Shown here: piece after piece, positions 1 to 41,787 of the stretch
Position numbering within the stretch: the first letter of the stretch is position 1
Layout: each line of letters opens with the position of its first letter
IMG/VR virus record: IMGVR_UViG_3300036846_000159
Coordinates: 1 to 41,787 of that record
Length of the DNA stretch: 41,787 bases
Direction: 5' to 3' (one strand)
DNA from: a virus
The notes under the pieces: generated by a model
Seen by the model: only the letters and a program-made list of their open reading frames with translations
Told to the model about the DNA's origin: nothing
Databases searched by the model: none
Program-made: the position numbers and the translations under genes

Positions 1-147
1 CGCGCCTGCCTACATTGCTGGCGATCCGGTTTCGGAGGCTGCGGTCGCGGCCTGGAATGCAGCGCATCTCATGCAGCGCCCGGCGCCGGATGTGGCTCCA
101 GCCCCAGCCCCAGCTCCGGCTCCTCAGACCGCGTCAACGCTCACCGA
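1..147. repeat. terminal direct repeat, left copy (circular junction)
   Basis: The first 147 bases recur as the last 141 bases of the window (41647-41787), identical except that this copy has one extra CCCCAG hexamer near position 105-115. The repeat lies inside a reading frame that continues across the junction, so the window is a linearised circle or terminally redundant molecule. Whether it marks physical phage ends or only where the assembly was cut cannot be decided from sequence. Confidence 0.95.
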
Positions 148-1225
148 CACGCAGCGCAATGCCATTGCCCAGGCGCTGATGGGGATGGGCAGCACCGGGG
201 CACTGCTCGATGGCCACATCGTCGGTGGCAGCCTCGGTGGCGGCGATGGCGGCGCAAGCGATGGCGGCGCAGCAGGCGTTGGCAGCGCTGGCACTGGAGC
301 CACCGGCATTGGCGGCCCCGGCCCCGGTGTGGGCGATCCGGGTACTCAGGGTAGCCCAAGCACTGGCACTCCCGGCGACGTGGGCTCTCCATCGGCCGCT
401 CCAGGAGCCCCCTCCTCGGTAGGCGATCCAGGAACGGCCGCGCCAGGAACGGCCGCGCCAGGAACGGCCGCGCCAGGGACAGCCGCGCCAGGCCCCTCCT
501 CGGATGCCGCGCCAGGAACGGCCGCGCCAGGGGTGTCATCCGGGCCTGCCCCAGGACAGGCCTCCTCGGTAGGCGATCCAGGGGTCTCCTCCTCGCTAGG
601 CGATCCAGGGCCGACCGCCCTGGGCGACGCTGCAGTGGCTGGGTTGTCGGCGGCTCTCGGTAATCCGGCTGCGGTTTCGCAGGGCATGGCGGACGCCATA
701 GGCGCTGTGGCCGCGACCGCTGGTGTAACATCGGCACCCGAAGGCGACCCACCCGGAACACCCGGCCAATCCCAAGGCAATATAGGCGAAGCCATAGGCG
801 ATCCAGGCACCCCCGGCCCCTCCGGACCCGTCTCCGGTGTCCCCGGAGCCCCTCCCGGCCCCACTTCCGAAGCCGATCCCGGCGTCGCTACCGCCTCCGC
901 TACCGTTGGCGATATCGGAGATCCTGGCAATGTTGGCGATCCCGGCGTCGGCGATCCCGGCGTCGGCGATCCTGGGTCGCCTGGCGACCCTGGGTCGCCT
1001 GGCGACGCAGCTGACGGCGCTGCACCTGGCGGCGCCGCAGACGGTGCCGCAGACGGTGCCGCAGACGGTGCCGCGGCGGGCGGCACTGATGGTGCCGCGG
1101 GCGGTGCGGGCGCGCCGGGTAGTGACGGGGGCGCGCCAGGTGGTGGCACCGGGGGCGCCGCAGACGGTGGCACAGATGGCGGTGCCGGGGACGGCGGTGG
1201 CGCTGGCGGAGACGGTGGCTGGTGA
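2..1225 (+). CDS. collagen-like Gly/Pro-rich virion protein (3' part)
   Basis: The frame is open to the window edge. Its true start is the ATG at 41606 across the junction, giving about 421 residues that begin MAVYDPTGAMGG. After an Ala-Pro segment and a QRNAIAQALMG motif (about 152-184), the rest is rich in Gly-X-Pro-Gly units (GDPG, GSPG, GTPG, AAPG), including strict Gly-X-Y register such as GDPGSPGDPGSPGD, then Gly/Ala/Asp repeats. Tandem DNA repeats of 15 bp (428-487) and 12 bp (about 1033-1075) code for part of this. It follows the tail hub gene, so a trimeric collagen-like tail appendage is likely. That role is inferred from composition and context. The Pro residues before Gly are in the position prolyl hydroxylases modify in collagen. 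Confidence 0.75.
   Translation, partial: APAYIAGDPVSEAAVAAWNAAHLMQRPAPDVAPAPAPAPAPQTASTLTDTQRNAIAQALMGMGSTGALLDGHIVGGSLGGGDGGASDGGAAGVGSAGTGATGIGGPGPGVGDPGTQGSPSTGTPGDVGSPSAAPGAPSSVGDPGTAAPGTAAPGTAAPGTAAPGPSSDAAPGTAAPGVSSGPAPGQASSVGDPGVSSSLGDPGPTALGDAAVAGLSAALGNPAAVSQGMADAIGAVAATAGVTSAPEGDPPGTPGQSQGNIGEAIGDPGTPGPSGPVSGVPGAPPGPTSEADPGVATASATVGDIGDPGNVGDPGVGDPGVGDPGSPGDPGSPGDAADGAAPGGAADGAADGAADGAAAGGTDGAAGGAGAPGSDGGAPGGGTGGAADGGTDGGAGDGGGAGGDGGW
428..487 (+). repeat. 15-bp tandem repeat in collagen-like gene
   Basis: Four abutting copies of CCAGGAACGGCCGCG (the last one diverged) encode PGTAA units. The period is a multiple of three, so gain or loss of copies changes protein length without breaking the frame. 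Confidence 0.9.
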
Positions 1226-1244
1226 CGAGGACGGAGGGTTATAG

Positions 1245-1721
1245 GTGCTCGATTATGTCTATGGCCATGACCAGGTGATTGCGGGGTTTGTGGCCAGCCT
1301 GATCCCGCATTGCCGACGCGGCTTCGGCCAGCACTGCAAGGCCGTCGGCGTGATTAGGGACGATCGCCTGATCGCGGGCATCGTCTGGCACAACTGGGAT
1401 CCAGATGCCGCCATCATCGAGATCTCGGGCGCTGCCCTGCCGCGCTCGAACTGGCTGACGCGGGAGACGATCCGGCGCATGTACGGCTATCCGTTCCTGC
1501 AGTGCGGCTGCCAGATGGTGGTGCAGCGTACGCCTGCAGACGACACCAGGCTGCTGGGGATGCTGGCAGCGTATGACTACAGCTTTGTTACCGTGCCGAG
1601 GTTATTCGGCCGCGATCGCGACGGCGTCATTTGCTCACTGACGCGCGAGGCGTGGTCAGCAAACCGGTTTAACCAGCGGTTTAAACATCACGTCGAGCCG
1701 CCGCTAAAGGAGGCAGCCTAA
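1245..1721 (+). CDS. GNAT-like acetyltransferase-fold phage protein
   Basis: A 158-residue protein starting at GTG 1245, with GGAGGG at 1233-1238, six bases upstream. The core has the order expected of a GNAT fold: a helical N-terminus, strands around 'AVGVIRDDRLIAGIVWHNW' and 'AAIIEISG', an Arg-rich helix, and 'MLAAYDYSFVTVPRLFGRDRDG' near the C-terminus. Proteins like this are common beside podovirus tail genes and are usually annotated GNAT N-acetyltransferase, with unproven substrate. The stop codon overlaps the next start (TAATG), so the two genes are translationally coupled. The acetyl-CoA loop is not clear enough to claim activity. Confidence 0.65.
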   Translation: MLDYVYGHDQVIAGFVASLIPHCRRGFGQHCKAVGVIRDDRLIAGIVWHNWDPDAAIIEISGAALPRSNWLTRETIRRMYGYPFLQCGCQMVVQRTPADDTRLLGMLAAYDYSFVTVPRLFGRDRDGVICSLTREAWSANRFNQRFKHHVEPPLKEAA

Positions 1722-2308
1722 TGCCATACTATCCGCCAGGCCGTACCGGCCCCACCTCACCAGGCTATGGAGCCCCTCCTGCTGGAGTTCCCCTCGGAGT
1801 GGGTGGCATGCCCCCGCCAGGAGGCTTCGGAATGCCCTCCGGGGTGGGTGGCCTGCCTCCGCCGCCCAGCAGCTTCGGACTGCCTCCTGGTATTGCCAAT
1901 GCGCCAGGGTTGGCTGGCACGATCCCTCCAGGCCTTGCAGGCGGAGCCCCAGGCCTTGGCGTCCCTGGGAGCGGGCCGCCTCCCGGCGCACTGCCTCCAG
2001 GGCTGCCTCCTGGCCTCGCCAACCGGCCAGGCGGGCTGCCGCCCGGCCTCGCCAACAGAGTGGGCGGGCTGCCGCCCGGCCTCGGTGGCCCCAACCCAGG
2101 AGGCCAGCGCGATCGCATTGCCGCGGCGCTGATGGGGATCCAGAACCCGCCTCCGCCGGTCGTCGCCCCGCCCCTGGGAACGCCCCCGGCTGATACGCCT
2201 CCGGCGGTCACCCCGCCGATTGTGCCACCAGTCCAGCCGCCGGGGATGCCGCCACAGACCACACCGCCACCGGCACAGCCGCCGTCGATGCCGCCACTGC
2301 CATACTAG
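1721..2308 (+). CDS. Pro/Gly-rich (PPG-repeat) virion-associated protein
   Basis: 195 residues, almost entirely Pro, Gly, Leu and Ala. The N-terminal half repeats LPPG and MPPPG units; 'GGLPPGLANR' occurs as near-identical tandem copies around residues 100-125. A short non-repetitive patch, QRDRIAAALMG, matches a motif in the neighbouring structural genes. The C-terminus is a Pro-Thr-rich tail. No enzymatic domain is visible and the chain is probably extended (polyproline or collagen-like). It sits between the GNAT-like and S74 genes of the tail module, so a virion role is likely. The many Pro-Pro-Gly sites are classical prolyl-4-hydroxylase substrates. Confidence 0.65.
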   Translation: MPYYPPGRTGPTSPGYGAPPAGVPLGVGGMPPPGGFGMPSGVGGLPPPPSSFGLPPGIANAPGLAGTIPPGLAGGAPGLGVPGSGPPPGALPPGLPPGLANRPGGLPPGLANRVGGLPPGLGGPNPGGQRDRIAAALMGIQNPPPPVVAPPLGTPPADTPPAVTPPIVPPVQPPGMPPQTTPPPAQPPSMPPLPY

Positions 2309-2318
2309 GACGACACCC

Positions 2319-3722
2319 ATGGGCAAGCCCGACGCCCCGACGCCTCCCGATCCGATCGCCACTGCGCGTGCCCAGACCGGCACCAATGTGTCGACGGCGG
2401 TCGCCAATGCGTACCTGGGAAACGTCAACCAGGTCACGCCGACCGGCACGCTCGACTACAACCAGTCCAACTCCTACCAGTGGACTGATCCCACCACCGG
2501 GTCGACCTACAACATCCCGACCTTCACGGCGACGCAAACCCTGACGCCGCAGGGGCAGGCCATCCAGAACCAGACCCTGGCGGCACAGTACAATCTGGCC
2601 GGGATGGCCAATGCCCAGTCCGCCAGAATTTCCGGCCTGCTGTCCAACAATCTGGATCTGAGCGGGGCGCCGAGCGGGGGCAATGCCCAGAACATTCTCA
2701 ACGTCCCGCAAGCCGTCACGTCATACAATCAGGGCGGCCCGATCCAGAGCAGCATCGCCGGTGGCGGCCCCATCCAGATGAACGTCGGGCCGCAGGATTT
2801 TTCCACCGACCGACAGGCCGTGCAGGACGCGCTGATGGCGCGGATGAACCCGCAGCTGCAGATCGAGCAGCAGCGGCTGCAGCAACAGCTCGCCGACCAG
2901 GGCATTCGCTACGGTTCGCAGGCCTACTCCGACGCCATGCTGCAATATTCTCAGCAGGCCAACGATGCACGCTATGGCGCCATCCAGCAGGCGGGCCAGG
3001 AACAGCAGCGGATGCAGCAGGAGCTGCTGGCACAGGGGCAATTCGCCAATGCCGCCCAACAGCAGCAGTATCAGCAAAACCTCGGCCAGGGACAATTCGC
3101 CAACGCTGCCCAGGGGCAGCTCTACACTCAGAATGCCGCCGCGGCCCAGTTCGAGAATGCAGGCCTGGCGCAGCAGCTGCAGCAGCAACAGTCCGGATTT
3201 AATGCCGAGCAGGCGGCCCTGAACCAGTACCTGCAAGAGCAATTTGCAATCCGCAACCAGCCGATCAATGAGATCTCATCGCTATTGAGCGGCAGCCAAG
3301 TCTCGCAGCCGAACTTCATTGGCACCAATGCGGCGCAGATCCCGACCACCGACGTTGCTGGTCTAGTCAATCAAAGTTTCAACCAGCAGCTCGGCATCTA
3401 CCAGCAGCAAAATCAAAACTACCAGAGCCTCGCGGGCGGCATCCTGGGGCTCGGTGCTGGCGTGCTGAAGTCCGATGAGCGGGTGAAGGAAAACATAACC
3501 CGGATGGGCACGGTGTTTTCCGCCACCGACGAGGACGACGAGCCAGCGGCCCAGTTGCCGATCTATCAGTACAGCTACAAGGACGATCCAGCCTCCGTCA
3601 TGCACATCGGTCCCATGGCGCAGGACGTCGAGAAGATCGACAAGGGTGCCGTCAAGACGATCGGCGGCATCAAGCACATCTATCCACAGCGCGTGATGGG
3701 CAACATCCTGAGGGCGGCATAA
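2319..3722 (+). CDS. virion protein with C-terminal S74 intramolecular chaperone domain
   Basis: 467 residues from ATG 2319; the open frame reaches further upstream, but through the preceding gene. Residues 1-370 are Gln/Asn/Ala-rich with a coiled-coil-like middle and repeated QFANAA units (about 235-290), resembling an internal virion or tail-tip protein. From S385 there is a Peptidase_S74 (endosialidase chaperone) domain: SDERVKEN, then LPIYQYSYKDD, HIGPMAQDVEKID and GGIKHIYP. S385 and K390 are spaced as in the Ser-Lys dyad known for self-cleavage in endosialidase tailspikes. The domain normally trimerises a fibre and is then released. A DRQAVQDALM motif near residue 165 resembles motifs in neighbouring genes. 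Confidence 0.8.
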   Translation: MGKPDAPTPPDPIATARAQTGTNVSTAVANAYLGNVNQVTPTGTLDYNQSNSYQWTDPTTGSTYNIPTFTATQTLTPQGQAIQNQTLAAQYNLAGMANAQSARISGLLSNNLDLSGAPSGGNAQNILNVPQAVTSYNQGGPIQSSIAGGGPIQMNVGPQDFSTDRQAVQDALMARMNPQLQIEQQRLQQQLADQGIRYGSQAYSDAMLQYSQQANDARYGAIQQAGQEQQRMQQELLAQGQFANAAQQQQYQQNLGQGQFANAAQGQLYTQNAAAAQFENAGLAQQLQQQQSGFNAEQAALNQYLQEQFAIRNQPINEISSLLSGSQVSQPNFIGTNAAQIPTTDVAGLVNQSFNQQLGIYQQQNQNYQSLAGGILGLGAGVLKSDERVKENITRMGTVFSATDEDDEPAAQLPIYQYSYKDDPASVMHIGPMAQDVEKIDKGAVKTIGGIKHIYPQRVMGNILRAA

Positions 3723-5681
3723 ATGGCATATCCAGACAATGCGCCAGAGAGCACTGGACTATTCAGCTTCCTTGCTGGGGCGGACCCCAATGCACCGACC
3801 AACTACCCGGCGATGGAGGCGCGGCGCCGGATAGCGATGCAGCTGATGGCTGCCGCTGCACGAAAGGCCTATCCGAAAACCCTGGGCGAGGGCCTTAGCG
3901 CAATTGGCGAGGCGATCGGCAGCCGCAAGACGATGAACGACCTGGCTGCGATGGAGGCGGCCTATCAACGCCAGGCGCCGCAGGCGGTGGACATTCCTGC
4001 CGCAGAACGCCGCGGGGAGCCTACCGTAAGCGATGCTGGCGAGGAGGACACGCCAGACACAGCACCGACAAAAACCGCGGACCTAGTGCCGGACGTTCCG
4101 CCGCCACAGCGCACGACGACTGCAGACGTGCCGCCGCCGTCAGTGCCTGTCGCTGCTGCAGGCATTCCGCCGCCAGCGCCCGTGGCTGCTGCAGATAGCT
4201 ACAACCCGATCATTCGGACAAACCCAGACGGGACCATTGCAGGCAACATCACCGCGCCGACTGAGCCTCGTGCGGCGCCTGTTGTCGCGCCGCCAGCGGC
4301 CCGCCCACAGGCGGTGCTGTCGCCAGGTATTCGTGATCGCATAGCCCTGGCTGCATTACAGCAACAGCAGATGCTACGGCCGCAGGCGGTGCCGCCGCCA
4401 AACCCTACGCTGCCGGGGGTTACGCCCCCGGATACACCGGCATCGTTCCAGGGACCGGCTACACCTACAATCTCTGGCCCGATCCAACCGCCTGACCAGC
4501 GGCTGGCGCTGGCCGACACGGGCACCATCTCCGACATTGCGCCCGTGCCGCTGGCGGGCACCCTGTCCGGCATTCCGCCCGCGCCGCCGGTACCACTGCA
4601 AATCAGGAGTATGCCACAGCAGGTCGTGGCGCAAGCTGCCGGTCTCCCGCAGGCCGGTGTGCCTTCACCGGAGACGCCGCCGCAGCCCTACGAGGCGCCA
4701 CCCAGCGTCGGCCGGGCGCCGCCACCCTCGGCCATCGGAAGCACGTTCCCAGAGCCGCCCCGGATGCCGCGCAAGTCCGACACCTACCTGCGGGTGGAAG
4801 ACGCCTACCGTTCCGCGCAACGCTTCGGCGATCCCTATGCAACGGCCGCCATCAAGAGCCAGCTCGACCAGCTGGAGCAGGCGCGCCAGGAGGCCTACAG
4901 GCCGATGCTGGAGGCGTGGCAGGCCAAGCGCGAGATCTATGCGAAGGCAGAGGAGGAGCGCCAAAAGCAGCAGCTCCCGGCGAATGAAATCGCGCTGCGC
5001 GAGGCCGAGCTGAGGCTGCAAAGGGCCACCATGGATGAGCGCGAGCGCCAGCGGCTGGGCGAGGTGCCAAAAGAAACCTGGATCGCCAACCTCGCCAAGG
5101 GCCGTGAAGCCACTGCAGGGCTCGGGTCGAATGCCGTGTCGATCGCACGGGCGCGCGCCCTGGCGGGTCAGATGTACACTGGCTCCGGGGCCGACTTCGA
5201 AACTTCACTCAGCAAGATCGCAAACCTGATCGGCATTCCGCTCAATCCCGCGGCTTCCGCCACCGAGCAATTCAAGCAGGTGATGGCGCCGCTGATGTCG
5301 CAATTCAGGCAGGTGATCGTCGGCGCCGGGTCGCAGTCCGAGGGAGAGCTGCGAATACTGCAGCAGGCGACGGCCGCCGACGCCAAGCTGACACCGGAGA
5401 CAATCAAGAACGCACTGGATGCCGCCGAGAGCCTGAACTCGAGGCTGGCGCTGCAGCACCAGCAGCTGGTGCGGCGGTTTGCTGGCGACGAGCCCAATCA
5501 GCAGGGCGCGACCTATGGCAATTTCGGCGTTCCGAATATGGAAAGCATCGTCCCGCAAAAGTATGTCGACCGGCTTTTCAGGCACGACAGCGCGCAGGCG
5601 CGAAAGGAGTTCGACGACGCCTTCCACACGCCGGGCCTCGCCGCGACCGTCCTGCGAAACCGAAGATACGTTGGGCCATGA
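3723..5681 (+). CDS. large internal virion / ejection-type protein
   Basis: 652 residues, with ATG directly after the previous TAA. The N-terminal 85 residues are helical (ARRRIAMQLM). Residues about 90-345 are low-complexity Pro/Ala-rich linker with repeated VPPP and IPPP units. Residues about 345-460 form a charged coiled coil (LEQARQEAYRPMLEAW). The C-terminal 190 residues are helical and better conserved in style, with GAGSQSEGELRIL and TPETIKNALDAAESL. This architecture and position after the tail hub match DNA-ejection or internal proteins of podoviruses. I recognise no enzymatic domain, so the role is inferred. Confidence 0.6.
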   Translation: MAYPDNAPESTGLFSFLAGADPNAPTNYPAMEARRRIAMQLMAAAARKAYPKTLGEGLSAIGEAIGSRKTMNDLAAMEAAYQRQAPQAVDIPAAERRGEPTVSDAGEEDTPDTAPTKTADLVPDVPPPQRTTTADVPPPSVPVAAAGIPPPAPVAAADSYNPIIRTNPDGTIAGNITAPTEPRAAPVVAPPAARPQAVLSPGIRDRIALAALQQQQMLRPQAVPPPNPTLPGVTPPDTPASFQGPATPTISGPIQPPDQRLALADTGTISDIAPVPLAGTLSGIPPAPPVPLQIRSMPQQVVAQAAGLPQAGVPSPETPPQPYEAPPSVGRAPPPSAIGSTFPEPPRMPRKSDTYLRVEDAYRSAQRFGDPYATAAIKSQLDQLEQARQEAYRPMLEAWQAKREIYAKAEEERQKQQLPANEIALREAELRLQRATMDERERQRLGEVPKETWIANLAKGREATAGLGSNAVSIARARALAGQMYTGSGADFETSLSKIANLIGIPLNPAASATEQFKQVMAPLMSQFRQVIVGAGSQSEGELRILQQATAADAKLTPETIKNALDAAESLNSRLALQHQQLVRRFAGDEPNQQGATYGNFGVPNMESIVPQKYVDRLFRHDSAQARKEFDDAFHTPGLAATVLRNRRYVGP

Positions 5682-5692
5682 GGACATGAGAG

Positions 5693-7267
5693 ATGGGCTT
5701 GTTTGATGACGTCAGCGGCGGTCCGGCGCCGGACCTTCCACCGGAGGACGTCCTGGTGTCGCCGTCTGCAGGCGTCAGGGTCGCACCTGTGCCGCCGCTG
5801 GCAACCGTGCCGCGCGGATTATTCAGTGACGTCGGCGGCGATGTCCCGACGCCGCCGCAGCGGCCGGATCCTAATGCAGTCGACTGGAGCAAGTTTAACC
5901 AGCCGCTCGGCGAGCTGAAGCCATCCGATCCGAGCTGGACCGAGTACACCAAGTCGAAGGGCCAGGACGCCCTGATGGCGGCGGGGATGCCGCCATATAC
6001 GGCGCGCCACTGGTCCGAGGGCCTGGTCGGCATTGGCGGCCTCACGCCGATGGGCAGCGTGTTGTCGGCGGCAGACGCCGCCTACAATGCCCAGCGCGGC
6101 AATTATGGTTCTGCCGTGATTGACGCGATCGGCGCGGCGCCGGGCGCCCTGGCGATCAAAAGGTTTACCAGGGGAATGCCGAGGATCGACACCGCCGAGA
6201 TCCCAAAATTCAATCCTGCGACAGGGAGGGATGAGCTGCAGGATATCGCCAGGTCACAGTATCGTGCCGTCGACGCCAGTCCCGTTGTCTACCACCCGTC
6301 GATGATGGATGATCTGGTGAACGCAATCCGCACGTCTTTAACCCAGAGAGGATTTAACCCTGTCAAGGCTCCCTCAGTCTTCTCGGCCCTCGATGCTGCC
6401 GTCAACCGGCCAGCACCGCCACCTGGTGCAATCAACATCATCACCCCTAACGACTTCGACACCCTGCGGCAGCAACTACGGGGCGGTGCCCCAGGCACGC
6501 AGGACAGCTCTGCAGGGCGTCTCGCCATTGACAGGCTGGATCGAGCGATGGCGAACCCACTTCCACAGCATGTTCTGCGTGGAAGTCGGGCAGACCTGGA
6601 TACTGTCGGACGCAATCTCGCAGATGCTCGCGGCAATTACCGGGCGTACACAAATGCAGACGTCGTCGAAGGCAAGATCGACACTGCCGCAATCAAGGCC
6701 GACATCGCACACTCCGGCGGAAATCTCGACAACACCACGCGACAGTATCTCGGTGGACTACTCACGACCAAGGCCGGGCAGCGTGCCATTGCCGGAACCA
6801 CAGACGCTGAGAAGGCCGCAATCGAGCAGGCCGCCCGCGGCGATTGGCTGACAAACGCACTGCGCTATGGCGGCAAGTTTCTGGGTGGCGGCGGCGGCCT
6901 CGGCCAGTATGTCGCCAGCTTCGGCGGCGGCAGCGCCGCCAGCGGTGCGGCTCACATGCTGGGCGCCGATCCGATTATGACAGGCGCAATCGGCGGCATG
7001 GGCACGGCGGCCACCATGGGCACTGGCATTGCCCTGCGAAACGCGGCTGATGCCCGCACCGTCAGGGCCGCCGAGGGCGTGGGCGACTTCATTCGCAAGA
7101 ACTCGCCGGAGTATGCGCGGCGGAGCGCGCTCAGTCCGCCGATCATCGACCCCTTCACCGCGCAACGCGACGCCATTGCCTATGCCATGACCCCGCAATT
7201 GCGCCAGGGCGCGCAAAACATCTGGGACACGCTGCACATTCCCTACGACAACCGGGAGCAAGAGTAA
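5693..7267 (+). CDS. putative internal virion protein
   Basis: 524 residues beginning MGLFDDVSGG, with a second GLFSDVGGD unit near residue 43. The middle is mixed alpha/beta with an Asp/Arg-rich helical stretch (LRGSRADLDTVGRNLADARG). Residues about 395-450 are Gly/Ala-rich and hydrophobic (GGGGGLGQYV, then GAIGGMGTAATMGTGIAL), which could insert into a membrane during DNA ejection. No catalytic motif was recognised. It lies between another large virion protein and the tail-fibre genes, and its stop overlaps the next start (TAATG). A role as an internal/ejection protein is inferred. Confidence 0.55.
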   Translation: MGLFDDVSGGPAPDLPPEDVLVSPSAGVRVAPVPPLATVPRGLFSDVGGDVPTPPQRPDPNAVDWSKFNQPLGELKPSDPSWTEYTKSKGQDALMAAGMPPYTARHWSEGLVGIGGLTPMGSVLSAADAAYNAQRGNYGSAVIDAIGAAPGALAIKRFTRGMPRIDTAEIPKFNPATGRDELQDIARSQYRAVDASPVVYHPSMMDDLVNAIRTSLTQRGFNPVKAPSVFSALDAAVNRPAPPPGAINIITPNDFDTLRQQLRGGAPGTQDSSAGRLAIDRLDRAMANPLPQHVLRGSRADLDTVGRNLADARGNYRAYTNADVVEGKIDTAAIKADIAHSGGNLDNTTRQYLGGLLTTKAGQRAIAGTTDAEKAAIEQAARGDWLTNALRYGGKFLGGGGGLGQYVASFGGGSAASGAAHMLGADPIMTGAIGGMGTAATMGTGIALRNAADARTVRAAEGVGDFIRKNSPEYARRSALSPPIIDPFTAQRDAIAYAMTPQLRQGAQNIWDTLHIPYDNREQE

Positions 7268-7716
7268 TGCCGCGCGACGGTTCAAACATCTACCATCGGC
7301 CAGCAGGCACCGACGCGGTCACCAACACCACGATCTCCTCGACCGCCTACAATGCCAATGTCGCCGACGTCGAGCAGGATCTCAACGTGCCGCGGCCGAT
7401 CGTGGCGGGCGGCACAGGCTCCTCCAATGCGACGGCAGCGATCGCCGCCCTCGGCGGCGAGAAGGCCAAGCAAATCGTCGCCGACTTCAACAACGACCCG
7501 ATCGTACCAGGATCGTTTTATGCGGCGACCACGGCCGTCAACTCGCCGATCGCAGGACACGCCTTCGCAGGCTACTGCTACAACACCAATGCATCAGACA
7601 TCGCAATCCAGGTCATCGACGTCACCGATCCCAGTCACCTGACTTACTTGCGGGTCAAGAGCGCCGGGGTCTGGGGCGCGTTTGGTTCACCCCTCATCGA
7701 AGGCGGAACATTCTAA
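7267..7716 (+). CDS. tail fibre adaptor protein
   Basis: 149 residues starting MPRDGSNIYHRPAG, the N-terminal signature that anchors tail fibres in many Rhizobiales phages, followed by 'ARP/PRPIVAGGTGSSNA', the classic glycine-rich turn of fibre shafts. The C-terminal part is short and beta-rich and ends SPLIEGGTF, like other fibre-associated proteins. It is coupled to the next fibre gene by a TAATG overlap. It probably joins the tail to the receptor-binding fibre encoded next. Confidence 0.75.
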   Translation: MPRDGSNIYHRPAGTDAVTNTTISSTAYNANVADVEQDLNVPRPIVAGGTGSSNATAAIAALGGEKAKQIVADFNNDPIVPGSFYAATTAVNSPIAGHAFAGYCYNTNASDIAIQVIDVTDPSHLTYLRVKSAGVWGAFGSPLIEGGTF

Positions 7717-8915
7717 TGTCAACGATCCAGCTCCGGCGCTCCACTACTTCGGGCAACGTCCCGCCGTCACTGGCGATCGGCGAGATCGCGATCAATGAAG
7801 CCGACCATCAATTTTTCCATCGCTCGCCGTCGGGATTGATCACGCCATTCGATGGCATGGCGGCGATGCGCAATGCAAATCTCGTCATCAATACTGGAAT
7901 GCGCGTCAGTCAAGAGAGTGTCGCCAATGCCCAGACCGGTCTCTCTGTCGGCAAGTATATCGTCGACATGTTTGGATCGGCGATAACTGGAGGAGGAGTG
8001 TGCACAATCCAACAGGTAACAGATGCTCCTGCTGGTTTTTTCAACTCCGCCAAAATAAGCGTAACCACGGCCGACACAACCATTGCAGCTGGTGATAAAT
8101 ATTCGATCTACGCTGGAATTGAAGGCTATCGAATAGCCTTACTGGGATTTGGGGCGGCGGGAGCGTCACCGATTGCCGTAGGCTTTTGGGTCAAGGCTCA
8201 TCGAGCTGGAATTTACTGCTTTGCCGTTGGCAATGCCGCCGCAGTCAGATCCTACGTTGCTCAATTCACGGTTAATGCCGCCGACACCTGGGAATACAAA
8301 ACGATTGTCATTCCCGGAGACACGACCGGATCATGGCTAAATGATTTTCAGGTCGGAATGTATATTCAGTGGTGCCTGGCAGTCGGTTCAAGCGGCCAAA
8401 CTACCGCGGGCGCGTGGCAGGCCGGGAATTTTGCAGGCACGTCCAGCAACGTCAACGGCGTCGGCGCGACAACCGACACTTTCCAGATCACCGGCGTTTC
8501 CATCATTCCTGGATCGGCACCAATCCCGTCGGACTTGTCGCGTTACATGCAACGAACTTTCGACGAAGAGCTGCGTTTTTGCCAGCGCTATTATCAAAAG
8601 GGCTACAGATACGCCGACGCCGTTGGGTCGAACAGGTCTGGCGATTTTAATGGCATAATTGGCACCTTTACGGGGACAGCCACAATCGGCACTCCGCTGG
8701 GCATGACTATTTTCTTTAGCTCGACAATGCGCTCAGTCCCAACGGTGACCGTATACGACACGCTCGGTGCCGCTGGTAAATGTTTCCGTGGGGGTACCGG
8801 AAAGGCGGCTGGTCTGAACAACGCCGCAGCAGAATATGGCTGCGAAATAGTGTCGAACGACACTACGAGTGCAAACAGTATGGAATTTTACTGGACGGCA
8901 GACGCGAGGATGTGA
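7716..8915 (+). CDS. tail fibre / receptor-binding protein
   Basis: 399 residues. The start STIQLRRSTTSGNVPPSLA resembles the 'LRRGT..G..P..L..GE..IN' N-terminus of phage fibre or tail-collar proteins. The centre (about 85-275) is a beta-sandwich resembling carbohydrate-binding modules of fibres, ending in TDTFQITGVSIIPGS. Next comes the common ELRFCQRYYQKGY motif and a beta-rich C-terminal tip. From about 7990 to 8900 the DNA is visibly richer in A and T, with AT-ending codons, than the flanking genes. This is typical of a receptor-binding region exchanged between phages. Confidence 0.75.
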   Translation: MSTIQLRRSTTSGNVPPSLAIGEIAINEADHQFFHRSPSGLITPFDGMAAMRNANLVINTGMRVSQESVANAQTGLSVGKYIVDMFGSAITGGGVCTIQQVTDAPAGFFNSAKISVTTADTTIAAGDKYSIYAGIEGYRIALLGFGAAGASPIAVGFWVKAHRAGIYCFAVGNAAAVRSYVAQFTVNAADTWEYKTIVIPGDTTGSWLNDFQVGMYIQWCLAVGSSGQTTAGAWQAGNFAGTSSNVNGVGATTDTFQITGVSIIPGSAPIPSDLSRYMQRTFDEELRFCQRYYQKGYRYADAVGSNRSGDFNGIIGTFTGTATIGTPLGMTIFFSSTMRSVPTVTVYDTLGAAGKCFRGGTGKAAGLNNAAAEYGCEIVSNDTTSANSMEFYWTADARM

Positions 8916-8916
8916 C

Positions 8917-9105
8917 ATGCACCTGATATTCCAAAATGCTCACTCCTCTCTTGTGCTTGATACGGATACTCAGGCCTGGATTAGCTGGAACAACACCCTC
9001 CACCAGCCTGAAGATATTAGTGGATACATTGGTCGCCAGTGGAGAGAGGCAGGCTCGCCGTTGCCTGATCCTTATGTCCCACCTCCGCCACCTCCGCCGG
9101 GGTGA
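8917..9105 (+). CDS. small protein downstream of tail fibre
   Basis: 62 residues beginning MHLIFQNAHSSLVLDTD and ending in a run of Pro (PPPPPPPG). ATG 8917 was chosen over the frame-open ATG at 8869 because it follows the fibre stop directly and has GAGG upstream. Short proteins of this kind after fibre genes may be fibre chaperones or tail-tip subunits. I do not recognise the family. Confidence 0.6.
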   Translation: MHLIFQNAHSSLVLDTDTQAWISWNNTLHQPEDISGYIGRQWREAGSPLPDPYVPPPPPPPG

Positions 9106-9109
9106 CCGC

Positions 9110-9358
9110 ATGCTAATCCTGCTGGCATGGGCTGCATTTGCTAATCCGGCACTGCTGGTGCTGCACAATGCGGAAGGCCGCGAGGTGCTGATCAATCCAG
9201 GCGCCATCACCTCGTTGCGCGGCCGCCAGGGCGGCGAGACCTTCCCGCCTTCGGTTCACTGCCACATCGGACTGAGCGACGGAAAATTTCAGACCGTGAA
9301 GGAAGACTGTGCCCAGGTGAACGAGTTACTGGAGAAGTTGGAAAGGACTAAGCCATGA
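9110..9358 (+). CDS. small protein with hydrophobic N-terminus
   Basis: 82 residues from ATG 9110. The first 18 residues (MLILLAWAAFANPALLVL) are hydrophobic and could be a signal peptide or start of a domain. The rest, 'NAEGREVLINPGAITSLR' followed by a Cys-His-Cys-containing strand region and a C-terminal helix, resembles small FlbD-like beta proteins only in pattern. The gene overlaps the amidase start by ATGA, so it probably belongs to the lysis block. Function unknown. Confidence 0.6.
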   Translation: MLILLAWAAFANPALLVLHNAEGREVLINPGAITSLRGRQGGETFPPSVHCHIGLSDGKFQTVKEDCAQVNELLEKLERTKP

Positions 9359-10296
9359 ACATCGTGATCTCATCGGGCCACGGCCTCAAGGTGCGCGGCG
9401 CCAGCGGCGTGCTGGACGAAGTTGATGAGGCGCGTCGCGTCGTCGAGCAGATCGCCGACATCCTGCTGAAGCATGGCTTCGGCGTGCAGACCTTTCACGA
9501 CGACATCTCCGAAACTCAGAATGAAAATCTGGAGGCCATCGTCGATTTTCATAATGCGCATAAGCGCGACCTCGACGTCTCCATCCACTTCAACGCCTAC
9601 ACCGACACCACAAAGCCGATGGGCACCGAGGTGCTTTATGTTTCCGACCGTGGCGCCGACATCGCCTCGCATGTCGTCAATGCGATCGCCAAGGTGGGCC
9701 TGGTCAATCGCGGCGCGAAACTCAGGACCGATCTTTATTTTCTCAACCAGACCGAAGAGACGGCCATCCTGATCGAAGTGTGCTTTGTCGACAGCACGGC
9801 CGACGCCGGGCTGTACGACACGCGGTTCATGGCGATCTGCAGGCTGATCGCCGCGGCCCTGGTGCTGGTGCTCGACGACCGCACCATCACCATGACCGAC
9901 ACCGGATCAGCCAGACTAGTGCCGCCCAACCAGACCGACATCATTGCCTCGGTGTTCGGCGGCGAGGGCGACTACAACGTCTCGGCCTATGACGAGACCA
10001 AGGTCTTGAATGACGAAGACCTCTACGTCGCCCTGCCGGATCGGTTCGAGGGCGAGCGTCCCGAGGTGTGGATGATCAACCGCAAAACCGGCAAGCATGC
10101 CGTGGCCGAGATCTGGGACGTCGGCCCCTGGAATATCGACGACCCCTATTGGCTGACTGGCGAGCGGCCGCAGGCCGAGAGCGGCACCGACATGACCGGG
10201 CGCCCGACCAATGGCGCCGGAATTGATCTTTCGCCTGCACTGGCAAAGGAGCTAGGTATTGATGGGATGGGCGAGGTAAGCTGGCGTTTCATTTAA
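9355..10296 (+). CDS. endolysin: N-acetylmuramoyl-L-alanine amidase with RlpA-like C-terminal domain
   Basis: 313 residues. Residues 1-175 are an Amidase_3 fold: zinc ligands H9 (SSGHG), an N-terminal acidic residue E22 or E25, H78 (SIHFNA) and the catalytic-type Glu E141 (ILIEVCF). It would cut the bond between muramic acid and the peptide stem. After a short linker, residues about 205-313 look like a double-psi beta-barrel (RlpA/DPBB-like): VWMINRKTGKHAVAEIWDVG, then TNGAGIDLSPALAKELGI and a terminal GEVSWRF. No signal peptide is seen, so release probably needs a holin; two candidate membrane proteins follow. RBS AAAGGA precedes ATG 9355. Confidence 0.88.
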   Translation: MNIVISSGHGLKVRGASGVLDEVDEARRVVEQIADILLKHGFGVQTFHDDISETQNENLEAIVDFHNAHKRDLDVSIHFNAYTDTTKPMGTEVLYVSDRGADIASHVVNAIAKVGLVNRGAKLRTDLYFLNQTEETAILIEVCFVDSTADAGLYDTRFMAICRLIAAALVLVLDDRTITMTDTGSARLVPPNQTDIIASVFGGEGDYNVSAYDETKVLNDEDLYVALPDRFEGERPEVWMINRKTGKHAVAEIWDVGPWNIDDPYWLTGERPQAESGTDMTGRPTNGAGIDLSPALAKELGIDGMGEVSWRFI

Positions 10297-10313
10297 CCAA
10301 GAAGGAGAAGTTC

Positions 10314-10655
10314 ATGGCTTATGTTCCTGTCACGATTAATGGCGTCGCGTACCCGAAGGCCAAGGACGGCAGCATGAAGCCGTTCCCGGTCACCATCGTC
10401 GGCACAGCCTGGCTCACCGGCCTCAGCGTCGGCGGTGGTCCTACCCCAGGTGGCCCGCCTCCGCATGTCGAGCACCCGATCCCGCCATGGGCCGAGCACC
10501 CGATCGAGCTGCCGCCGGTCGACACGGCGCCCCCAGATATTCCGATGGTGCCCTCCGAGCCAAAGCCGCCACCTGCCGACGGCGGCTGGGGCTGGTCGCC
10601 GGAATACGGCTGGGGCTACTTCCCGCCTCCAGGTTCGGCGCGGCCGAAGAGGTAA
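10314..10655 (+). CDS. hypothetical Pro-rich protein in lysis block
   Basis: 113 residues with a strong AAGGAG site before ATG 10314. The first 40 residues look like a small beta domain (VPVTINGVAYPKAKDG). The rest is Pro-rich with Trp and Gly clusters (GGWGWSPEYGWGYFPPP). No family recognised. Its place between endolysin and holin candidate suggests co-expression with lysis genes, but the tail could equally belong to a virion protein. Confidence 0.6.
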   Translation: MAYVPVTINGVAYPKAKDGSMKPFPVTIVGTAWLTGLSVGGGPTPGGPPPHVEHPIPPWAEHPIELPPVDTAPPDIPMVPSEPKPPPADGGWGWSPEYGWGYFPPPGSARPKR

Positions 10656-10679
10656 CCACCACCTCCAGAGGAGGGAACC

Positions 10680-10907
10680 ATGATCCAGTTCGCGATTGGA
10701 CTACTGTGGCTGCTGATCGGCGTCATCATCGTCTGCGCCGTGATCTACCTGGTGTTCTATGTGCTCGACAGCGTGATGGGCGTCCCGATCCCGGAGCGCG
10801 TCAAGCAGGCGATCTGGCTGATCGTGCTCATCCTGGTGTTGATTAGTTTGCTGACGCTGATCGCGGGAGGCGGCGTCGGCAGCATGCACTTTCCAAAGCT
10901 CGGCTGA
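10680..10907 (+). CDS. two-helix membrane protein, holin candidate
   Basis: 75 residues, RBS GGAGGG before ATG 10680. Two hydrophobic segments, about residues 4-29 and 43-64, are separated by a short loop carrying charged residues (PIPERVKQ). Size, two-helix topology and position shortly after the amidase fit a class II holin, but no sequence family was recognised. A different small inner-membrane protein is possible. Confidence 0.6.
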   Translation: MIQFAIGLLWLLIGVIIVCAVIYLVFYVLDSVMGVPIPERVKQAIWLIVLILVLISLLTLIAGGGVGSMHFPKLG

Positions 10908-10964
10908 AAGCCAGGTCGAGCCACTGCCGCCATATCCGCCGCGCCCAGGAGATATCTGCAAAGG

Positions 10965-11063
10965 ATGTTGAGCAACGCCGATATTATTCTGCTCTTGTTC
11001 TGCCTCACGATCCTGTCGGTGTTGGCGGTGATCGTACTGGTCGCGCAGGCGATCTGGAGCTGA
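10965..11063 (+). CDS. 32-residue single-helix membrane peptide
   Basis: MLSNADIILLLFCLTILSVL... a 32-residue frame from ATG 10965 to TGA 11063 with one transmembrane segment spanning residues 6-28. AGGAG at 10947-10951 and AAGG just before the ATG could serve as ribosome site. It is the last frame before the late terminator and close to the holin candidate, so it could be an antiholin or second holin. It is very short; support is the hydrophobic pattern and position only. Confidence 0.45.
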   Translation: MLSNADIILLLFCLTILSVLAVIVLVAQAIWS

Positions 11064-11075
11064 TGGCGCGCCCAC

Positions 11076-11111
11076 AAAAAATGGCCGCCCCGGTTGCCCG
11101 GAGCGGCCATT
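11076..11111 (-). terminator. Rho-independent terminator for the minus-strand operon
   Basis: Perfect 9-bp arms AATGGCCGC (11080-11088) and GCGGCCATT (11103-11111). Read on the minus strand, the stem is followed by a run of six T (complement of 11076-11081). It lies downstream of the minus gene ending at 11169. Confidence 0.75.
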
Positions 11112-11158
11112 CCCGTGTAAAGAGGTCAGACCCCTAACACTCACTATTGGCTTACTTT

Positions 11159-11188
11159 GGCCCCGGTCTCAAGCCGGGGTCTTTTTTT
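11159..11188 (+). terminator. Rho-independent terminator of the late plus-strand operon
   Basis: An 8-bp stem (GGCCCCGG with CCGGGGTC, one G-T pair; 11159-11166 and 11174-11181) is followed by seven T (11182-11188). The loop contains the stop codon of the converging minus gene (11169-11171). Confidence 0.85.
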
Positions 11189-11621
11189 GTGCCTCGCGGA
11201 TCGCGTCGAGCGCGGCCCGGCCGGTCAGTGGCATCTTTTTCAGATCGCCCGCTGCCTTTGCCTTCATCTTCGCAATCCGGCCCTGCGCCTTTTTGCGCTT
11301 GGTGTCGGCCTGTTCCTTCATGATCTGCTCGGCGACCGGATCGATCGTCTTGCGTTGCAGGAAGGTCGGGATCGCCAGATCATCGTCCGGGATTTTGAAG
11401 TCCTCAGTCGATGGTTGCCAGTCTTGTAACCGTCGATCGGCGCCGATGGCGTCGATCTGCTTGGCGAGATCTAGAACCGGCGGCAGCGTGACCTGAGAAG
11501 CCTTCTTTTCCATTCTCGCCTTTTGCCGCTCAAGCTTGTCGATCGCGTTCACCGCTCGCTTGAGGCGGGACTTCCACCGCTTGATCTTTTCGCAGACAAG
11601 AGTGTATTGTGACGTCGTCAT
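11169..11621 (-). CDS. hypothetical charged coiled-coil protein
   Basis: 150 residues. The frame is open to 11669, but the ATG at 11621 (MTTSQYTLVCEKIKRW) has GGAGA seven bases upstream and is chosen. The protein is rich in Lys and Arg with coiled-coil segments (KSRLKRAVNAIDKLERQKARMEKK and a Lys-rich C-terminus), suggesting a nucleic-acid or membrane-associated protein. No family recognised. It is the last gene of the minus direction, with its own possible promoter (TATAAT near 11690). Confidence 0.6.
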   Translation of the reverse strand: MTTSQYTLVCEKIKRWKSRLKRAVNAIDKLERQKARMEKKASQVTLPPVLDLAKQIDAIGADRRLQDWQPSTEDFKIPDDDLAIPTFLQRKTIDPVAEQIMKEQADTKRKKAQGRIAKMKAKAAGDLKKMPLTGRAALDAIREAQKKTPA

Positions 11622-11684
11622 CTTCATTCTCCACATTGTCAAAGAGCCCGTCGCGCGGTGTGCAACCACCGCCGACGTGCCACC

Positions 11685-11690
11685 ATTATA
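11685..11690 (-). promoter_or_regulatory. candidate -10 box for the 11621 minus gene
   Basis: A perfect TATAAT on the minus strand about 65 bases upstream of the start codon at 11621, just after a terminator that insulates the gene from upstream transcription. No convincing -35 box is seen 16-18 bases away. Confidence 0.35.
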
Positions 11691-11779
11691 GCAGATCGCG
11701 CGCTCGCCTGCTGGTTGAGTGAACCGAAATCGGGTTGAGCGCGAGAACGCGCACTGAAATCATTCACGAACAAAATTCA

Positions 11780-11810
11780 AAAAACCATGAAAAGTTACTT
11801 TTCCGGTTTT
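11780..11810. repeat. AT-rich imperfect dyad
   Basis: GAAAAGT-T-ACTTTTC (11789-11803) is a perfect 7-bp dyad around one base, extended by outer AAAAACC/GGTTTTT arms with a small internal bulge. It lies in the gap between two minus genes, next to the terminator at 11824-11863. It could be a protein-binding site or an RNA hairpin; there is no clue to its partner. Confidence 0.5.
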
Positions 11811-11823
11811 TGATACAACCGAC

Positions 11824-11863
11824 AAAAAAGCGGCGCCAGGAAAAGGATTAAACCCGGCGCCGC
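11824..11863 (-). terminator. Rho-independent terminator, minus strand
   Basis: Perfect 8-bp arms GCGGCGCC (11830-11837) and GGCGCCGC (11856-11863) with an 18-base loop. On the minus strand the stem runs into six T (complement of 11824-11829). It ends the operon whose last gene stops at 11919. Confidence 0.75.
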
Positions 11864-11918
11864 CTTCCTCGATGAGCAACCCATGGGAAGCATAAGCCGC
11901 CCATCAAGCCGATGACCC

Positions 11919-12182
11919 CTAGAGTGCCACGACCTCCAAGGTGAATGCCGTCAGCGGCCTGTTGGGCCGACCGTCGGCGCGCAATGGCCGGGCCTTCGGC
12001 GTCCGGTGAGCGAACGTCAGGGCCTCCTCCATCGACTTGAACGTCATGGCCTCGGCAACGTCGTTTGTGAAGACGGCATCGCCGCGACCGTCGAACGCCT
12101 CGGGATCGTAGGCCTTGAGGTATTCGCCAGCAATCAGCTCGGGGCCCGAGACCGGCCCATAGGCCATAATCGTCCAGCTCAT
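11919..12182 (-). CDS. small conserved-type phage protein
   Basis: 87 residues from the ATG at 12182 (MSWTIMAYGPVSGPEL), chosen because it overlaps the upstream stop by ATGA; the longer frame reaches 12245. Features such as YLKAYDPEAFDG..G, AMTFKSMEEALTFAH and the terminal RADGRPNRPLTAFTLEV recur in small proteins of Rhizobiales prophages of unknown function. The fold is probably small alpha/beta. Confidence 0.65.
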   Translation of the reverse strand: MSWTIMAYGPVSGPELIAGEYLKAYDPEAFDGRGDAVFTNDVAEAMTFKSMEEALTFAHRTPKARPLRADGRPNRPLTAFTLEVVAL

Positions 12183-12586
12183 CGCTTGCACCTCCACATC
12201 TGGCGCCCATGCAAGTGATAGCTGTGCTTGCCCTTGCCCTGGCACACATCTGGCTCTGGATCGGCCGCAGCCTGTACCTGGGGTTCAGGCGCAGGATCCG
12301 GGACAATCCTCTCAGTGACCACCAGACGCGGACTGTTGGCCATACTGGCCATTGGGATCACGGTCACATTCGCCAGCTTGTTGCCGGTCGCAGGATCGTA
12401 CATTTCGCCTTCCCGCGGAAAGTCGGTCGGGAAGCTGTTGCGGTCCTGCTCGGCCCGCCACATGCCGTAGTCGAGCAGCTTGGCGGCGAGCTGCGCCGCC
12501 TCCTGGGTCGTCATGATGTGCGGCTCCTCGGCTGCCCATGCCGAGGGCACCAGGATGAACATCAATAAGATTGCAACGACCTTCAC
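12179..12586 (-). CDS. secreted/periplasmic hypothetical protein
   Basis: 135 residues with GTG start at 12586, preceded by a strong GGGAGGGG site. The N-terminus MKVVAILLMFILVPSAWA followed by AEE is a clear signal peptide with an Ala-X-Ala-type cleavage site. The mature part is acidic then Pro-rich and ends with a Cys/His-containing basic tail (CQGKGKHSYHLHGRQMWRCKR). It is exported if expressed. Being in the same operon as the repressor, it may be made in the lysogen. No family recognised. Confidence 0.65.
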   Translation of the reverse strand: MKVVAILLMFILVPSAWAAEEPHIMTTQEAAQLAAKLLDYGMWRAEQDRNSFPTDFPREGEMYDPATGNKLANVTVIPMASMANSPRLVVTERIVPDPAPEPQVQAAADPEPDVCQGKGKHSYHLHGRQMWRCKR

Positions 12587-12657
12587 TTGCCCCTCCCTGC
12601 TTCAGCCAAACAAAAACAAAAAGCAGCAGTCAGCGCGATAACGATCATTATGCTCAC
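12583..12657 (-). CDS. 24-residue hydrophobic peptide coupled to both neighbours
   Basis: A GTG-initiated frame at 12657 reads VSIMIVIALTAAFCFCLAEA then GRGK and stops at 12583. Its GTG overlaps the stop of the upstream gene (GTGA), and its own TGA overlaps the GTG start of the downstream gene (GTGA again). That double overlap fills the gap between two genes exactly, which argues for real translation. One transmembrane segment is predicted by eye, with two Cys. It may be a small membrane peptide or act only to couple translation. Confidence 0.5.
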   Translation of the reverse strand: MSIMIVIALTAAFCFCLAEAGRGK

Positions 12658-13046
12658 GGCTTCTTTCCCCCCATGATCATCTGCTGAAAGTTGTTGCAGG
12701 CAGCGCGGATGTCGGCCGCGACTGAATTGGTGTGCTCGATCTCGGCAGCAACGTGGCTACCCTTCTCGACGATCGCCTGCGCCATCTCGGCGATCACCTT
12801 CAGGTCGTTGTCGCACTCGCGCAGGCATTGCTCCAGGCGCTGGATGCGTTCCTTGACGACCTTGCCCATCTCCTCGACCGCCTTGGCGGCCTCCTCATAC
12901 TGCTTCTGCACAGCCTCGGCCGTGAGGCGGCCGATGTCTTCGGGCTTGGGTGGATATGGCACTGGCCTGTCGAGCGGATGCACGGTCGACACGGTCGCCA
13001 CGGTCGACAAATCGGCAGTCAGTTGATCCAATATCTTCCTGTTCAT
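12654..13046 (-). CDS. hypothetical coiled-coil protein
   Basis: 130 residues from ATG 13046. Residues 1-40 are extended with Pro and Thr. Residues about 42-120 are a long coiled coil (EEAAKAVEEMGKVVKERIQ, then IAEMAQAIVEKGSHVAAEI) with a C-terminal FQQMIMGGKKP. No catalytic motif. The start lies 14 bases after a hairpin and AAGGA site (13059-13079), the same arrangement as before the DUF932 gene. Confidence 0.6.
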   Translation of the reverse strand: MNRKILDQLTADLSTVATVSTVHPLDRPVPYPPKPEDIGRLTAEAVQKQYEEAAKAVEEMGKVVKERIQRLEQCLRECDNDLKVIAEMAQAIVEKGSHVAAEIEHTNSVAADIRAACNNFQQMIMGGKKP

Positions 13047-13058
13047 GGTTGGGTTCCT

Positions 13059-13079
13059 TTAGAGGCGGGATGCCTCTAA
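13059..13079 (-). promoter_or_regulatory. leader hairpin upstream of the 13046 gene
   Basis: Perfect 8-bp arms TTAGAGGC and GCCTCTAA with a 5-base loop. In the minus-strand RNA the hairpin ends directly at the AAGGAAC ribosome site, so folding may control access to it. The DUF932 gene has the same layout at 14250-14265. Confidence 0.5.
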
Positions 13080-13082
13080 CGC

Positions 13083-13119
13083 CCTACGGCGGGTAGGTCT
13101 TGCGACCGCCCGCCGTAGG
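13083..13119 (-). repeat. 11-bp inverted repeat between DUF932 and 13046 gene
   Basis: CCTACGGCGGG (13083-13093) and CCCGCCGTAGG (13109-13119) form a strong GC-rich stem with a 15-base loop, about 20 bases after the DUF932 stop. No T-run follows on either strand, so it is more likely an attenuator or mRNA-stabilising stem than a classical terminator. Confidence 0.6.
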
Positions 13120-13140
13120 TAGCGATGTTCAGGAAAAGGC

Positions 13141-14232
13141 TTAGGCGGCTTCGGCGAGGGCCCTCCACTCCGACTTGGGCAGCTCGACCACCTGGGCGCC
13201 GATCCGCTCCAGCTCAGTGGCGCGGTCGTAGCTGTCGATGTCGGCCGACAACCGGGTCACGGCGTTGTAGAGCCCGAACCGCGACAGCTCGCCGCCCTCG
13301 ATCAGGTGGCGCAGCACGCCATGGCCCTCGATCTCGGTCAGGCCGAGGCGCTTGCTGGTGCGGGTGACGACCTGGACGACGTCGCCGTCGATCCTGTCGG
13401 CCTGCGTGCCCTCGACCTTATCAACCAGAGCATTAAACTGGACTTGATCGAACACGCCCTTGACGACGTCGCGCATCTTGCTCCACAGCGCGGCATTGTT
13501 CAGGCGCTTGGTCTTGTCCGACAGCATCGCGTACAGCTCGCCCTCGGCGATCGAGTGCTTGCCACCGAGGTGAGCCTGCCGCATCGAACGCTCGCCGAAG
13601 AACGACAGGTTCGAGCAGAACCCGTCATAGATGCCGCCCCGGATCGACAGCGCGCCGAGGCCGACTTCGCTGTTGGAGATGGTGATCGCCGGGGACACGG
13701 TGCGGACGATGGTGTGGCCACCATCACCGAACCGGGCACCGGTCTTGGCCAGCTCACGGCACACCTTGGCATCGACTGCCTTGATGTAGAGCCGCGTGTC
13801 AGTGATGTCGCACGAGGCAATGTCGAGGCCCAGGTCACGGATCACCGGCAGGATCGCCTCTGCGGCGTCCTCGTTTTCCATGTCAGTGGAAAACTTGTCG
13901 GAGACGAAGGCGCGGGCAACCTTGTCGAGCGTGCGAACCATGCGCGGCGCCGGGAAGCGTTCGAACCAGCGATTGACGTTAGTGGCGAGCAGGTCAGGCG
14001 CCTGTTGCCGCATCCGGTCGTAGTACTTCGAGGGGATCTCGGCGTGGGCGCCGATCTGGTTATGCGCGATGTTATTGATTTTGAAATCGCGATGACCACC
14101 AACAACAAGAAATGGCTCATTGCCAACCGCCTGCATTTCCATGTTCTTGGTCGAGGCGACCAGGTCCGACTTGGCACTGGCGCGGCGCTCGATCTCGATC
14201 GCGAGTTCAGAGAGGGTTTTACCGGTCTTCAT
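13141..14232 (-). CDS. DUF932 family phage/plasmid protein
   Basis: 363 residues. The sequence fits the DUF932 phage/plasmid-like family: an N-terminal VVGGHRDFKINNIAHNQIGAH region, then DKVARAFVSDKFSTDMEN (compare 'RAFLSDRYR.LDN'), DTRLYIKAVDAKVCREL, and GHTIVRTVSPAITISNSEVG followed by LSIRGGIYDGFCSNL. The C-terminus carries an SRFGLYNAVTRLSADIDSYDRATELE helix. The molecular function of the family is not established; members are common on plasmids and phages. It is transcribed away from the repressor gene, with a palindromic operator-like site (14294-14312) and a leader hairpin just upstream. Confidence 0.8.
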   Translation of the reverse strand: MKTGKTLSELAIEIERRASAKSDLVASTKNMEMQAVGNEPFLVVGGHRDFKINNIAHNQIGAHAEIPSKYYDRMRQQAPDLLATNVNRWFERFPAPRMVRTLDKVARAFVSDKFSTDMENEDAAEAILPVIRDLGLDIASCDITDTRLYIKAVDAKVCRELAKTGARFGDGGHTIVRTVSPAITISNSEVGLGALSIRGGIYDGFCSNLSFFGERSMRQAHLGGKHSIAEGELYAMLSDKTKRLNNAALWSKMRDVVKGVFDQVQFNALVDKVEGTQADRIDGDVVQVVTRTSKRLGLTEIEGHGVLRHLIEGGELSRFGLYNAVTRLSADIDSYDRATELERIGAQVVELPKSEWRALAEAA

Positions 14233-14249
14233 GGCTAAGTTCCTTTTTA

Positions 14250-14265
14250 CGGGCAGAAGTGCCCG
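14250..14265 (-). promoter_or_regulatory. leader hairpin upstream of DUF932
   Basis: CGGGCA and TGCCCG form a 6-bp stem with a CTTC loop in the minus-strand RNA. It is followed by TAAAAAGGAACTTAGCC and the ATG at 14232. Layout and ribosome site (AAGGAAC) match those of the gene at 13046. Confidence 0.5.
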
Positions 14266-14293
14266 CCCAGGTTCTAGCCCAGCCCGTCACCCC

Positions 14294-14312
14294 TGACAAG
14301 CTAATATTGTCA
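14294..14312. promoter_or_regulatory. operator-like dyad TGACA-N9-TGTCA
   Basis: TGACAAGCTAATATTGTCA, a perfect 6-bp dyad with a 7-base centre. The spacing of TGACA and TGTCA (nine bases) equals that in the divergent operator at 15395-15417 and the site at 23879-23897. It sits between the XRE repressor gene and DUF932, so it could control DUF932. Confidence 0.6.
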
Positions 14313-14314
14313 CC

Positions 14315-14704
14315 CTAACCAGCGATCAGTTCGGCCAGCGTCACCATTGCGCGCGCTACGGCGCGGTCCTTGATGTCGGCATAGGCGCGCAACAGCCGCA
14401 TCGTGGCTGCGTCGTGGCCCGATAACAGCGTGTCAACCTGCTCTTTGCGCACCGGACTGCCGTCGCCATAGAAGTAGCTGATCGGCACATCCAGCGCTTC
14501 GGCGATCCGTTGCAGCCGCGACATGGTGATGCGGTTGATGGCATTCTCGTATTTCTGCACCTGCTGAAACGTGACGCCGATGGCTTCGCCCAGTTCGTCC
14601 TGCGATATGTTGCACTCGGCACGACGGCTTCGCACGCGCTGGCCAATCGTGACATCGGCAGCGGTTTTCGTGCGAGGGTTAATTTTTCGTTTCGCTTTCA
14701 TCAT
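14315..14704 (-). CDS. XRE-family repressor (CI-like)
   Basis: 129 residues. Residues about 18-75 are a helix-turn-helix: IGQRVRSRRAECNISQDELG, AIGVTFQQVQKYENAINRI, then SRLQRIAEALDVPISYFYG. The remaining 50 residues are a short helical dimerisation tail (LLRAYADIKDRAVARAMVTLAE). This size and style are typical of alphaproteobacterial phage and plasmid regulators that lack a peptidase domain, so induction by RecA-stimulated self-cleavage is not expected. It is the third gene of an operon starting at a palindromic operator. It is the likeliest lysogeny repressor, with the YdaS-like protein as Cro-type partner. Confidence 0.8.
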   Translation of the reverse strand: MMKAKRKINPRTKTAADVTIGQRVRSRRAECNISQDELGEAIGVTFQQVQKYENAINRITMSRLQRIAEALDVPISYFYGDGSPVRKEQVDTLLSGHDAATMRLLRAYADIKDRAVARAMVTLAELIAG

Positions 14705-15150
14705 TTGATCAATCCTTCTTTTTTGGCGTGCTGGTAACCCGCTTCAGCTTCCTCCCGGTTGCGATAGGTGCCATCACCCTGAATGCCGACAAGGATCGAC
14801 GGCGGCATCGGCAACGGTTGATGGGTCGGCCTCCACAAGTGCAGGACGTTCGGATGATTGTTGACGTACTCGGATTGCGGCGGGTGATACTGCACCACGC
14901 ATTCGTGCAGCTCCCAAAATTCATTCTTGACCCAGCACATTTCATCCCAGTTCGGAACGCGGTTGGTGGTCGAGACCGAAACGTGCTCCCACGGGTATTC
15001 CTGATCTCCTGCACTGGCGAGGATCGTCAGCGCCGTTCCCTTCGGTCCCCAGACCCTGAATGCGCCGTTCGGACCGTCGCGGCTGTCACTACGGAATTGG
15101 CCGTGCCTAATCCGGCCATGCTCCATTTTTTCAGACAAGGTCTTTTTCAT
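14701..15150 (-). CDS. DUF7694-like phage protein
   Basis: 149 residues. The conserved-looking core is RHGQFRSDSRDGPNGAFRV, then WDEMCWVKNEFWELHECVVQ, HPPQSEYVNNHPNVLHLWRP and a C-terminal 'REEAEAGYQHAKKEGLIK' helix. The W-x2-M-x2-V-K-x3-W pattern matches a widespread small phage domain I recall as DUF7694, function unknown. ATGA overlaps join it to both neighbours, the YdaS-like gene upstream and the repressor downstream. Confidence 0.6.
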   Translation of the reverse strand: MKKTLSEKMEHGRIRHGQFRSDSRDGPNGAFRVWGPKGTALTILASAGDQEYPWEHVSVSTTNRVPNWDEMCWVKNEFWELHECVVQYHPPQSEYVNNHPNVLHLWRPTHQPLPMPPSILVGIQGDGTYRNREEAEAGYQHAKKEGLIK

Positions 15151-15362
15151 CGCCGGTTCGATCGGTACAGCTCCGGCCGCAACTTCTCGCGCGGAATGCC
15201 GGTCGCCTCCTCGATCGGCACAATCCAGTGTGCCGGGATCGTCTTCCAGGATTGAATATTCTGATAGTTAATGCCGATCGCCCGTCCCAGGGCCCGCACC
15301 CCGCCAGCCTTCTCGCAAGCAACGTCGATGATCTCGTCGCGCTCCGCTTTACTCACCTTCAT
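15147..15362 (-). CDS. YdaS/Cro-like helix-turn-helix protein
   Basis: 71 residues from ATG 15362 (MKVSKAERDEIIDVACEKAG), chosen over 15389 because GGAGG lies seven bases upstream. The sequence has the YdaS_antitoxin/Cro-like pattern: AGGVRALGRAIGINYQNIQSW, then IPAHWIVPIEEATGIPREKLRPELY. In many proteobacterial phages this protein is the Cro-type regulator. It is first in the minus operon and faces the early operon across a shared palindrome, so it likely binds that palindrome or the matching sites. Confidence 0.75.
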   Translation of the reverse strand: MKVSKAERDEIIDVACEKAGGVRALGRAIGINYQNIQSWKTIPAHWIVPIEEATGIPREKLRPELYRSNRR

Positions 15363-15455
15363 GGGGAAACCTCCAATACTGACAGACATTTATTGTTGAC
15401 ATTACGAGATTGTCAACCACAGATATCAAATCTCTCGACAACCCTGGGGTAGCCA
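15363..15455. promoter_or_regulatory. divergent early promoter region with shared operator
   Basis: GTTGACA (15395-15401) and TGTCAAC (15411-15417) form a perfect dyad with a 9-base centre. Each arm contains TTGACA, a consensus -35 box, on its own strand. On the minus strand AATAAA lies 16 bases on (15394-15389); on the plus strand only a weak -10 (around 15419-15426) is visible. A protein on the dyad would block both promoters. The centre geometry TGACA-N9-TGTCA recurs at 14294 and 23879. Confidence 0.7.
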
Positions 15456-15683
15456 ATGACCAATCCTGCGATAATGGATGCGCTCGCCCGAGCCATCGAC
15501 GAGGAGCTGAACGGCGATTTAAAACGAGACGCCCGCGCCATCGGCTTTTGCCTGATCGTGTTTCCGTTTCGCAAGCCGCGCGGCACCGTCAACTACATCA
15601 GCAATGCCAAGCGCGAGCAGATCGTCGAGCTGCTCGAGCAGCAATTAGAAATATTCAGGAAAAAGAAAAAGGTGCCGTCGTGA
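15456..15683 (+). CDS. hypothetical early protein
   Basis: 75 residues, first gene of the rightward early operon. It begins MTNPAIMDALARAIDEELNG and has FRKPRGTVNYISNAKREQI in the middle, with a Lys-rich C-terminal helix. Similar short proteins open the early operons of Rhizobiales prophages; function unknown. The upstream GGGG is a weak ribosome site. Confidence 0.6.
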   Translation: MTNPAIMDALARAIDEELNGDLKRDARAIGFCLIVFPFRKPRGTVNYISNAKREQIVELLEQQLEIFRKKKKVPS

Positions 15684-15940
15684 GCTACAAAATACCGGCG
15701 TCGCCCTGCGTCCACTGCGGCATAGTGCTGGATGGCGCCGCAGCGGCGAGAGGAAACAATAAACCTAAGCCTGGCGATTTTTCGATCTGCATCGAGTGCA
15801 GTCACCTGATGGTATTCGCCGACGATCTGTCGCTGCGCGATCTCAACGACGAGGAGATGCATGTGATCGCTGGTGACAAATCGATGCTGGCAGTGATGGC
15901 GGCGCTGGTGCGGATCAGGAAGGCGAAAAAAAGACGGTGA
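15680..15940 (+). CDS. small zinc-ribbon-like protein
   Basis: 86 residues from GTG 15680, overlapping the previous stop as GTGA. CVHC near residue 9 and CIEC near residue 37 form two CxxC knuckles typical of a small zinc ribbon. The C-terminus is helical and basic (MLAVMAALVRIRKAKKRR). It could bind DNA or another early protein. The longer open frame upstream (from 15410) runs through the operator and the preceding gene and is not used. Confidence 0.6.
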   Translation: MSYKIPASPCVHCGIVLDGAAAARGNNKPKPGDFSICIECSHLMVFADDLSLRDLNDEEMHVIAGDKSMLAVMAALVRIRKAKKRR

Positions 15941-16293
15941 GCAAAAGCCCAGAACATCATCTGCAATGTGAGCTAGTGAGTTGGCTCACAGCCCACGCCC
16001 GGCCTGACGTGCAGTGGTTTGCCGTGCCGAACGGCGACCTGCGTCATCCGCGCGTTGCGATGCGGCTGAAGGCCGAGGGCGTTCGGCCGGGCGTTGCCGA
16101 TCTCTGCTTCATGTTGCCGGAGGGTCGAACCGGGTGGCTGGAATTGAAAGCCAAACGCGGCGTGCTGTCCGATGAGCAGAAGGGGTTTGCCGCCAGGGCA
16201 ATGCGGCTCGGTCATTATTGGAGCATGGTGCGAAGCGTCGACGAGGCGGCCGCGGTGCTGGCACGCTGGGATGTGGTGAGAGACCGAGCATGA
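15937..16293 (+). CDS. VRR-NUC domain nuclease
   Basis: 118 residues, GTG start overlapping the upstream stop (GTGA). It matches stand-alone phage VRR-NUC nucleases: an N-terminal EHHLQCELVSWL helix, VQWFAVPNGDLRHPRVAMRL, GVRPGVADLCFMLP (catalytic Asp) and GWLELKAKRGVLSDEQKGF (E-x-K). The PD-(D/E)XK-like metal site is intact, so it probably cuts branched or replicating DNA. It is followed by further nucleic-acid genes in the same operon. Confidence 0.85.
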   Translation: MSKSPEHHLQCELVSWLTAHARPDVQWFAVPNGDLRHPRVAMRLKAEGVRPGVADLCFMLPEGRTGWLELKAKRGVLSDEQKGFAARAMRLGHYWSMVRSVDEAAAVLARWDVVRDRA

Positions 16294-16763
16294 GCAATCC
16301 CTGGCTCGACTTCTACGAGAGCAGCATTTCGCGCAGGCCGCGGAAGACGGTGCCGCGGGTGGTCAAGAGCGACCGCGAGGCGCCGATGGTCAGGACGGGC
16401 GCCGAAAAGCAAGTCGAGGAAAACAATGCCCTGTTCCGCCGCTACAGGCGATACAAGGCGCACGAGTACAAGCAGGCCCTGGAAGGCGAGCATGGTGCAA
16501 TGCTGCACGAGCTGCGCGACACGCTGAAGGCGATGACACTCGACGACGGCGCCGATCGCCTGCTGGAGGTGATGCAAAAATTTTGCTGGCTACGCGGCTG
16601 CGATCGCACGCTACGGCAGCTCGTGCTGCACATGATCGACGAGGCGATTTGCCGACTGCGAGTGCAAAACGGACTGCCCGTGATCGACGACGCACTGCCA
16701 GGTGAAGAGGACACTGCGTTCCAGATTTGTAGAACTCATCTAAGCCGAGGAGATCCTCCATGA
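16290..16763 (+). CDS. hypothetical early protein
   Basis: 157 residues from ATG 16290 (MSNPWLDFYESSISRRPRK), overlapping the nuclease stop by ATGA. It is basic at the N-terminus (RRYRRYKAHEYKQ) and helical in the centre (MLHELRDTLKAMTLDDGADR, then QLVLHMIDEAICRLRVQNGLP). NPWLD recurs near the start of the 18437 gene product, which may be chance or a shared short motif. No family recognised. Confidence 0.6.
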   Translation: MSNPWLDFYESSISRRPRKTVPRVVKSDREAPMVRTGAEKQVEENNALFRRYRRYKAHEYKQALEGEHGAMLHELRDTLKAMTLDDGADRLLEVMQKFCWLRGCDRTLRQLVLHMIDEAICRLRVQNGLPVIDDALPGEEDTAFQICRTHLSRGDPP

Positions 16764-17203
16764 GGGACCGGGTTTCACCACACCATTTCAAACCAAGACT
16801 GTTTGGTTTTCCCGTCTGCACTTTTTGCGGACAAATGGAAAATTCAGCGGTTCACATCGGTTCACCCAGATACAACGCAGAACACTCGGCCCTCGCCAGG
16901 AACACCGATCCAGACACTTCGCACGAGGCTGCAGAAAAACTCGATACCACCGCACTGGAAGCTAAGGTCTACCGGGTGCTGCGGCTCTACGGTCCTCCCA
17001 GGGGCAAGCCGATGTGCGTGGTCGAGATATGGCACCACCTGCCCGAACTGTCGGTCGATACCATCAGTCCACGCATGTGTCAGATGGTGAAGAAGGGGTT
17101 TATCATCCTGCTCGGTAAGGAGCCGCGCGGCAACCGCCACAACAGGATCGTCAGCCAGCAGGTCTACGCCATCGCACCAAGACAAATGGAGCTGTTCAAG
17201 TGA
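16760..17203 (+). CDS. winged-helix-like DNA-binding protein
   Basis: 147 residues, ATGA overlap with the upstream gene. After an N-terminal region with a CTFC knuckle, ARNTDPDTSHEAAEK is the start signature of a common phage winged-helix family. Then VYRVLRLYGP, CVVEIWHHLPELSVDTISPR (recognition helix region) and RGNRHNRIVSQQVYAI (wing) follow. Likely a regulator or replication accessory factor. The short CxxC and N-terminal extension could be a metal-bound module. Confidence 0.6.
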   Translation: MRDRVSPHHFKPRLFGFPVCTFCGQMENSAVHIGSPRYNAEHSALARNTDPDTSHEAAEKLDTTALEAKVYRVLRLYGPPRGKPMCVVEIWHHLPELSVDTISPRMCQMVKKGFIILLGKEPRGNRHNRIVSQQVYAIAPRQMELFK

Positions 17204-18240
17204 ACATCGTCAAGCAGGCCGTCGAGGCCTACGTCAAAGCCAACCAGAAAGACATGGGCCCGCACGATCGCACGAGAACCGTCGGCGGCAGCGAGATTGG
17301 CCAGTGCGAGCGCAAGGTCTGGGCCCACAAAATGGAAGGGTTGAAGTGGGGGGTTGAGCGCGATCCCGACTACGTCGAAAACTGGGGCGCACAATGGCGC
17401 GGCCAAATCATTGAGAAGCATTTTTTGGTGCCAGCCATCAAAGCCATTTATCCCCACACCATTGGTCTCGGCGAGGATCAGCAAACCCTGGTAGATGGCC
17501 TGATCTCGGCGACACCCGACTGCTTCGTGCTCGATCGGCGCAGTGAATTTTTGATCGAATTTAAAAGCATCGATCCGCGGGTGCGCCTGCAGGAGCCGAA
17601 GCCCGAGCATGTCTACCAGGTGCAGGTGCAGATGGGAATTTTGCATGCCCGCACCAAGCGGCGGCCACGCTATGCCATCCTGGCCTATGTCGATGCGTCA
17701 TTCTTAAACGAGATTACTGAATTTCAAATCGACTACGATCCTGACGTCTACCAACGCGCCAAAATTCGTGCCGGAAAAATTCTCGGCGCGTTGACGATGC
17801 ACGAATTAAAGCCCGAGGGTTGGATTGCGGGCGGCAAGGAGTGCGAGTATTGCGCCTTCACGCGAGCCTGTGGCATTGCCCGCACGGCCGTCCCTGCCGA
17901 CGACGCCATCGAGCCCGCCGATCCACAGCTGGTCGCCGAGATAAGCGACATGGCAAAGCAATTGAAGGTCGTCGAGGCGCTGCTGTCATCCTATGAGGAA
18001 GACAAGCGCGAACTGCAGAACGACATCAAGGAGCGGATGCGGGAGAAGGGACTGAAGCGCGTGGTTGGTGAGGGCGTGTCAATCACCTGGACTGCCGTCA
18101 AGGGCCGCGACAGTTGGGACATGCTGCCGTTGCTGGGTGCGGCGTCGGACGCTGGTGTCGAAGTTGAAACATTCAAGAAACCCGGCGAGCCCGGCGATCG
18201 GCTAACCGTGACGCTGAAGAAAAGCGCGGCAGCGGCATGA
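17200..18240 (+). CDS. Cas4/RecB-like PD-(D/E)XK exonuclease with Fe-S-type cysteines
   Basis: 346 residues, GTG start with GTGA overlap. The nuclease core shows SATPDCFV (D107), LIEFKSI (E120, K122) and a QxxxY-like region HVYQVQVQMG. Cys36 in GQCERKVW pairs with CEYCAFTRAC (C215, C218, C224): four Cys in the arrangement that holds a 4Fe-4S cluster in Cas4 and AddB-type nucleases. The C-terminal 110 residues form a coiled coil plus a small beta domain (VKGRDSWDMLPLLG). It probably makes 3' single strands for recombination or replication. It is not near any CRISPR array. Confidence 0.8.
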   Translation: MNIVKQAVEAYVKANQKDMGPHDRTRTVGGSEIGQCERKVWAHKMEGLKWGVERDPDYVENWGAQWRGQIIEKHFLVPAIKAIYPHTIGLGEDQQTLVDGLISATPDCFVLDRRSEFLIEFKSIDPRVRLQEPKPEHVYQVQVQMGILHARTKRRPRYAILAYVDASFLNEITEFQIDYDPDVYQRAKIRAGKILGALTMHELKPEGWIAGGKECEYCAFTRACGIARTAVPADDAIEPADPQLVAEISDMAKQLKVVEALLSSYEEDKRELQNDIKERMREKGLKRVVGEGVSITWTAVKGRDSWDMLPLLGAASDAGVEVETFKKPGEPGDRLTVTLKKSAAAA

Positions 18241-18449
18241 TCCCTCCGATTACACTGGCAGAAAAATTACACTGCGTCGCCCGTGAGCTGGCGATGCGCC
18301 GTCGCGTCTATCCGCGTCTAGTGTTCCAAGGCAAGATGAAGGAGGAGAAGGCAGACCATGAAACTGAAGTGATGCAGGCAATTGTTGAAGATTACAGAAA
18401 GCAATTAACCTCAACCGTGAAACAGGAGACTTTAAAATGGGAAAGATGA
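18237..18449 (+). CDS. small conserved-type phage protein
   Basis: 70 residues, ATGA overlap with the nuclease gene. LAEKLHCVARELAMRRRVYPRLV followed by a KADHETEVMQAIVEDYRK helix resembles short proteins found in many alphaproteobacterial phages, function unknown. It overlaps the next start by 13 bases. Confidence 0.65.
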   Translation: MIPPITLAEKLHCVARELAMRRRVYPRLVFQGKMKEEKADHETEVMQAIVEDYRKQLTSTVKQETLKWER

Positions 18450-19243
18450 AAGAAGCGACTACAACGACGACGACTTCGCAGGCGGTGGCGACGCAAGAGA
18501 GCAATCCCTGGCTCGACTACGGCAATTCTGCCACCGGCACCCGCATCGTCGGCCAGCTGCTGAAATTTTCAAAGTTCGGGCAGTGGACGGCAGGCCAGGA
18601 CAACATCGAGATCCCGATGGGCACCAGGATGATCGCACACGCGATCGAGATTTATGTCGGTTGGATCAAGTGGCAGGACAACAAGCCAGTCGAGCAGCTG
18701 ATGCACAAGCTGGGCGACGGCATCAAACCCCCGTCGCGTGCCGAACTCGGCGACACCGACAGTGCAGCCTGGGACATCGGCATCGACGATCGGCCGCGGG
18801 ATCCCTGGCAATTTTCCAACTACCTTGTCCTGATGGACGATGATGGTGGGCTTTACACGTTTGCGACCGCGTCAAAGGGCGGCATCCAGGCCGTCGGCTC
18901 ACTCGCCAAGGCCTACGGCTTGCGGATGCGTCAACACCCTAACGAGTTGCCCGTGGTGGAGCTGGGCTGGGACAGCTACGACCACCCCAACAAGGCCTAT
19001 GGTGAGATCCGCTATCCGGTTTTCGAGATCACTAGCTGGGTCGATCGCGACGCAATCGATGCGGTGCTGCTCGCTAGCCAGGGCAGTGGCGGTGGTGAGC
19101 CGGACGAGCCTGACGACGAGCCGATGCCGCCGACCAAGCCACAACCGACCAAGCCACAACCGACCCGGCCGGAGCCGACCCGGCCGCAGCCTGCGGCCCA
19201 GCAGGCCCACACCCAGGCACCGAACCGCAAGGCGCGGTTCTAG
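18437..19243 (+). CDS. putative ssDNA-binding or recombination partner protein
   Basis: 268 residues. After a Thr-rich start, residues about 22-195 form a mixed domain (NPWLDYGNSATGTRIVGQLL, MGTRMIAHAIEIYVGWIKW, YPVFEITSWV). Residues about 215-268 are a Pro-rich linker with KPQPT/RPEPT repeats and a basic end NRKARF, the long flexible tail with terminal Phe seen in single-strand-binding proteins. It follows a Cas4-like exonuclease and precedes the primase-helicase, as expected for an ssDNA-binding factor. This is inference; I recognise no named family. Confidence 0.5.
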   Translation: MGKMKEATTTTTTSQAVATQESNPWLDYGNSATGTRIVGQLLKFSKFGQWTAGQDNIEIPMGTRMIAHAIEIYVGWIKWQDNKPVEQLMHKLGDGIKPPSRAELGDTDSAAWDIGIDDRPRDPWQFSNYLVLMDDDGGLYTFATASKGGIQAVGSLAKAYGLRMRQHPNELPVVELGWDSYDHPNKAYGEIRYPVFEITSWVDRDAIDAVLLASQGSGGGEPDEPDDEPMPPTKPQPTKPQPTRPEPTRPQPAAQQAHTQAPNRKARF

Positions 19244-19258
19244 CCATCAACAGGAGCA

Positions 19259-19292
19259 CGCCGCCCCATCTCGACAACGGGCTGGGGCGGCG
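19259..19292 (+). repeat. 9-bp inverted repeat
   Basis: CGCCGCCCC (19259-19267) and GGGGCGGCG (19284-19292) flank a 16-base loop, 15 bases after the stop of the upstream gene. No T-run follows; it may end transcription weakly or be part of the cis-acting region. Confidence 0.6.
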
Positions 19293-19348
19293 TAATTGTG
19301 TGTGCCGCCCAAATCAATCGGCCGCCCACTGCAGAAGCAGAAGACGGC

Positions 19349-19384
19349 CGAATAGGAACGCCAGAACAGCTGTGATCCTATTCG
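19349..19384. repeat. nested dyad CGAATAGGA / TCCTATTCG with inner ACAGCTGT
   Basis: Arms 19349-19357 and 19376-19384 are perfectly complementary; the 18-base interior contains the palindrome ACAGCTGT (19366-19373). No promoter function is apparent. Confidence 0.65.
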
Positions 19385-19414
19385 CCCCGCTAATGTAGCG
19401 CAAGTGGCCCAACC

Positions 19415-19430
19415 TGTTTCACGTGAAACA
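19415..19430. other. parS: parS site (host ParB-binding consensus)
   Basis: TGTTTCACGTGAAACA is a perfect 16-bp palindrome identical to the bacterial chromosomal parS consensus bound by ParB. It lies 18 bases before the primase-helicase start codon. No ParA or ParB homologue is encoded in the window, so the binding protein would have to be the host's. The chance of one given 16-mer in 41.8 kb of random sequence is about 1 in 100,000. Confidence 0.85.
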
Positions 19431-19448
19431 AGAAGGCCTTGACCTCAA

Positions 19449-21644
19449 ATGTTAGACCAGCAGCAGGATGTCACCACCGACACCATCATCCTAACCACAT
19501 TCAGGGACGTCACCGGCAAGCCGCACCGGCTCGCGACCACGTTGCCGCAACTGGCCGACCGCATCCGGCAGACCGTGGCGCCGAGCAAGGCGGCACTGCC
19601 GCTACTCAAGATGGCGGTGTTCGGTGGGCAGCGGAGTGCAGGCGGCAGCCTGCGCAACAATGCCAATGTCCGGTTCGTCACCGGCATCGAGGTCGAGCAC
19701 GATGCGGGCATCGTGAGTTTTCAGAATGCCCTGGACGTGATGGATGCCGCCGACGTCAGGTGCGTGCTCTACACCACACCCTCGCACCGCCCCGGCGCCG
19801 AGCGCTGGCGGATCCTGGCGCCGCTGTCGCGGCAGCACGAGCCAGCCTATCGCGAGAAGGCGGTGGCGCGGCTGAACGGGCTGTTCAATGGCTACCTGGC
19901 GCCAGAGAGTTTCACCCTGTCGCAGGCCTACTACTACGGCCACGTCGAGGGCAGCAGCTTCGAATGCCACGGCCTCGGCGGCCGGTTCCTGGACCTGTGC
20001 GACGAGTACTATGCCGGTTCGATCGACAAGGAGGGCCACAGCATAATAGGCGGCCAAATAGGCGGGAAGGGTATGGGTGCGCCGCAACATGAAGGTGACC
20101 GATCCTACCCTTCCGCACGAAAAGAGAACGACCCCGGCCCAGTCGACGTCGGCAAGGTCCGCGCTGCGCTCGACGTCGTCAGCCCCGACTGCTCCTACGA
20201 GGTCTGGCTGAAGGTGGCAGGCGCGCTGCACCACGCGCTCGGCGAGGCTGGGTTCACCCTATTCGACCAGTGGTCTGCGGGCGCGCCACGGCTGTATCGG
20301 GAGAAGGAGAGCGCCGCCCACTGGCGTGGCGCCCGCACCCTTCGCGACATCACGATCGGCAGCCTGTACTGGCTGGCATCGGAGGCCGACCCGTCCTGGT
20401 CGGCACGCTACGAGATGATCAAGACCTATGATGACCCCCTCGGCAGCTCTTCATTGGCTCAAACAGTGAACGACAATGTGGTGGCGTTTAAGGGCCCCAC
20501 CAGGGAGCCTAGGGCGGCCGCTGGTGAGCCTCCGCTGTACTGGCTGGATATGCAGCCCTGGACTGGAACGCCGAAGCCAGTGCGGTCCTGGGCGATCCTG
20601 GACCGCACGCCACTGGGCGAGGCGGGGCTATTCTCCGGCGAGGGCGGCACGGGCAAGTCGATCATCGAGCTGATGAAGGACGTGGCGCATTGCTGCGCCA
20701 AGAGCTGGCTGGGCTCGATGCCAGAGCCGGGGGGTGCATTCTACCTGGGCGCCGAGGATAGCGTCGACGAGCTGCACATCCGCCTGCATGACATCGCGGC
20801 ACACTACCAGGTGACGTTTCAGGAGATGATCGATGGCGGGCTGAAAATCCTACCGTTCCTGGGCAAGGATGCAGTGTTGTGTGCCGCGGTCGGCAAGGGC
20901 GGCCGGATCGAGCCGACGCCGCTCTATGGGCAAATCCTGGAGGCGGCAGGCGACTTAAAACCGAAGAACATCTCGATCGACACACTGAGCCACGTGTTTG
21001 CCGGAAACGAGATCGACCGCATCCAGGTCACGGCCTTCAAGATGTACATGCAGCATCTTGCCGCCGTCGCACAGGGCTCAGTCACCATCCTGTCACACCC
21101 GTCACTGGCGGGGATGGCGAGCGGCACTGGCATTTCCGGGTCGACGGCCTGGCACAATGCATTCCGGTTCCGGCACTACTTGACGTCGATCAAGGCGCCA
21201 GAGGAGGTCAGCACGAATGATGAGGCGTCCAACAGCAGTGCCAGCCTGCGCGAGATCCAATTCCTAAAGAACCAGTATGGCGCGCTCGGGACGTCGATCA
21301 AGCTGCGCTACGAGGCTGGCGTATTCGTGCCAGTCGACACCCTGACGGGCCCAGGCAAGCTGATCGCCAGGGCACGGGCCCAGGAGGTGTTCCTGGCGCT
21401 CTTGGCGAGGTTCAAGCAGCAGGGGCGCAATGTCAGCGACAAGCACCGGTCGCCGACCCATGCCCCTGCGGCCTTCGCAGGCGAGCCCGAGGCGGTCAAG
21501 GCCAGGGTGACGAAGGCAGACTTCGGGGTGGCGATGCGGGAGCTGTTTGCCGCCGGGAAAATCAGGGTCGAACGCTACGGCCGGAGCGATCGGGATTTTA
21601 GCAGAATTGTCGTCGCAGACGATGCTGCGGTGCGGGAGAATTAG
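19449..21644 (+). CDS. primase-helicase fusion (AEP-type primase, PriCT-2, RepA-like AAA helicase)
   Basis: 731 residues. Residues about 1-200 resemble an archaeo-eukaryotic primase: FVTGIEVEHDAG (acidic residues E81, E83), TTPSHRPGAERWRILAPL (H113), then a YYYGHVEG strand. Residues about 235-315 fit a PriCT-2 primase C-terminal domain (KVRAALDVVSPDCSYEVWLK, HALGEAGFTLFDQWS). Residues about 385-620 are a RepA-like (AAA_25) helicase with Walker A GEGGTGKS (397-404), YLGAEDSVDEL and Walker B ISIDTLS (D511). The last 80 residues look like a winged-helix tail. It would prime and unwind at the phage origin; no DNA polymerase gene is visible, so the host's is used. parS lies upstream and TGTCTAC repeats downstream. 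Confidence 0.8.
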   Translation: MLDQQQDVTTDTIILTTFRDVTGKPHRLATTLPQLADRIRQTVAPSKAALPLLKMAVFGGQRSAGGSLRNNANVRFVTGIEVEHDAGIVSFQNALDVMDAADVRCVLYTTPSHRPGAERWRILAPLSRQHEPAYREKAVARLNGLFNGYLAPESFTLSQAYYYGHVEGSSFECHGLGGRFLDLCDEYYAGSIDKEGHSIIGGQIGGKGMGAPQHEGDRSYPSARKENDPGPVDVGKVRAALDVVSPDCSYEVWLKVAGALHHALGEAGFTLFDQWSAGAPRLYREKESAAHWRGARTLRDITIGSLYWLASEADPSWSARYEMIKTYDDPLGSSSLAQTVNDNVVAFKGPTREPRAAAGEPPLYWLDMQPWTGTPKPVRSWAILDRTPLGEAGLFSGEGGTGKSIIELMKDVAHCCAKSWLGSMPEPGGAFYLGAEDSVDELHIRLHDIAAHYQVTFQEMIDGGLKILPFLGKDAVLCAAVGKGGRIEPTPLYGQILEAAGDLKPKNISIDTLSHVFAGNEIDRIQVTAFKMYMQHLAAVAQGSVTILSHPSLAGMASGTGISGSTAWHNAFRFRHYLTSIKAPEEVSTNDEASNSSASLREIQFLKNQYGALGTSIKLRYEAGVFVPVDTLTGPGKLIARARAQEVFLALLARFKQQGRNVSDKHRSPTHAPAAFAGEPEAVKARVTKADFGVAMRELFAAGKIRVERYGRSDRDFSRIVVADDAAVREN

Positions 21645-21821
21645 CTTGTCTACTCGGGTGTCTACTAGGGTTCCAAACCTTGTCCACTCTGTCCACTCGT
21701 TTGTCTGCTCACTCACGGTCCCTATAGTAGAAAGCCGTGTAGACACGGCATGTCTACTTTCTACCATAGGGCCCGACCGCAGCCGACCAGTAGACAATGC
21801 TGCAGTGCAGAAATTTAGTGG
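21645..21821. other. TGTCYAC iteron array with large dyad, candidate replication origin
   Basis: Eight copies of TGTCTAC/TGTCCAC-type heptamers lie in 150 bases: plus strand at 21647, 21659, 21681, 21690, 21702 (TGTCTGC) and 21751; minus strand at 21739 and 21790. TTGTCCACT also matches 7 of 9 positions of the DnaA box TTATCCACA. A cruciform-forming dyad (21720-21771) is embedded. No gene is seen. It follows the helicase gene directly, as origins of RepA-helicase replicons often do. Confidence 0.65.
21720..21771. repeat. 52-bp nested dyad in iteron region
   Basis: Outer arms CCCTATAGTAGAAAG (21720-21734) and CTTTCTACCATAGGG (21757-21771) pair over 15 bases with one mismatch. Inside is a second dyad, GCCGTGT-AG-ACACGGC (21734-21749). 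As single-stranded DNA this could be a priming hairpin; as double strand, a cruciform or binding site. Confidence 0.7.
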
Positions 21822-22325
21822 GTGACGGGGGTGCCCAGGAAGCGCAAATTGAGGCGCGCGCCCCTGCCCGACACTGCCATGCCGCCACGCGAACGGTTGA
21901 CGCATGGCGACTTCGAGATCGGCGGCGAGGGCCGCCACCGCGTGGTCCGGATGCTCACCCCGCTCGACCGCCTCAAGGCGCTCCAGCAAATCAGCCAGGC
22001 TCAGTACGAGGCACTGCGGCTCCTGCACCTGCATTGGTTCCTCGGATGCCTGGCGCCCCAGCTGCGCGCCGTCGACCTGGAGCGGACGCCCGGCAGTGGC
22101 GCTGGTCCGATCGATGCCCTGGCACACCAGGAAGACTACTACCGTGGCATGAGGAGGCTGACACCGATCGAGCGTTCGGTCGCGACGACGCTCGCGTTGT
22201 CCGAGTTCGGGCTGACCTCGGCGGGCGCCATGCTCGGATACCAGTCGCCCTACCGGGGCCGCATGGCGGCGCTGAAAATCCTGCAGTCTGCCGCCGATCG
22301 GCTGATCGAGGCGTGGCGGATTTGA
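21822..22325 (+). CDS. putative DNA-binding protein beside the iterons
   Basis: 167 residues if GTG 21822 is used; GTG 21831 is an alternative and neither has a strong ribosome site. It has a basic start (RKRKLRRAP), then DFEIGGEGRHRVVRMLTPLD, ISQAQYEALRLLHLHWFLG and a C-terminal helical region LTPIERSVATTLALSEFGLT followed by a YRGRMAALKILQ helix that could be a helix-turn-helix. Related-looking proteins occur in Rhizobiales prophages, function unknown. Position suggests it might bind the TGTCYAC repeats or control the operon; this is inference. Confidence 0.6.
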   Translation: MTGVPRKRKLRRAPLPDTAMPPRERLTHGDFEIGGEGRHRVVRMLTPLDRLKALQQISQAQYEALRLLHLHWFLGCLAPQLRAVDLERTPGSGAGPIDALAHQEDYYRGMRRLTPIERSVATTLALSEFGLTSAGAMLGYQSPYRGRMAALKILQSAADRLIEAWRI

Positions 22326-22362
22326 CAAAGGGGCGGAAAACGGTATCTATTTGGCAAATTGC

Positions 22363-22391
22363 AAAAGCCGCCCCCGACCAGGGCGGCTTTT
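22363..22391. terminator. bidirectional terminator between early operon and recombinase
   Basis: AAAAGCCGCCC (22363-22373) and GGGCGGCTTTT (22381-22391) form a perfect 11-bp stem with a 7-base loop, with T-rich sequence after it on the plus strand and A-rich sequence before it. It separates two convergent operons. Confidence 0.85.
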
Positions 22392-22410
22392 GGTTTTTCG
22401 TAACATTGAT

Positions 22411-22452
22411 CAGATTAGCTAATGCAGATTAGCTAATACTCAATCGATTGAG
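22411..22452. repeat. palindromic repeat cluster at recombinase 3' end, candidate recombination site
   Basis: CAGATTAGCTAAT occurs twice (22411-22423, 22425-22437) one base apart; each copy holds the palindrome ATTAGCTAAT. Two bases after the second comes CTCAATCGATTGAG (22439-22452), a perfect 14-bp palindrome inside the end of the recombinase gene. Serine resolvases act at clusters of short inverted binding sites like this. Confidence 0.55.
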
Positions 22453-23088
22453 CAGGCGGGAAGCCGTCATCGGCGCCCAGGCGCCACCGCGCTCGGTCTT
22501 GACGCCACAGCCGTTGAGAAAAACTGCGAGGCGGCGGACTGATGCTCTTTGGCCTTCGCTCGTCATGAACCCGGTGACGATCGGGCGAAGCGTCTCGGCG
22601 AACGCAACGGCGCGATCGGCTTGCATCTTGGCGCCATTGGGTGAGCCCAGCTTGACGCCGCGGGCCTTGGCGGCCGCCAGCGCCACCTTGGTGCGCGACG
22701 AGATCATGCGGCGCTCCTGCTCGGCGAGCGCAGCGTAGATGTGGAGCATGAATGGATCGGCATTGGCGCCCAACTCGGCGACAACGAACGGTACACGCTG
22801 CGCCATCAAGCCTGCGATGAAGGCGACGTCACGCGACAGCCGATCAAGCTTGGCGACGACGACGGCGCAGCCTGCAGTCTTGGCAGCCTCTAGTGCGGAG
22901 GCCAGCTTGGGTCGCGTCGTCAGCGCGTCGCTTCCCTTACCGGTCTCAACTTCAATGAAGGTCGCCGAAAGGGTGATGCCCTCGGCGGCGCAGAAGCGCA
23001 GGATGGCATCCTGTTGCGCCTCAAGGCCAAGGCCAGAGCGGCCTTGGGCCTGGGTGGAAACGCGGATGTAGGCGATTGCGGTTTTCAT
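22429..23088 (-). CDS. serine recombinase, resolvase/invertase size
   Basis: 219 residues from ATG 23088; a longer frame to 23115 runs into the upstream gene. The N-terminal catalytic domain is intact: AYIRVSTQ with nucleophile S11, KLDRLSRD (R83, R86), and [19 protein letters not shown] (E helix region). A C-terminal segment ([15 protein letters not shown]) looks like a helix-turn-helix. At this length it belongs with resolvases and invertases, not the large serine integrases. It could resolve multimers of a circular prophage, invert DNA, or integrate at a short site. It is probably transcribed with the 23093-23311 gene. Confidence 0.85.
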
Positions 23089-23092
23089 TGGT

Positions 23093-23311
23093 TTACTTCC
23101 CCTTGGTCCAGTCAACCCAGATCACCCCAGCCGGGCTGACCTTGATGAATACGCCGCGGGGAGCATCAGCTCCGCTGCCTGCGGTGACCCACTGGCCACG
23201 CCGGAGCTGGAGCGGATCAGCAGTCCAAATGTCGATCGCCTCGGGCGAGCGCGTCACCAGGCGGCACACCAACGAGATGATCGACCTGATCCAAAATTTG
23301 ATCGTCTTCAT
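23093..23311 (-). CDS. small hypothetical protein upstream of recombinase
   Basis: 72 residues, RBS AAAAGGAAAA before ATG 23311. A basic N-terminal helix is followed by [21 protein letters not shown] and [18 protein letters not shown], an SH3-like beta pattern seen in small proteobacterial phage proteins. Function unknown. It heads the two-gene minus unit that ends with the recombinase and faces the packaging operon. Confidence 0.65.
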
Positions 23312-23339
23312 TTGCTTTTTCCTTTTAGGCTTAATTGCC

Positions 23340-23365
23340 TGTCACACCATAACGGTTGTCACACC
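23340..23365. promoter_or_regulatory. TGTCACACC direct repeat in divergent promoter region
   Basis: TGTCACACC occurs at 23340-23348 and 23357-23365, 17 bases apart start to start, between the divergent genes at 23311 (minus) and 23385 (plus). A third exact copy lies at 23852-23860. The TGTCA core is the half-site of the palindromes at 14294, 15395 and 23879, so the same regulator may act here. Confidence 0.5.
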
Positions 23366-23384
23366 TCAGTGCAACAGGAAAAAC

Positions 23385-23558
23385 ATGTCGAACCTGAAAA
23401 ATATTCGCCTGGTCGCCGACGAAGGCGAGCGCGTCGAGCGCATCACCAGGCAGCACACCGAGGAGATGGTCGCCCTGGTGCGCGAAGAAATAAAATTGCT
23501 GAAGGAGCTGGTCGAGGAGCTGCAGGCCTCGGTCGATCGGCTCTCAACCGAACGCTAA
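23385..23558 (+). CDS. small coiled-coil protein
   Basis: 57 residues from ATG 23385 (MSNLKNIRLVADEGERVERI) with AGGA upstream; the frame is open further 5' but overlaps the divergent promoter. Almost the whole chain is a charged coiled coil (MVALVREEIKLLKELVEELQ). First gene of the packaging operon. No family recognised. Confidence 0.6.
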   Translation: MSNLKNIRLVADEGERVERITRQHTEEMVALVREEIKLLKELVEELQASVDRLSTER

Positions 23559-23574
23559 GACGTTGGAGACACAA

Positions 23575-23850
23575 GTGCCCAGACCTAAACTCGTATCGGA
23601 TTTGAAGAGCGCAGCGCGAGATCACACCGAAATGGCGCTGCGCGTTCTGTCAGGTATTGCGGCGCAGCCGAAGAGCCCGGCGAGTGCGCGCGTCCACGCC
23701 GCGGCGATCCTACTCGAGCGCGGTTGGGGTAAACCGGAGCAAGGCCACACGATTGCTGGCCGCGACGGCGGCGACATTAAGGTCGTCATCCGGCAGATCG
23801 TTGAAAGTGTTGGACAAAACCCCGTCGAGCCCGAGCCCGACAAGGAATAG
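23575..23850 (+). CDS. candidate terminase small subunit or TerS-associated protein
   Basis: 91 residues from GTG 23575, chosen because GGAG (23565-23568) lies six bases upstream; a TTG at 23563 overlaps that site. The sequence RDHTEMALRVLSGIAAQ, SARVHAAAILLERGWGKPEQ and GRDGGDIKVVIRQIVES recurs in short proteins encoded just before large terminase genes in proteobacterial phages, often called small terminase or left hypothetical. The N-terminal 60 residues are helical and could bind DNA. Candidate packaging repeats lie downstream (24171-24210). Confidence 0.5.
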   Translation: MPRPKLVSDLKSAARDHTEMALRVLSGIAAQPKSPASARVHAAAILLERGWGKPEQGHTIAGRDGGDIKVVIRQIVESVGQNPVEPEPDKE

Positions 23851-23878
23851 CTGTCACACCCTTACGTTCGTGAGGCTG

Positions 23879-23897
23879 TGACAAGGCGATGTTGTCA
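23879..23897. promoter_or_regulatory. operator-like dyad TGACA-N9-TGTCA
   Basis: TGACAAGGCGATGTTGTCA, flanked by G and C to give 7-bp arms. Same half-sites and same 9-base spacing as the dyads at 14294-14312 and 15397-15415, so probably the same repressor. It would let the immunity region control packaging and late genes. Confidence 0.6.
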
Positions 23898-24025
23898 CCT
23901 CGACCATAATCGATTCTAACCCATTGATGTTGCTGTAATAGGCTGGCGCTACGTATACCAGGGCGCCACGACCGATGGGTGGGTGGTCATAGGGGGGTGG
24001 TTTGTCGGGATCGATATGACCATGG

Positions 24026-24039
24026 TACCGGTACCGGTA
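24026..24039. repeat. 14-bp palindrome TACCGGTACCGGTA
   Basis: A perfect palindrome made of overlapping ACCGGT units in the non-coding region between terminase genes. Role unknown; a protein-binding site is possible. Confidence 0.6.
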
Positions 24040-24084
24040 ACTACACCACATTTTCGAGCCGATATTTCAGTGGCTGCACGGCCG

Positions 24085-24122
24085 TTGGACTTTTGAAGCC
24101 CATATCCAATTCAAAAGTCCAA
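24085..24122. repeat. 13-bp inverted repeat
   Basis: TTGGACTTTTGAA (24085-24097) and TTCAAAAGTCCAA (24110-24122) are perfectly complementary with a 12-base centre. Not followed directly by a T-run on the plus strand. It could be part of a packaging site or a transcription control element. Confidence 0.65.
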
Positions 24123-24170
24123 TGTTGACTTTTTCTCCCATCCTGCAGGGGTCCAAAAATCAACATCGAG

Positions 24171-24210
24171 ATGTCGCGGAATGTCGCGGATTGTCGCGGA
24201 TTGTCGCATC
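24171..24210 (+). repeat. four 10-bp tandem repeats, candidate pac/cos recognition site
   Basis: ATGTCGCGGA twice, TTGTCGCGGA, then TTGTCGCATC abut exactly, one helical turn apart. Helically phased short repeats next to terminase genes are a hallmark of small-terminase binding sites. Alternatively they are regulatory repeats for the downstream operon. Confidence 0.6.
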
Positions 24211-24234
24211 GTCCAACCTGAGGGGAGACGTTCC

Positions 24235-24510
24235 ATGCCGTGGGTAGTCATCGCACCGCCAGCCTGTGGAGAACCAGCCATGAGGGAAAAACCGACGCTG
24301 ATCCTGGCGGGTGATGACAACACGATTACTCGGTGGCTCGGGCCCGTCGTGTGGCGGCAGACTGCGCCTTACGATTTCAAGAAATTTGATGAAGTGTTGC
24401 GCCGACTGCAGGCGTGGCGCGATGCGGATCACGAGGACAATCTTGTGCTTTATCGCACTCACGTCATTGAGATCATAGAAGGCGTGAAGGCGCTGCGTGA
24501 CGCACGGTGA
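24235..24510 (+). CDS. hypothetical protein upstream of terminase
   Basis: 91 residues from ATG 24235 (GGGGAG seven bases upstream); ATG 24280 with GGAG nine bases upstream is a good alternative, giving 76 residues. Core: KPTLILAGDDNTITRWLGPVV, PYDFKKFDEVLRRLQAWRD and a C-terminal HVIEIIEGVKALRDA helix. No family recognised. The frame opens earlier (24181), but that would code the 10-bp repeats. Confidence 0.55.
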   Translation: MPWVVIAPPACGEPAMREKPTLILAGDDNTITRWLGPVVWRQTAPYDFKKFDEVLRRLQAWRDADHEDNLVLYRTHVIEIIEGVKALRDAR

Positions 24511-24794
24511 CCATGGGCATCTACGATCAATTCTTACCGCCACCGCGACCACCGGGAGTGCCGCCGGAGGCACGCAAGGAGATTAGGCATGAGGAACGTC
24601 AAGAAGGTCGTGACGGGGAAGAAGCGGGGCAAGCCGGGGGAGAAGTGGGGCAAGCCGAAGTCACGGGCGTTGCCGGGGTACGCGCCGATCGAGAGCCCGC
24701 CGAAGCTGCACCGCAAAAGGCGGCGTTTGACCGTGTCGCCTACCAGCGTGAGTACATGAGGCGGCGCCGGGCTGCGGCCAGGGCAAAGGGCTGA
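24507..24794 (+). CDS. hypothetical protein with basic C-terminal helix
   Basis: 95 residues, GTG at 24507 overlapping the previous stop. MGIYDQFLPPPRPPG opens the chain; the middle (Glu/Gly/Arg-rich, about 25-65) is odd; the end FDRVAYQREYMRRRRAAARA is a motif found in many phage proteins. The middle overlaps another frame (24589-24759) with a better ribosome site and more protein-like sequence. The stop overlaps the terL start (TGATG). Confidence 0.45.
   Translation: MTMGIYDQFLPPPRPPGVPPEARKEIRHEERQEGRDGEEAGQAGGEVGQAEVTGVAGVRADREPAEAAPQKAAFDRVAYQREYMRRRRAAARAKG
24589..24759 (+). CDS. 56-residue basic protein in overlapping frame
   Basis: ATG 24589 is preceded by AAGGAGA at 24577-24583, one of the best ribosome sites in the region. 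The product MRNVKKVVTGKKRGKPGEKW and following PKSRALPGYAPIESPPKLHR is basic and looks more like a real protein than the other frame. It lies wholly within 24507-24794, so one DNA stretch may code for two proteins. Function unknown, possibly nucleic-acid binding. Confidence 0.45.
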   Translation: MRNVKKVVTGKKRGKPGEKWGKPKSRALPGYAPIESPPKLHRKRRRLTVSPTSVST

Positions 24795-26179
24795 TGGTGA
24801 TGGGTGGAGTGGCGCAGGACGACGAGATTGTCCTGCCGCACCGTGGCTGGCTGCCGCGGGCTCATCAGATGAAGCTGTGGCAGTACTTGCAGGATGGTGG
24901 CGAGCGTGCGATTGCGGTCTGGCACCGCCGTGCGGGCAAGGACGAGATTTGCCTGCACCATGCAGCGTGTGCGGCACTGAAGCGGCAGGGCAATTACTGG
25001 CACTGCCTGCCGGAGTTTCTGCAGGGCAGAAAAGCAATCTGGACCTCGATCAATGCGCACACTGGGCGGCGAAGGATTGACGAGGCGTTTCCGCCTTACA
25101 TTCGTGAAAGCACCAATGATAACGAGATGTTTATACGTTTCGTTAATGGTTCGACCTGGCAGATTATTGGCTCTGATCGTTACGATGCGACACTGGGTTC
25201 TGGTGTTGCGGGTATCACTTACTCCGAGTGGGCATTAGCAAACCCGAGCGCCTGGGCCTATCACCGGCCGATCCTGGAGGAGAACAAGGGCTGGGCGGTT
25301 TTTATTACGACGCCGCGCGGTCACAACCATGCGCATTCGATGTTTAAGCATGCGCAAGTGAGCAAGGCGTGGTTTTCTGAATTGCTGACGGCGCTCGACA
25401 CTGGTGCCTTGAGCCGTGACGAGCTGGAGGAGGCCGAGGCCGAGTACATCGCGCTGCACGGCACTGACGTCGGCCGTGCGTTGTTTCAGCAGGAGTACAT
25501 GTCGAGCTGGAATGCCGCGATCCTCGGCGCCTTTTATGCCTTTGAGATGGCGGCGGTGCGGAGCGAGGAGCGCATTGCTGAGATCGAGGCGCGGCCTGGC
25601 GTGCCGGTGCACCGGGCCTGGGATCTCGGCGTCCGCGACGACACGGCGATCTGGTGGTTTCAGAACGTCGGCTCACAGTGTTTCGTGCTCGACCACTATG
25701 CGGCCTCAGGTGTCGGGGTCGAGCACTATGCGGACGAGATCGAAGCCAGGGGCAAGCGCTATAGTTGGACGGGCGGCAACGACTACGTGCCGCACGATGC
25801 CAAGATCAAGGAGTGGGGGAGTGGCAAGACCCGCGTCGAGACCATGCAGGCGCTCGGGCTGTCGCCGATGCTGGTGCCGCTGGCGACCATTGCCGACGGC
25901 ATTCATGCGGTGCGGCAATTGCTGCCGCTGACGGTGTTTCACCCGCGCTGCGAGGAGGGTATTGGCGCACTCGAGCAGTATGCGCGCGAGTGGGACGACG
26001 ACAAGAAGGCGTTCCGGGCGAGTGCCGTCCACAACTGGACGTCCCATCCTGCGGACGCCTTTCGCTATCTTGCCCTGGCCCGGCAGAAGCCTGTTGTGAT
26101 CAAGGCCAAGGAGCCGGTACGTCGCGGCATTGTCATTCCGCCGCCACCTGAACCGCGACATGGAGGGATCCGATTGTGA
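24794..26179 (+). CDS. terL: terminase large subunit
   Basis: 461 residues. The N-terminal ATPase has HRRAGKDE (44-51; atypical Walker A with GK at 48-49) and a Walker-B-like GITYSEWA with E145. The motif-III-like VFITTPRG follows. The RNase H-type nuclease has HRAWDLGVRDD (D277), YVPHDAK (D335) and HPADAFRYLA near the C-terminus, the usual three acidic sites. It packages DNA into proheads through the portal. The ATG overlaps the upstream stop. Family and fold are clear; packaging type (pac or cos) is not. Confidence 0.92.
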   Translation: MVMGGVAQDDEIVLPHRGWLPRAHQMKLWQYLQDGGERAIAVWHRRAGKDEICLHHAACAALKRQGNYWHCLPEFLQGRKAIWTSINAHTGRRRIDEAFPPYIRESTNDNEMFIRFVNGSTWQIIGSDRYDATLGSGVAGITYSEWALANPSAWAYHRPILEENKGWAVFITTPRGHNHAHSMFKHAQVSKAWFSELLTALDTGALSRDELEEAEAEYIALHGTDVGRALFQQEYMSSWNAAILGAFYAFEMAAVRSEERIAEIEARPGVPVHRAWDLGVRDDTAIWWFQNVGSQCFVLDHYAASGVGVEHYADEIEARGKRYSWTGGNDYVPHDAKIKEWGSGKTRVETMQALGLSPMLVPLATIADGIHAVRQLLPLTVFHPRCEEGIGALEQYAREWDDDKKAFRASAVHNWTSHPADAFRYLALARQKPVVIKAKEPVRRGIVIPPPPEPRHGGIRL

Positions 26180-26200
26180 AAAAGCACCCGGAGTTATTCG

Positions 26201-28507
26201 ATGACTGACGAGACTACCGGTCCGCCGGTCGAAGAAGACATCCGCGCCGACGACGACGAATTTAATCCGACCATCGAGCCACGCAAAGCCAGAGCGTGGC
26301 TTAATCTTTTGCAGGAGAGCGAAGACGCCTTCGAGAAGTACAACGAGCATTGCGACCTGATCGATCGGCAGTATGCTTCGCTCGACCGGCTCGCCAACAA
26401 TGTGCGTGACAAAGAATTTCAGATGTTCTGGTCGAATGCCGAGGTGTTGAAGCCATCGATCTATGCCAAGAAGCCAGTGCCGGTGGTGGTGCCGAAGTTC
26501 ATGGACCGGCGGCCGGTGTACCAGGCTGCGGCTGAAACCATGGAGCGCTGCGCAGTGGTGGCGTTCGACTTGGGTGACATCGATGAATTGATGAAGCTGG
26601 TGCGCGACGACCTGGCGCTGGTCGATCGCGGCGTTGTCTGGTGCCGCTACGAAGGCTCCGGGGACACCGACGACGACTATGAAAAGGTTTGCTACGACTT
26701 CAAGAACCGTCGGGATTTTCTGCATTCGATCTCGCGCAACTGGCGTGAGGTGACTTGGGTTGCCGCGGCGTCGTACTTGACGCGCGCGGAGGCGCGCAAG
26801 CGATTTAGAAAATTCTCCGGCGACGAATACCAGAATGCCGAATACAAGGTCGACAAGAAACTGGAGGAGGTCGGTGGCGCCGACAAGCGCGAACGGGCGA
26901 AGTTCTGGGAAATCTGGTCACTCAGCGATCGGCGGGTGTGCTGGGTGGCGCACGGCTGCGAGCTGATCCTCGACGAGGATGATCCGCACTTGAAGCTGCG
27001 CGGATTTTATCCTTGTCCGAAGCCCGCCTATGGCACCTGCCAGCGTGGCAGCCTGGTCCCGGTCCCTGACGTGCTGCAGTACAAGGACCAGCTGGAAGAG
27101 ATCAACTTGCTGACGGCCAAAATCCACGCCCTGTCGGACGCCATCGAGGCCAAGGGTTTTTACCCGGCGGGTGGTTCAGAATTGGCGGACGCGGTGCAGG
27201 CTGCGCTGTCGATCAAGACGCCGGGCCGGGTGCTGGTGCCGATCTCGAATTGGGCAGTGTTTGGCGGCAGTAAGGACGTCATCGTCTGGCTGCCGATCGA
27301 CATGATTGCGCAGACCATCACCGGCCTGGTGGCGCTCCGCAAGCAGATCATCGACGACATCTACCAGATCATGGGGTTGTCGGACATTATGCGCGGCTCG
27401 ACCGATCCGCAGGAGACCTTGGGCGCCCAGGAACTGAAGACGGAGTTCGGCTCGGTCCGGATCCGCGACAAGCAGCAGGAGCTGGTGCGGCTGGCGCGCG
27501 ACCTGGTCGAGGTCACCACTGAAATCATCACTGAAAAATTTGATGACGTCACCATTGTCAAGATGTCGCAGACCCAACTGCCGACCAATGCCATGGTGGA
27601 GCAAAAGATCAACGACATGACGGCCCAGGTGCAGCAGCAGCTGGGACAGATCCAACAAGTTGCGGCATCGCCGCAAGGTCAGCAGATAGTGCAGTCCAAT
27701 CCGCAGCAGGCCCAGCAGATGCTGCAGCAGGCGCAACAGCAAATCCAGCAGCAGCAGGATGACATCGGTAGGCTCCAGCAGCAGCCGACCATCAACCAGG
27801 TGCTGCGTTTTCTCAAGGATCAGCGCGCCAAGGCCTTCGTGCTCGACATCGAAACTGACTCAACGATCGTGCCGAACGAGCAGGCCGAGCAGAAGGGCCG
27901 TTCTGATTTTATCGGCATGCTGGCGCAGCTGATGCCGCAATTGTCGCAGATGGTCACGGCTGAACCGAAGACTGCAGAATTTTGCGGCGAGCTGCTGAAG
28001 TTTGCCGTTGCACCATACCGCGCTGGCCGCGCGCTCGGTGGCGCGATCGACGACCTGGTCGAGAAGATGAAGGCCAAGGCCAACCTGCCTCCTGGCGACG
28101 ACCCGACCACGGCAACCAACAAGACTGCAGTGCAGATCGAGCAGATGAAGCTGCAGTCGGAAGACAAGAACAACGCTGCGAAGCTCCAGCTGCAGCAGCA
28201 GGAGTTGCAGCAGAAGGACGCCCATAAGAAACTTGAGCTACAGAACGAGCGCGCGATCGCGCTGGCGCAGCTGCAGTCAAGGCAGCAGGAGACTGCTGCA
28301 GATAGCCAAGTAGCAAACCAGAAAGCGATGGAGTCACGGGAGACGCACCAGGCTTCGCTGATTAAGGGTGAGCAGGATATGCAACTGGCGCGGCAGAAGG
28401 GCGACCTGGCTATTCAGCAGGCTAACCAAAGGGCGCAAGAGGCCGCCAATCGGCAGCAGGAGCGCCAGGCGGCACAACAATTCAAAATGACGAGGCCACT
28501 GCCATGA
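26201..28507 (+). CDS. portal protein
   Basis: 768 residues, RBS GGAG seven bases before ATG 26201. Residues about 30-430 resemble P22-type portals: FEKYNEHCDLIDRQYASLDR, VLKPSIYAKKPVPVVVPKF, then a stem-like region with YKDQLEEINLLTAKIHALSD and GLSDIMRGSTDPQETLGAQE. From about 470 the chain is Gln-rich coiled coil (QQQLGQIQQVAASPQGQQIV), a barrel-like extension, ending with RQEERQAAQQFK-like helices. It forms the dodecameric DNA channel at the capsid vertex. The direct neighbour terL supports the call. Confidence 0.88.
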   Translation: MTDETTGPPVEEDIRADDDEFNPTIEPRKARAWLNLLQESEDAFEKYNEHCDLIDRQYASLDRLANNVRDKEFQMFWSNAEVLKPSIYAKKPVPVVVPKFMDRRPVYQAAAETMERCAVVAFDLGDIDELMKLVRDDLALVDRGVVWCRYEGSGDTDDDYEKVCYDFKNRRDFLHSISRNWREVTWVAAASYLTRAEARKRFRKFSGDEYQNAEYKVDKKLEEVGGADKRERAKFWEIWSLSDRRVCWVAHGCELILDEDDPHLKLRGFYPCPKPAYGTCQRGSLVPVPDVLQYKDQLEEINLLTAKIHALSDAIEAKGFYPAGGSELADAVQAALSIKTPGRVLVPISNWAVFGGSKDVIVWLPIDMIAQTITGLVALRKQIIDDIYQIMGLSDIMRGSTDPQETLGAQELKTEFGSVRIRDKQQELVRLARDLVEVTTEIITEKFDDVTIVKMSQTQLPTNAMVEQKINDMTAQVQQQLGQIQQVAASPQGQQIVQSNPQQAQQMLQQAQQQIQQQQDDIGRLQQQPTINQVLRFLKDQRAKAFVLDIETDSTIVPNEQAEQKGRSDFIGMLAQLMPQLSQMVTAEPKTAEFCGELLKFAVAPYRAGRALGGAIDDLVEKMKAKANLPPGDDPTTATNKTAVQIEQMKLQSEDKNNAAKLQLQQQELQQKDAHKKLELQNERAIALAQLQSRQQETAADSQVANQKAMESRETHQASLIKGEQDMQLARQKGDLAIQQANQRAQEAANRQQERQAAQQFKMTRPLP

Positions 28508-28761
28508 TGAAAGAGACGCAAGCGGAAGCCCATTACCGCAGAGGCAACCCGATCAACCATTGCGGGGTCTGCGTCTACTACCAGGGTCACCATCGCTGTT
28601 CGAGGGTGATGGGCAACATCAGCCCGTATGGCCTGTCCGACGTCTACCAGCACGAGCAGAACCCCTTCGGCAAGGTGCTGGCGCCGCACGAAGTTACGGC
28701 AGTCAAAATGATGTCGAAAGATGCGGTCGACAGGTCCGCCCAGTATGCGGCGATGTCATGA
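28504..28761 (+). CDS. small Cys-rich protein
   Basis: 85 residues, ATGATG overlapping the portal stop. HCGVCVYYQGHHRCSRVMGN has three Cys and two His in 20 residues, a likely metal site, followed by ISPYGLSDVYQHEQNPFGK and a C-terminal helix. Similar short proteins follow portal genes in related podovirus-like phages; function unknown. Confidence 0.6.
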   Translation: MMKETQAEAHYRRGNPINHCGVCVYYQGHHRCSRVMGNISPYGLSDVYQHEQNPFGKVLAPHEVTAVKMMSKDAVDRSAQYAAMS

Positions 28762-29387
28762 GCTTTGAAGGCGCCAGTAAGGTCTTTTACTTCGACAACG
28801 TGCTGCCTGACGAGGAGCGGCGACGAGTGAACAATCTGCTGTTTAGCGGTGGCGGCTCGGCAGGCTGGACCTTTGGCTGGAAGTCACACACCCAAAAAGA
28901 CGCCTTCTCATTCTGGCACCGGCATTTTGCTGGCTACCTCAAGTTCGAGGACGAGCACTATGACTGCGAGCCGGAGCTGGCGAAGTTTCCACTTCTCCAT
29001 ACTTTCTGGCAGCTGCTTGCGGCCAAGACGCTGCAGGGCCACCGCCTGGTGCGGTGTTACGCCAATGGCCAGGCTTACGGCAGCGACGGCACGCTCCATG
29101 TCGACGCAGCGGCACCGAACAACTACACCTGCGTCTACTACCCACACAGGGAATGGCACCCGGACTGGGCTGGCGAGACGGTGTTTTTCAATCGTGACAG
29201 GACCGACGTGATCGCCACCGTCTACCCGCGGCCAAACCGGCTTGCCGTCTTTGATGGCACGCTGCCTCACGTTGCGCGCGGAGTGTCGCGGACCTGTCCA
29301 GTGCTTCGTGTTACCCTGATGTTCAAAACGGACACACTGGATGATAAGCAAAAAAGCGGAGCAGTTCCTGCTGCAGCGAGTGGCTAA
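28758..29387 (+). CDS. 2OG-Fe(II) oxygenase, prolyl-hydroxylase-like
   Basis: 209 residues from ATG 28758 (ATGA overlap); the frame is open upstream but in the previous gene. The double-stranded beta-helix core is complete: iron ligands H114 and D116 (LHVDAA), GETVFFNRD, then LAVFDGTLPHVARGVS with H171, and a 2-oxoglutarate-binding Arg candidate R184 (LRVTLMF). It would hydroxylate a substrate using 2-oxoglutarate, O2 and Fe(II). It lies inside the head operon, not among DNA genes. The genome also encodes Gly-X-Pro-Gly and Pro-Pro-Gly proteins, which are possible targets. DNA or host targets remain possible. Confidence 0.82.
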   Translation: MSFEGASKVFYFDNVLPDEERRRVNNLLFSGGGSAGWTFGWKSHTQKDAFSFWHRHFAGYLKFEDEHYDCEPELAKFPLLHTFWQLLAAKTLQGHRLVRCYANGQAYGSDGTLHVDAAAPNNYTCVYYPHREWHPDWAGETVFFNRDRTDVIATVYPRPNRLAVFDGTLPHVARGVSRTCPVLRVTLMFKTDTLDDKQKSGAVPAAASG

Positions 29388-29820
29388 TGTTCGTCACTCC
29401 GGCCGGACCTTTTATGAGCATCTGAAGGGCGTCTACGACCTCTTGGAGCGCCGGGGCCTGCCTGACTACGTCTGCAACGCTGGCCTGTTTCATTCAATTT
29501 ACGGCACCAACATTTTTCAGCATCAGTCGGTGTCGCTCGACGATCGCGCCAGCGTCGTCGACGTCATTGGACCTCAAGCCGAGCGGTTGGCTTACGTCTT
29601 CTGCTCCTGCGATCGGCCGCGTGCGCTGGTAGAGGCTGCACGAGGCGGCATGCTTGTCGATCGGCGCAGCAAGGAAGTCATTCTGCTGTCGCAAGCGGAG
29701 TTGCGCGATCTATTGGATATCGAAATTGCCAACCTGCAGGATCAGGGCGGCGGCCCCATGCTCGAAAGGGTGCTCGGGGCCCGGAAGGACGTGGACGTCG
29801 GGAATGTTGTAGATGGATGA
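29341..29820 (+). CDS. HD-like metal-dependent protein (DUF6817-like)
   Basis: 159 residues, overlapping the oxygenase gene by 47 bases. VRHSGRTFYEHLKGVYDLLE and CNAGLFHSIYGTNIF carry spaced His residues (H19, H27, H51) as in HD-type metal-dependent folds; this pattern matches a family I recall as DUF6817. Family members often accompany 2OG oxygenase genes in phages and bacteria; substrate unknown. The C-terminal half is helical. Overlap with the oxygenase implies joint translation and perhaps a shared pathway. Confidence 0.6.
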   Translation: MISKKAEQFLLQRVANVRHSGRTFYEHLKGVYDLLERRGLPDYVCNAGLFHSIYGTNIFQHQSVSLDDRASVVDVIGPQAERLAYVFCSCDRPRALVEAARGGMLVDRRSKEVILLSQAELRDLLDIEIANLQDQGGGPMLERVLGARKDVDVGNVVDG

Positions 29821-31402
29821 AGAACAGGCTTATCTGGATCAGCTGGCTAGGGACACGGCGACGAGCCATGCCCTCCAGCCGATAGGTGGACCGTCGATCG
29901 GCGCGCTGGCGGCGCAAGAGTATGCGCCGCCAATGCCGGACGTCGGTGCGCCACTGGTGTCGGGCGGACCACAGGTTTCGGCTGGCGTGCCGTGGGCCAA
30001 CCGGATGGCCGACATACTGACGACGCGCGCGGCGCAGGACGAAAATTCGCCGGTCCTGTACCGCACTGCCAGTCCATTGGTGAACATCACCCAGCAGGAT
30101 ATCGATAACGCTATTGGTCTCAGTATGGGATTTTCCGGCGGGGGACTGGCAACGAAGGAAGTGTCGCCTGCAAGGTCTGGACTATTCGATCCCACGACTG
30201 GCTTGGCGAGGAAGGGTGCGGCCTACACCAAGGAGGCCCAGGCGATACAGGAGGAGATCGCGGCGGGGCCGAAGGGTGCCGGGCCGCTCGATCTTTCCCA
30301 GCAAAATCTGATCTCGAACGTCGAGCAGCGTCCGCTTGAACGCTACGAGCCGCCGCGTGGCGTGTCGCCACGCTTGACGGAGGCGCTGCAGAACCCGTCG
30401 GTGGTGCAGGGTGTCGAGCAGAGCATGCTGCAGGGTCGGGATCTTTATGGCGCCGATAAATGGTATCACACTGAGCCACTGCGGCAGGCCTTCATCAACG
30501 AGCTGGGCCCGGAACAGGGCACGGTTGCCTTCGCTAAGTACATGGACCACGTCGCGGCAACTTCACCGCGGTCCAGTGTGCCGGAAAACATCCGCAATGC
30601 CTCCTACCAGTACAGCCACGCCCTGGGTGGAACGCCATTGCCGGAACCATTGCCCTATCCCTATGGGCACCTTGCACAGAATTTACATCGGCAGAATTTT
30701 GAAATGCTGACTGCGCCGCAGCCTTCGTCACTTTCAGCGGCGGGAGCACCAGGCACCAAGTGGGATATCTTTGCAAATCCGAAACCGGCGTCGTTCTCGG
30801 AAAATCTGCAGGGCAATTTGGCGCCGGTCACGGTCGACACTCACGCCTTCCGCAACATCGGCATGCGAACCGACGACCCGCGTTTTCTCGGCACTTCACT
30901 CCAAACGATTTACAAGCCGGGCAAGGATCCTGCCGTGGACAGCCTGGTGCAACGGTTCGGTGAAGTGCGGGGCAACAAGGTGACCTTCCGGCCGCAGCAG
31001 TTGCTGGCAGAGGGCAAGCTGACAATGGACGAGGCCAAGGGCATTCCGTCGTTCTGGGCCTCCAAGCCTAACCCCAACGAGTATGCTGCAGCGGAACGGC
31101 TCTATGCGGACCTCGGCGCCAAGCACGGCATGGCACCGGCAGACGCCCAGGCCGCGGGCTGGGCCGGTGCAGGGGAGTTGACGGGGCTCGGCTCGGCGCC
31201 GACCCACACCTTCCCTGAACTGTTCAACGAGCGAGTGTTGTTTACAGCGAAAATGCGTGGCGAAAACCCGAGTAAGACCCTGAGTGACTTCATTACTGGC
31301 AAGCGAGCGCTATTGTCGATCGGCGGGCTCGCTCCGGCAAGCATGGCAACAATGGGTTCGCTCGCTCGACAGAACAATCTTCAACCTGAGGAGAACTACT
31401 GA
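29813..31402 (+). CDS. large hypothetical virion-associated protein
   Basis: 529 residues, overlapping the previous gene by 8 bases. The start is Pro/Gly-rich. The middle has GRDLYGADKWYHTEPLRQAF and MDHVAATSPRSSVPENIRNA; the C-terminal third includes VTVDTHAFRNIGMRTDDPRF, a helical AAERLYADLGAKHGMAPADA segment, and THTFPELFNERVLFTAKMRG. These look like a folded enzymatic or binding domain that I cannot name with certainty. A Gly-rich hydrophobic end (LLSIGGLAPASMATMG) follows. Position between oxygenase pair and decoration genes suggests a protein packaged in the head. Confidence 0.55.
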   Translation: MDEEQAYLDQLARDTATSHALQPIGGPSIGALAAQEYAPPMPDVGAPLVSGGPQVSAGVPWANRMADILTTRAAQDENSPVLYRTASPLVNITQQDIDNAIGLSMGFSGGGLATKEVSPARSGLFDPTTGLARKGAAYTKEAQAIQEEIAAGPKGAGPLDLSQQNLISNVEQRPLERYEPPRGVSPRLTEALQNPSVVQGVEQSMLQGRDLYGADKWYHTEPLRQAFINELGPEQGTVAFAKYMDHVAATSPRSSVPENIRNASYQYSHALGGTPLPEPLPYPYGHLAQNLHRQNFEMLTAPQPSSLSAAGAPGTKWDIFANPKPASFSENLQGNLAPVTVDTHAFRNIGMRTDDPRFLGTSLQTIYKPGKDPAVDSLVQRFGEVRGNKVTFRPQQLLAEGKLTMDEAKGIPSFWASKPNPNEYAAAERLYADLGAKHGMAPADAQAAGWAGAGELTGLGSAPTHTFPELFNERVLFTAKMRGENPSKTLSDFITGKRALLSIGGLAPASMATMGSLARQNNLQPEENY

Positions 31403-32175
31403 TGGCCCAAAGCGCACTGACCGTTACCCCTGAAAACCCAAGCCCGCCGACTAACATTCCGTCGACCGGCGCAACGCCGCCCAACCCGCCGAACTACATG
31501 AGACGCAGTGTCGGCCCGCCGCCCGATATCATCACCAACCCGCCGCCCTTCTATGACGACGGCGCGGCAGGATCGCTGATCGTGTTTGCTGCCAACGTCG
31601 CCGCCCTGGCGTCGGGCACCACGGCTGCCGACAACAACACTGGCAGCACACCAGGCAACGTGGCAACGGCAGCCGGAGGCACTGGCTTCAACAGTGTCGC
31701 GGGCACTTTCCCAGGCGCGGCCGCGGGTGCCGTTCCGGCATCGAGCAGCGTGGCGCACGAGGGCGCGGGCACCGAAACCTCGTTCGCGCAAAGCTACGGC
31801 GGCAACATCTACGCGCCGATCCCGCTGGTGATGACGGGTGTTGGTCCGGCGGCGACACCAGCATCTATTCTTGCTGGGCCGAATGCCTCGCATGCGTCGT
31901 CGCTGTCGCCTGCGACTAACCCGACGCTGACGAGCCTGGGCACACCGTCAACCGTTTCCGGTGCAGGCACGGTGTCGCAGACCGTCACCGGCACTGGCTT
32001 CACCAGGCAGAGCGTCATCTACGTCAATGGCGTGGCGCAGGCGACGACGTTCAACTCGGCGACATCACTGACAGCAGCAGCCGTGACCAAGAAGGCCACG
32101 GCCGGGACTTGGCCGGTCACGGTCGTTACCGGCGGCGTCGTCACCACTGCGGCCCAAACATGGACATTCACATGA
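31402..32175 (+). CDS. virion surface protein with IPT/TIG-like C-terminal domain
   Basis: 257 residues. Pro-rich N-terminus (about 1-50), Ala/Gly/Thr-rich middle, and a C-terminal Ig-like domain of about 80 residues: PTLTSLGTPSTVSGAGTVSQ, then GTGFTRQSVIYVNGVAQAT and AGTWPVTVVTGGVVTTAAQT, the repeating-strand pattern of IPT/TIG or Big domains. Such domains decorate phage heads or tails and bind carbohydrate weakly. It is followed by more beta-rich proteins, a likely capsid-decoration block. Confidence 0.65.
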   Translation: MAQSALTVTPENPSPPTNIPSTGATPPNPPNYMRRSVGPPPDIITNPPPFYDDGAAGSLIVFAANVAALASGTTAADNNTGSTPGNVATAAGGTGFNSVAGTFPGAAAGAVPASSSVAHEGAGTETSFAQSYGGNIYAPIPLVMTGVGPAATPASILAGPNASHASSLSPATNPTLTSLGTPSTVSGAGTVSQTVTGTGFTRQSVIYVNGVAQATTFNSATSLTAAAVTKKATAGTWPVTVVTGGVVTTAAQTWTFT

Positions 32176-32429
32176 GCACCGAGAAAAAACCTCCGCCCGA
32201 GGATCTACCGCCCGCAACTGAGCTGCCGCGCTGGGGGAGCATCAACGAGCCTCCGGGCAGTGACGTCTATTCCCACTTATCGCGCCCCCCGCCACCCAAA
32301 CCAGAGATGCCGCCTGCGGTCCCGCAGAAGGCCGAGCACGACGAGGAAGAAGTCGAGCCGACGCATTCGCGGAAAAAGGCCGAGCGCGACGAGGACGAAG
32401 TCGAGCCGACGCACAAGCGGAGGAAGTAG
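32172..32429 (+). CDS. small charged Pro-rich protein with internal repeat
   Basis: 85 residues from ATG 32172 (ATGA overlap). After a Pro-rich half, the end carries two copies of a 17-residue unit, KAEHDEEEVEPTHSRKK and KAERDEDEVEPTHKRRK. No domain recognised; the chain is probably disordered. Its place among decoration-type genes suggests a virion-associated linker or assembly factor. Confidence 0.55.
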   Translation: MSTEKKPPPEDLPPATELPRWGSINEPPGSDVYSHLSRPPPPKPEMPPAVPQKAEHDEEEVEPTHSRKKAERDEDEVEPTHKRRK

Positions 32430-32432
32430 GTC

Positions 32433-32852
32433 ATGGCGATCGTCTATAGCGACACCCTGAAGACCAACCGCATGCAGCTGGTAGCCGATCTCGTTGCCGG
32501 TAAGGTTGCCGCGGCATCGACCGGCACGGCGACGGCCGGGCAATTAGTGATCGGTACCGCCTCGCTGGCTGGTGCGGTTGGTGTGTTGGCAACGATTGCG
32601 TTGACGACGGCACCCTTCACGGTTTCCGGTTCCGGCACCGTGATTGCAACACTGGCTGGTGTGCCGTTGTCGGTTGCGGCCTCGGCCACCGGCACCGCGG
32701 CTAAGGCCGAGCTTCGCCAGAACAACGGCACCACCGTGATCGCCTCAGGCCTCACCGTCGGCACCTCTGGCAGTGACATCAATCTGACGTCGACTTCGAT
32801 TACGTCGGGTCAGACCGTCACCGTCACCTCCGGCACGATTACCCATGGTTAG
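32433..32852 (+). CDS. beta-rich structural protein, decoration candidate
   Basis: 139 residues. MAIVYSDTLKTNRMQLVADL opens the chain, followed by a Thr/Ala/Gly/Val-rich beta region (GTASLAGAVGVLATIALTTA) and a final SGSDINLTSTSITSGQTVTV strand pattern. Similar short proteins in Bradyrhizobium-type phages are virion proteins. The call rests on composition and position between portal and capsid genes. Confidence 0.6.
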   Translation: MAIVYSDTLKTNRMQLVADLVAGKVAAASTGTATAGQLVIGTASLAGAVGVLATIALTTAPFTVSGSGTVIATLAGVPLSVAASATGTAAKAELRQNNGTTVIASGLTVGTSGSDINLTSTSITSGQTVTVTSGTITHG

Positions 32853-32855
32853 GCG

Positions 32856-33218
32856 ATGGCGTTCCTCAATTCATGTCGCTTTGTGCCGACGGCCGGAGGC
32901 ACGACCGATTGGACCTACAGCTCCACCGTAGGCGGGTTTCAAAGCCCGCAAGCGGCTGGCGCGGTCAACGCTACGCCGTACAGCATTCGCGCCGAGAGTG
33001 CGGACGGTTCGCAATGGGAAGACGCGCAGGGGAATTTTAGCTCTGCCGGTGCGGGCTCGTTTGCGCGCACTGTGGTGCTGTACAACTCTAGTGGTACCGG
33101 GACTGGCGCCGGACAGACGGGAGCAGGTACCAAGATAAGTTTCGGCGCGGCACCGCAAGTTCAAGTCGTCGCGCTGAACGAGGATCTACTGGCACTGACA
33201 GACGGCGGCACGTTTTAA
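32856..33218 (+). CDS. beta-rich structural protein
   Basis: 120 residues. RFVPTAGGTTDWTYSSTVGG and DGSQWEDAQGNFSSAGAGSF resemble short head-fibre or tail proteins of proteobacterial phages, and the C-terminus LLALTDGGTF resembles that of the tail-fibre adaptor at 7716. It is followed without gap by the long repeat protein and may attach it to the head. Confidence 0.6.
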   Translation: MAFLNSCRFVPTAGGTTDWTYSSTVGGFQSPQAAGAVNATPYSIRAESADGSQWEDAQGNFSSAGAGSFARTVVLYNSSGTGTGAGQTGAGTKISFGAAPQVQVVALNEDLLALTDGGTF

Positions 33219-33221
33219 GCC

Positions 33222-35144
33222 ATGGCATTCGGTGGGCTCAAGGGCACACTAACAGGCGGCGCCACTAGCATCGTTGCCAGCAATCCGATTACTGGCTCCG
33301 TCGTCGTTGCCGTCGGCGATCTGATCTTCGTTGTTGGTGCCGAGCAGACCAGCAATACGCTGGGGACTTGTACCGACAACCTCGGCAACACCTACACGGC
33401 GCAGAATGCAGGCACGTTATCTTCCACCATCATCGCCGGACGCGCGCACTACTCTCGGGTCACTGTTGCCGGTACCCTGACCACGATCACCTACACCGCC
33501 ACAGCCAGCGCTCATGATTGCGCCTTCTCAGCAGCGGTGATCGAGGGGCCATTTGCGGCCCCGCCGATAGACGTTAACGTCGCAAATAATACAGGTCAGA
33601 TCACTTCCCCGTACACTGGCCCCGCCACGGGAACGCTGTCGCAGGCAAGCGAAGTAGTCATCGCTTGGTGCGTTTGGAATAAAGCGACAGCCCGTACTGC
33701 CACCGCGCCGAATTTGCTAGCGCTGAATACGCTGACAAGCGCCAATGCTGATTCTGCGATCGGTTATCAACTGGTTAGTTCCACTGCCTCAGTTGCTCCG
33801 GTTTTTGCTTCAGGTTCCAATCCTTCCGACGCGGTCATGGGCACCGCCTCGTTTAAGGCGGGCCCTAATTCCTGCACCTTGGCGACGACGGAAGCGACAG
33901 ACGCAGTCGCCTTCGCTGGCCAGGTCGTCATCTCGGCGGCATTGGCGACGACAGAAGCGACAGACACTGCGCTGCTCTGGGTTTCGCAGCCCTGGACCGA
34001 TATTTACAGCAGTACGACGCTCGATCTGCTGGCGGTCGGACAGCGGACGAGCTTCGCGTCTGCCAATTCTGGAACGCTGGCGACGACGGAAGCAACTGAC
34101 GCGGCGTCTTTCAGTGGCCGTGTTGAATGGCTTGCTACGCTGGCGACAACTGAGGCGGCAGACGTTGCAGCCTTCGCTGGCTTCGTCGGCGTCAGCGGTA
34201 CGCTAGCGACAACTGAAGCGCAGGACATCGCGGCGTTTGCCGGTGACGTCAAAATCTCGGCAACGCTGGCGACGACGGAAGCGACAGATATTGCGGCCTT
34301 CGCTGGCCAGGTCGTCATCTCGGCGGCATTGGCGACGACGGAAGCGCAGGATCACGCCGCCTTTGCGGGCGACGTCAAGATCTCGGCGGCGCTGGCGACG
34401 ACTGAAACGACGGACGTCGCGGTCTTCAACGGCGACGTCAAGATCTCGGCGACATTTGCGACAACCGAGGCCCAGGATGTCGCCGCCTTCATCGGCGGTC
34501 CTGTCATCTCGGCAACCCTGGCGACGACCGAAGGCCAGGACACCGCCGCCTTCGTCGGCCTGGTCGCGATCCCCGGCACCCTGGCAGTCACCGAGGCCCA
34601 GGACGTCGCCGCCTTCGCAGGCGCCGGGACGTTCCCGACCATCACCGGCACTCTGGCGACGACGGAGGCGACCGACGCCGCAGCCTTTGCCGGTGACGTC
34701 AAGATTGCGGCAGCGCTGGCGACGACCGAGACGCAAGATCATGCCGTCTTCACCGGCAGTGTCATCGTTTCCGGCACGCTGGCGACGACTGAGACGCAAG
34801 ACCATGCCGTCTTTGCCGGTAGTGTTGTCGTCTCTGGTCCGCTCGCGACAACCGAGCTGCCGGATGTCGCGGCCTTCACTGGCAGCGTCGTCGTCTCGGG
34901 CGCGCTGGTAACGACTGAAGCCCCGGACGCCGCGGCGTTCAGCGGCACGGTGATGACCGGGGTCGGTGCCGTCCTGGCGACGATCGAGGCCGGGGACATC
35001 GTGGTCTTTAACGGCAGCGTCACCATTGCCCCGGTGCAGGTCACGTTTGCAGTCATCGAGGTGCCGGATCGGGCCAGCTTTGATGTGGTGCCGCAGATGG
35101 AATTGAATTTTGGACGCAAGGCCTACCGGCCCAATCGATGGTGA
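33222..35144 (+). CDS. long tandem-repeat virion fibre protein
   Basis: 640 residues. Residues 1-215 form a beta-rich N-terminal domain (VVVAVGDLIFVVGAEQTSNT). From about residue 219 there are some 18 repeats of a 21-residue unit, LATTEAxDxAAFxGxVxISA, one of them interrupted by a non-repeat insertion of about 25 residues (around 33970-34070). The end (MELNFGRKAYRPNRW) is basic. The repeats likely form a beta-solenoid or extended fibre on the virion. Similar ATTEA.D repeats occur in rhizobial phages. Confidence 0.7.
   Translation: MAFGGLKGTLTGGATSIVASNPITGSVVVAVGDLIFVVGAEQTSNTLGTCTDNLGNTYTAQNAGTLSSTIIAGRAHYSRVTVAGTLTTITYTATASAHDCAFSAAVIEGPFAAPPIDVNVANNTGQITSPYTGPATGTLSQASEVVIAWCVWNKATARTATAPNLLALNTLTSANADSAIGYQLVSSTASVAPVFASGSNPSDAVMGTASFKAGPNSCTLATTEATDAVAFAGQVVISAALATTEATDTALLWVSQPWTDIYSSTTLDLLAVGQRTSFASANSGTLATTEATDAASFSGRVEWLATLATTEAADVAAFAGFVGVSGTLATTEAQDIAAFAGDVKISATLATTEATDIAAFAGQVVISAALATTEAQDHAAFAGDVKISAALATTETTDVAVFNGDVKISATFATTEAQDVAAFIGGPVISATLATTEGQDTAAFVGLVAIPGTLAVTEAQDVAAFAGAGTFPTITGTLATTEATDAAAFAGDVKIAAALATTETQDHAVFTGSVIVSGTLATTETQDHAVFAGSVVVSGPLATTELPDVAAFTGSVVVSGALVTTEAPDAAAFSGTVMTGVGAVLATIEAGDIVVFNGSVTIAPVQVTFAVIEVPDRASFDVVPQMELNFGRKAYRPNRW
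33880..35085 (+). repeat. 63-bp coding tandem repeats
   Basis: About 18 diverged copies of a 63-bp unit beginning CTGGCGACGACGGAAGC. Divergence grows towards the 3' end, while some central copies share long identical stretches, as expected for recent duplication or gene conversion. Confidence 0.85.
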
Positions 35145-35150
35145 GGAAAA

Positions 35151-35333
35151 ATGGGAATGCCAGTTACGACGGTCGCCAGTGGCGGCCTGCCGGTGGTCGA
35201 CGTCGCAGTCGACGCTGGTGCGCTCAAGAAGCTAGGCACGCCAGTCAGCGAGGTGGCCAACGGCACCAGGGTGACCAAGGTGACGGCGCCCGCGCCAGGT
35301 CTGCCGGTGCTCTATGTGACGCCGCCGCTATGA
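35151..35333 (+). CDS. small hypothetical protein
   Basis: 60 residues, RBS GAGGAAAA before ATG 35151. MGMPVTTVASGGLPVVDVAV followed by LGTPVSEVANGTRVTKVTAP forms two similar beta units. Short proteins of this style follow repeat-fibre genes in rhizobial phages. Function unknown. Confidence 0.6.
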   Translation: MGMPVTTVASGGLPVVDVAVDAGALKKLGTPVSEVANGTRVTKVTAPAPGLPVLYVTPPL

Positions 35334-35485
35334 AGCGATTGCCGATTGTCCGTCATATCCGTTGGCTGATTTGGGCATGGCGCGTTGAGCAGCATTATGA
35401 GATGTGGCGAACCATTGGCTCGCTTCCAGTCAACCGGCATCTCGATGATCAGATGCTGGATGCTATCTGGCGGGGCGAGCGATGA
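35330..35485 (+). CDS. small basic Trp-rich protein
   Basis: 51 residues from ATG 35330 (ATGA overlap with the previous stop): MKRLPIVRHIRWLIWAWRVE, then HYEMWRTIGSLPVNRHLDDQ. Five Trp in 51 residues and an amphipathic N-terminal helix suggest membrane or protein contact. It ends in an ATGA overlap with the next gene. No family recognised. Confidence 0.55.
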   Translation: MKRLPIVRHIRWLIWAWRVEQHYEMWRTIGSLPVNRHLDDQMLDAIWRGER

Positions 35486-35793
35486 GTAGCGTTAGACTAA
35501 TCGAGGTCGAGCCCGGCAAGTGGCGGGTTTACCGGCCACCGTTAATGGTTCGTAAGTCTAACAACGTGCCGCTGCCCTACGTGATCTCCGACATCATGCC
35601 GCCGACCGAACAAGTCGACGGCAGGTTCTACACTTCAAAGCGCGCCTTCCGCGCCGTCGGCCGCGCGCTCGGCCTGACCGAGGTCGGCAACGAGAAGCTG
35701 CCGCCGAAGGTTCGCACCGTGAACACCGCGGAACAGAAGCGAGCCCGCTGCGAGACGATCAAGGCGGCGATCGAAAGGTACCGATCTCGATGA
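35482..35793 (+). CDS. hypothetical protein
   Basis: 103 residues, ATGA overlaps at both ends. Core IEVEPGKWRVYRPP, then DGRFYTSKRAFRAVGRALGL followed by TEVGNEKL is a pattern found in small phage proteins next to capsid genes. C-terminal Arg-rich helix. Function unknown. Confidence 0.6.
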   Translation: MSSVRLIEVEPGKWRVYRPPLMVRKSNNVPLPYVISDIMPPTEQVDGRFYTSKRAFRAVGRALGLTEVGNEKLPPKVRTVNTAEQKRARCETIKAAIERYRSR

Positions 35794-35993
35794 GGGAACT
35801 GCCGACTATGCACCCCAATGCGATCTTGGCGGCGTGGGTCGAAATGCGGAACCGCGGTCAATATTACATTGGCCAGCTGGGTGGCCCGCCACTGCACATC
35901 GACGACTGGAAGAAGCGGGAACTGGAGCGCTACGATGCCGAGCACATCCGCCAAGCAACGCCGCACCATGCAGGCCGCGGCCCACGATCCTGA
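35790..35993 (+). CDS. hypothetical protein
   Basis: 67 residues, ATGA overlap with the previous gene. MHPNAILAAWVEMRNRGQYY, then IDDWKKRELERYDAEHIRQ. The 3' end (35935-35993) overlaps the next gene in another frame, and its last 15 residues look less protein-like. Function unknown. Confidence 0.5.
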   Translation: MRELPTMHPNAILAAWVEMRNRGQYYIGQLGGPPLHIDDWKKRELERYDAEHIRQATPHHAGRGPRS

Positions 35994-36111
35994 ATTTGCT
36001 AAGAAAGTCGGTATTCCTCAGTCTGTTGCCCGCGACTTTTACGAGGCTGACCAGCGCAAGGGGCGCCGCGCTTCGATCAAGAAGGTCTTCGACAAAGTGC
36101 GCCACAAGTAA
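35935..36111 (+). CDS. small basic phage protein
   Basis: 58 residues from ATG 35935, GGAG seven bases upstream. MPSTSAKQRRTMQAAAHDPE followed by FAKKVGIPQSVARDFYEADQ is a very common small phage protein pattern (often 'PSKSKAQ...AHDP.FAKK.GIPQSVA.DF'), function unknown. It overlaps the preceding gene by 59 bases and precedes the scaffold. Confidence 0.7.
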   Translation: MPSTSAKQRRTMQAAAHDPEFAKKVGIPQSVARDFYEADQRKGRRASIKKVFDKVRHK

Positions 36112-36129
36112 CCCACCGGAGAACGAGCA

Positions 36130-37410
36130 ATGACAGATACCACCGTTGCCCCTCAGGGCAGCGCGCCTCAGGCTGCGCCTGCGACCGAGGTTCCGATCAA
36201 TCCAAATCCCGTCTCGATGCCCGGCCCCGTCGGGTCGCAGGCGCCACAGGCGCCGACCGGCGACATCAAGGGCAGCGAACACCGGCCCCCGAGCCGTAGG
36301 GAGGCCATACAGGCGGCATTCGAGCGGGCCAGCAATCCGACCCAGCCAGCCCGGCACGCTCCCAAGCCCGCTCCCAAGCCCGCCGAGGCCAAGGCTGGCC
36401 ACAACCAGCCACCCGAGGAGACCGAAAAGTTCGACCTCAAGAAAAGGCCTGCCGCGGCCGCTCCCCATGCCGACCAGCCGCGTGAGCAGGGCAGGTTTGC
36501 CTCCCGCACGCCAGGTCAGCCACAGAACAGGCAGGCGCCGCAGGCCGGGCAGCAGCCTGGGCAGCAGCAGCCTGGGCAGCAGCAGCCCCGCCGGTTGCCT
36601 GAGAATACGCCGTTCCGGGATCCGCCCGCGCGGATCTCGGAGCACGCCAAGGCGGCCTGGGCTAACACGCCGGAGGCGGTGCGCGGCGAGGTTCACCGGC
36701 AGCAGCAGGAGTTCCTTAAGGCCTACAACTTCTACAAGGCCGGGCATGAGGCGATGCAGCCGATCATGCGGTTTCACCAGATGGCGCAGGAGCATGGCAC
36801 CACCCTGGAAACGGCACTGACCAATTACACCGGCATGGAGCAGAAGCTGCGGGCCGATCCGATCGCGGGGCTCGACCTCATCGTCCACAATCTGAACCTC
36901 AGAACGTCGGACAACCACCGCCTGACCCTGCGCGACATTGCCTACCACGTCCTGTCGCAGTCGCCGGACCAGCTCAAGGCGATCCAGCAGGGCAACAACA
37001 TGCAGGCCGCGGCCCACCAGATCGGAGCGCTGCACCAGCAGGTGGCAGGCTTGCAAAACCATTTGCAGCAGATGCATACTCAGCAAGAGTTCCGGTACAC
37101 GCGGTCGGCGGTTGATCAATTTGCCAGCAGCCATCCGCGGTTCGACGAGCTTGGTCCCCTGATCGAGCAAGAACTACGGTTCGGCTACGACCTGGAGACC
37201 GCCTACCGCCGCGCGGCATTACTCCGCCCGAGCACACAAGCGGCTCAGACCCGCACCACATCGGCTCAGACCCGACCTGCCGACCGGTCTATTCGTGGCT
37301 CACCCGACACCGTTGCAAACGGTGGCCGTCGAGAGCGTCCGAAGGACACAAGTCGTTCCCCTCGTGAAGCGATTGAGAAAGCAATCGGCCGCATGAACGG
37401 CGCCTACTGA
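36130..37410 (+). CDS. scaffolding protein
   Basis: 426 residues directly before the capsid gene. The first 165 residues are disordered, Pro/Gln/Ala-rich (GQQPGQQQPGQQQP). Residues about 175-330 are helical: HAKAAWANTPEAVRGEVHRQ, TLETALTNYTGMEQKLRADP, LRDIAYHVLSQSPDQLKAIQ, a coiled coil and then ELRFGYDLETAYRRAALLRP. The end has a basic PREAIEKAIGRMNG helix, like capsid-binding tails of scaffolds. It would organise the prohead and leave or be cut before packaging. Confidence 0.75.
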   Translation: MTDTTVAPQGSAPQAAPATEVPINPNPVSMPGPVGSQAPQAPTGDIKGSEHRPPSRREAIQAAFERASNPTQPARHAPKPAPKPAEAKAGHNQPPEETEKFDLKKRPAAAAPHADQPREQGRFASRTPGQPQNRQAPQAGQQPGQQQPGQQQPRRLPENTPFRDPPARISEHAKAAWANTPEAVRGEVHRQQQEFLKAYNFYKAGHEAMQPIMRFHQMAQEHGTTLETALTNYTGMEQKLRADPIAGLDLIVHNLNLRTSDNHRLTLRDIAYHVLSQSPDQLKAIQQGNNMQAAAHQIGALHQQVAGLQNHLQQMHTQQEFRYTRSAVDQFASSHPRFDELGPLIEQELRFGYDLETAYRRAALLRPSTQAAQTRTTSAQTRPADRSIRGSPDTVANGGRRERPKDTSRSPREAIEKAIGRMNGAY

Positions 37411-37429
37411 ACCCTGTGGAGAAACAATT

Positions 37430-38467
37430 ATGCCTAACGTCACCTCAAATGCCGCCTACCAGCAGATCCTTTCGATGGCGATCGAGGACCGCTCGACCGG
37501 CTACCAGGATCTCGTTTCGAACAATAACGTCTTGCTTGCGGCCATGAAAAGAAAGGGCCTCTGGCAAACCTACAGCGGCCCCAAGATCCGGCAGACCCTG
37601 CAGATCGGCAAGAGCAGCGCGCAGTGGTATTCCGGCTACGACCAGCTGCTCAACCCGGCGATCGATCTGTTCAACGATGCCTTCTTCGACCCCAAGATGG
37701 TGGTCATTCCGATCATCCTCAGCTTGCAGGAGATCCTGAACAACGAGGGCGAGGCCCAGCTCATCGATGTGTTCGAGGCCTACATGTCGGCAGCCGAGAA
37801 GGCCCTCAGCGACGCCATGGACGCCGGGATCTATTCCGACGGCACGGCGAACGGCGGCAAGCAGATCACTGGCCTTGCGACGGCGCTGCCCCTGGTGCCG
37901 AACACGGGCGTCTATGGCGGCATCGACCGCGCCACGGCTTCGATCTGGCGGCCGTCGACATTCGACCCGTCGGGCGCTGCGGGTGCGATCTCACTGGGTA
38001 CCTTCGGCACTCAGGTCACGAGCACGACAATCCGGCCCATGCTCAACTTCATCATGACCCGGCAGAGCCGGGGCCGCGACTATGCGGATCTCATGATCAT
38101 GAGCCCGGAGCACTATGCAGCCTATGACGCTGCGACGATCGCCATTCAACGGCAGAACAACGAGACGTCGATGGGTCGGCTCGGGTTTAGTGCGCTGGAA
38201 TATATCGGCGGCGGTAAGCGTGCCGAAATCGTGCTCGACGGTGGCATCGGCAGCAACATGCCGTCAAACACCACCATTGGAATAAACACCGACACCATGC
38301 GGGTCCGGTACCACCCCAACCGCAATTTCGACAAGCTGTTCGAAGGCGACGGCCAGATGCCGATCGACAAGGACGCGATCGCCCAGTTCATCGGCTGGAT
38401 GGGCGAACTGACGATGACCAATCCGCTGTTCAACTGGCGCTTCTACGACAGCAACCCTGCGGCCTGA
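37430..38467 (+). CDS. major capsid protein
   Basis: 345 residues, RBS GGAG before ATG 37430. Sequence fits the podovirus-type HK97-fold capsid family seen in Bradyrhizobium-like phages: GLWQTYSGPKIRQTLQIG, FFDPKMVVIPIILSLQEILN, AMDAGIYSDGTANGGKQITG, and near the C-terminus RVRYHPNRNFDKLFEGDGQM and GELTMTNPLFNWRFYDSNP. No protease gene or cleavage signal is apparent. It is followed by a strong hairpin (38504-38534) that may adjust expression of downstream genes. Confidence 0.88.
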   Translation: MPNVTSNAAYQQILSMAIEDRSTGYQDLVSNNNVLLAAMKRKGLWQTYSGPKIRQTLQIGKSSAQWYSGYDQLLNPAIDLFNDAFFDPKMVVIPIILSLQEILNNEGEAQLIDVFEAYMSAAEKALSDAMDAGIYSDGTANGGKQITGLATALPLVPNTGVYGGIDRATASIWRPSTFDPSGAAGAISLGTFGTQVTSTTIRPMLNFIMTRQSRGRDYADLMIMSPEHYAAYDAATIAIQRQNNETSMGRLGFSALEYIGGGKRAEIVLDGGIGSNMPSNTTIGINTDTMRVRYHPNRNFDKLFEGDGQMPIDKDAIAQFIGWMGELTMTNPLFNWRFYDSNPAA

Positions 38468-38503
38468 TGGACGGCGCCCCCTCGCTTTATCAGGAAGCAG
38501 ATA

Positions 38504-38534
38504 TCCCGGAGCTGGCCCAACTCCAGCTCCGGGA
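38504..38534 (+). promoter_or_regulatory. 12-bp perfect hairpin after the capsid gene
   Basis: TCCCGGAGCTGG (38504-38515) and CCAGCTCCGGGA (38523-38534) enclose a 7-base loop. No T-run follows, so it probably stabilises the capsid mRNA 3' end or attenuates, not terminates, transcription. Confidence 0.7.
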
Positions 38535-38557
38535 GACCATCCAACGGAGATAGTCTC

Positions 38558-39274
38558 ATGCCGATGCGTGATCCCGACGACATGCTGGTCGTCATCTTCA
38601 AGTACCTTGCGATGGAAAATGCAGAGAAGACGCTGGCTGCCGGTCGGCCCGTCTTCGACGACGTCGAGGTTTGCGAGATCCGCACGCCAGGCTCGCGGGA
38701 CGTCAAGATTTTCCCGGCGAACACGTTCGCGCGCTGGGAAGACGACGCCACCGGGCAGCAGCGCAAGGTTTCCTATGCCGAGAGGTTCTCGCACCAGTAC
38801 CGGCAGTTCAAGGCGCTGGCGACCCAGACCAAGTCAGGTACGCCGCTTGAGTATGCTCGCTTCTTGACCGATGGCCGCCGCGCCGAGCTGCGCGCCCAGA
38901 ATGTCTACACCATCGAGGCGCTCGCCGAGATCGACGGCAACGAGCTGAAGAACCTCGGCCCCTACGGCCGCGAGTTCAAGAACAAGGCGATCGAGTACAT
39001 CGAGGAAAGCCGCTCCGCTGCTCCCAACAAGCAGATGGAGGCCGAGCTGGAGGCGCTGCGCGCCCGCAATGCCGTGCTCGAGGAGGACATGACCACGCTG
39101 AAGAGCATGCGGCAGCAGACCGAGAGCGCATTGGAAGACATGAGCGACGAGCAGCTGCGCGAGTACATCACCGCCCAGACCGGCAGCCCGCCGCAGGGCG
39201 TGCTGCCGCGCAAGACACTGAAGCGCATGGCAATGGAAGCAAGGCCGGAGCTTCCGAGGGGAAAGGTGGCGTGA
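38558..39274 (+). CDS. hypothetical head/assembly protein
   Basis: 238 residues. Residues 1-95: MLVVIFKYLAMENAEKTLAA, KIFPANTFARWED (a beta-barrel-like part). Residues about 105-145: NVYTIEALAEIDGNELKNLG resembles a helix-hairpin-helix segment. Residues 150-195 are a coiled coil, and the end MSDEQLREYITAQTGSPPQG with KTLKRMAMEA looks like a small SAP/LEM-like helical domain. Proteins with this arrangement occur after capsid genes in podoviruses; function unknown. Confidence 0.6.
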   Translation: MPMRDPDDMLVVIFKYLAMENAEKTLAAGRPVFDDVEVCEIRTPGSRDVKIFPANTFARWEDDATGQQRKVSYAERFSHQYRQFKALATQTKSGTPLEYARFLTDGRRAELRAQNVYTIEALAEIDGNELKNLGPYGREFKNKAIEYIEESRSAAPNKQMEAELEALRARNAVLEEDMTTLKSMRQQTESALEDMSDEQLREYITAQTGSPPQGVLPRKTLKRMAMEARPELPRGKVA

Positions 39275-39275
39275 G

Positions 39276-39986
39276 ATGACGCTGCTGACAGTGGTGCAGG
39301 ATGTCTGCGCGACAGTTGGCGTGGCCATTCCGCAAAGCTCGATCTTTTCCAACATCTCCAACAACCGCACCATGCAGGAGATGCTGTCGCTCGCCAATGA
39401 AATGGCGCAACGCATTGCCTACGACACCCGCGACTGGACGCTGCTGAAGGCGGTGTCGACCATGGCTGGCGACGGCAGCAAGACGGCATTTCCACTGCCG
39501 ACAGACTACAAGCGCATGCTGCTGACGGCCAACGTCTGGAGGTCGACCAACAACGTCACCCCGATGCGGTTCGTCCCCGACACCGACGAGTGGCTGCAGC
39601 GGCGGGCGATGAACATCTACGACGCCTATGGCGAGTGGACGATGATGGGCGGCCAGATGCTGATCTTCCCGGCGATGGGCGCCAGCGTCACCGCCTACTT
39701 CGCCTACCTCAGCAAGAATTGCATCGCACTGGCTGGCGGCGGGCTCGGCACCGCCTTCATGGCAGACGGCGACAGCTTCAGGCTCGACGAGCGCTCGTTT
39801 AAATTGGGCATGATCTGGCAATGGAAGGCGCAAAAAGGTGCGCCCTACAATGAAGACCTCGGCACCTACGGGGACGCCCTCACCAATGCCATGGGACGCG
39901 ACAGCCCGGCGCCAATCCTGATCGGGCGCAAGCCGCTCGCGGTTGCCGCGCGCACTGCCTATCCATTCCCGGTGCCGACGCCATGA
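39276..39986 (+). CDS. head-tail adaptor protein (P22 gp4-like)
   Basis: 236 residues. MTLLTVVQDVCATVGVAIPQ, then MLSLANEMAQRIAYDTRDWT followed by LLKAVSTMAGDGSKTAFPLP and a PTDYKRMLLTANVWR strand match the tail-accessory/adaptor family that docks under the portal (P22 gp4, T7 gp11-like). It closes the head and creates the tail hub site. The C-terminus (PFPVPTP) overlaps the next gene by ATGA. Confidence 0.78.
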   Translation: MTLLTVVQDVCATVGVAIPQSSIFSNISNNRTMQEMLSLANEMAQRIAYDTRDWTLLKAVSTMAGDGSKTAFPLPTDYKRMLLTANVWRSTNNVTPMRFVPDTDEWLQRRAMNIYDAYGEWTMMGGQMLIFPAMGASVTAYFAYLSKNCIALAGGGLGTAFMADGDSFRLDERSFKLGMIWQWKAQKGAPYNEDLGTYGDALTNAMGRDSPAPILIGRKPLAVAARTAYPFPVPTP

Positions 39987-41596
39987 GCATTCACCAGGAC
40001 TTCCGCCGCGTTGCCGTGCAGCCGCAGGCGGCACAGCAGCTTGAGGCCACGACAATTCCGGCGCCGAGCCGCGGCCTCGCCCTGGATGAGAACCTGGCCT
40101 ACATGCAGCCCGGCGGCGCGCTGGTTTGCGACAATTGGAAGCCGACCCTGCGCGGCGTGGCGTTGCGCGGCGGCTGCATTAGGTGGAGCGTGTTGCCGGA
40201 GACGACGCCCGTCATCTCGGGGTTTCAGTATGCGAGCGGCAACGACGTCAAGATCTTCGCAGCCAATGCCACGAAACTCTATGACGTCACGGCGCCGACG
40301 CCGACGTTAATTCAGTCTGGCCAGGCGTCCGGCAATTACAGCACGAGCCAGCTCGCCAACCAGGCTGGCGACTTCCTGATCGCCGTCAATGACGCGGGCG
40401 ACTTGCCGTTGCGGTTTGACGGCTCCGCCTGGACCCGGCTTGCCGCCAGCGAAATCAATGGGCCTGCAGGGTCCGCGGTCGAGCATGGCGGCGCCCTGGT
40501 CAACGTCTGCAAGTACCGTAACCGGTGGTTTTTCATCGAGGCGTCCTCGATGAATGCCTGGTACCTGCCGCTCAATGCCATCCAGGGCACGCTGCTGATG
40601 ATCCCGCTGTCGGGTGCGGCGACCAAGGGCGGCAAGCTGCTGTTTTGTGCGGTGTGGTCGGTCGACGCGGGCGACGGCATCGACGACAAGCTGGTGTTCT
40701 GTACCGACCTCGGCGAGCTGCTGATCTTCAGCGGAGGCGATCCGTCTGCGGCAACTGACTGGAGGCAGGAGGGGCGCTACCAGGTCAGCCCGCCGATGGG
40801 GATGAATGCCCACATGCAGCTCGGCGGCGATCTATTGATCGCCACGACGTCCGGCATTGTGCCGGTTTCGGCGGCGATCACCAAGACATCTGAAGAGCTG
40901 GAGCTGGCTGCAGTCACCAGGTCGATCAAGTCGCTGTGGCGTGACGAGGTCACGGCCAAGCGAGCCTGGTCCTGGACCCTGATCAACTGGGAGCAGTACG
41001 GCGGCGCCTTCGTCACCACGCCAGGATCCGCGCCGGGCTACTGCCTGGTCGTCAATGGAGCCACCGGGGCCTGGGCGCGGTTCGTGGGCTACGACGCCAC
41101 CTGCTTCATGCGAATGCGTGACGACATGTTCTTCGGCACGCAGGGCGGCATCGTCATGCAGGCCGATCGCACCGGCTACGACGACGGCCAGCCCTATACG
41201 GCGGTGCTTGTCGGCGGCTGGCAGACCTCGCAGTCGCCCGCCCAGACCATCACCTGGCGCCAGGCGCGGGCGTCGTTTGTGGCGACCGGCAACCAGTCCT
41301 TCAACGCGCAGCTGTCGGCGACGGCCGACTTCGTCATCACGCTGCCGCCGCCACCGCCCGCCGGGCCCGATCCGGGCCTGGCTGACGTCTGGGACCAGGG
41401 TGCGTGGGACCATGCAAAATGGGACCAGCCGTACACCGCGCAGCCAGTCGCGCTCAATACGGGCTGGGTATCAATTGGAGTGACCGGATTTGCCCTTGCG
41501 CCCATCCTCCAGGTGACGGTGGCGCAGCAGGCGGAGCCGGATGTCGAGCTAATTGCCACCTCCGCGACGTTCGAACGTGACGCGGTTACCGTGTGA
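39983..41596 (+). CDS. tail hub / tail tube protein (P22 gp10-like)
   Basis: 537 residues, ATGA overlap with the adaptor. RGLALDENLAYMQPGGALVC followed by DNWKPTLRGVALRGG is the characteristic N-terminus of podovirus hub proteins (P22 gp10, T7 gp12-like). A beta-propeller-like series of strands follows (NDVKIFAANATKLYDVTA, DKLVFCTDLGELLIFSGGDP, YCLVVNGATGAWARFVGYD). Residues about 435-490 carry PPPPPAGPDPG and three 'WD' units (DVWDQGAWDHAKWDQP). It likely forms the hexameric tail hub to which fibres attach. Confidence 0.8.
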   Translation: MSIHQDFRRVAVQPQAAQQLEATTIPAPSRGLALDENLAYMQPGGALVCDNWKPTLRGVALRGGCIRWSVLPETTPVISGFQYASGNDVKIFAANATKLYDVTAPTPTLIQSGQASGNYSTSQLANQAGDFLIAVNDAGDLPLRFDGSAWTRLAASEINGPAGSAVEHGGALVNVCKYRNRWFFIEASSMNAWYLPLNAIQGTLLMIPLSGAATKGGKLLFCAVWSVDAGDGIDDKLVFCTDLGELLIFSGGDPSAATDWRQEGRYQVSPPMGMNAHMQLGGDLLIATTSGIVPVSAAITKTSEELELAAVTRSIKSLWRDEVTAKRAWSWTLINWEQYGGAFVTTPGSAPGYCLVVNGATGAWARFVGYDATCFMRMRDDMFFGTQGGIVMQADRTGYDDGQPYTAVLVGGWQTSQSPAQTITWRQARASFVATGNQSFNAQLSATADFVITLPPPPPAGPDPGLADVWDQGAWDHAKWDQPYTAQPVALNTGWVSIGVTGFALAPILQVTVAQQAEPDVELIATSATFERDAVTV

Positions 41597-41605
41597 GGGA
41601 AGACG

Positions 41606-41787
41606 ATGGCGGTTTATGATCCAACCGGTGCAATGGGAGGCCTATTCGCGCCTGCCTACATTGCTGGCGATCCGGTTTCGGAGGCTGCGGTCGCGGCCTG
41701 GAATGCAGCGCATCTCATGCAGCGCCCGGCGCCGGATGTGGCTCCAGCCCCAGCTCCGGCTCCTCAGACCGCGTCAACGCTCACCGA
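41606..41787 (+). CDS. collagen-like virion protein (5' end)
   Basis: ATG 41606 with GAGGGAAGA upstream starts MAVYDPTGAMGGLFAPAYIA and runs off the end of the window in the frame that reopens at base 2. Together they make one 421-residue gene. It follows the tail hub stop by nine bases. Confidence 0.85.
   Translation, partial: MAVYDPTGAMGGLFAPAYIAGDPVSEAAVAAWNAAHLMQRPAPDVAPAPAPAPQTASTLT
41647..41787. repeat. terminal direct repeat, right copy
   Basis: These 141 bases match 1-147 except for one missing CCCCAG unit. This shows circularity and puts the unit genome at about 41,640-41,646 bases. Confidence 0.95.

Follow-up and report, generated by a model that had tools for sequence, protein, structure and literature searches.

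The window analysed here, the whole of an IMG/VR virus record and 41,787 nucleotides in length, derives from a soil phage. Its two ends share a 147-nt direct repeat (positions 1-147 against 41647-41787, 95.9% identity, one 6-nt gap) that lies within a repetitive coding stretch, which suggests that the window is a near-complete, circularly assembled genome. The features that bear on the present argument are the following.

14315-14704, minus strand: C1-type HTH repressor (PF01381, E 7e-16)
15147-15389, minus strand: YdaS/Cro-like DNA-binding protein (PF15943, E 7e-12)
17200-18240, plus strand: RecE/Cas4-like exonuclease (phrog_434, E 2.5e-21)
18437-19243, plus strand: upstream gene, 268 aa (phrog_9528, DNA metabolism label)
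19244-19448, no strand: 205-nt intergenic region with parS and three further inverted repeats
19258-19273/19278-19293, no strand: arms of inverted repeat 1
19318-19332/19337-19351, no strand: arms of inverted repeat 2
19346-19357/19376-19387, no strand: arms of inverted repeat 3
19415-19430, no strand: parS-type site TGTTTCACGTGAAACA, perfect 16-bp palindrome, exact match, unique within 3 mismatches
19431-19436, plus strand: AGAAGG, possible ribosome-binding site judged from its sequence, abutting parS and 12 nt 5' of the primase ATG
19449-21644, plus strand: primase-helicase, 731 aa, PriCT_2 and AAA_25 (PF08707, E 2e-14; PF13481, E 1.5e-16)
22429-23115, minus strand: small serine recombinase of the resolvase/invertase type, 228 aa, candidate multimer-resolution function (PF00239, E 5e-26)
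24794-26179, plus strand: large terminase subunit, used as the query for relatives (phrog_2, E 7e-23)
26201-28507, plus strand: portal protein (phrog_12082, E 2e-169)

A major head protein is also encoded in the window. The primase-helicase has distant relatives in Wolbachia phage WO and in Vibrio phages, and the nearest named relatives of the portal protein belong to Rhizobium phage RHph_I3_18 (47%) and a Bradyrhizobium phage (35%). The protein at 28560-29387 receives conflicting labels, namely endonuclease V from PHROG and a 2OG-Fe(II) oxygenase domain from Pfam.

When both strands of the window were scanned, the palindrome at 19415-19430 was found to agree with the 16-bp palindromic parS consensus (PMC7022226) at 16 of 16 positions, and no other match within three mismatches occurs on either strand; the one other perfect 16-bp palindrome in the window is GGTCCGGCGCCGGACC at 5720-5735. 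The initial annotation had described an exact, perfectly palindromic host-type parS in a dyad-rich non-coding region before a replication gene, and this description is borne out in full: the site lies between the upstream gene and the primase-helicase, its last base 18 nt before the ATG of the latter, and all three further inverted repeats of the gap are located 5' of it. Its rarity was also rightly perceived, in that an exact copy is unlikely to arise by chance; the figure then given, 1e-5, nevertheless assumed equal base frequencies, and the actual composition (62% GC) lowers the expectation to 2.3e-6 copies in the window, with 2.1e-6 under a second-order Markov model. Folded as single-stranded DNA, the gap is more stable than 200 of 200 shuffles (z -4.4). 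The stretch 19258-19293, 3' of the upstream gene, forms a strong stem-loop (16-nt arms, 4-nt loop) that is terminator-like and without a T run, and an Rfam search of the window returned no match.

The absence of partition genes, likewise claimed at the outset, was confirmed by a six-frame search of the window, in which ParB_N (PF02195) was absent, and by the lack of any ParA or ParB family match among the scanned window proteins; ParA (PF13614) was also not found in a 99.9% identical contig that covers about half of the window. With an exact site and no ParA or ParB found, dependence on the ParB of the host, which the initial annotation had put forward, is the simplest reading. No phage integrase was found among the scanned proteins, which yielded only the 228-aa serine recombinase. 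Given the C1-type repressor, the YdaS/Cro-like protein, the small serine resolvase and this lack of an integrase among the proteins scanned, the gene content is compatible with an extrachromosomal temperate phage, and it is from this content that we infer both lysogeny and the extrachromosomal state.

The idea that related phages would carry the same 16-mer at the same place does not hold in its strict form. An exact copy in the same position occurs only in the contig already mentioned (L248/L002), which is 99.9% identical to the window over 14.7 kb and represents the same phage, and because of this near-identity it says little about conservation. Among 423 related stretches given by the terminase search, 80 were retained for analysis; these 80 loci (1.15 Mb) contain 20 sites within two mismatches of parS, against a mean of 0.15 for palindromes with permuted arms. 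Among whole records of the terminase family, 20 of 50 have a site within two mismatches, exactly one each and at differing places. The 14-bp core GTTTCACGTGAAAC is kept in eight records, apparently in three separate placements, where 0.003 occurrences would be expected in 1.63 Mb (a length summed by hand), and in 17 distinct sequences from relatives, chosen partly for an intact core, changes fall at the outermost, second and central positions. In several relatives (L249, L251-L260, L264, L269, L270, L275 and L314) the interval that separates the resolvase from the gene preceding the terminase contains a degenerate palindrome close to GTTTCAC[AG]TGAAAC; others have a parS-like site elsewhere, in some cases within reading frames, and many have degenerate sites or none, the two named rhizobial relatives showing no parS-like site. 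A homologous pre-primase site in the 56% relatives L316 and L319 was considered and rejected, since the motif there lies inside an ORF. Plasmid-borne relatives gave only weak matches, and a terminase scan across 84,980 genomes of bacteria and archaea brought up one distant relative only. The phage family is therefore rich in parS-like palindromes, while the exact copy at 19415-19430 does not appear to be a conserved trait.

The motif is far from confined to this family. The exact 16-mer has at least 120 matches in IMG/VR, and parS followed by the suffix NNNRRRRRR again has at least 120, against a single match in the whole collection for a control palindrome of the same composition and with the same central CACGTG; the counts come from the matches listed, so that the enrichment is a lower bound, although the ratio of parS to control somewhat overstates the total enrichment because parS flanks are purine-biased (17 of the first 120 loci recur under the suffix, which is above chance). 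A first control palindrome, TGTTCTACGTAGAACA, also with at least 120 matches, was dropped because 75 of the 120 listed came from one phage family. The 295 parS sites sampled resolve into 185 unrelated flank clusters, 66 of which (36%) are intergenic by simple ORF-based gene calls, compared with 6% of positions drawn at random from these contigs. Contigs bearing parS hold 21 further one-mismatch sites where permuted palindromes predict 0.01; contigs selected with an unrelated control palindrome have no site within two mismatches of parS. The two bases before viral parS sites are biased to A (AATGTTTCACGTGAAACATT, read from both sides), a bias that the window site does not share.

Few of these viruses appear to encode the cognate protein. 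ParB_N was detected in 4 of 100 parS-bearing viral records (three above cut-off; one of the 100 is the near-identical contig of the window phage) and ParA (AAA_31) in 1 of 50, many of the records in both counts being fragments. Contamination with host DNA was rejected as the main source of these sites, given that isolate phages carry parS, that one terminase family is matched in 22 of 50 parS-bearing records and that the flanks contain phage hallmark genes; the genes beside parS include ones for tail, terminase, lysis and replication proteins of phages and for phi29-like and microvirus proteins. One 117-kb viral contig, L088 (IMGVR_UViG_3300037518_000322), has twelve exact or one-mismatch sites over 5 kb (8906-13863) and a ParA-like ATPase.

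Among isolate and named phages, 389 of 50,697 records are matched by a 30-nt probe with parS at its centre, 273 of them at 99% identity or more, a threshold at which two control probes of the same base composition and central CACGTG match 3 and 2 records; since the set is redundant and many of its phages are related, the counts do not represent independent events. ParB_N was looked for in twelve records from very different phages and was above cut-off in Microbacterium phage Shotgun and weak in one other. The inovirus bajarodino virus 72 (L446, PQ006098.1) has five exact sites in 5.8 kb (at 712, 1182, 2767, 4108 and 5764), and Gordonia phage PatrickStar (L442) has two, separated by about 1 kb and close to the end of the genome (locus positions 1202 and 2167); ParB was found in neither. 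In the former, several copies lie directly 3' of gene ends. Lactobacillus phage Iacchus also has two exact sites, and Bacillus phage phi29 carries four one-mismatch sites (TGTTTCACGTGGAACA), against 0.008 for permuted palindromes, with ParB_N not found in it. Escherichia and Salmonella phages are missing from the 120 matches listed for the probe, a list that comes with no per-host denominators, and the Klebsiella phages listed are 85% matches. Enteric hosts have no chromosomal ParB, and this host distribution is only suggestive of a dependence on host ParB.

Taken together, the motif is in strong excess in phages that for the most part lack ParB, where it lies preferentially between genes and often occurs in several copies. 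We consider it rather probable that the site of the window phage is an orphan parS on which the host ParB is loaded, linking an extrachromosomal phage genome to the ParABS system of the host, with possible repression of the primase. Reading the site as a target of host ParB is favoured because the motif is common to unrelated phages of many hosts, enriched between genes, often present in several copies and the same as the sequence that a near-universal host protein recognises; ParB binding at the predicted site is likely, and the phage probably borrows the partition proteins of its host. Assuming a host ParB with specificity for this site, the protein would load on it as a CTP-dependent clamp and slide into the flanking DNA. 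The phage genome, most likely extrachromosomal in a lysogen or in a stalled infection, would thereby have a handle on host ParABS and SMC, and its copies would be positioned with the host origin and inherited. In Caulobacter an ectopic parS is disfavoured where it lies on the chromosome at a great distance from the native cluster (PMC5815017), which favours an unintegrated element. With the repressor, the small resolvase and no phage integrase found, this makes an extrachromosomal lysogen inherited by means of host ParABS the most economical reading. With 18 nt between parS and the start codon of the primase-helicase, the loading of ParB would probably also lower primase expression while the genome is quiescent, and a regulatory side-effect of this position is likely.

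An alternative that we regard as unlikely is that a transcription factor of phage or host uses the palindrome as its operator and controls the primase gene from there, the resemblance to parS being a coincidence. The site does stand directly 5' of the possible ribosome-binding site of the primase, and the related palindromes between the resolvase and the pre-terminase gene recur at one place with degenerate outer and central bases. However, the 12-bp core occurs only once in the window even when two mismatches are allowed, the gaps around the repressor and Cro-like genes included, other relatives have parS-core sites elsewhere, and the same 16-mer recurs in unrelated phages across many hosts, for which a single shared non-ParB regulator is unlikely.

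It is quite unlikely, in turn, that host ParB is recruited for regulation only, its spreading silencing the primase promoter or holding back development with no benefit for segregation. The distance of 18 nt to the primase ATG fits such a role, and so does the finding in Pseudomonas that promoters close by are silenced or weakened by ParB (PMC7022226); in other phages, however, parS adjoins structural, lysis and replication genes alike, so that control of a single gene is not a common theme.

A chance occurrence, or a neutral hitch-hiker from host DNA, is very unlikely. That the exact copy is not kept beyond the 99.9% identical contig speaks in its favour, but only about 2e-6 copies are expected, the motif class is strongly over-represented in phages and parS-like sites are enriched in the terminase family of the window phage itself. 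A decoy, of which the many copies made in the lytic cycle would titrate ParB or SMC away from the host chromosome and upset its segregation, would suit phages considered virulent, such as the Listeria Pecentumvirus, but is very unlikely here, where one copy per genome is found instead of the many expected and repressor genes are present. A parS of the RepABC plasmid type was rejected, its spacing being different.

Returning to the orphan parS loaded by host ParB, we believe the chances to be slightly better than even that chromosome-type sites of this kind are a widespread and repeatedly evolved phage feature, found in tailed phages, inoviruses and microviruses, temperate and virulent, which recruits host ParB and SMC for purposes beyond spore entrapment (inheritance, positioning or control of development), the window phage being one case in a lineage of alphaproteobacterial type. 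Many parS-bearing isolates, including members of Pecentumvirus and Otagovirus, are phages that we take to be virulent, so that segregation of a prophage cannot be the general explanation. parS is among the best understood of bacterial DNA signals and is used in pulling chromosomes apart; if it is present in hundreds of phages without ParB, then phages routinely exploit the segregation of the host chromosome in infection. If this is true, parS becomes a sequence clue to extrachromosomal prophages and to the type of host, and hosts without ParB should have no such phages. The idea is directly testable in the phages that have four or five sites, one of which, phi29, grows in a standard laboratory host.

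The initial annotation knew of no described phage with this strategy, and the view that it is undescribed is not supported: the site is widespread in phages, and the genome of phi29 is reported (Meijer et al., EMBO J, 2005) to be carried into the spore by Spo0J, the ParB of its host. Our search of the open-licence literature brought up no survey of such orphan sites among phages. The orphan parS is thus of a known kind, real and under-appreciated without being unique, and its breadth is the interesting part. Like the window phage, phi29 is a phage with chromosome-type parS and no ParA or ParB of its own; it differs in having several one-mismatch sites and a sporulating Firmicute host, whereas the window phage has one exact site near its primase and is closest, among named phages, to ones that infect rhizobia. 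The chromosomal parS of B. subtilis, TGTTNCACGTGAAACA (PMC7022226), is the identical 16-bp sequence, the window copy being distinguished by its location on a phage genome, as a single site without linked parAB. The prophage-plasmids with parABS, mycobacteriophage RedRock and its relatives (PMC7157519), resemble the window phage, as does P1, in the partition of an extrachromosomal prophage, a state that would apply here by inference; unlike it, they have their own ParA and ParB, neither of which was found in the window phage, and non-chromosomal parS repeats. SGI1 has parS-like sites and no partition proteins of its own, and is stabilised by the parABS of an IncC plasmid (PMC10954446). It is an integrative mobilizable element whose two parS-like copies fit the ParB of the helper plasmid and not a chromosomal ParB, but it shares with the reading favoured here the use by a mobile element of the ParAB of another replicon.
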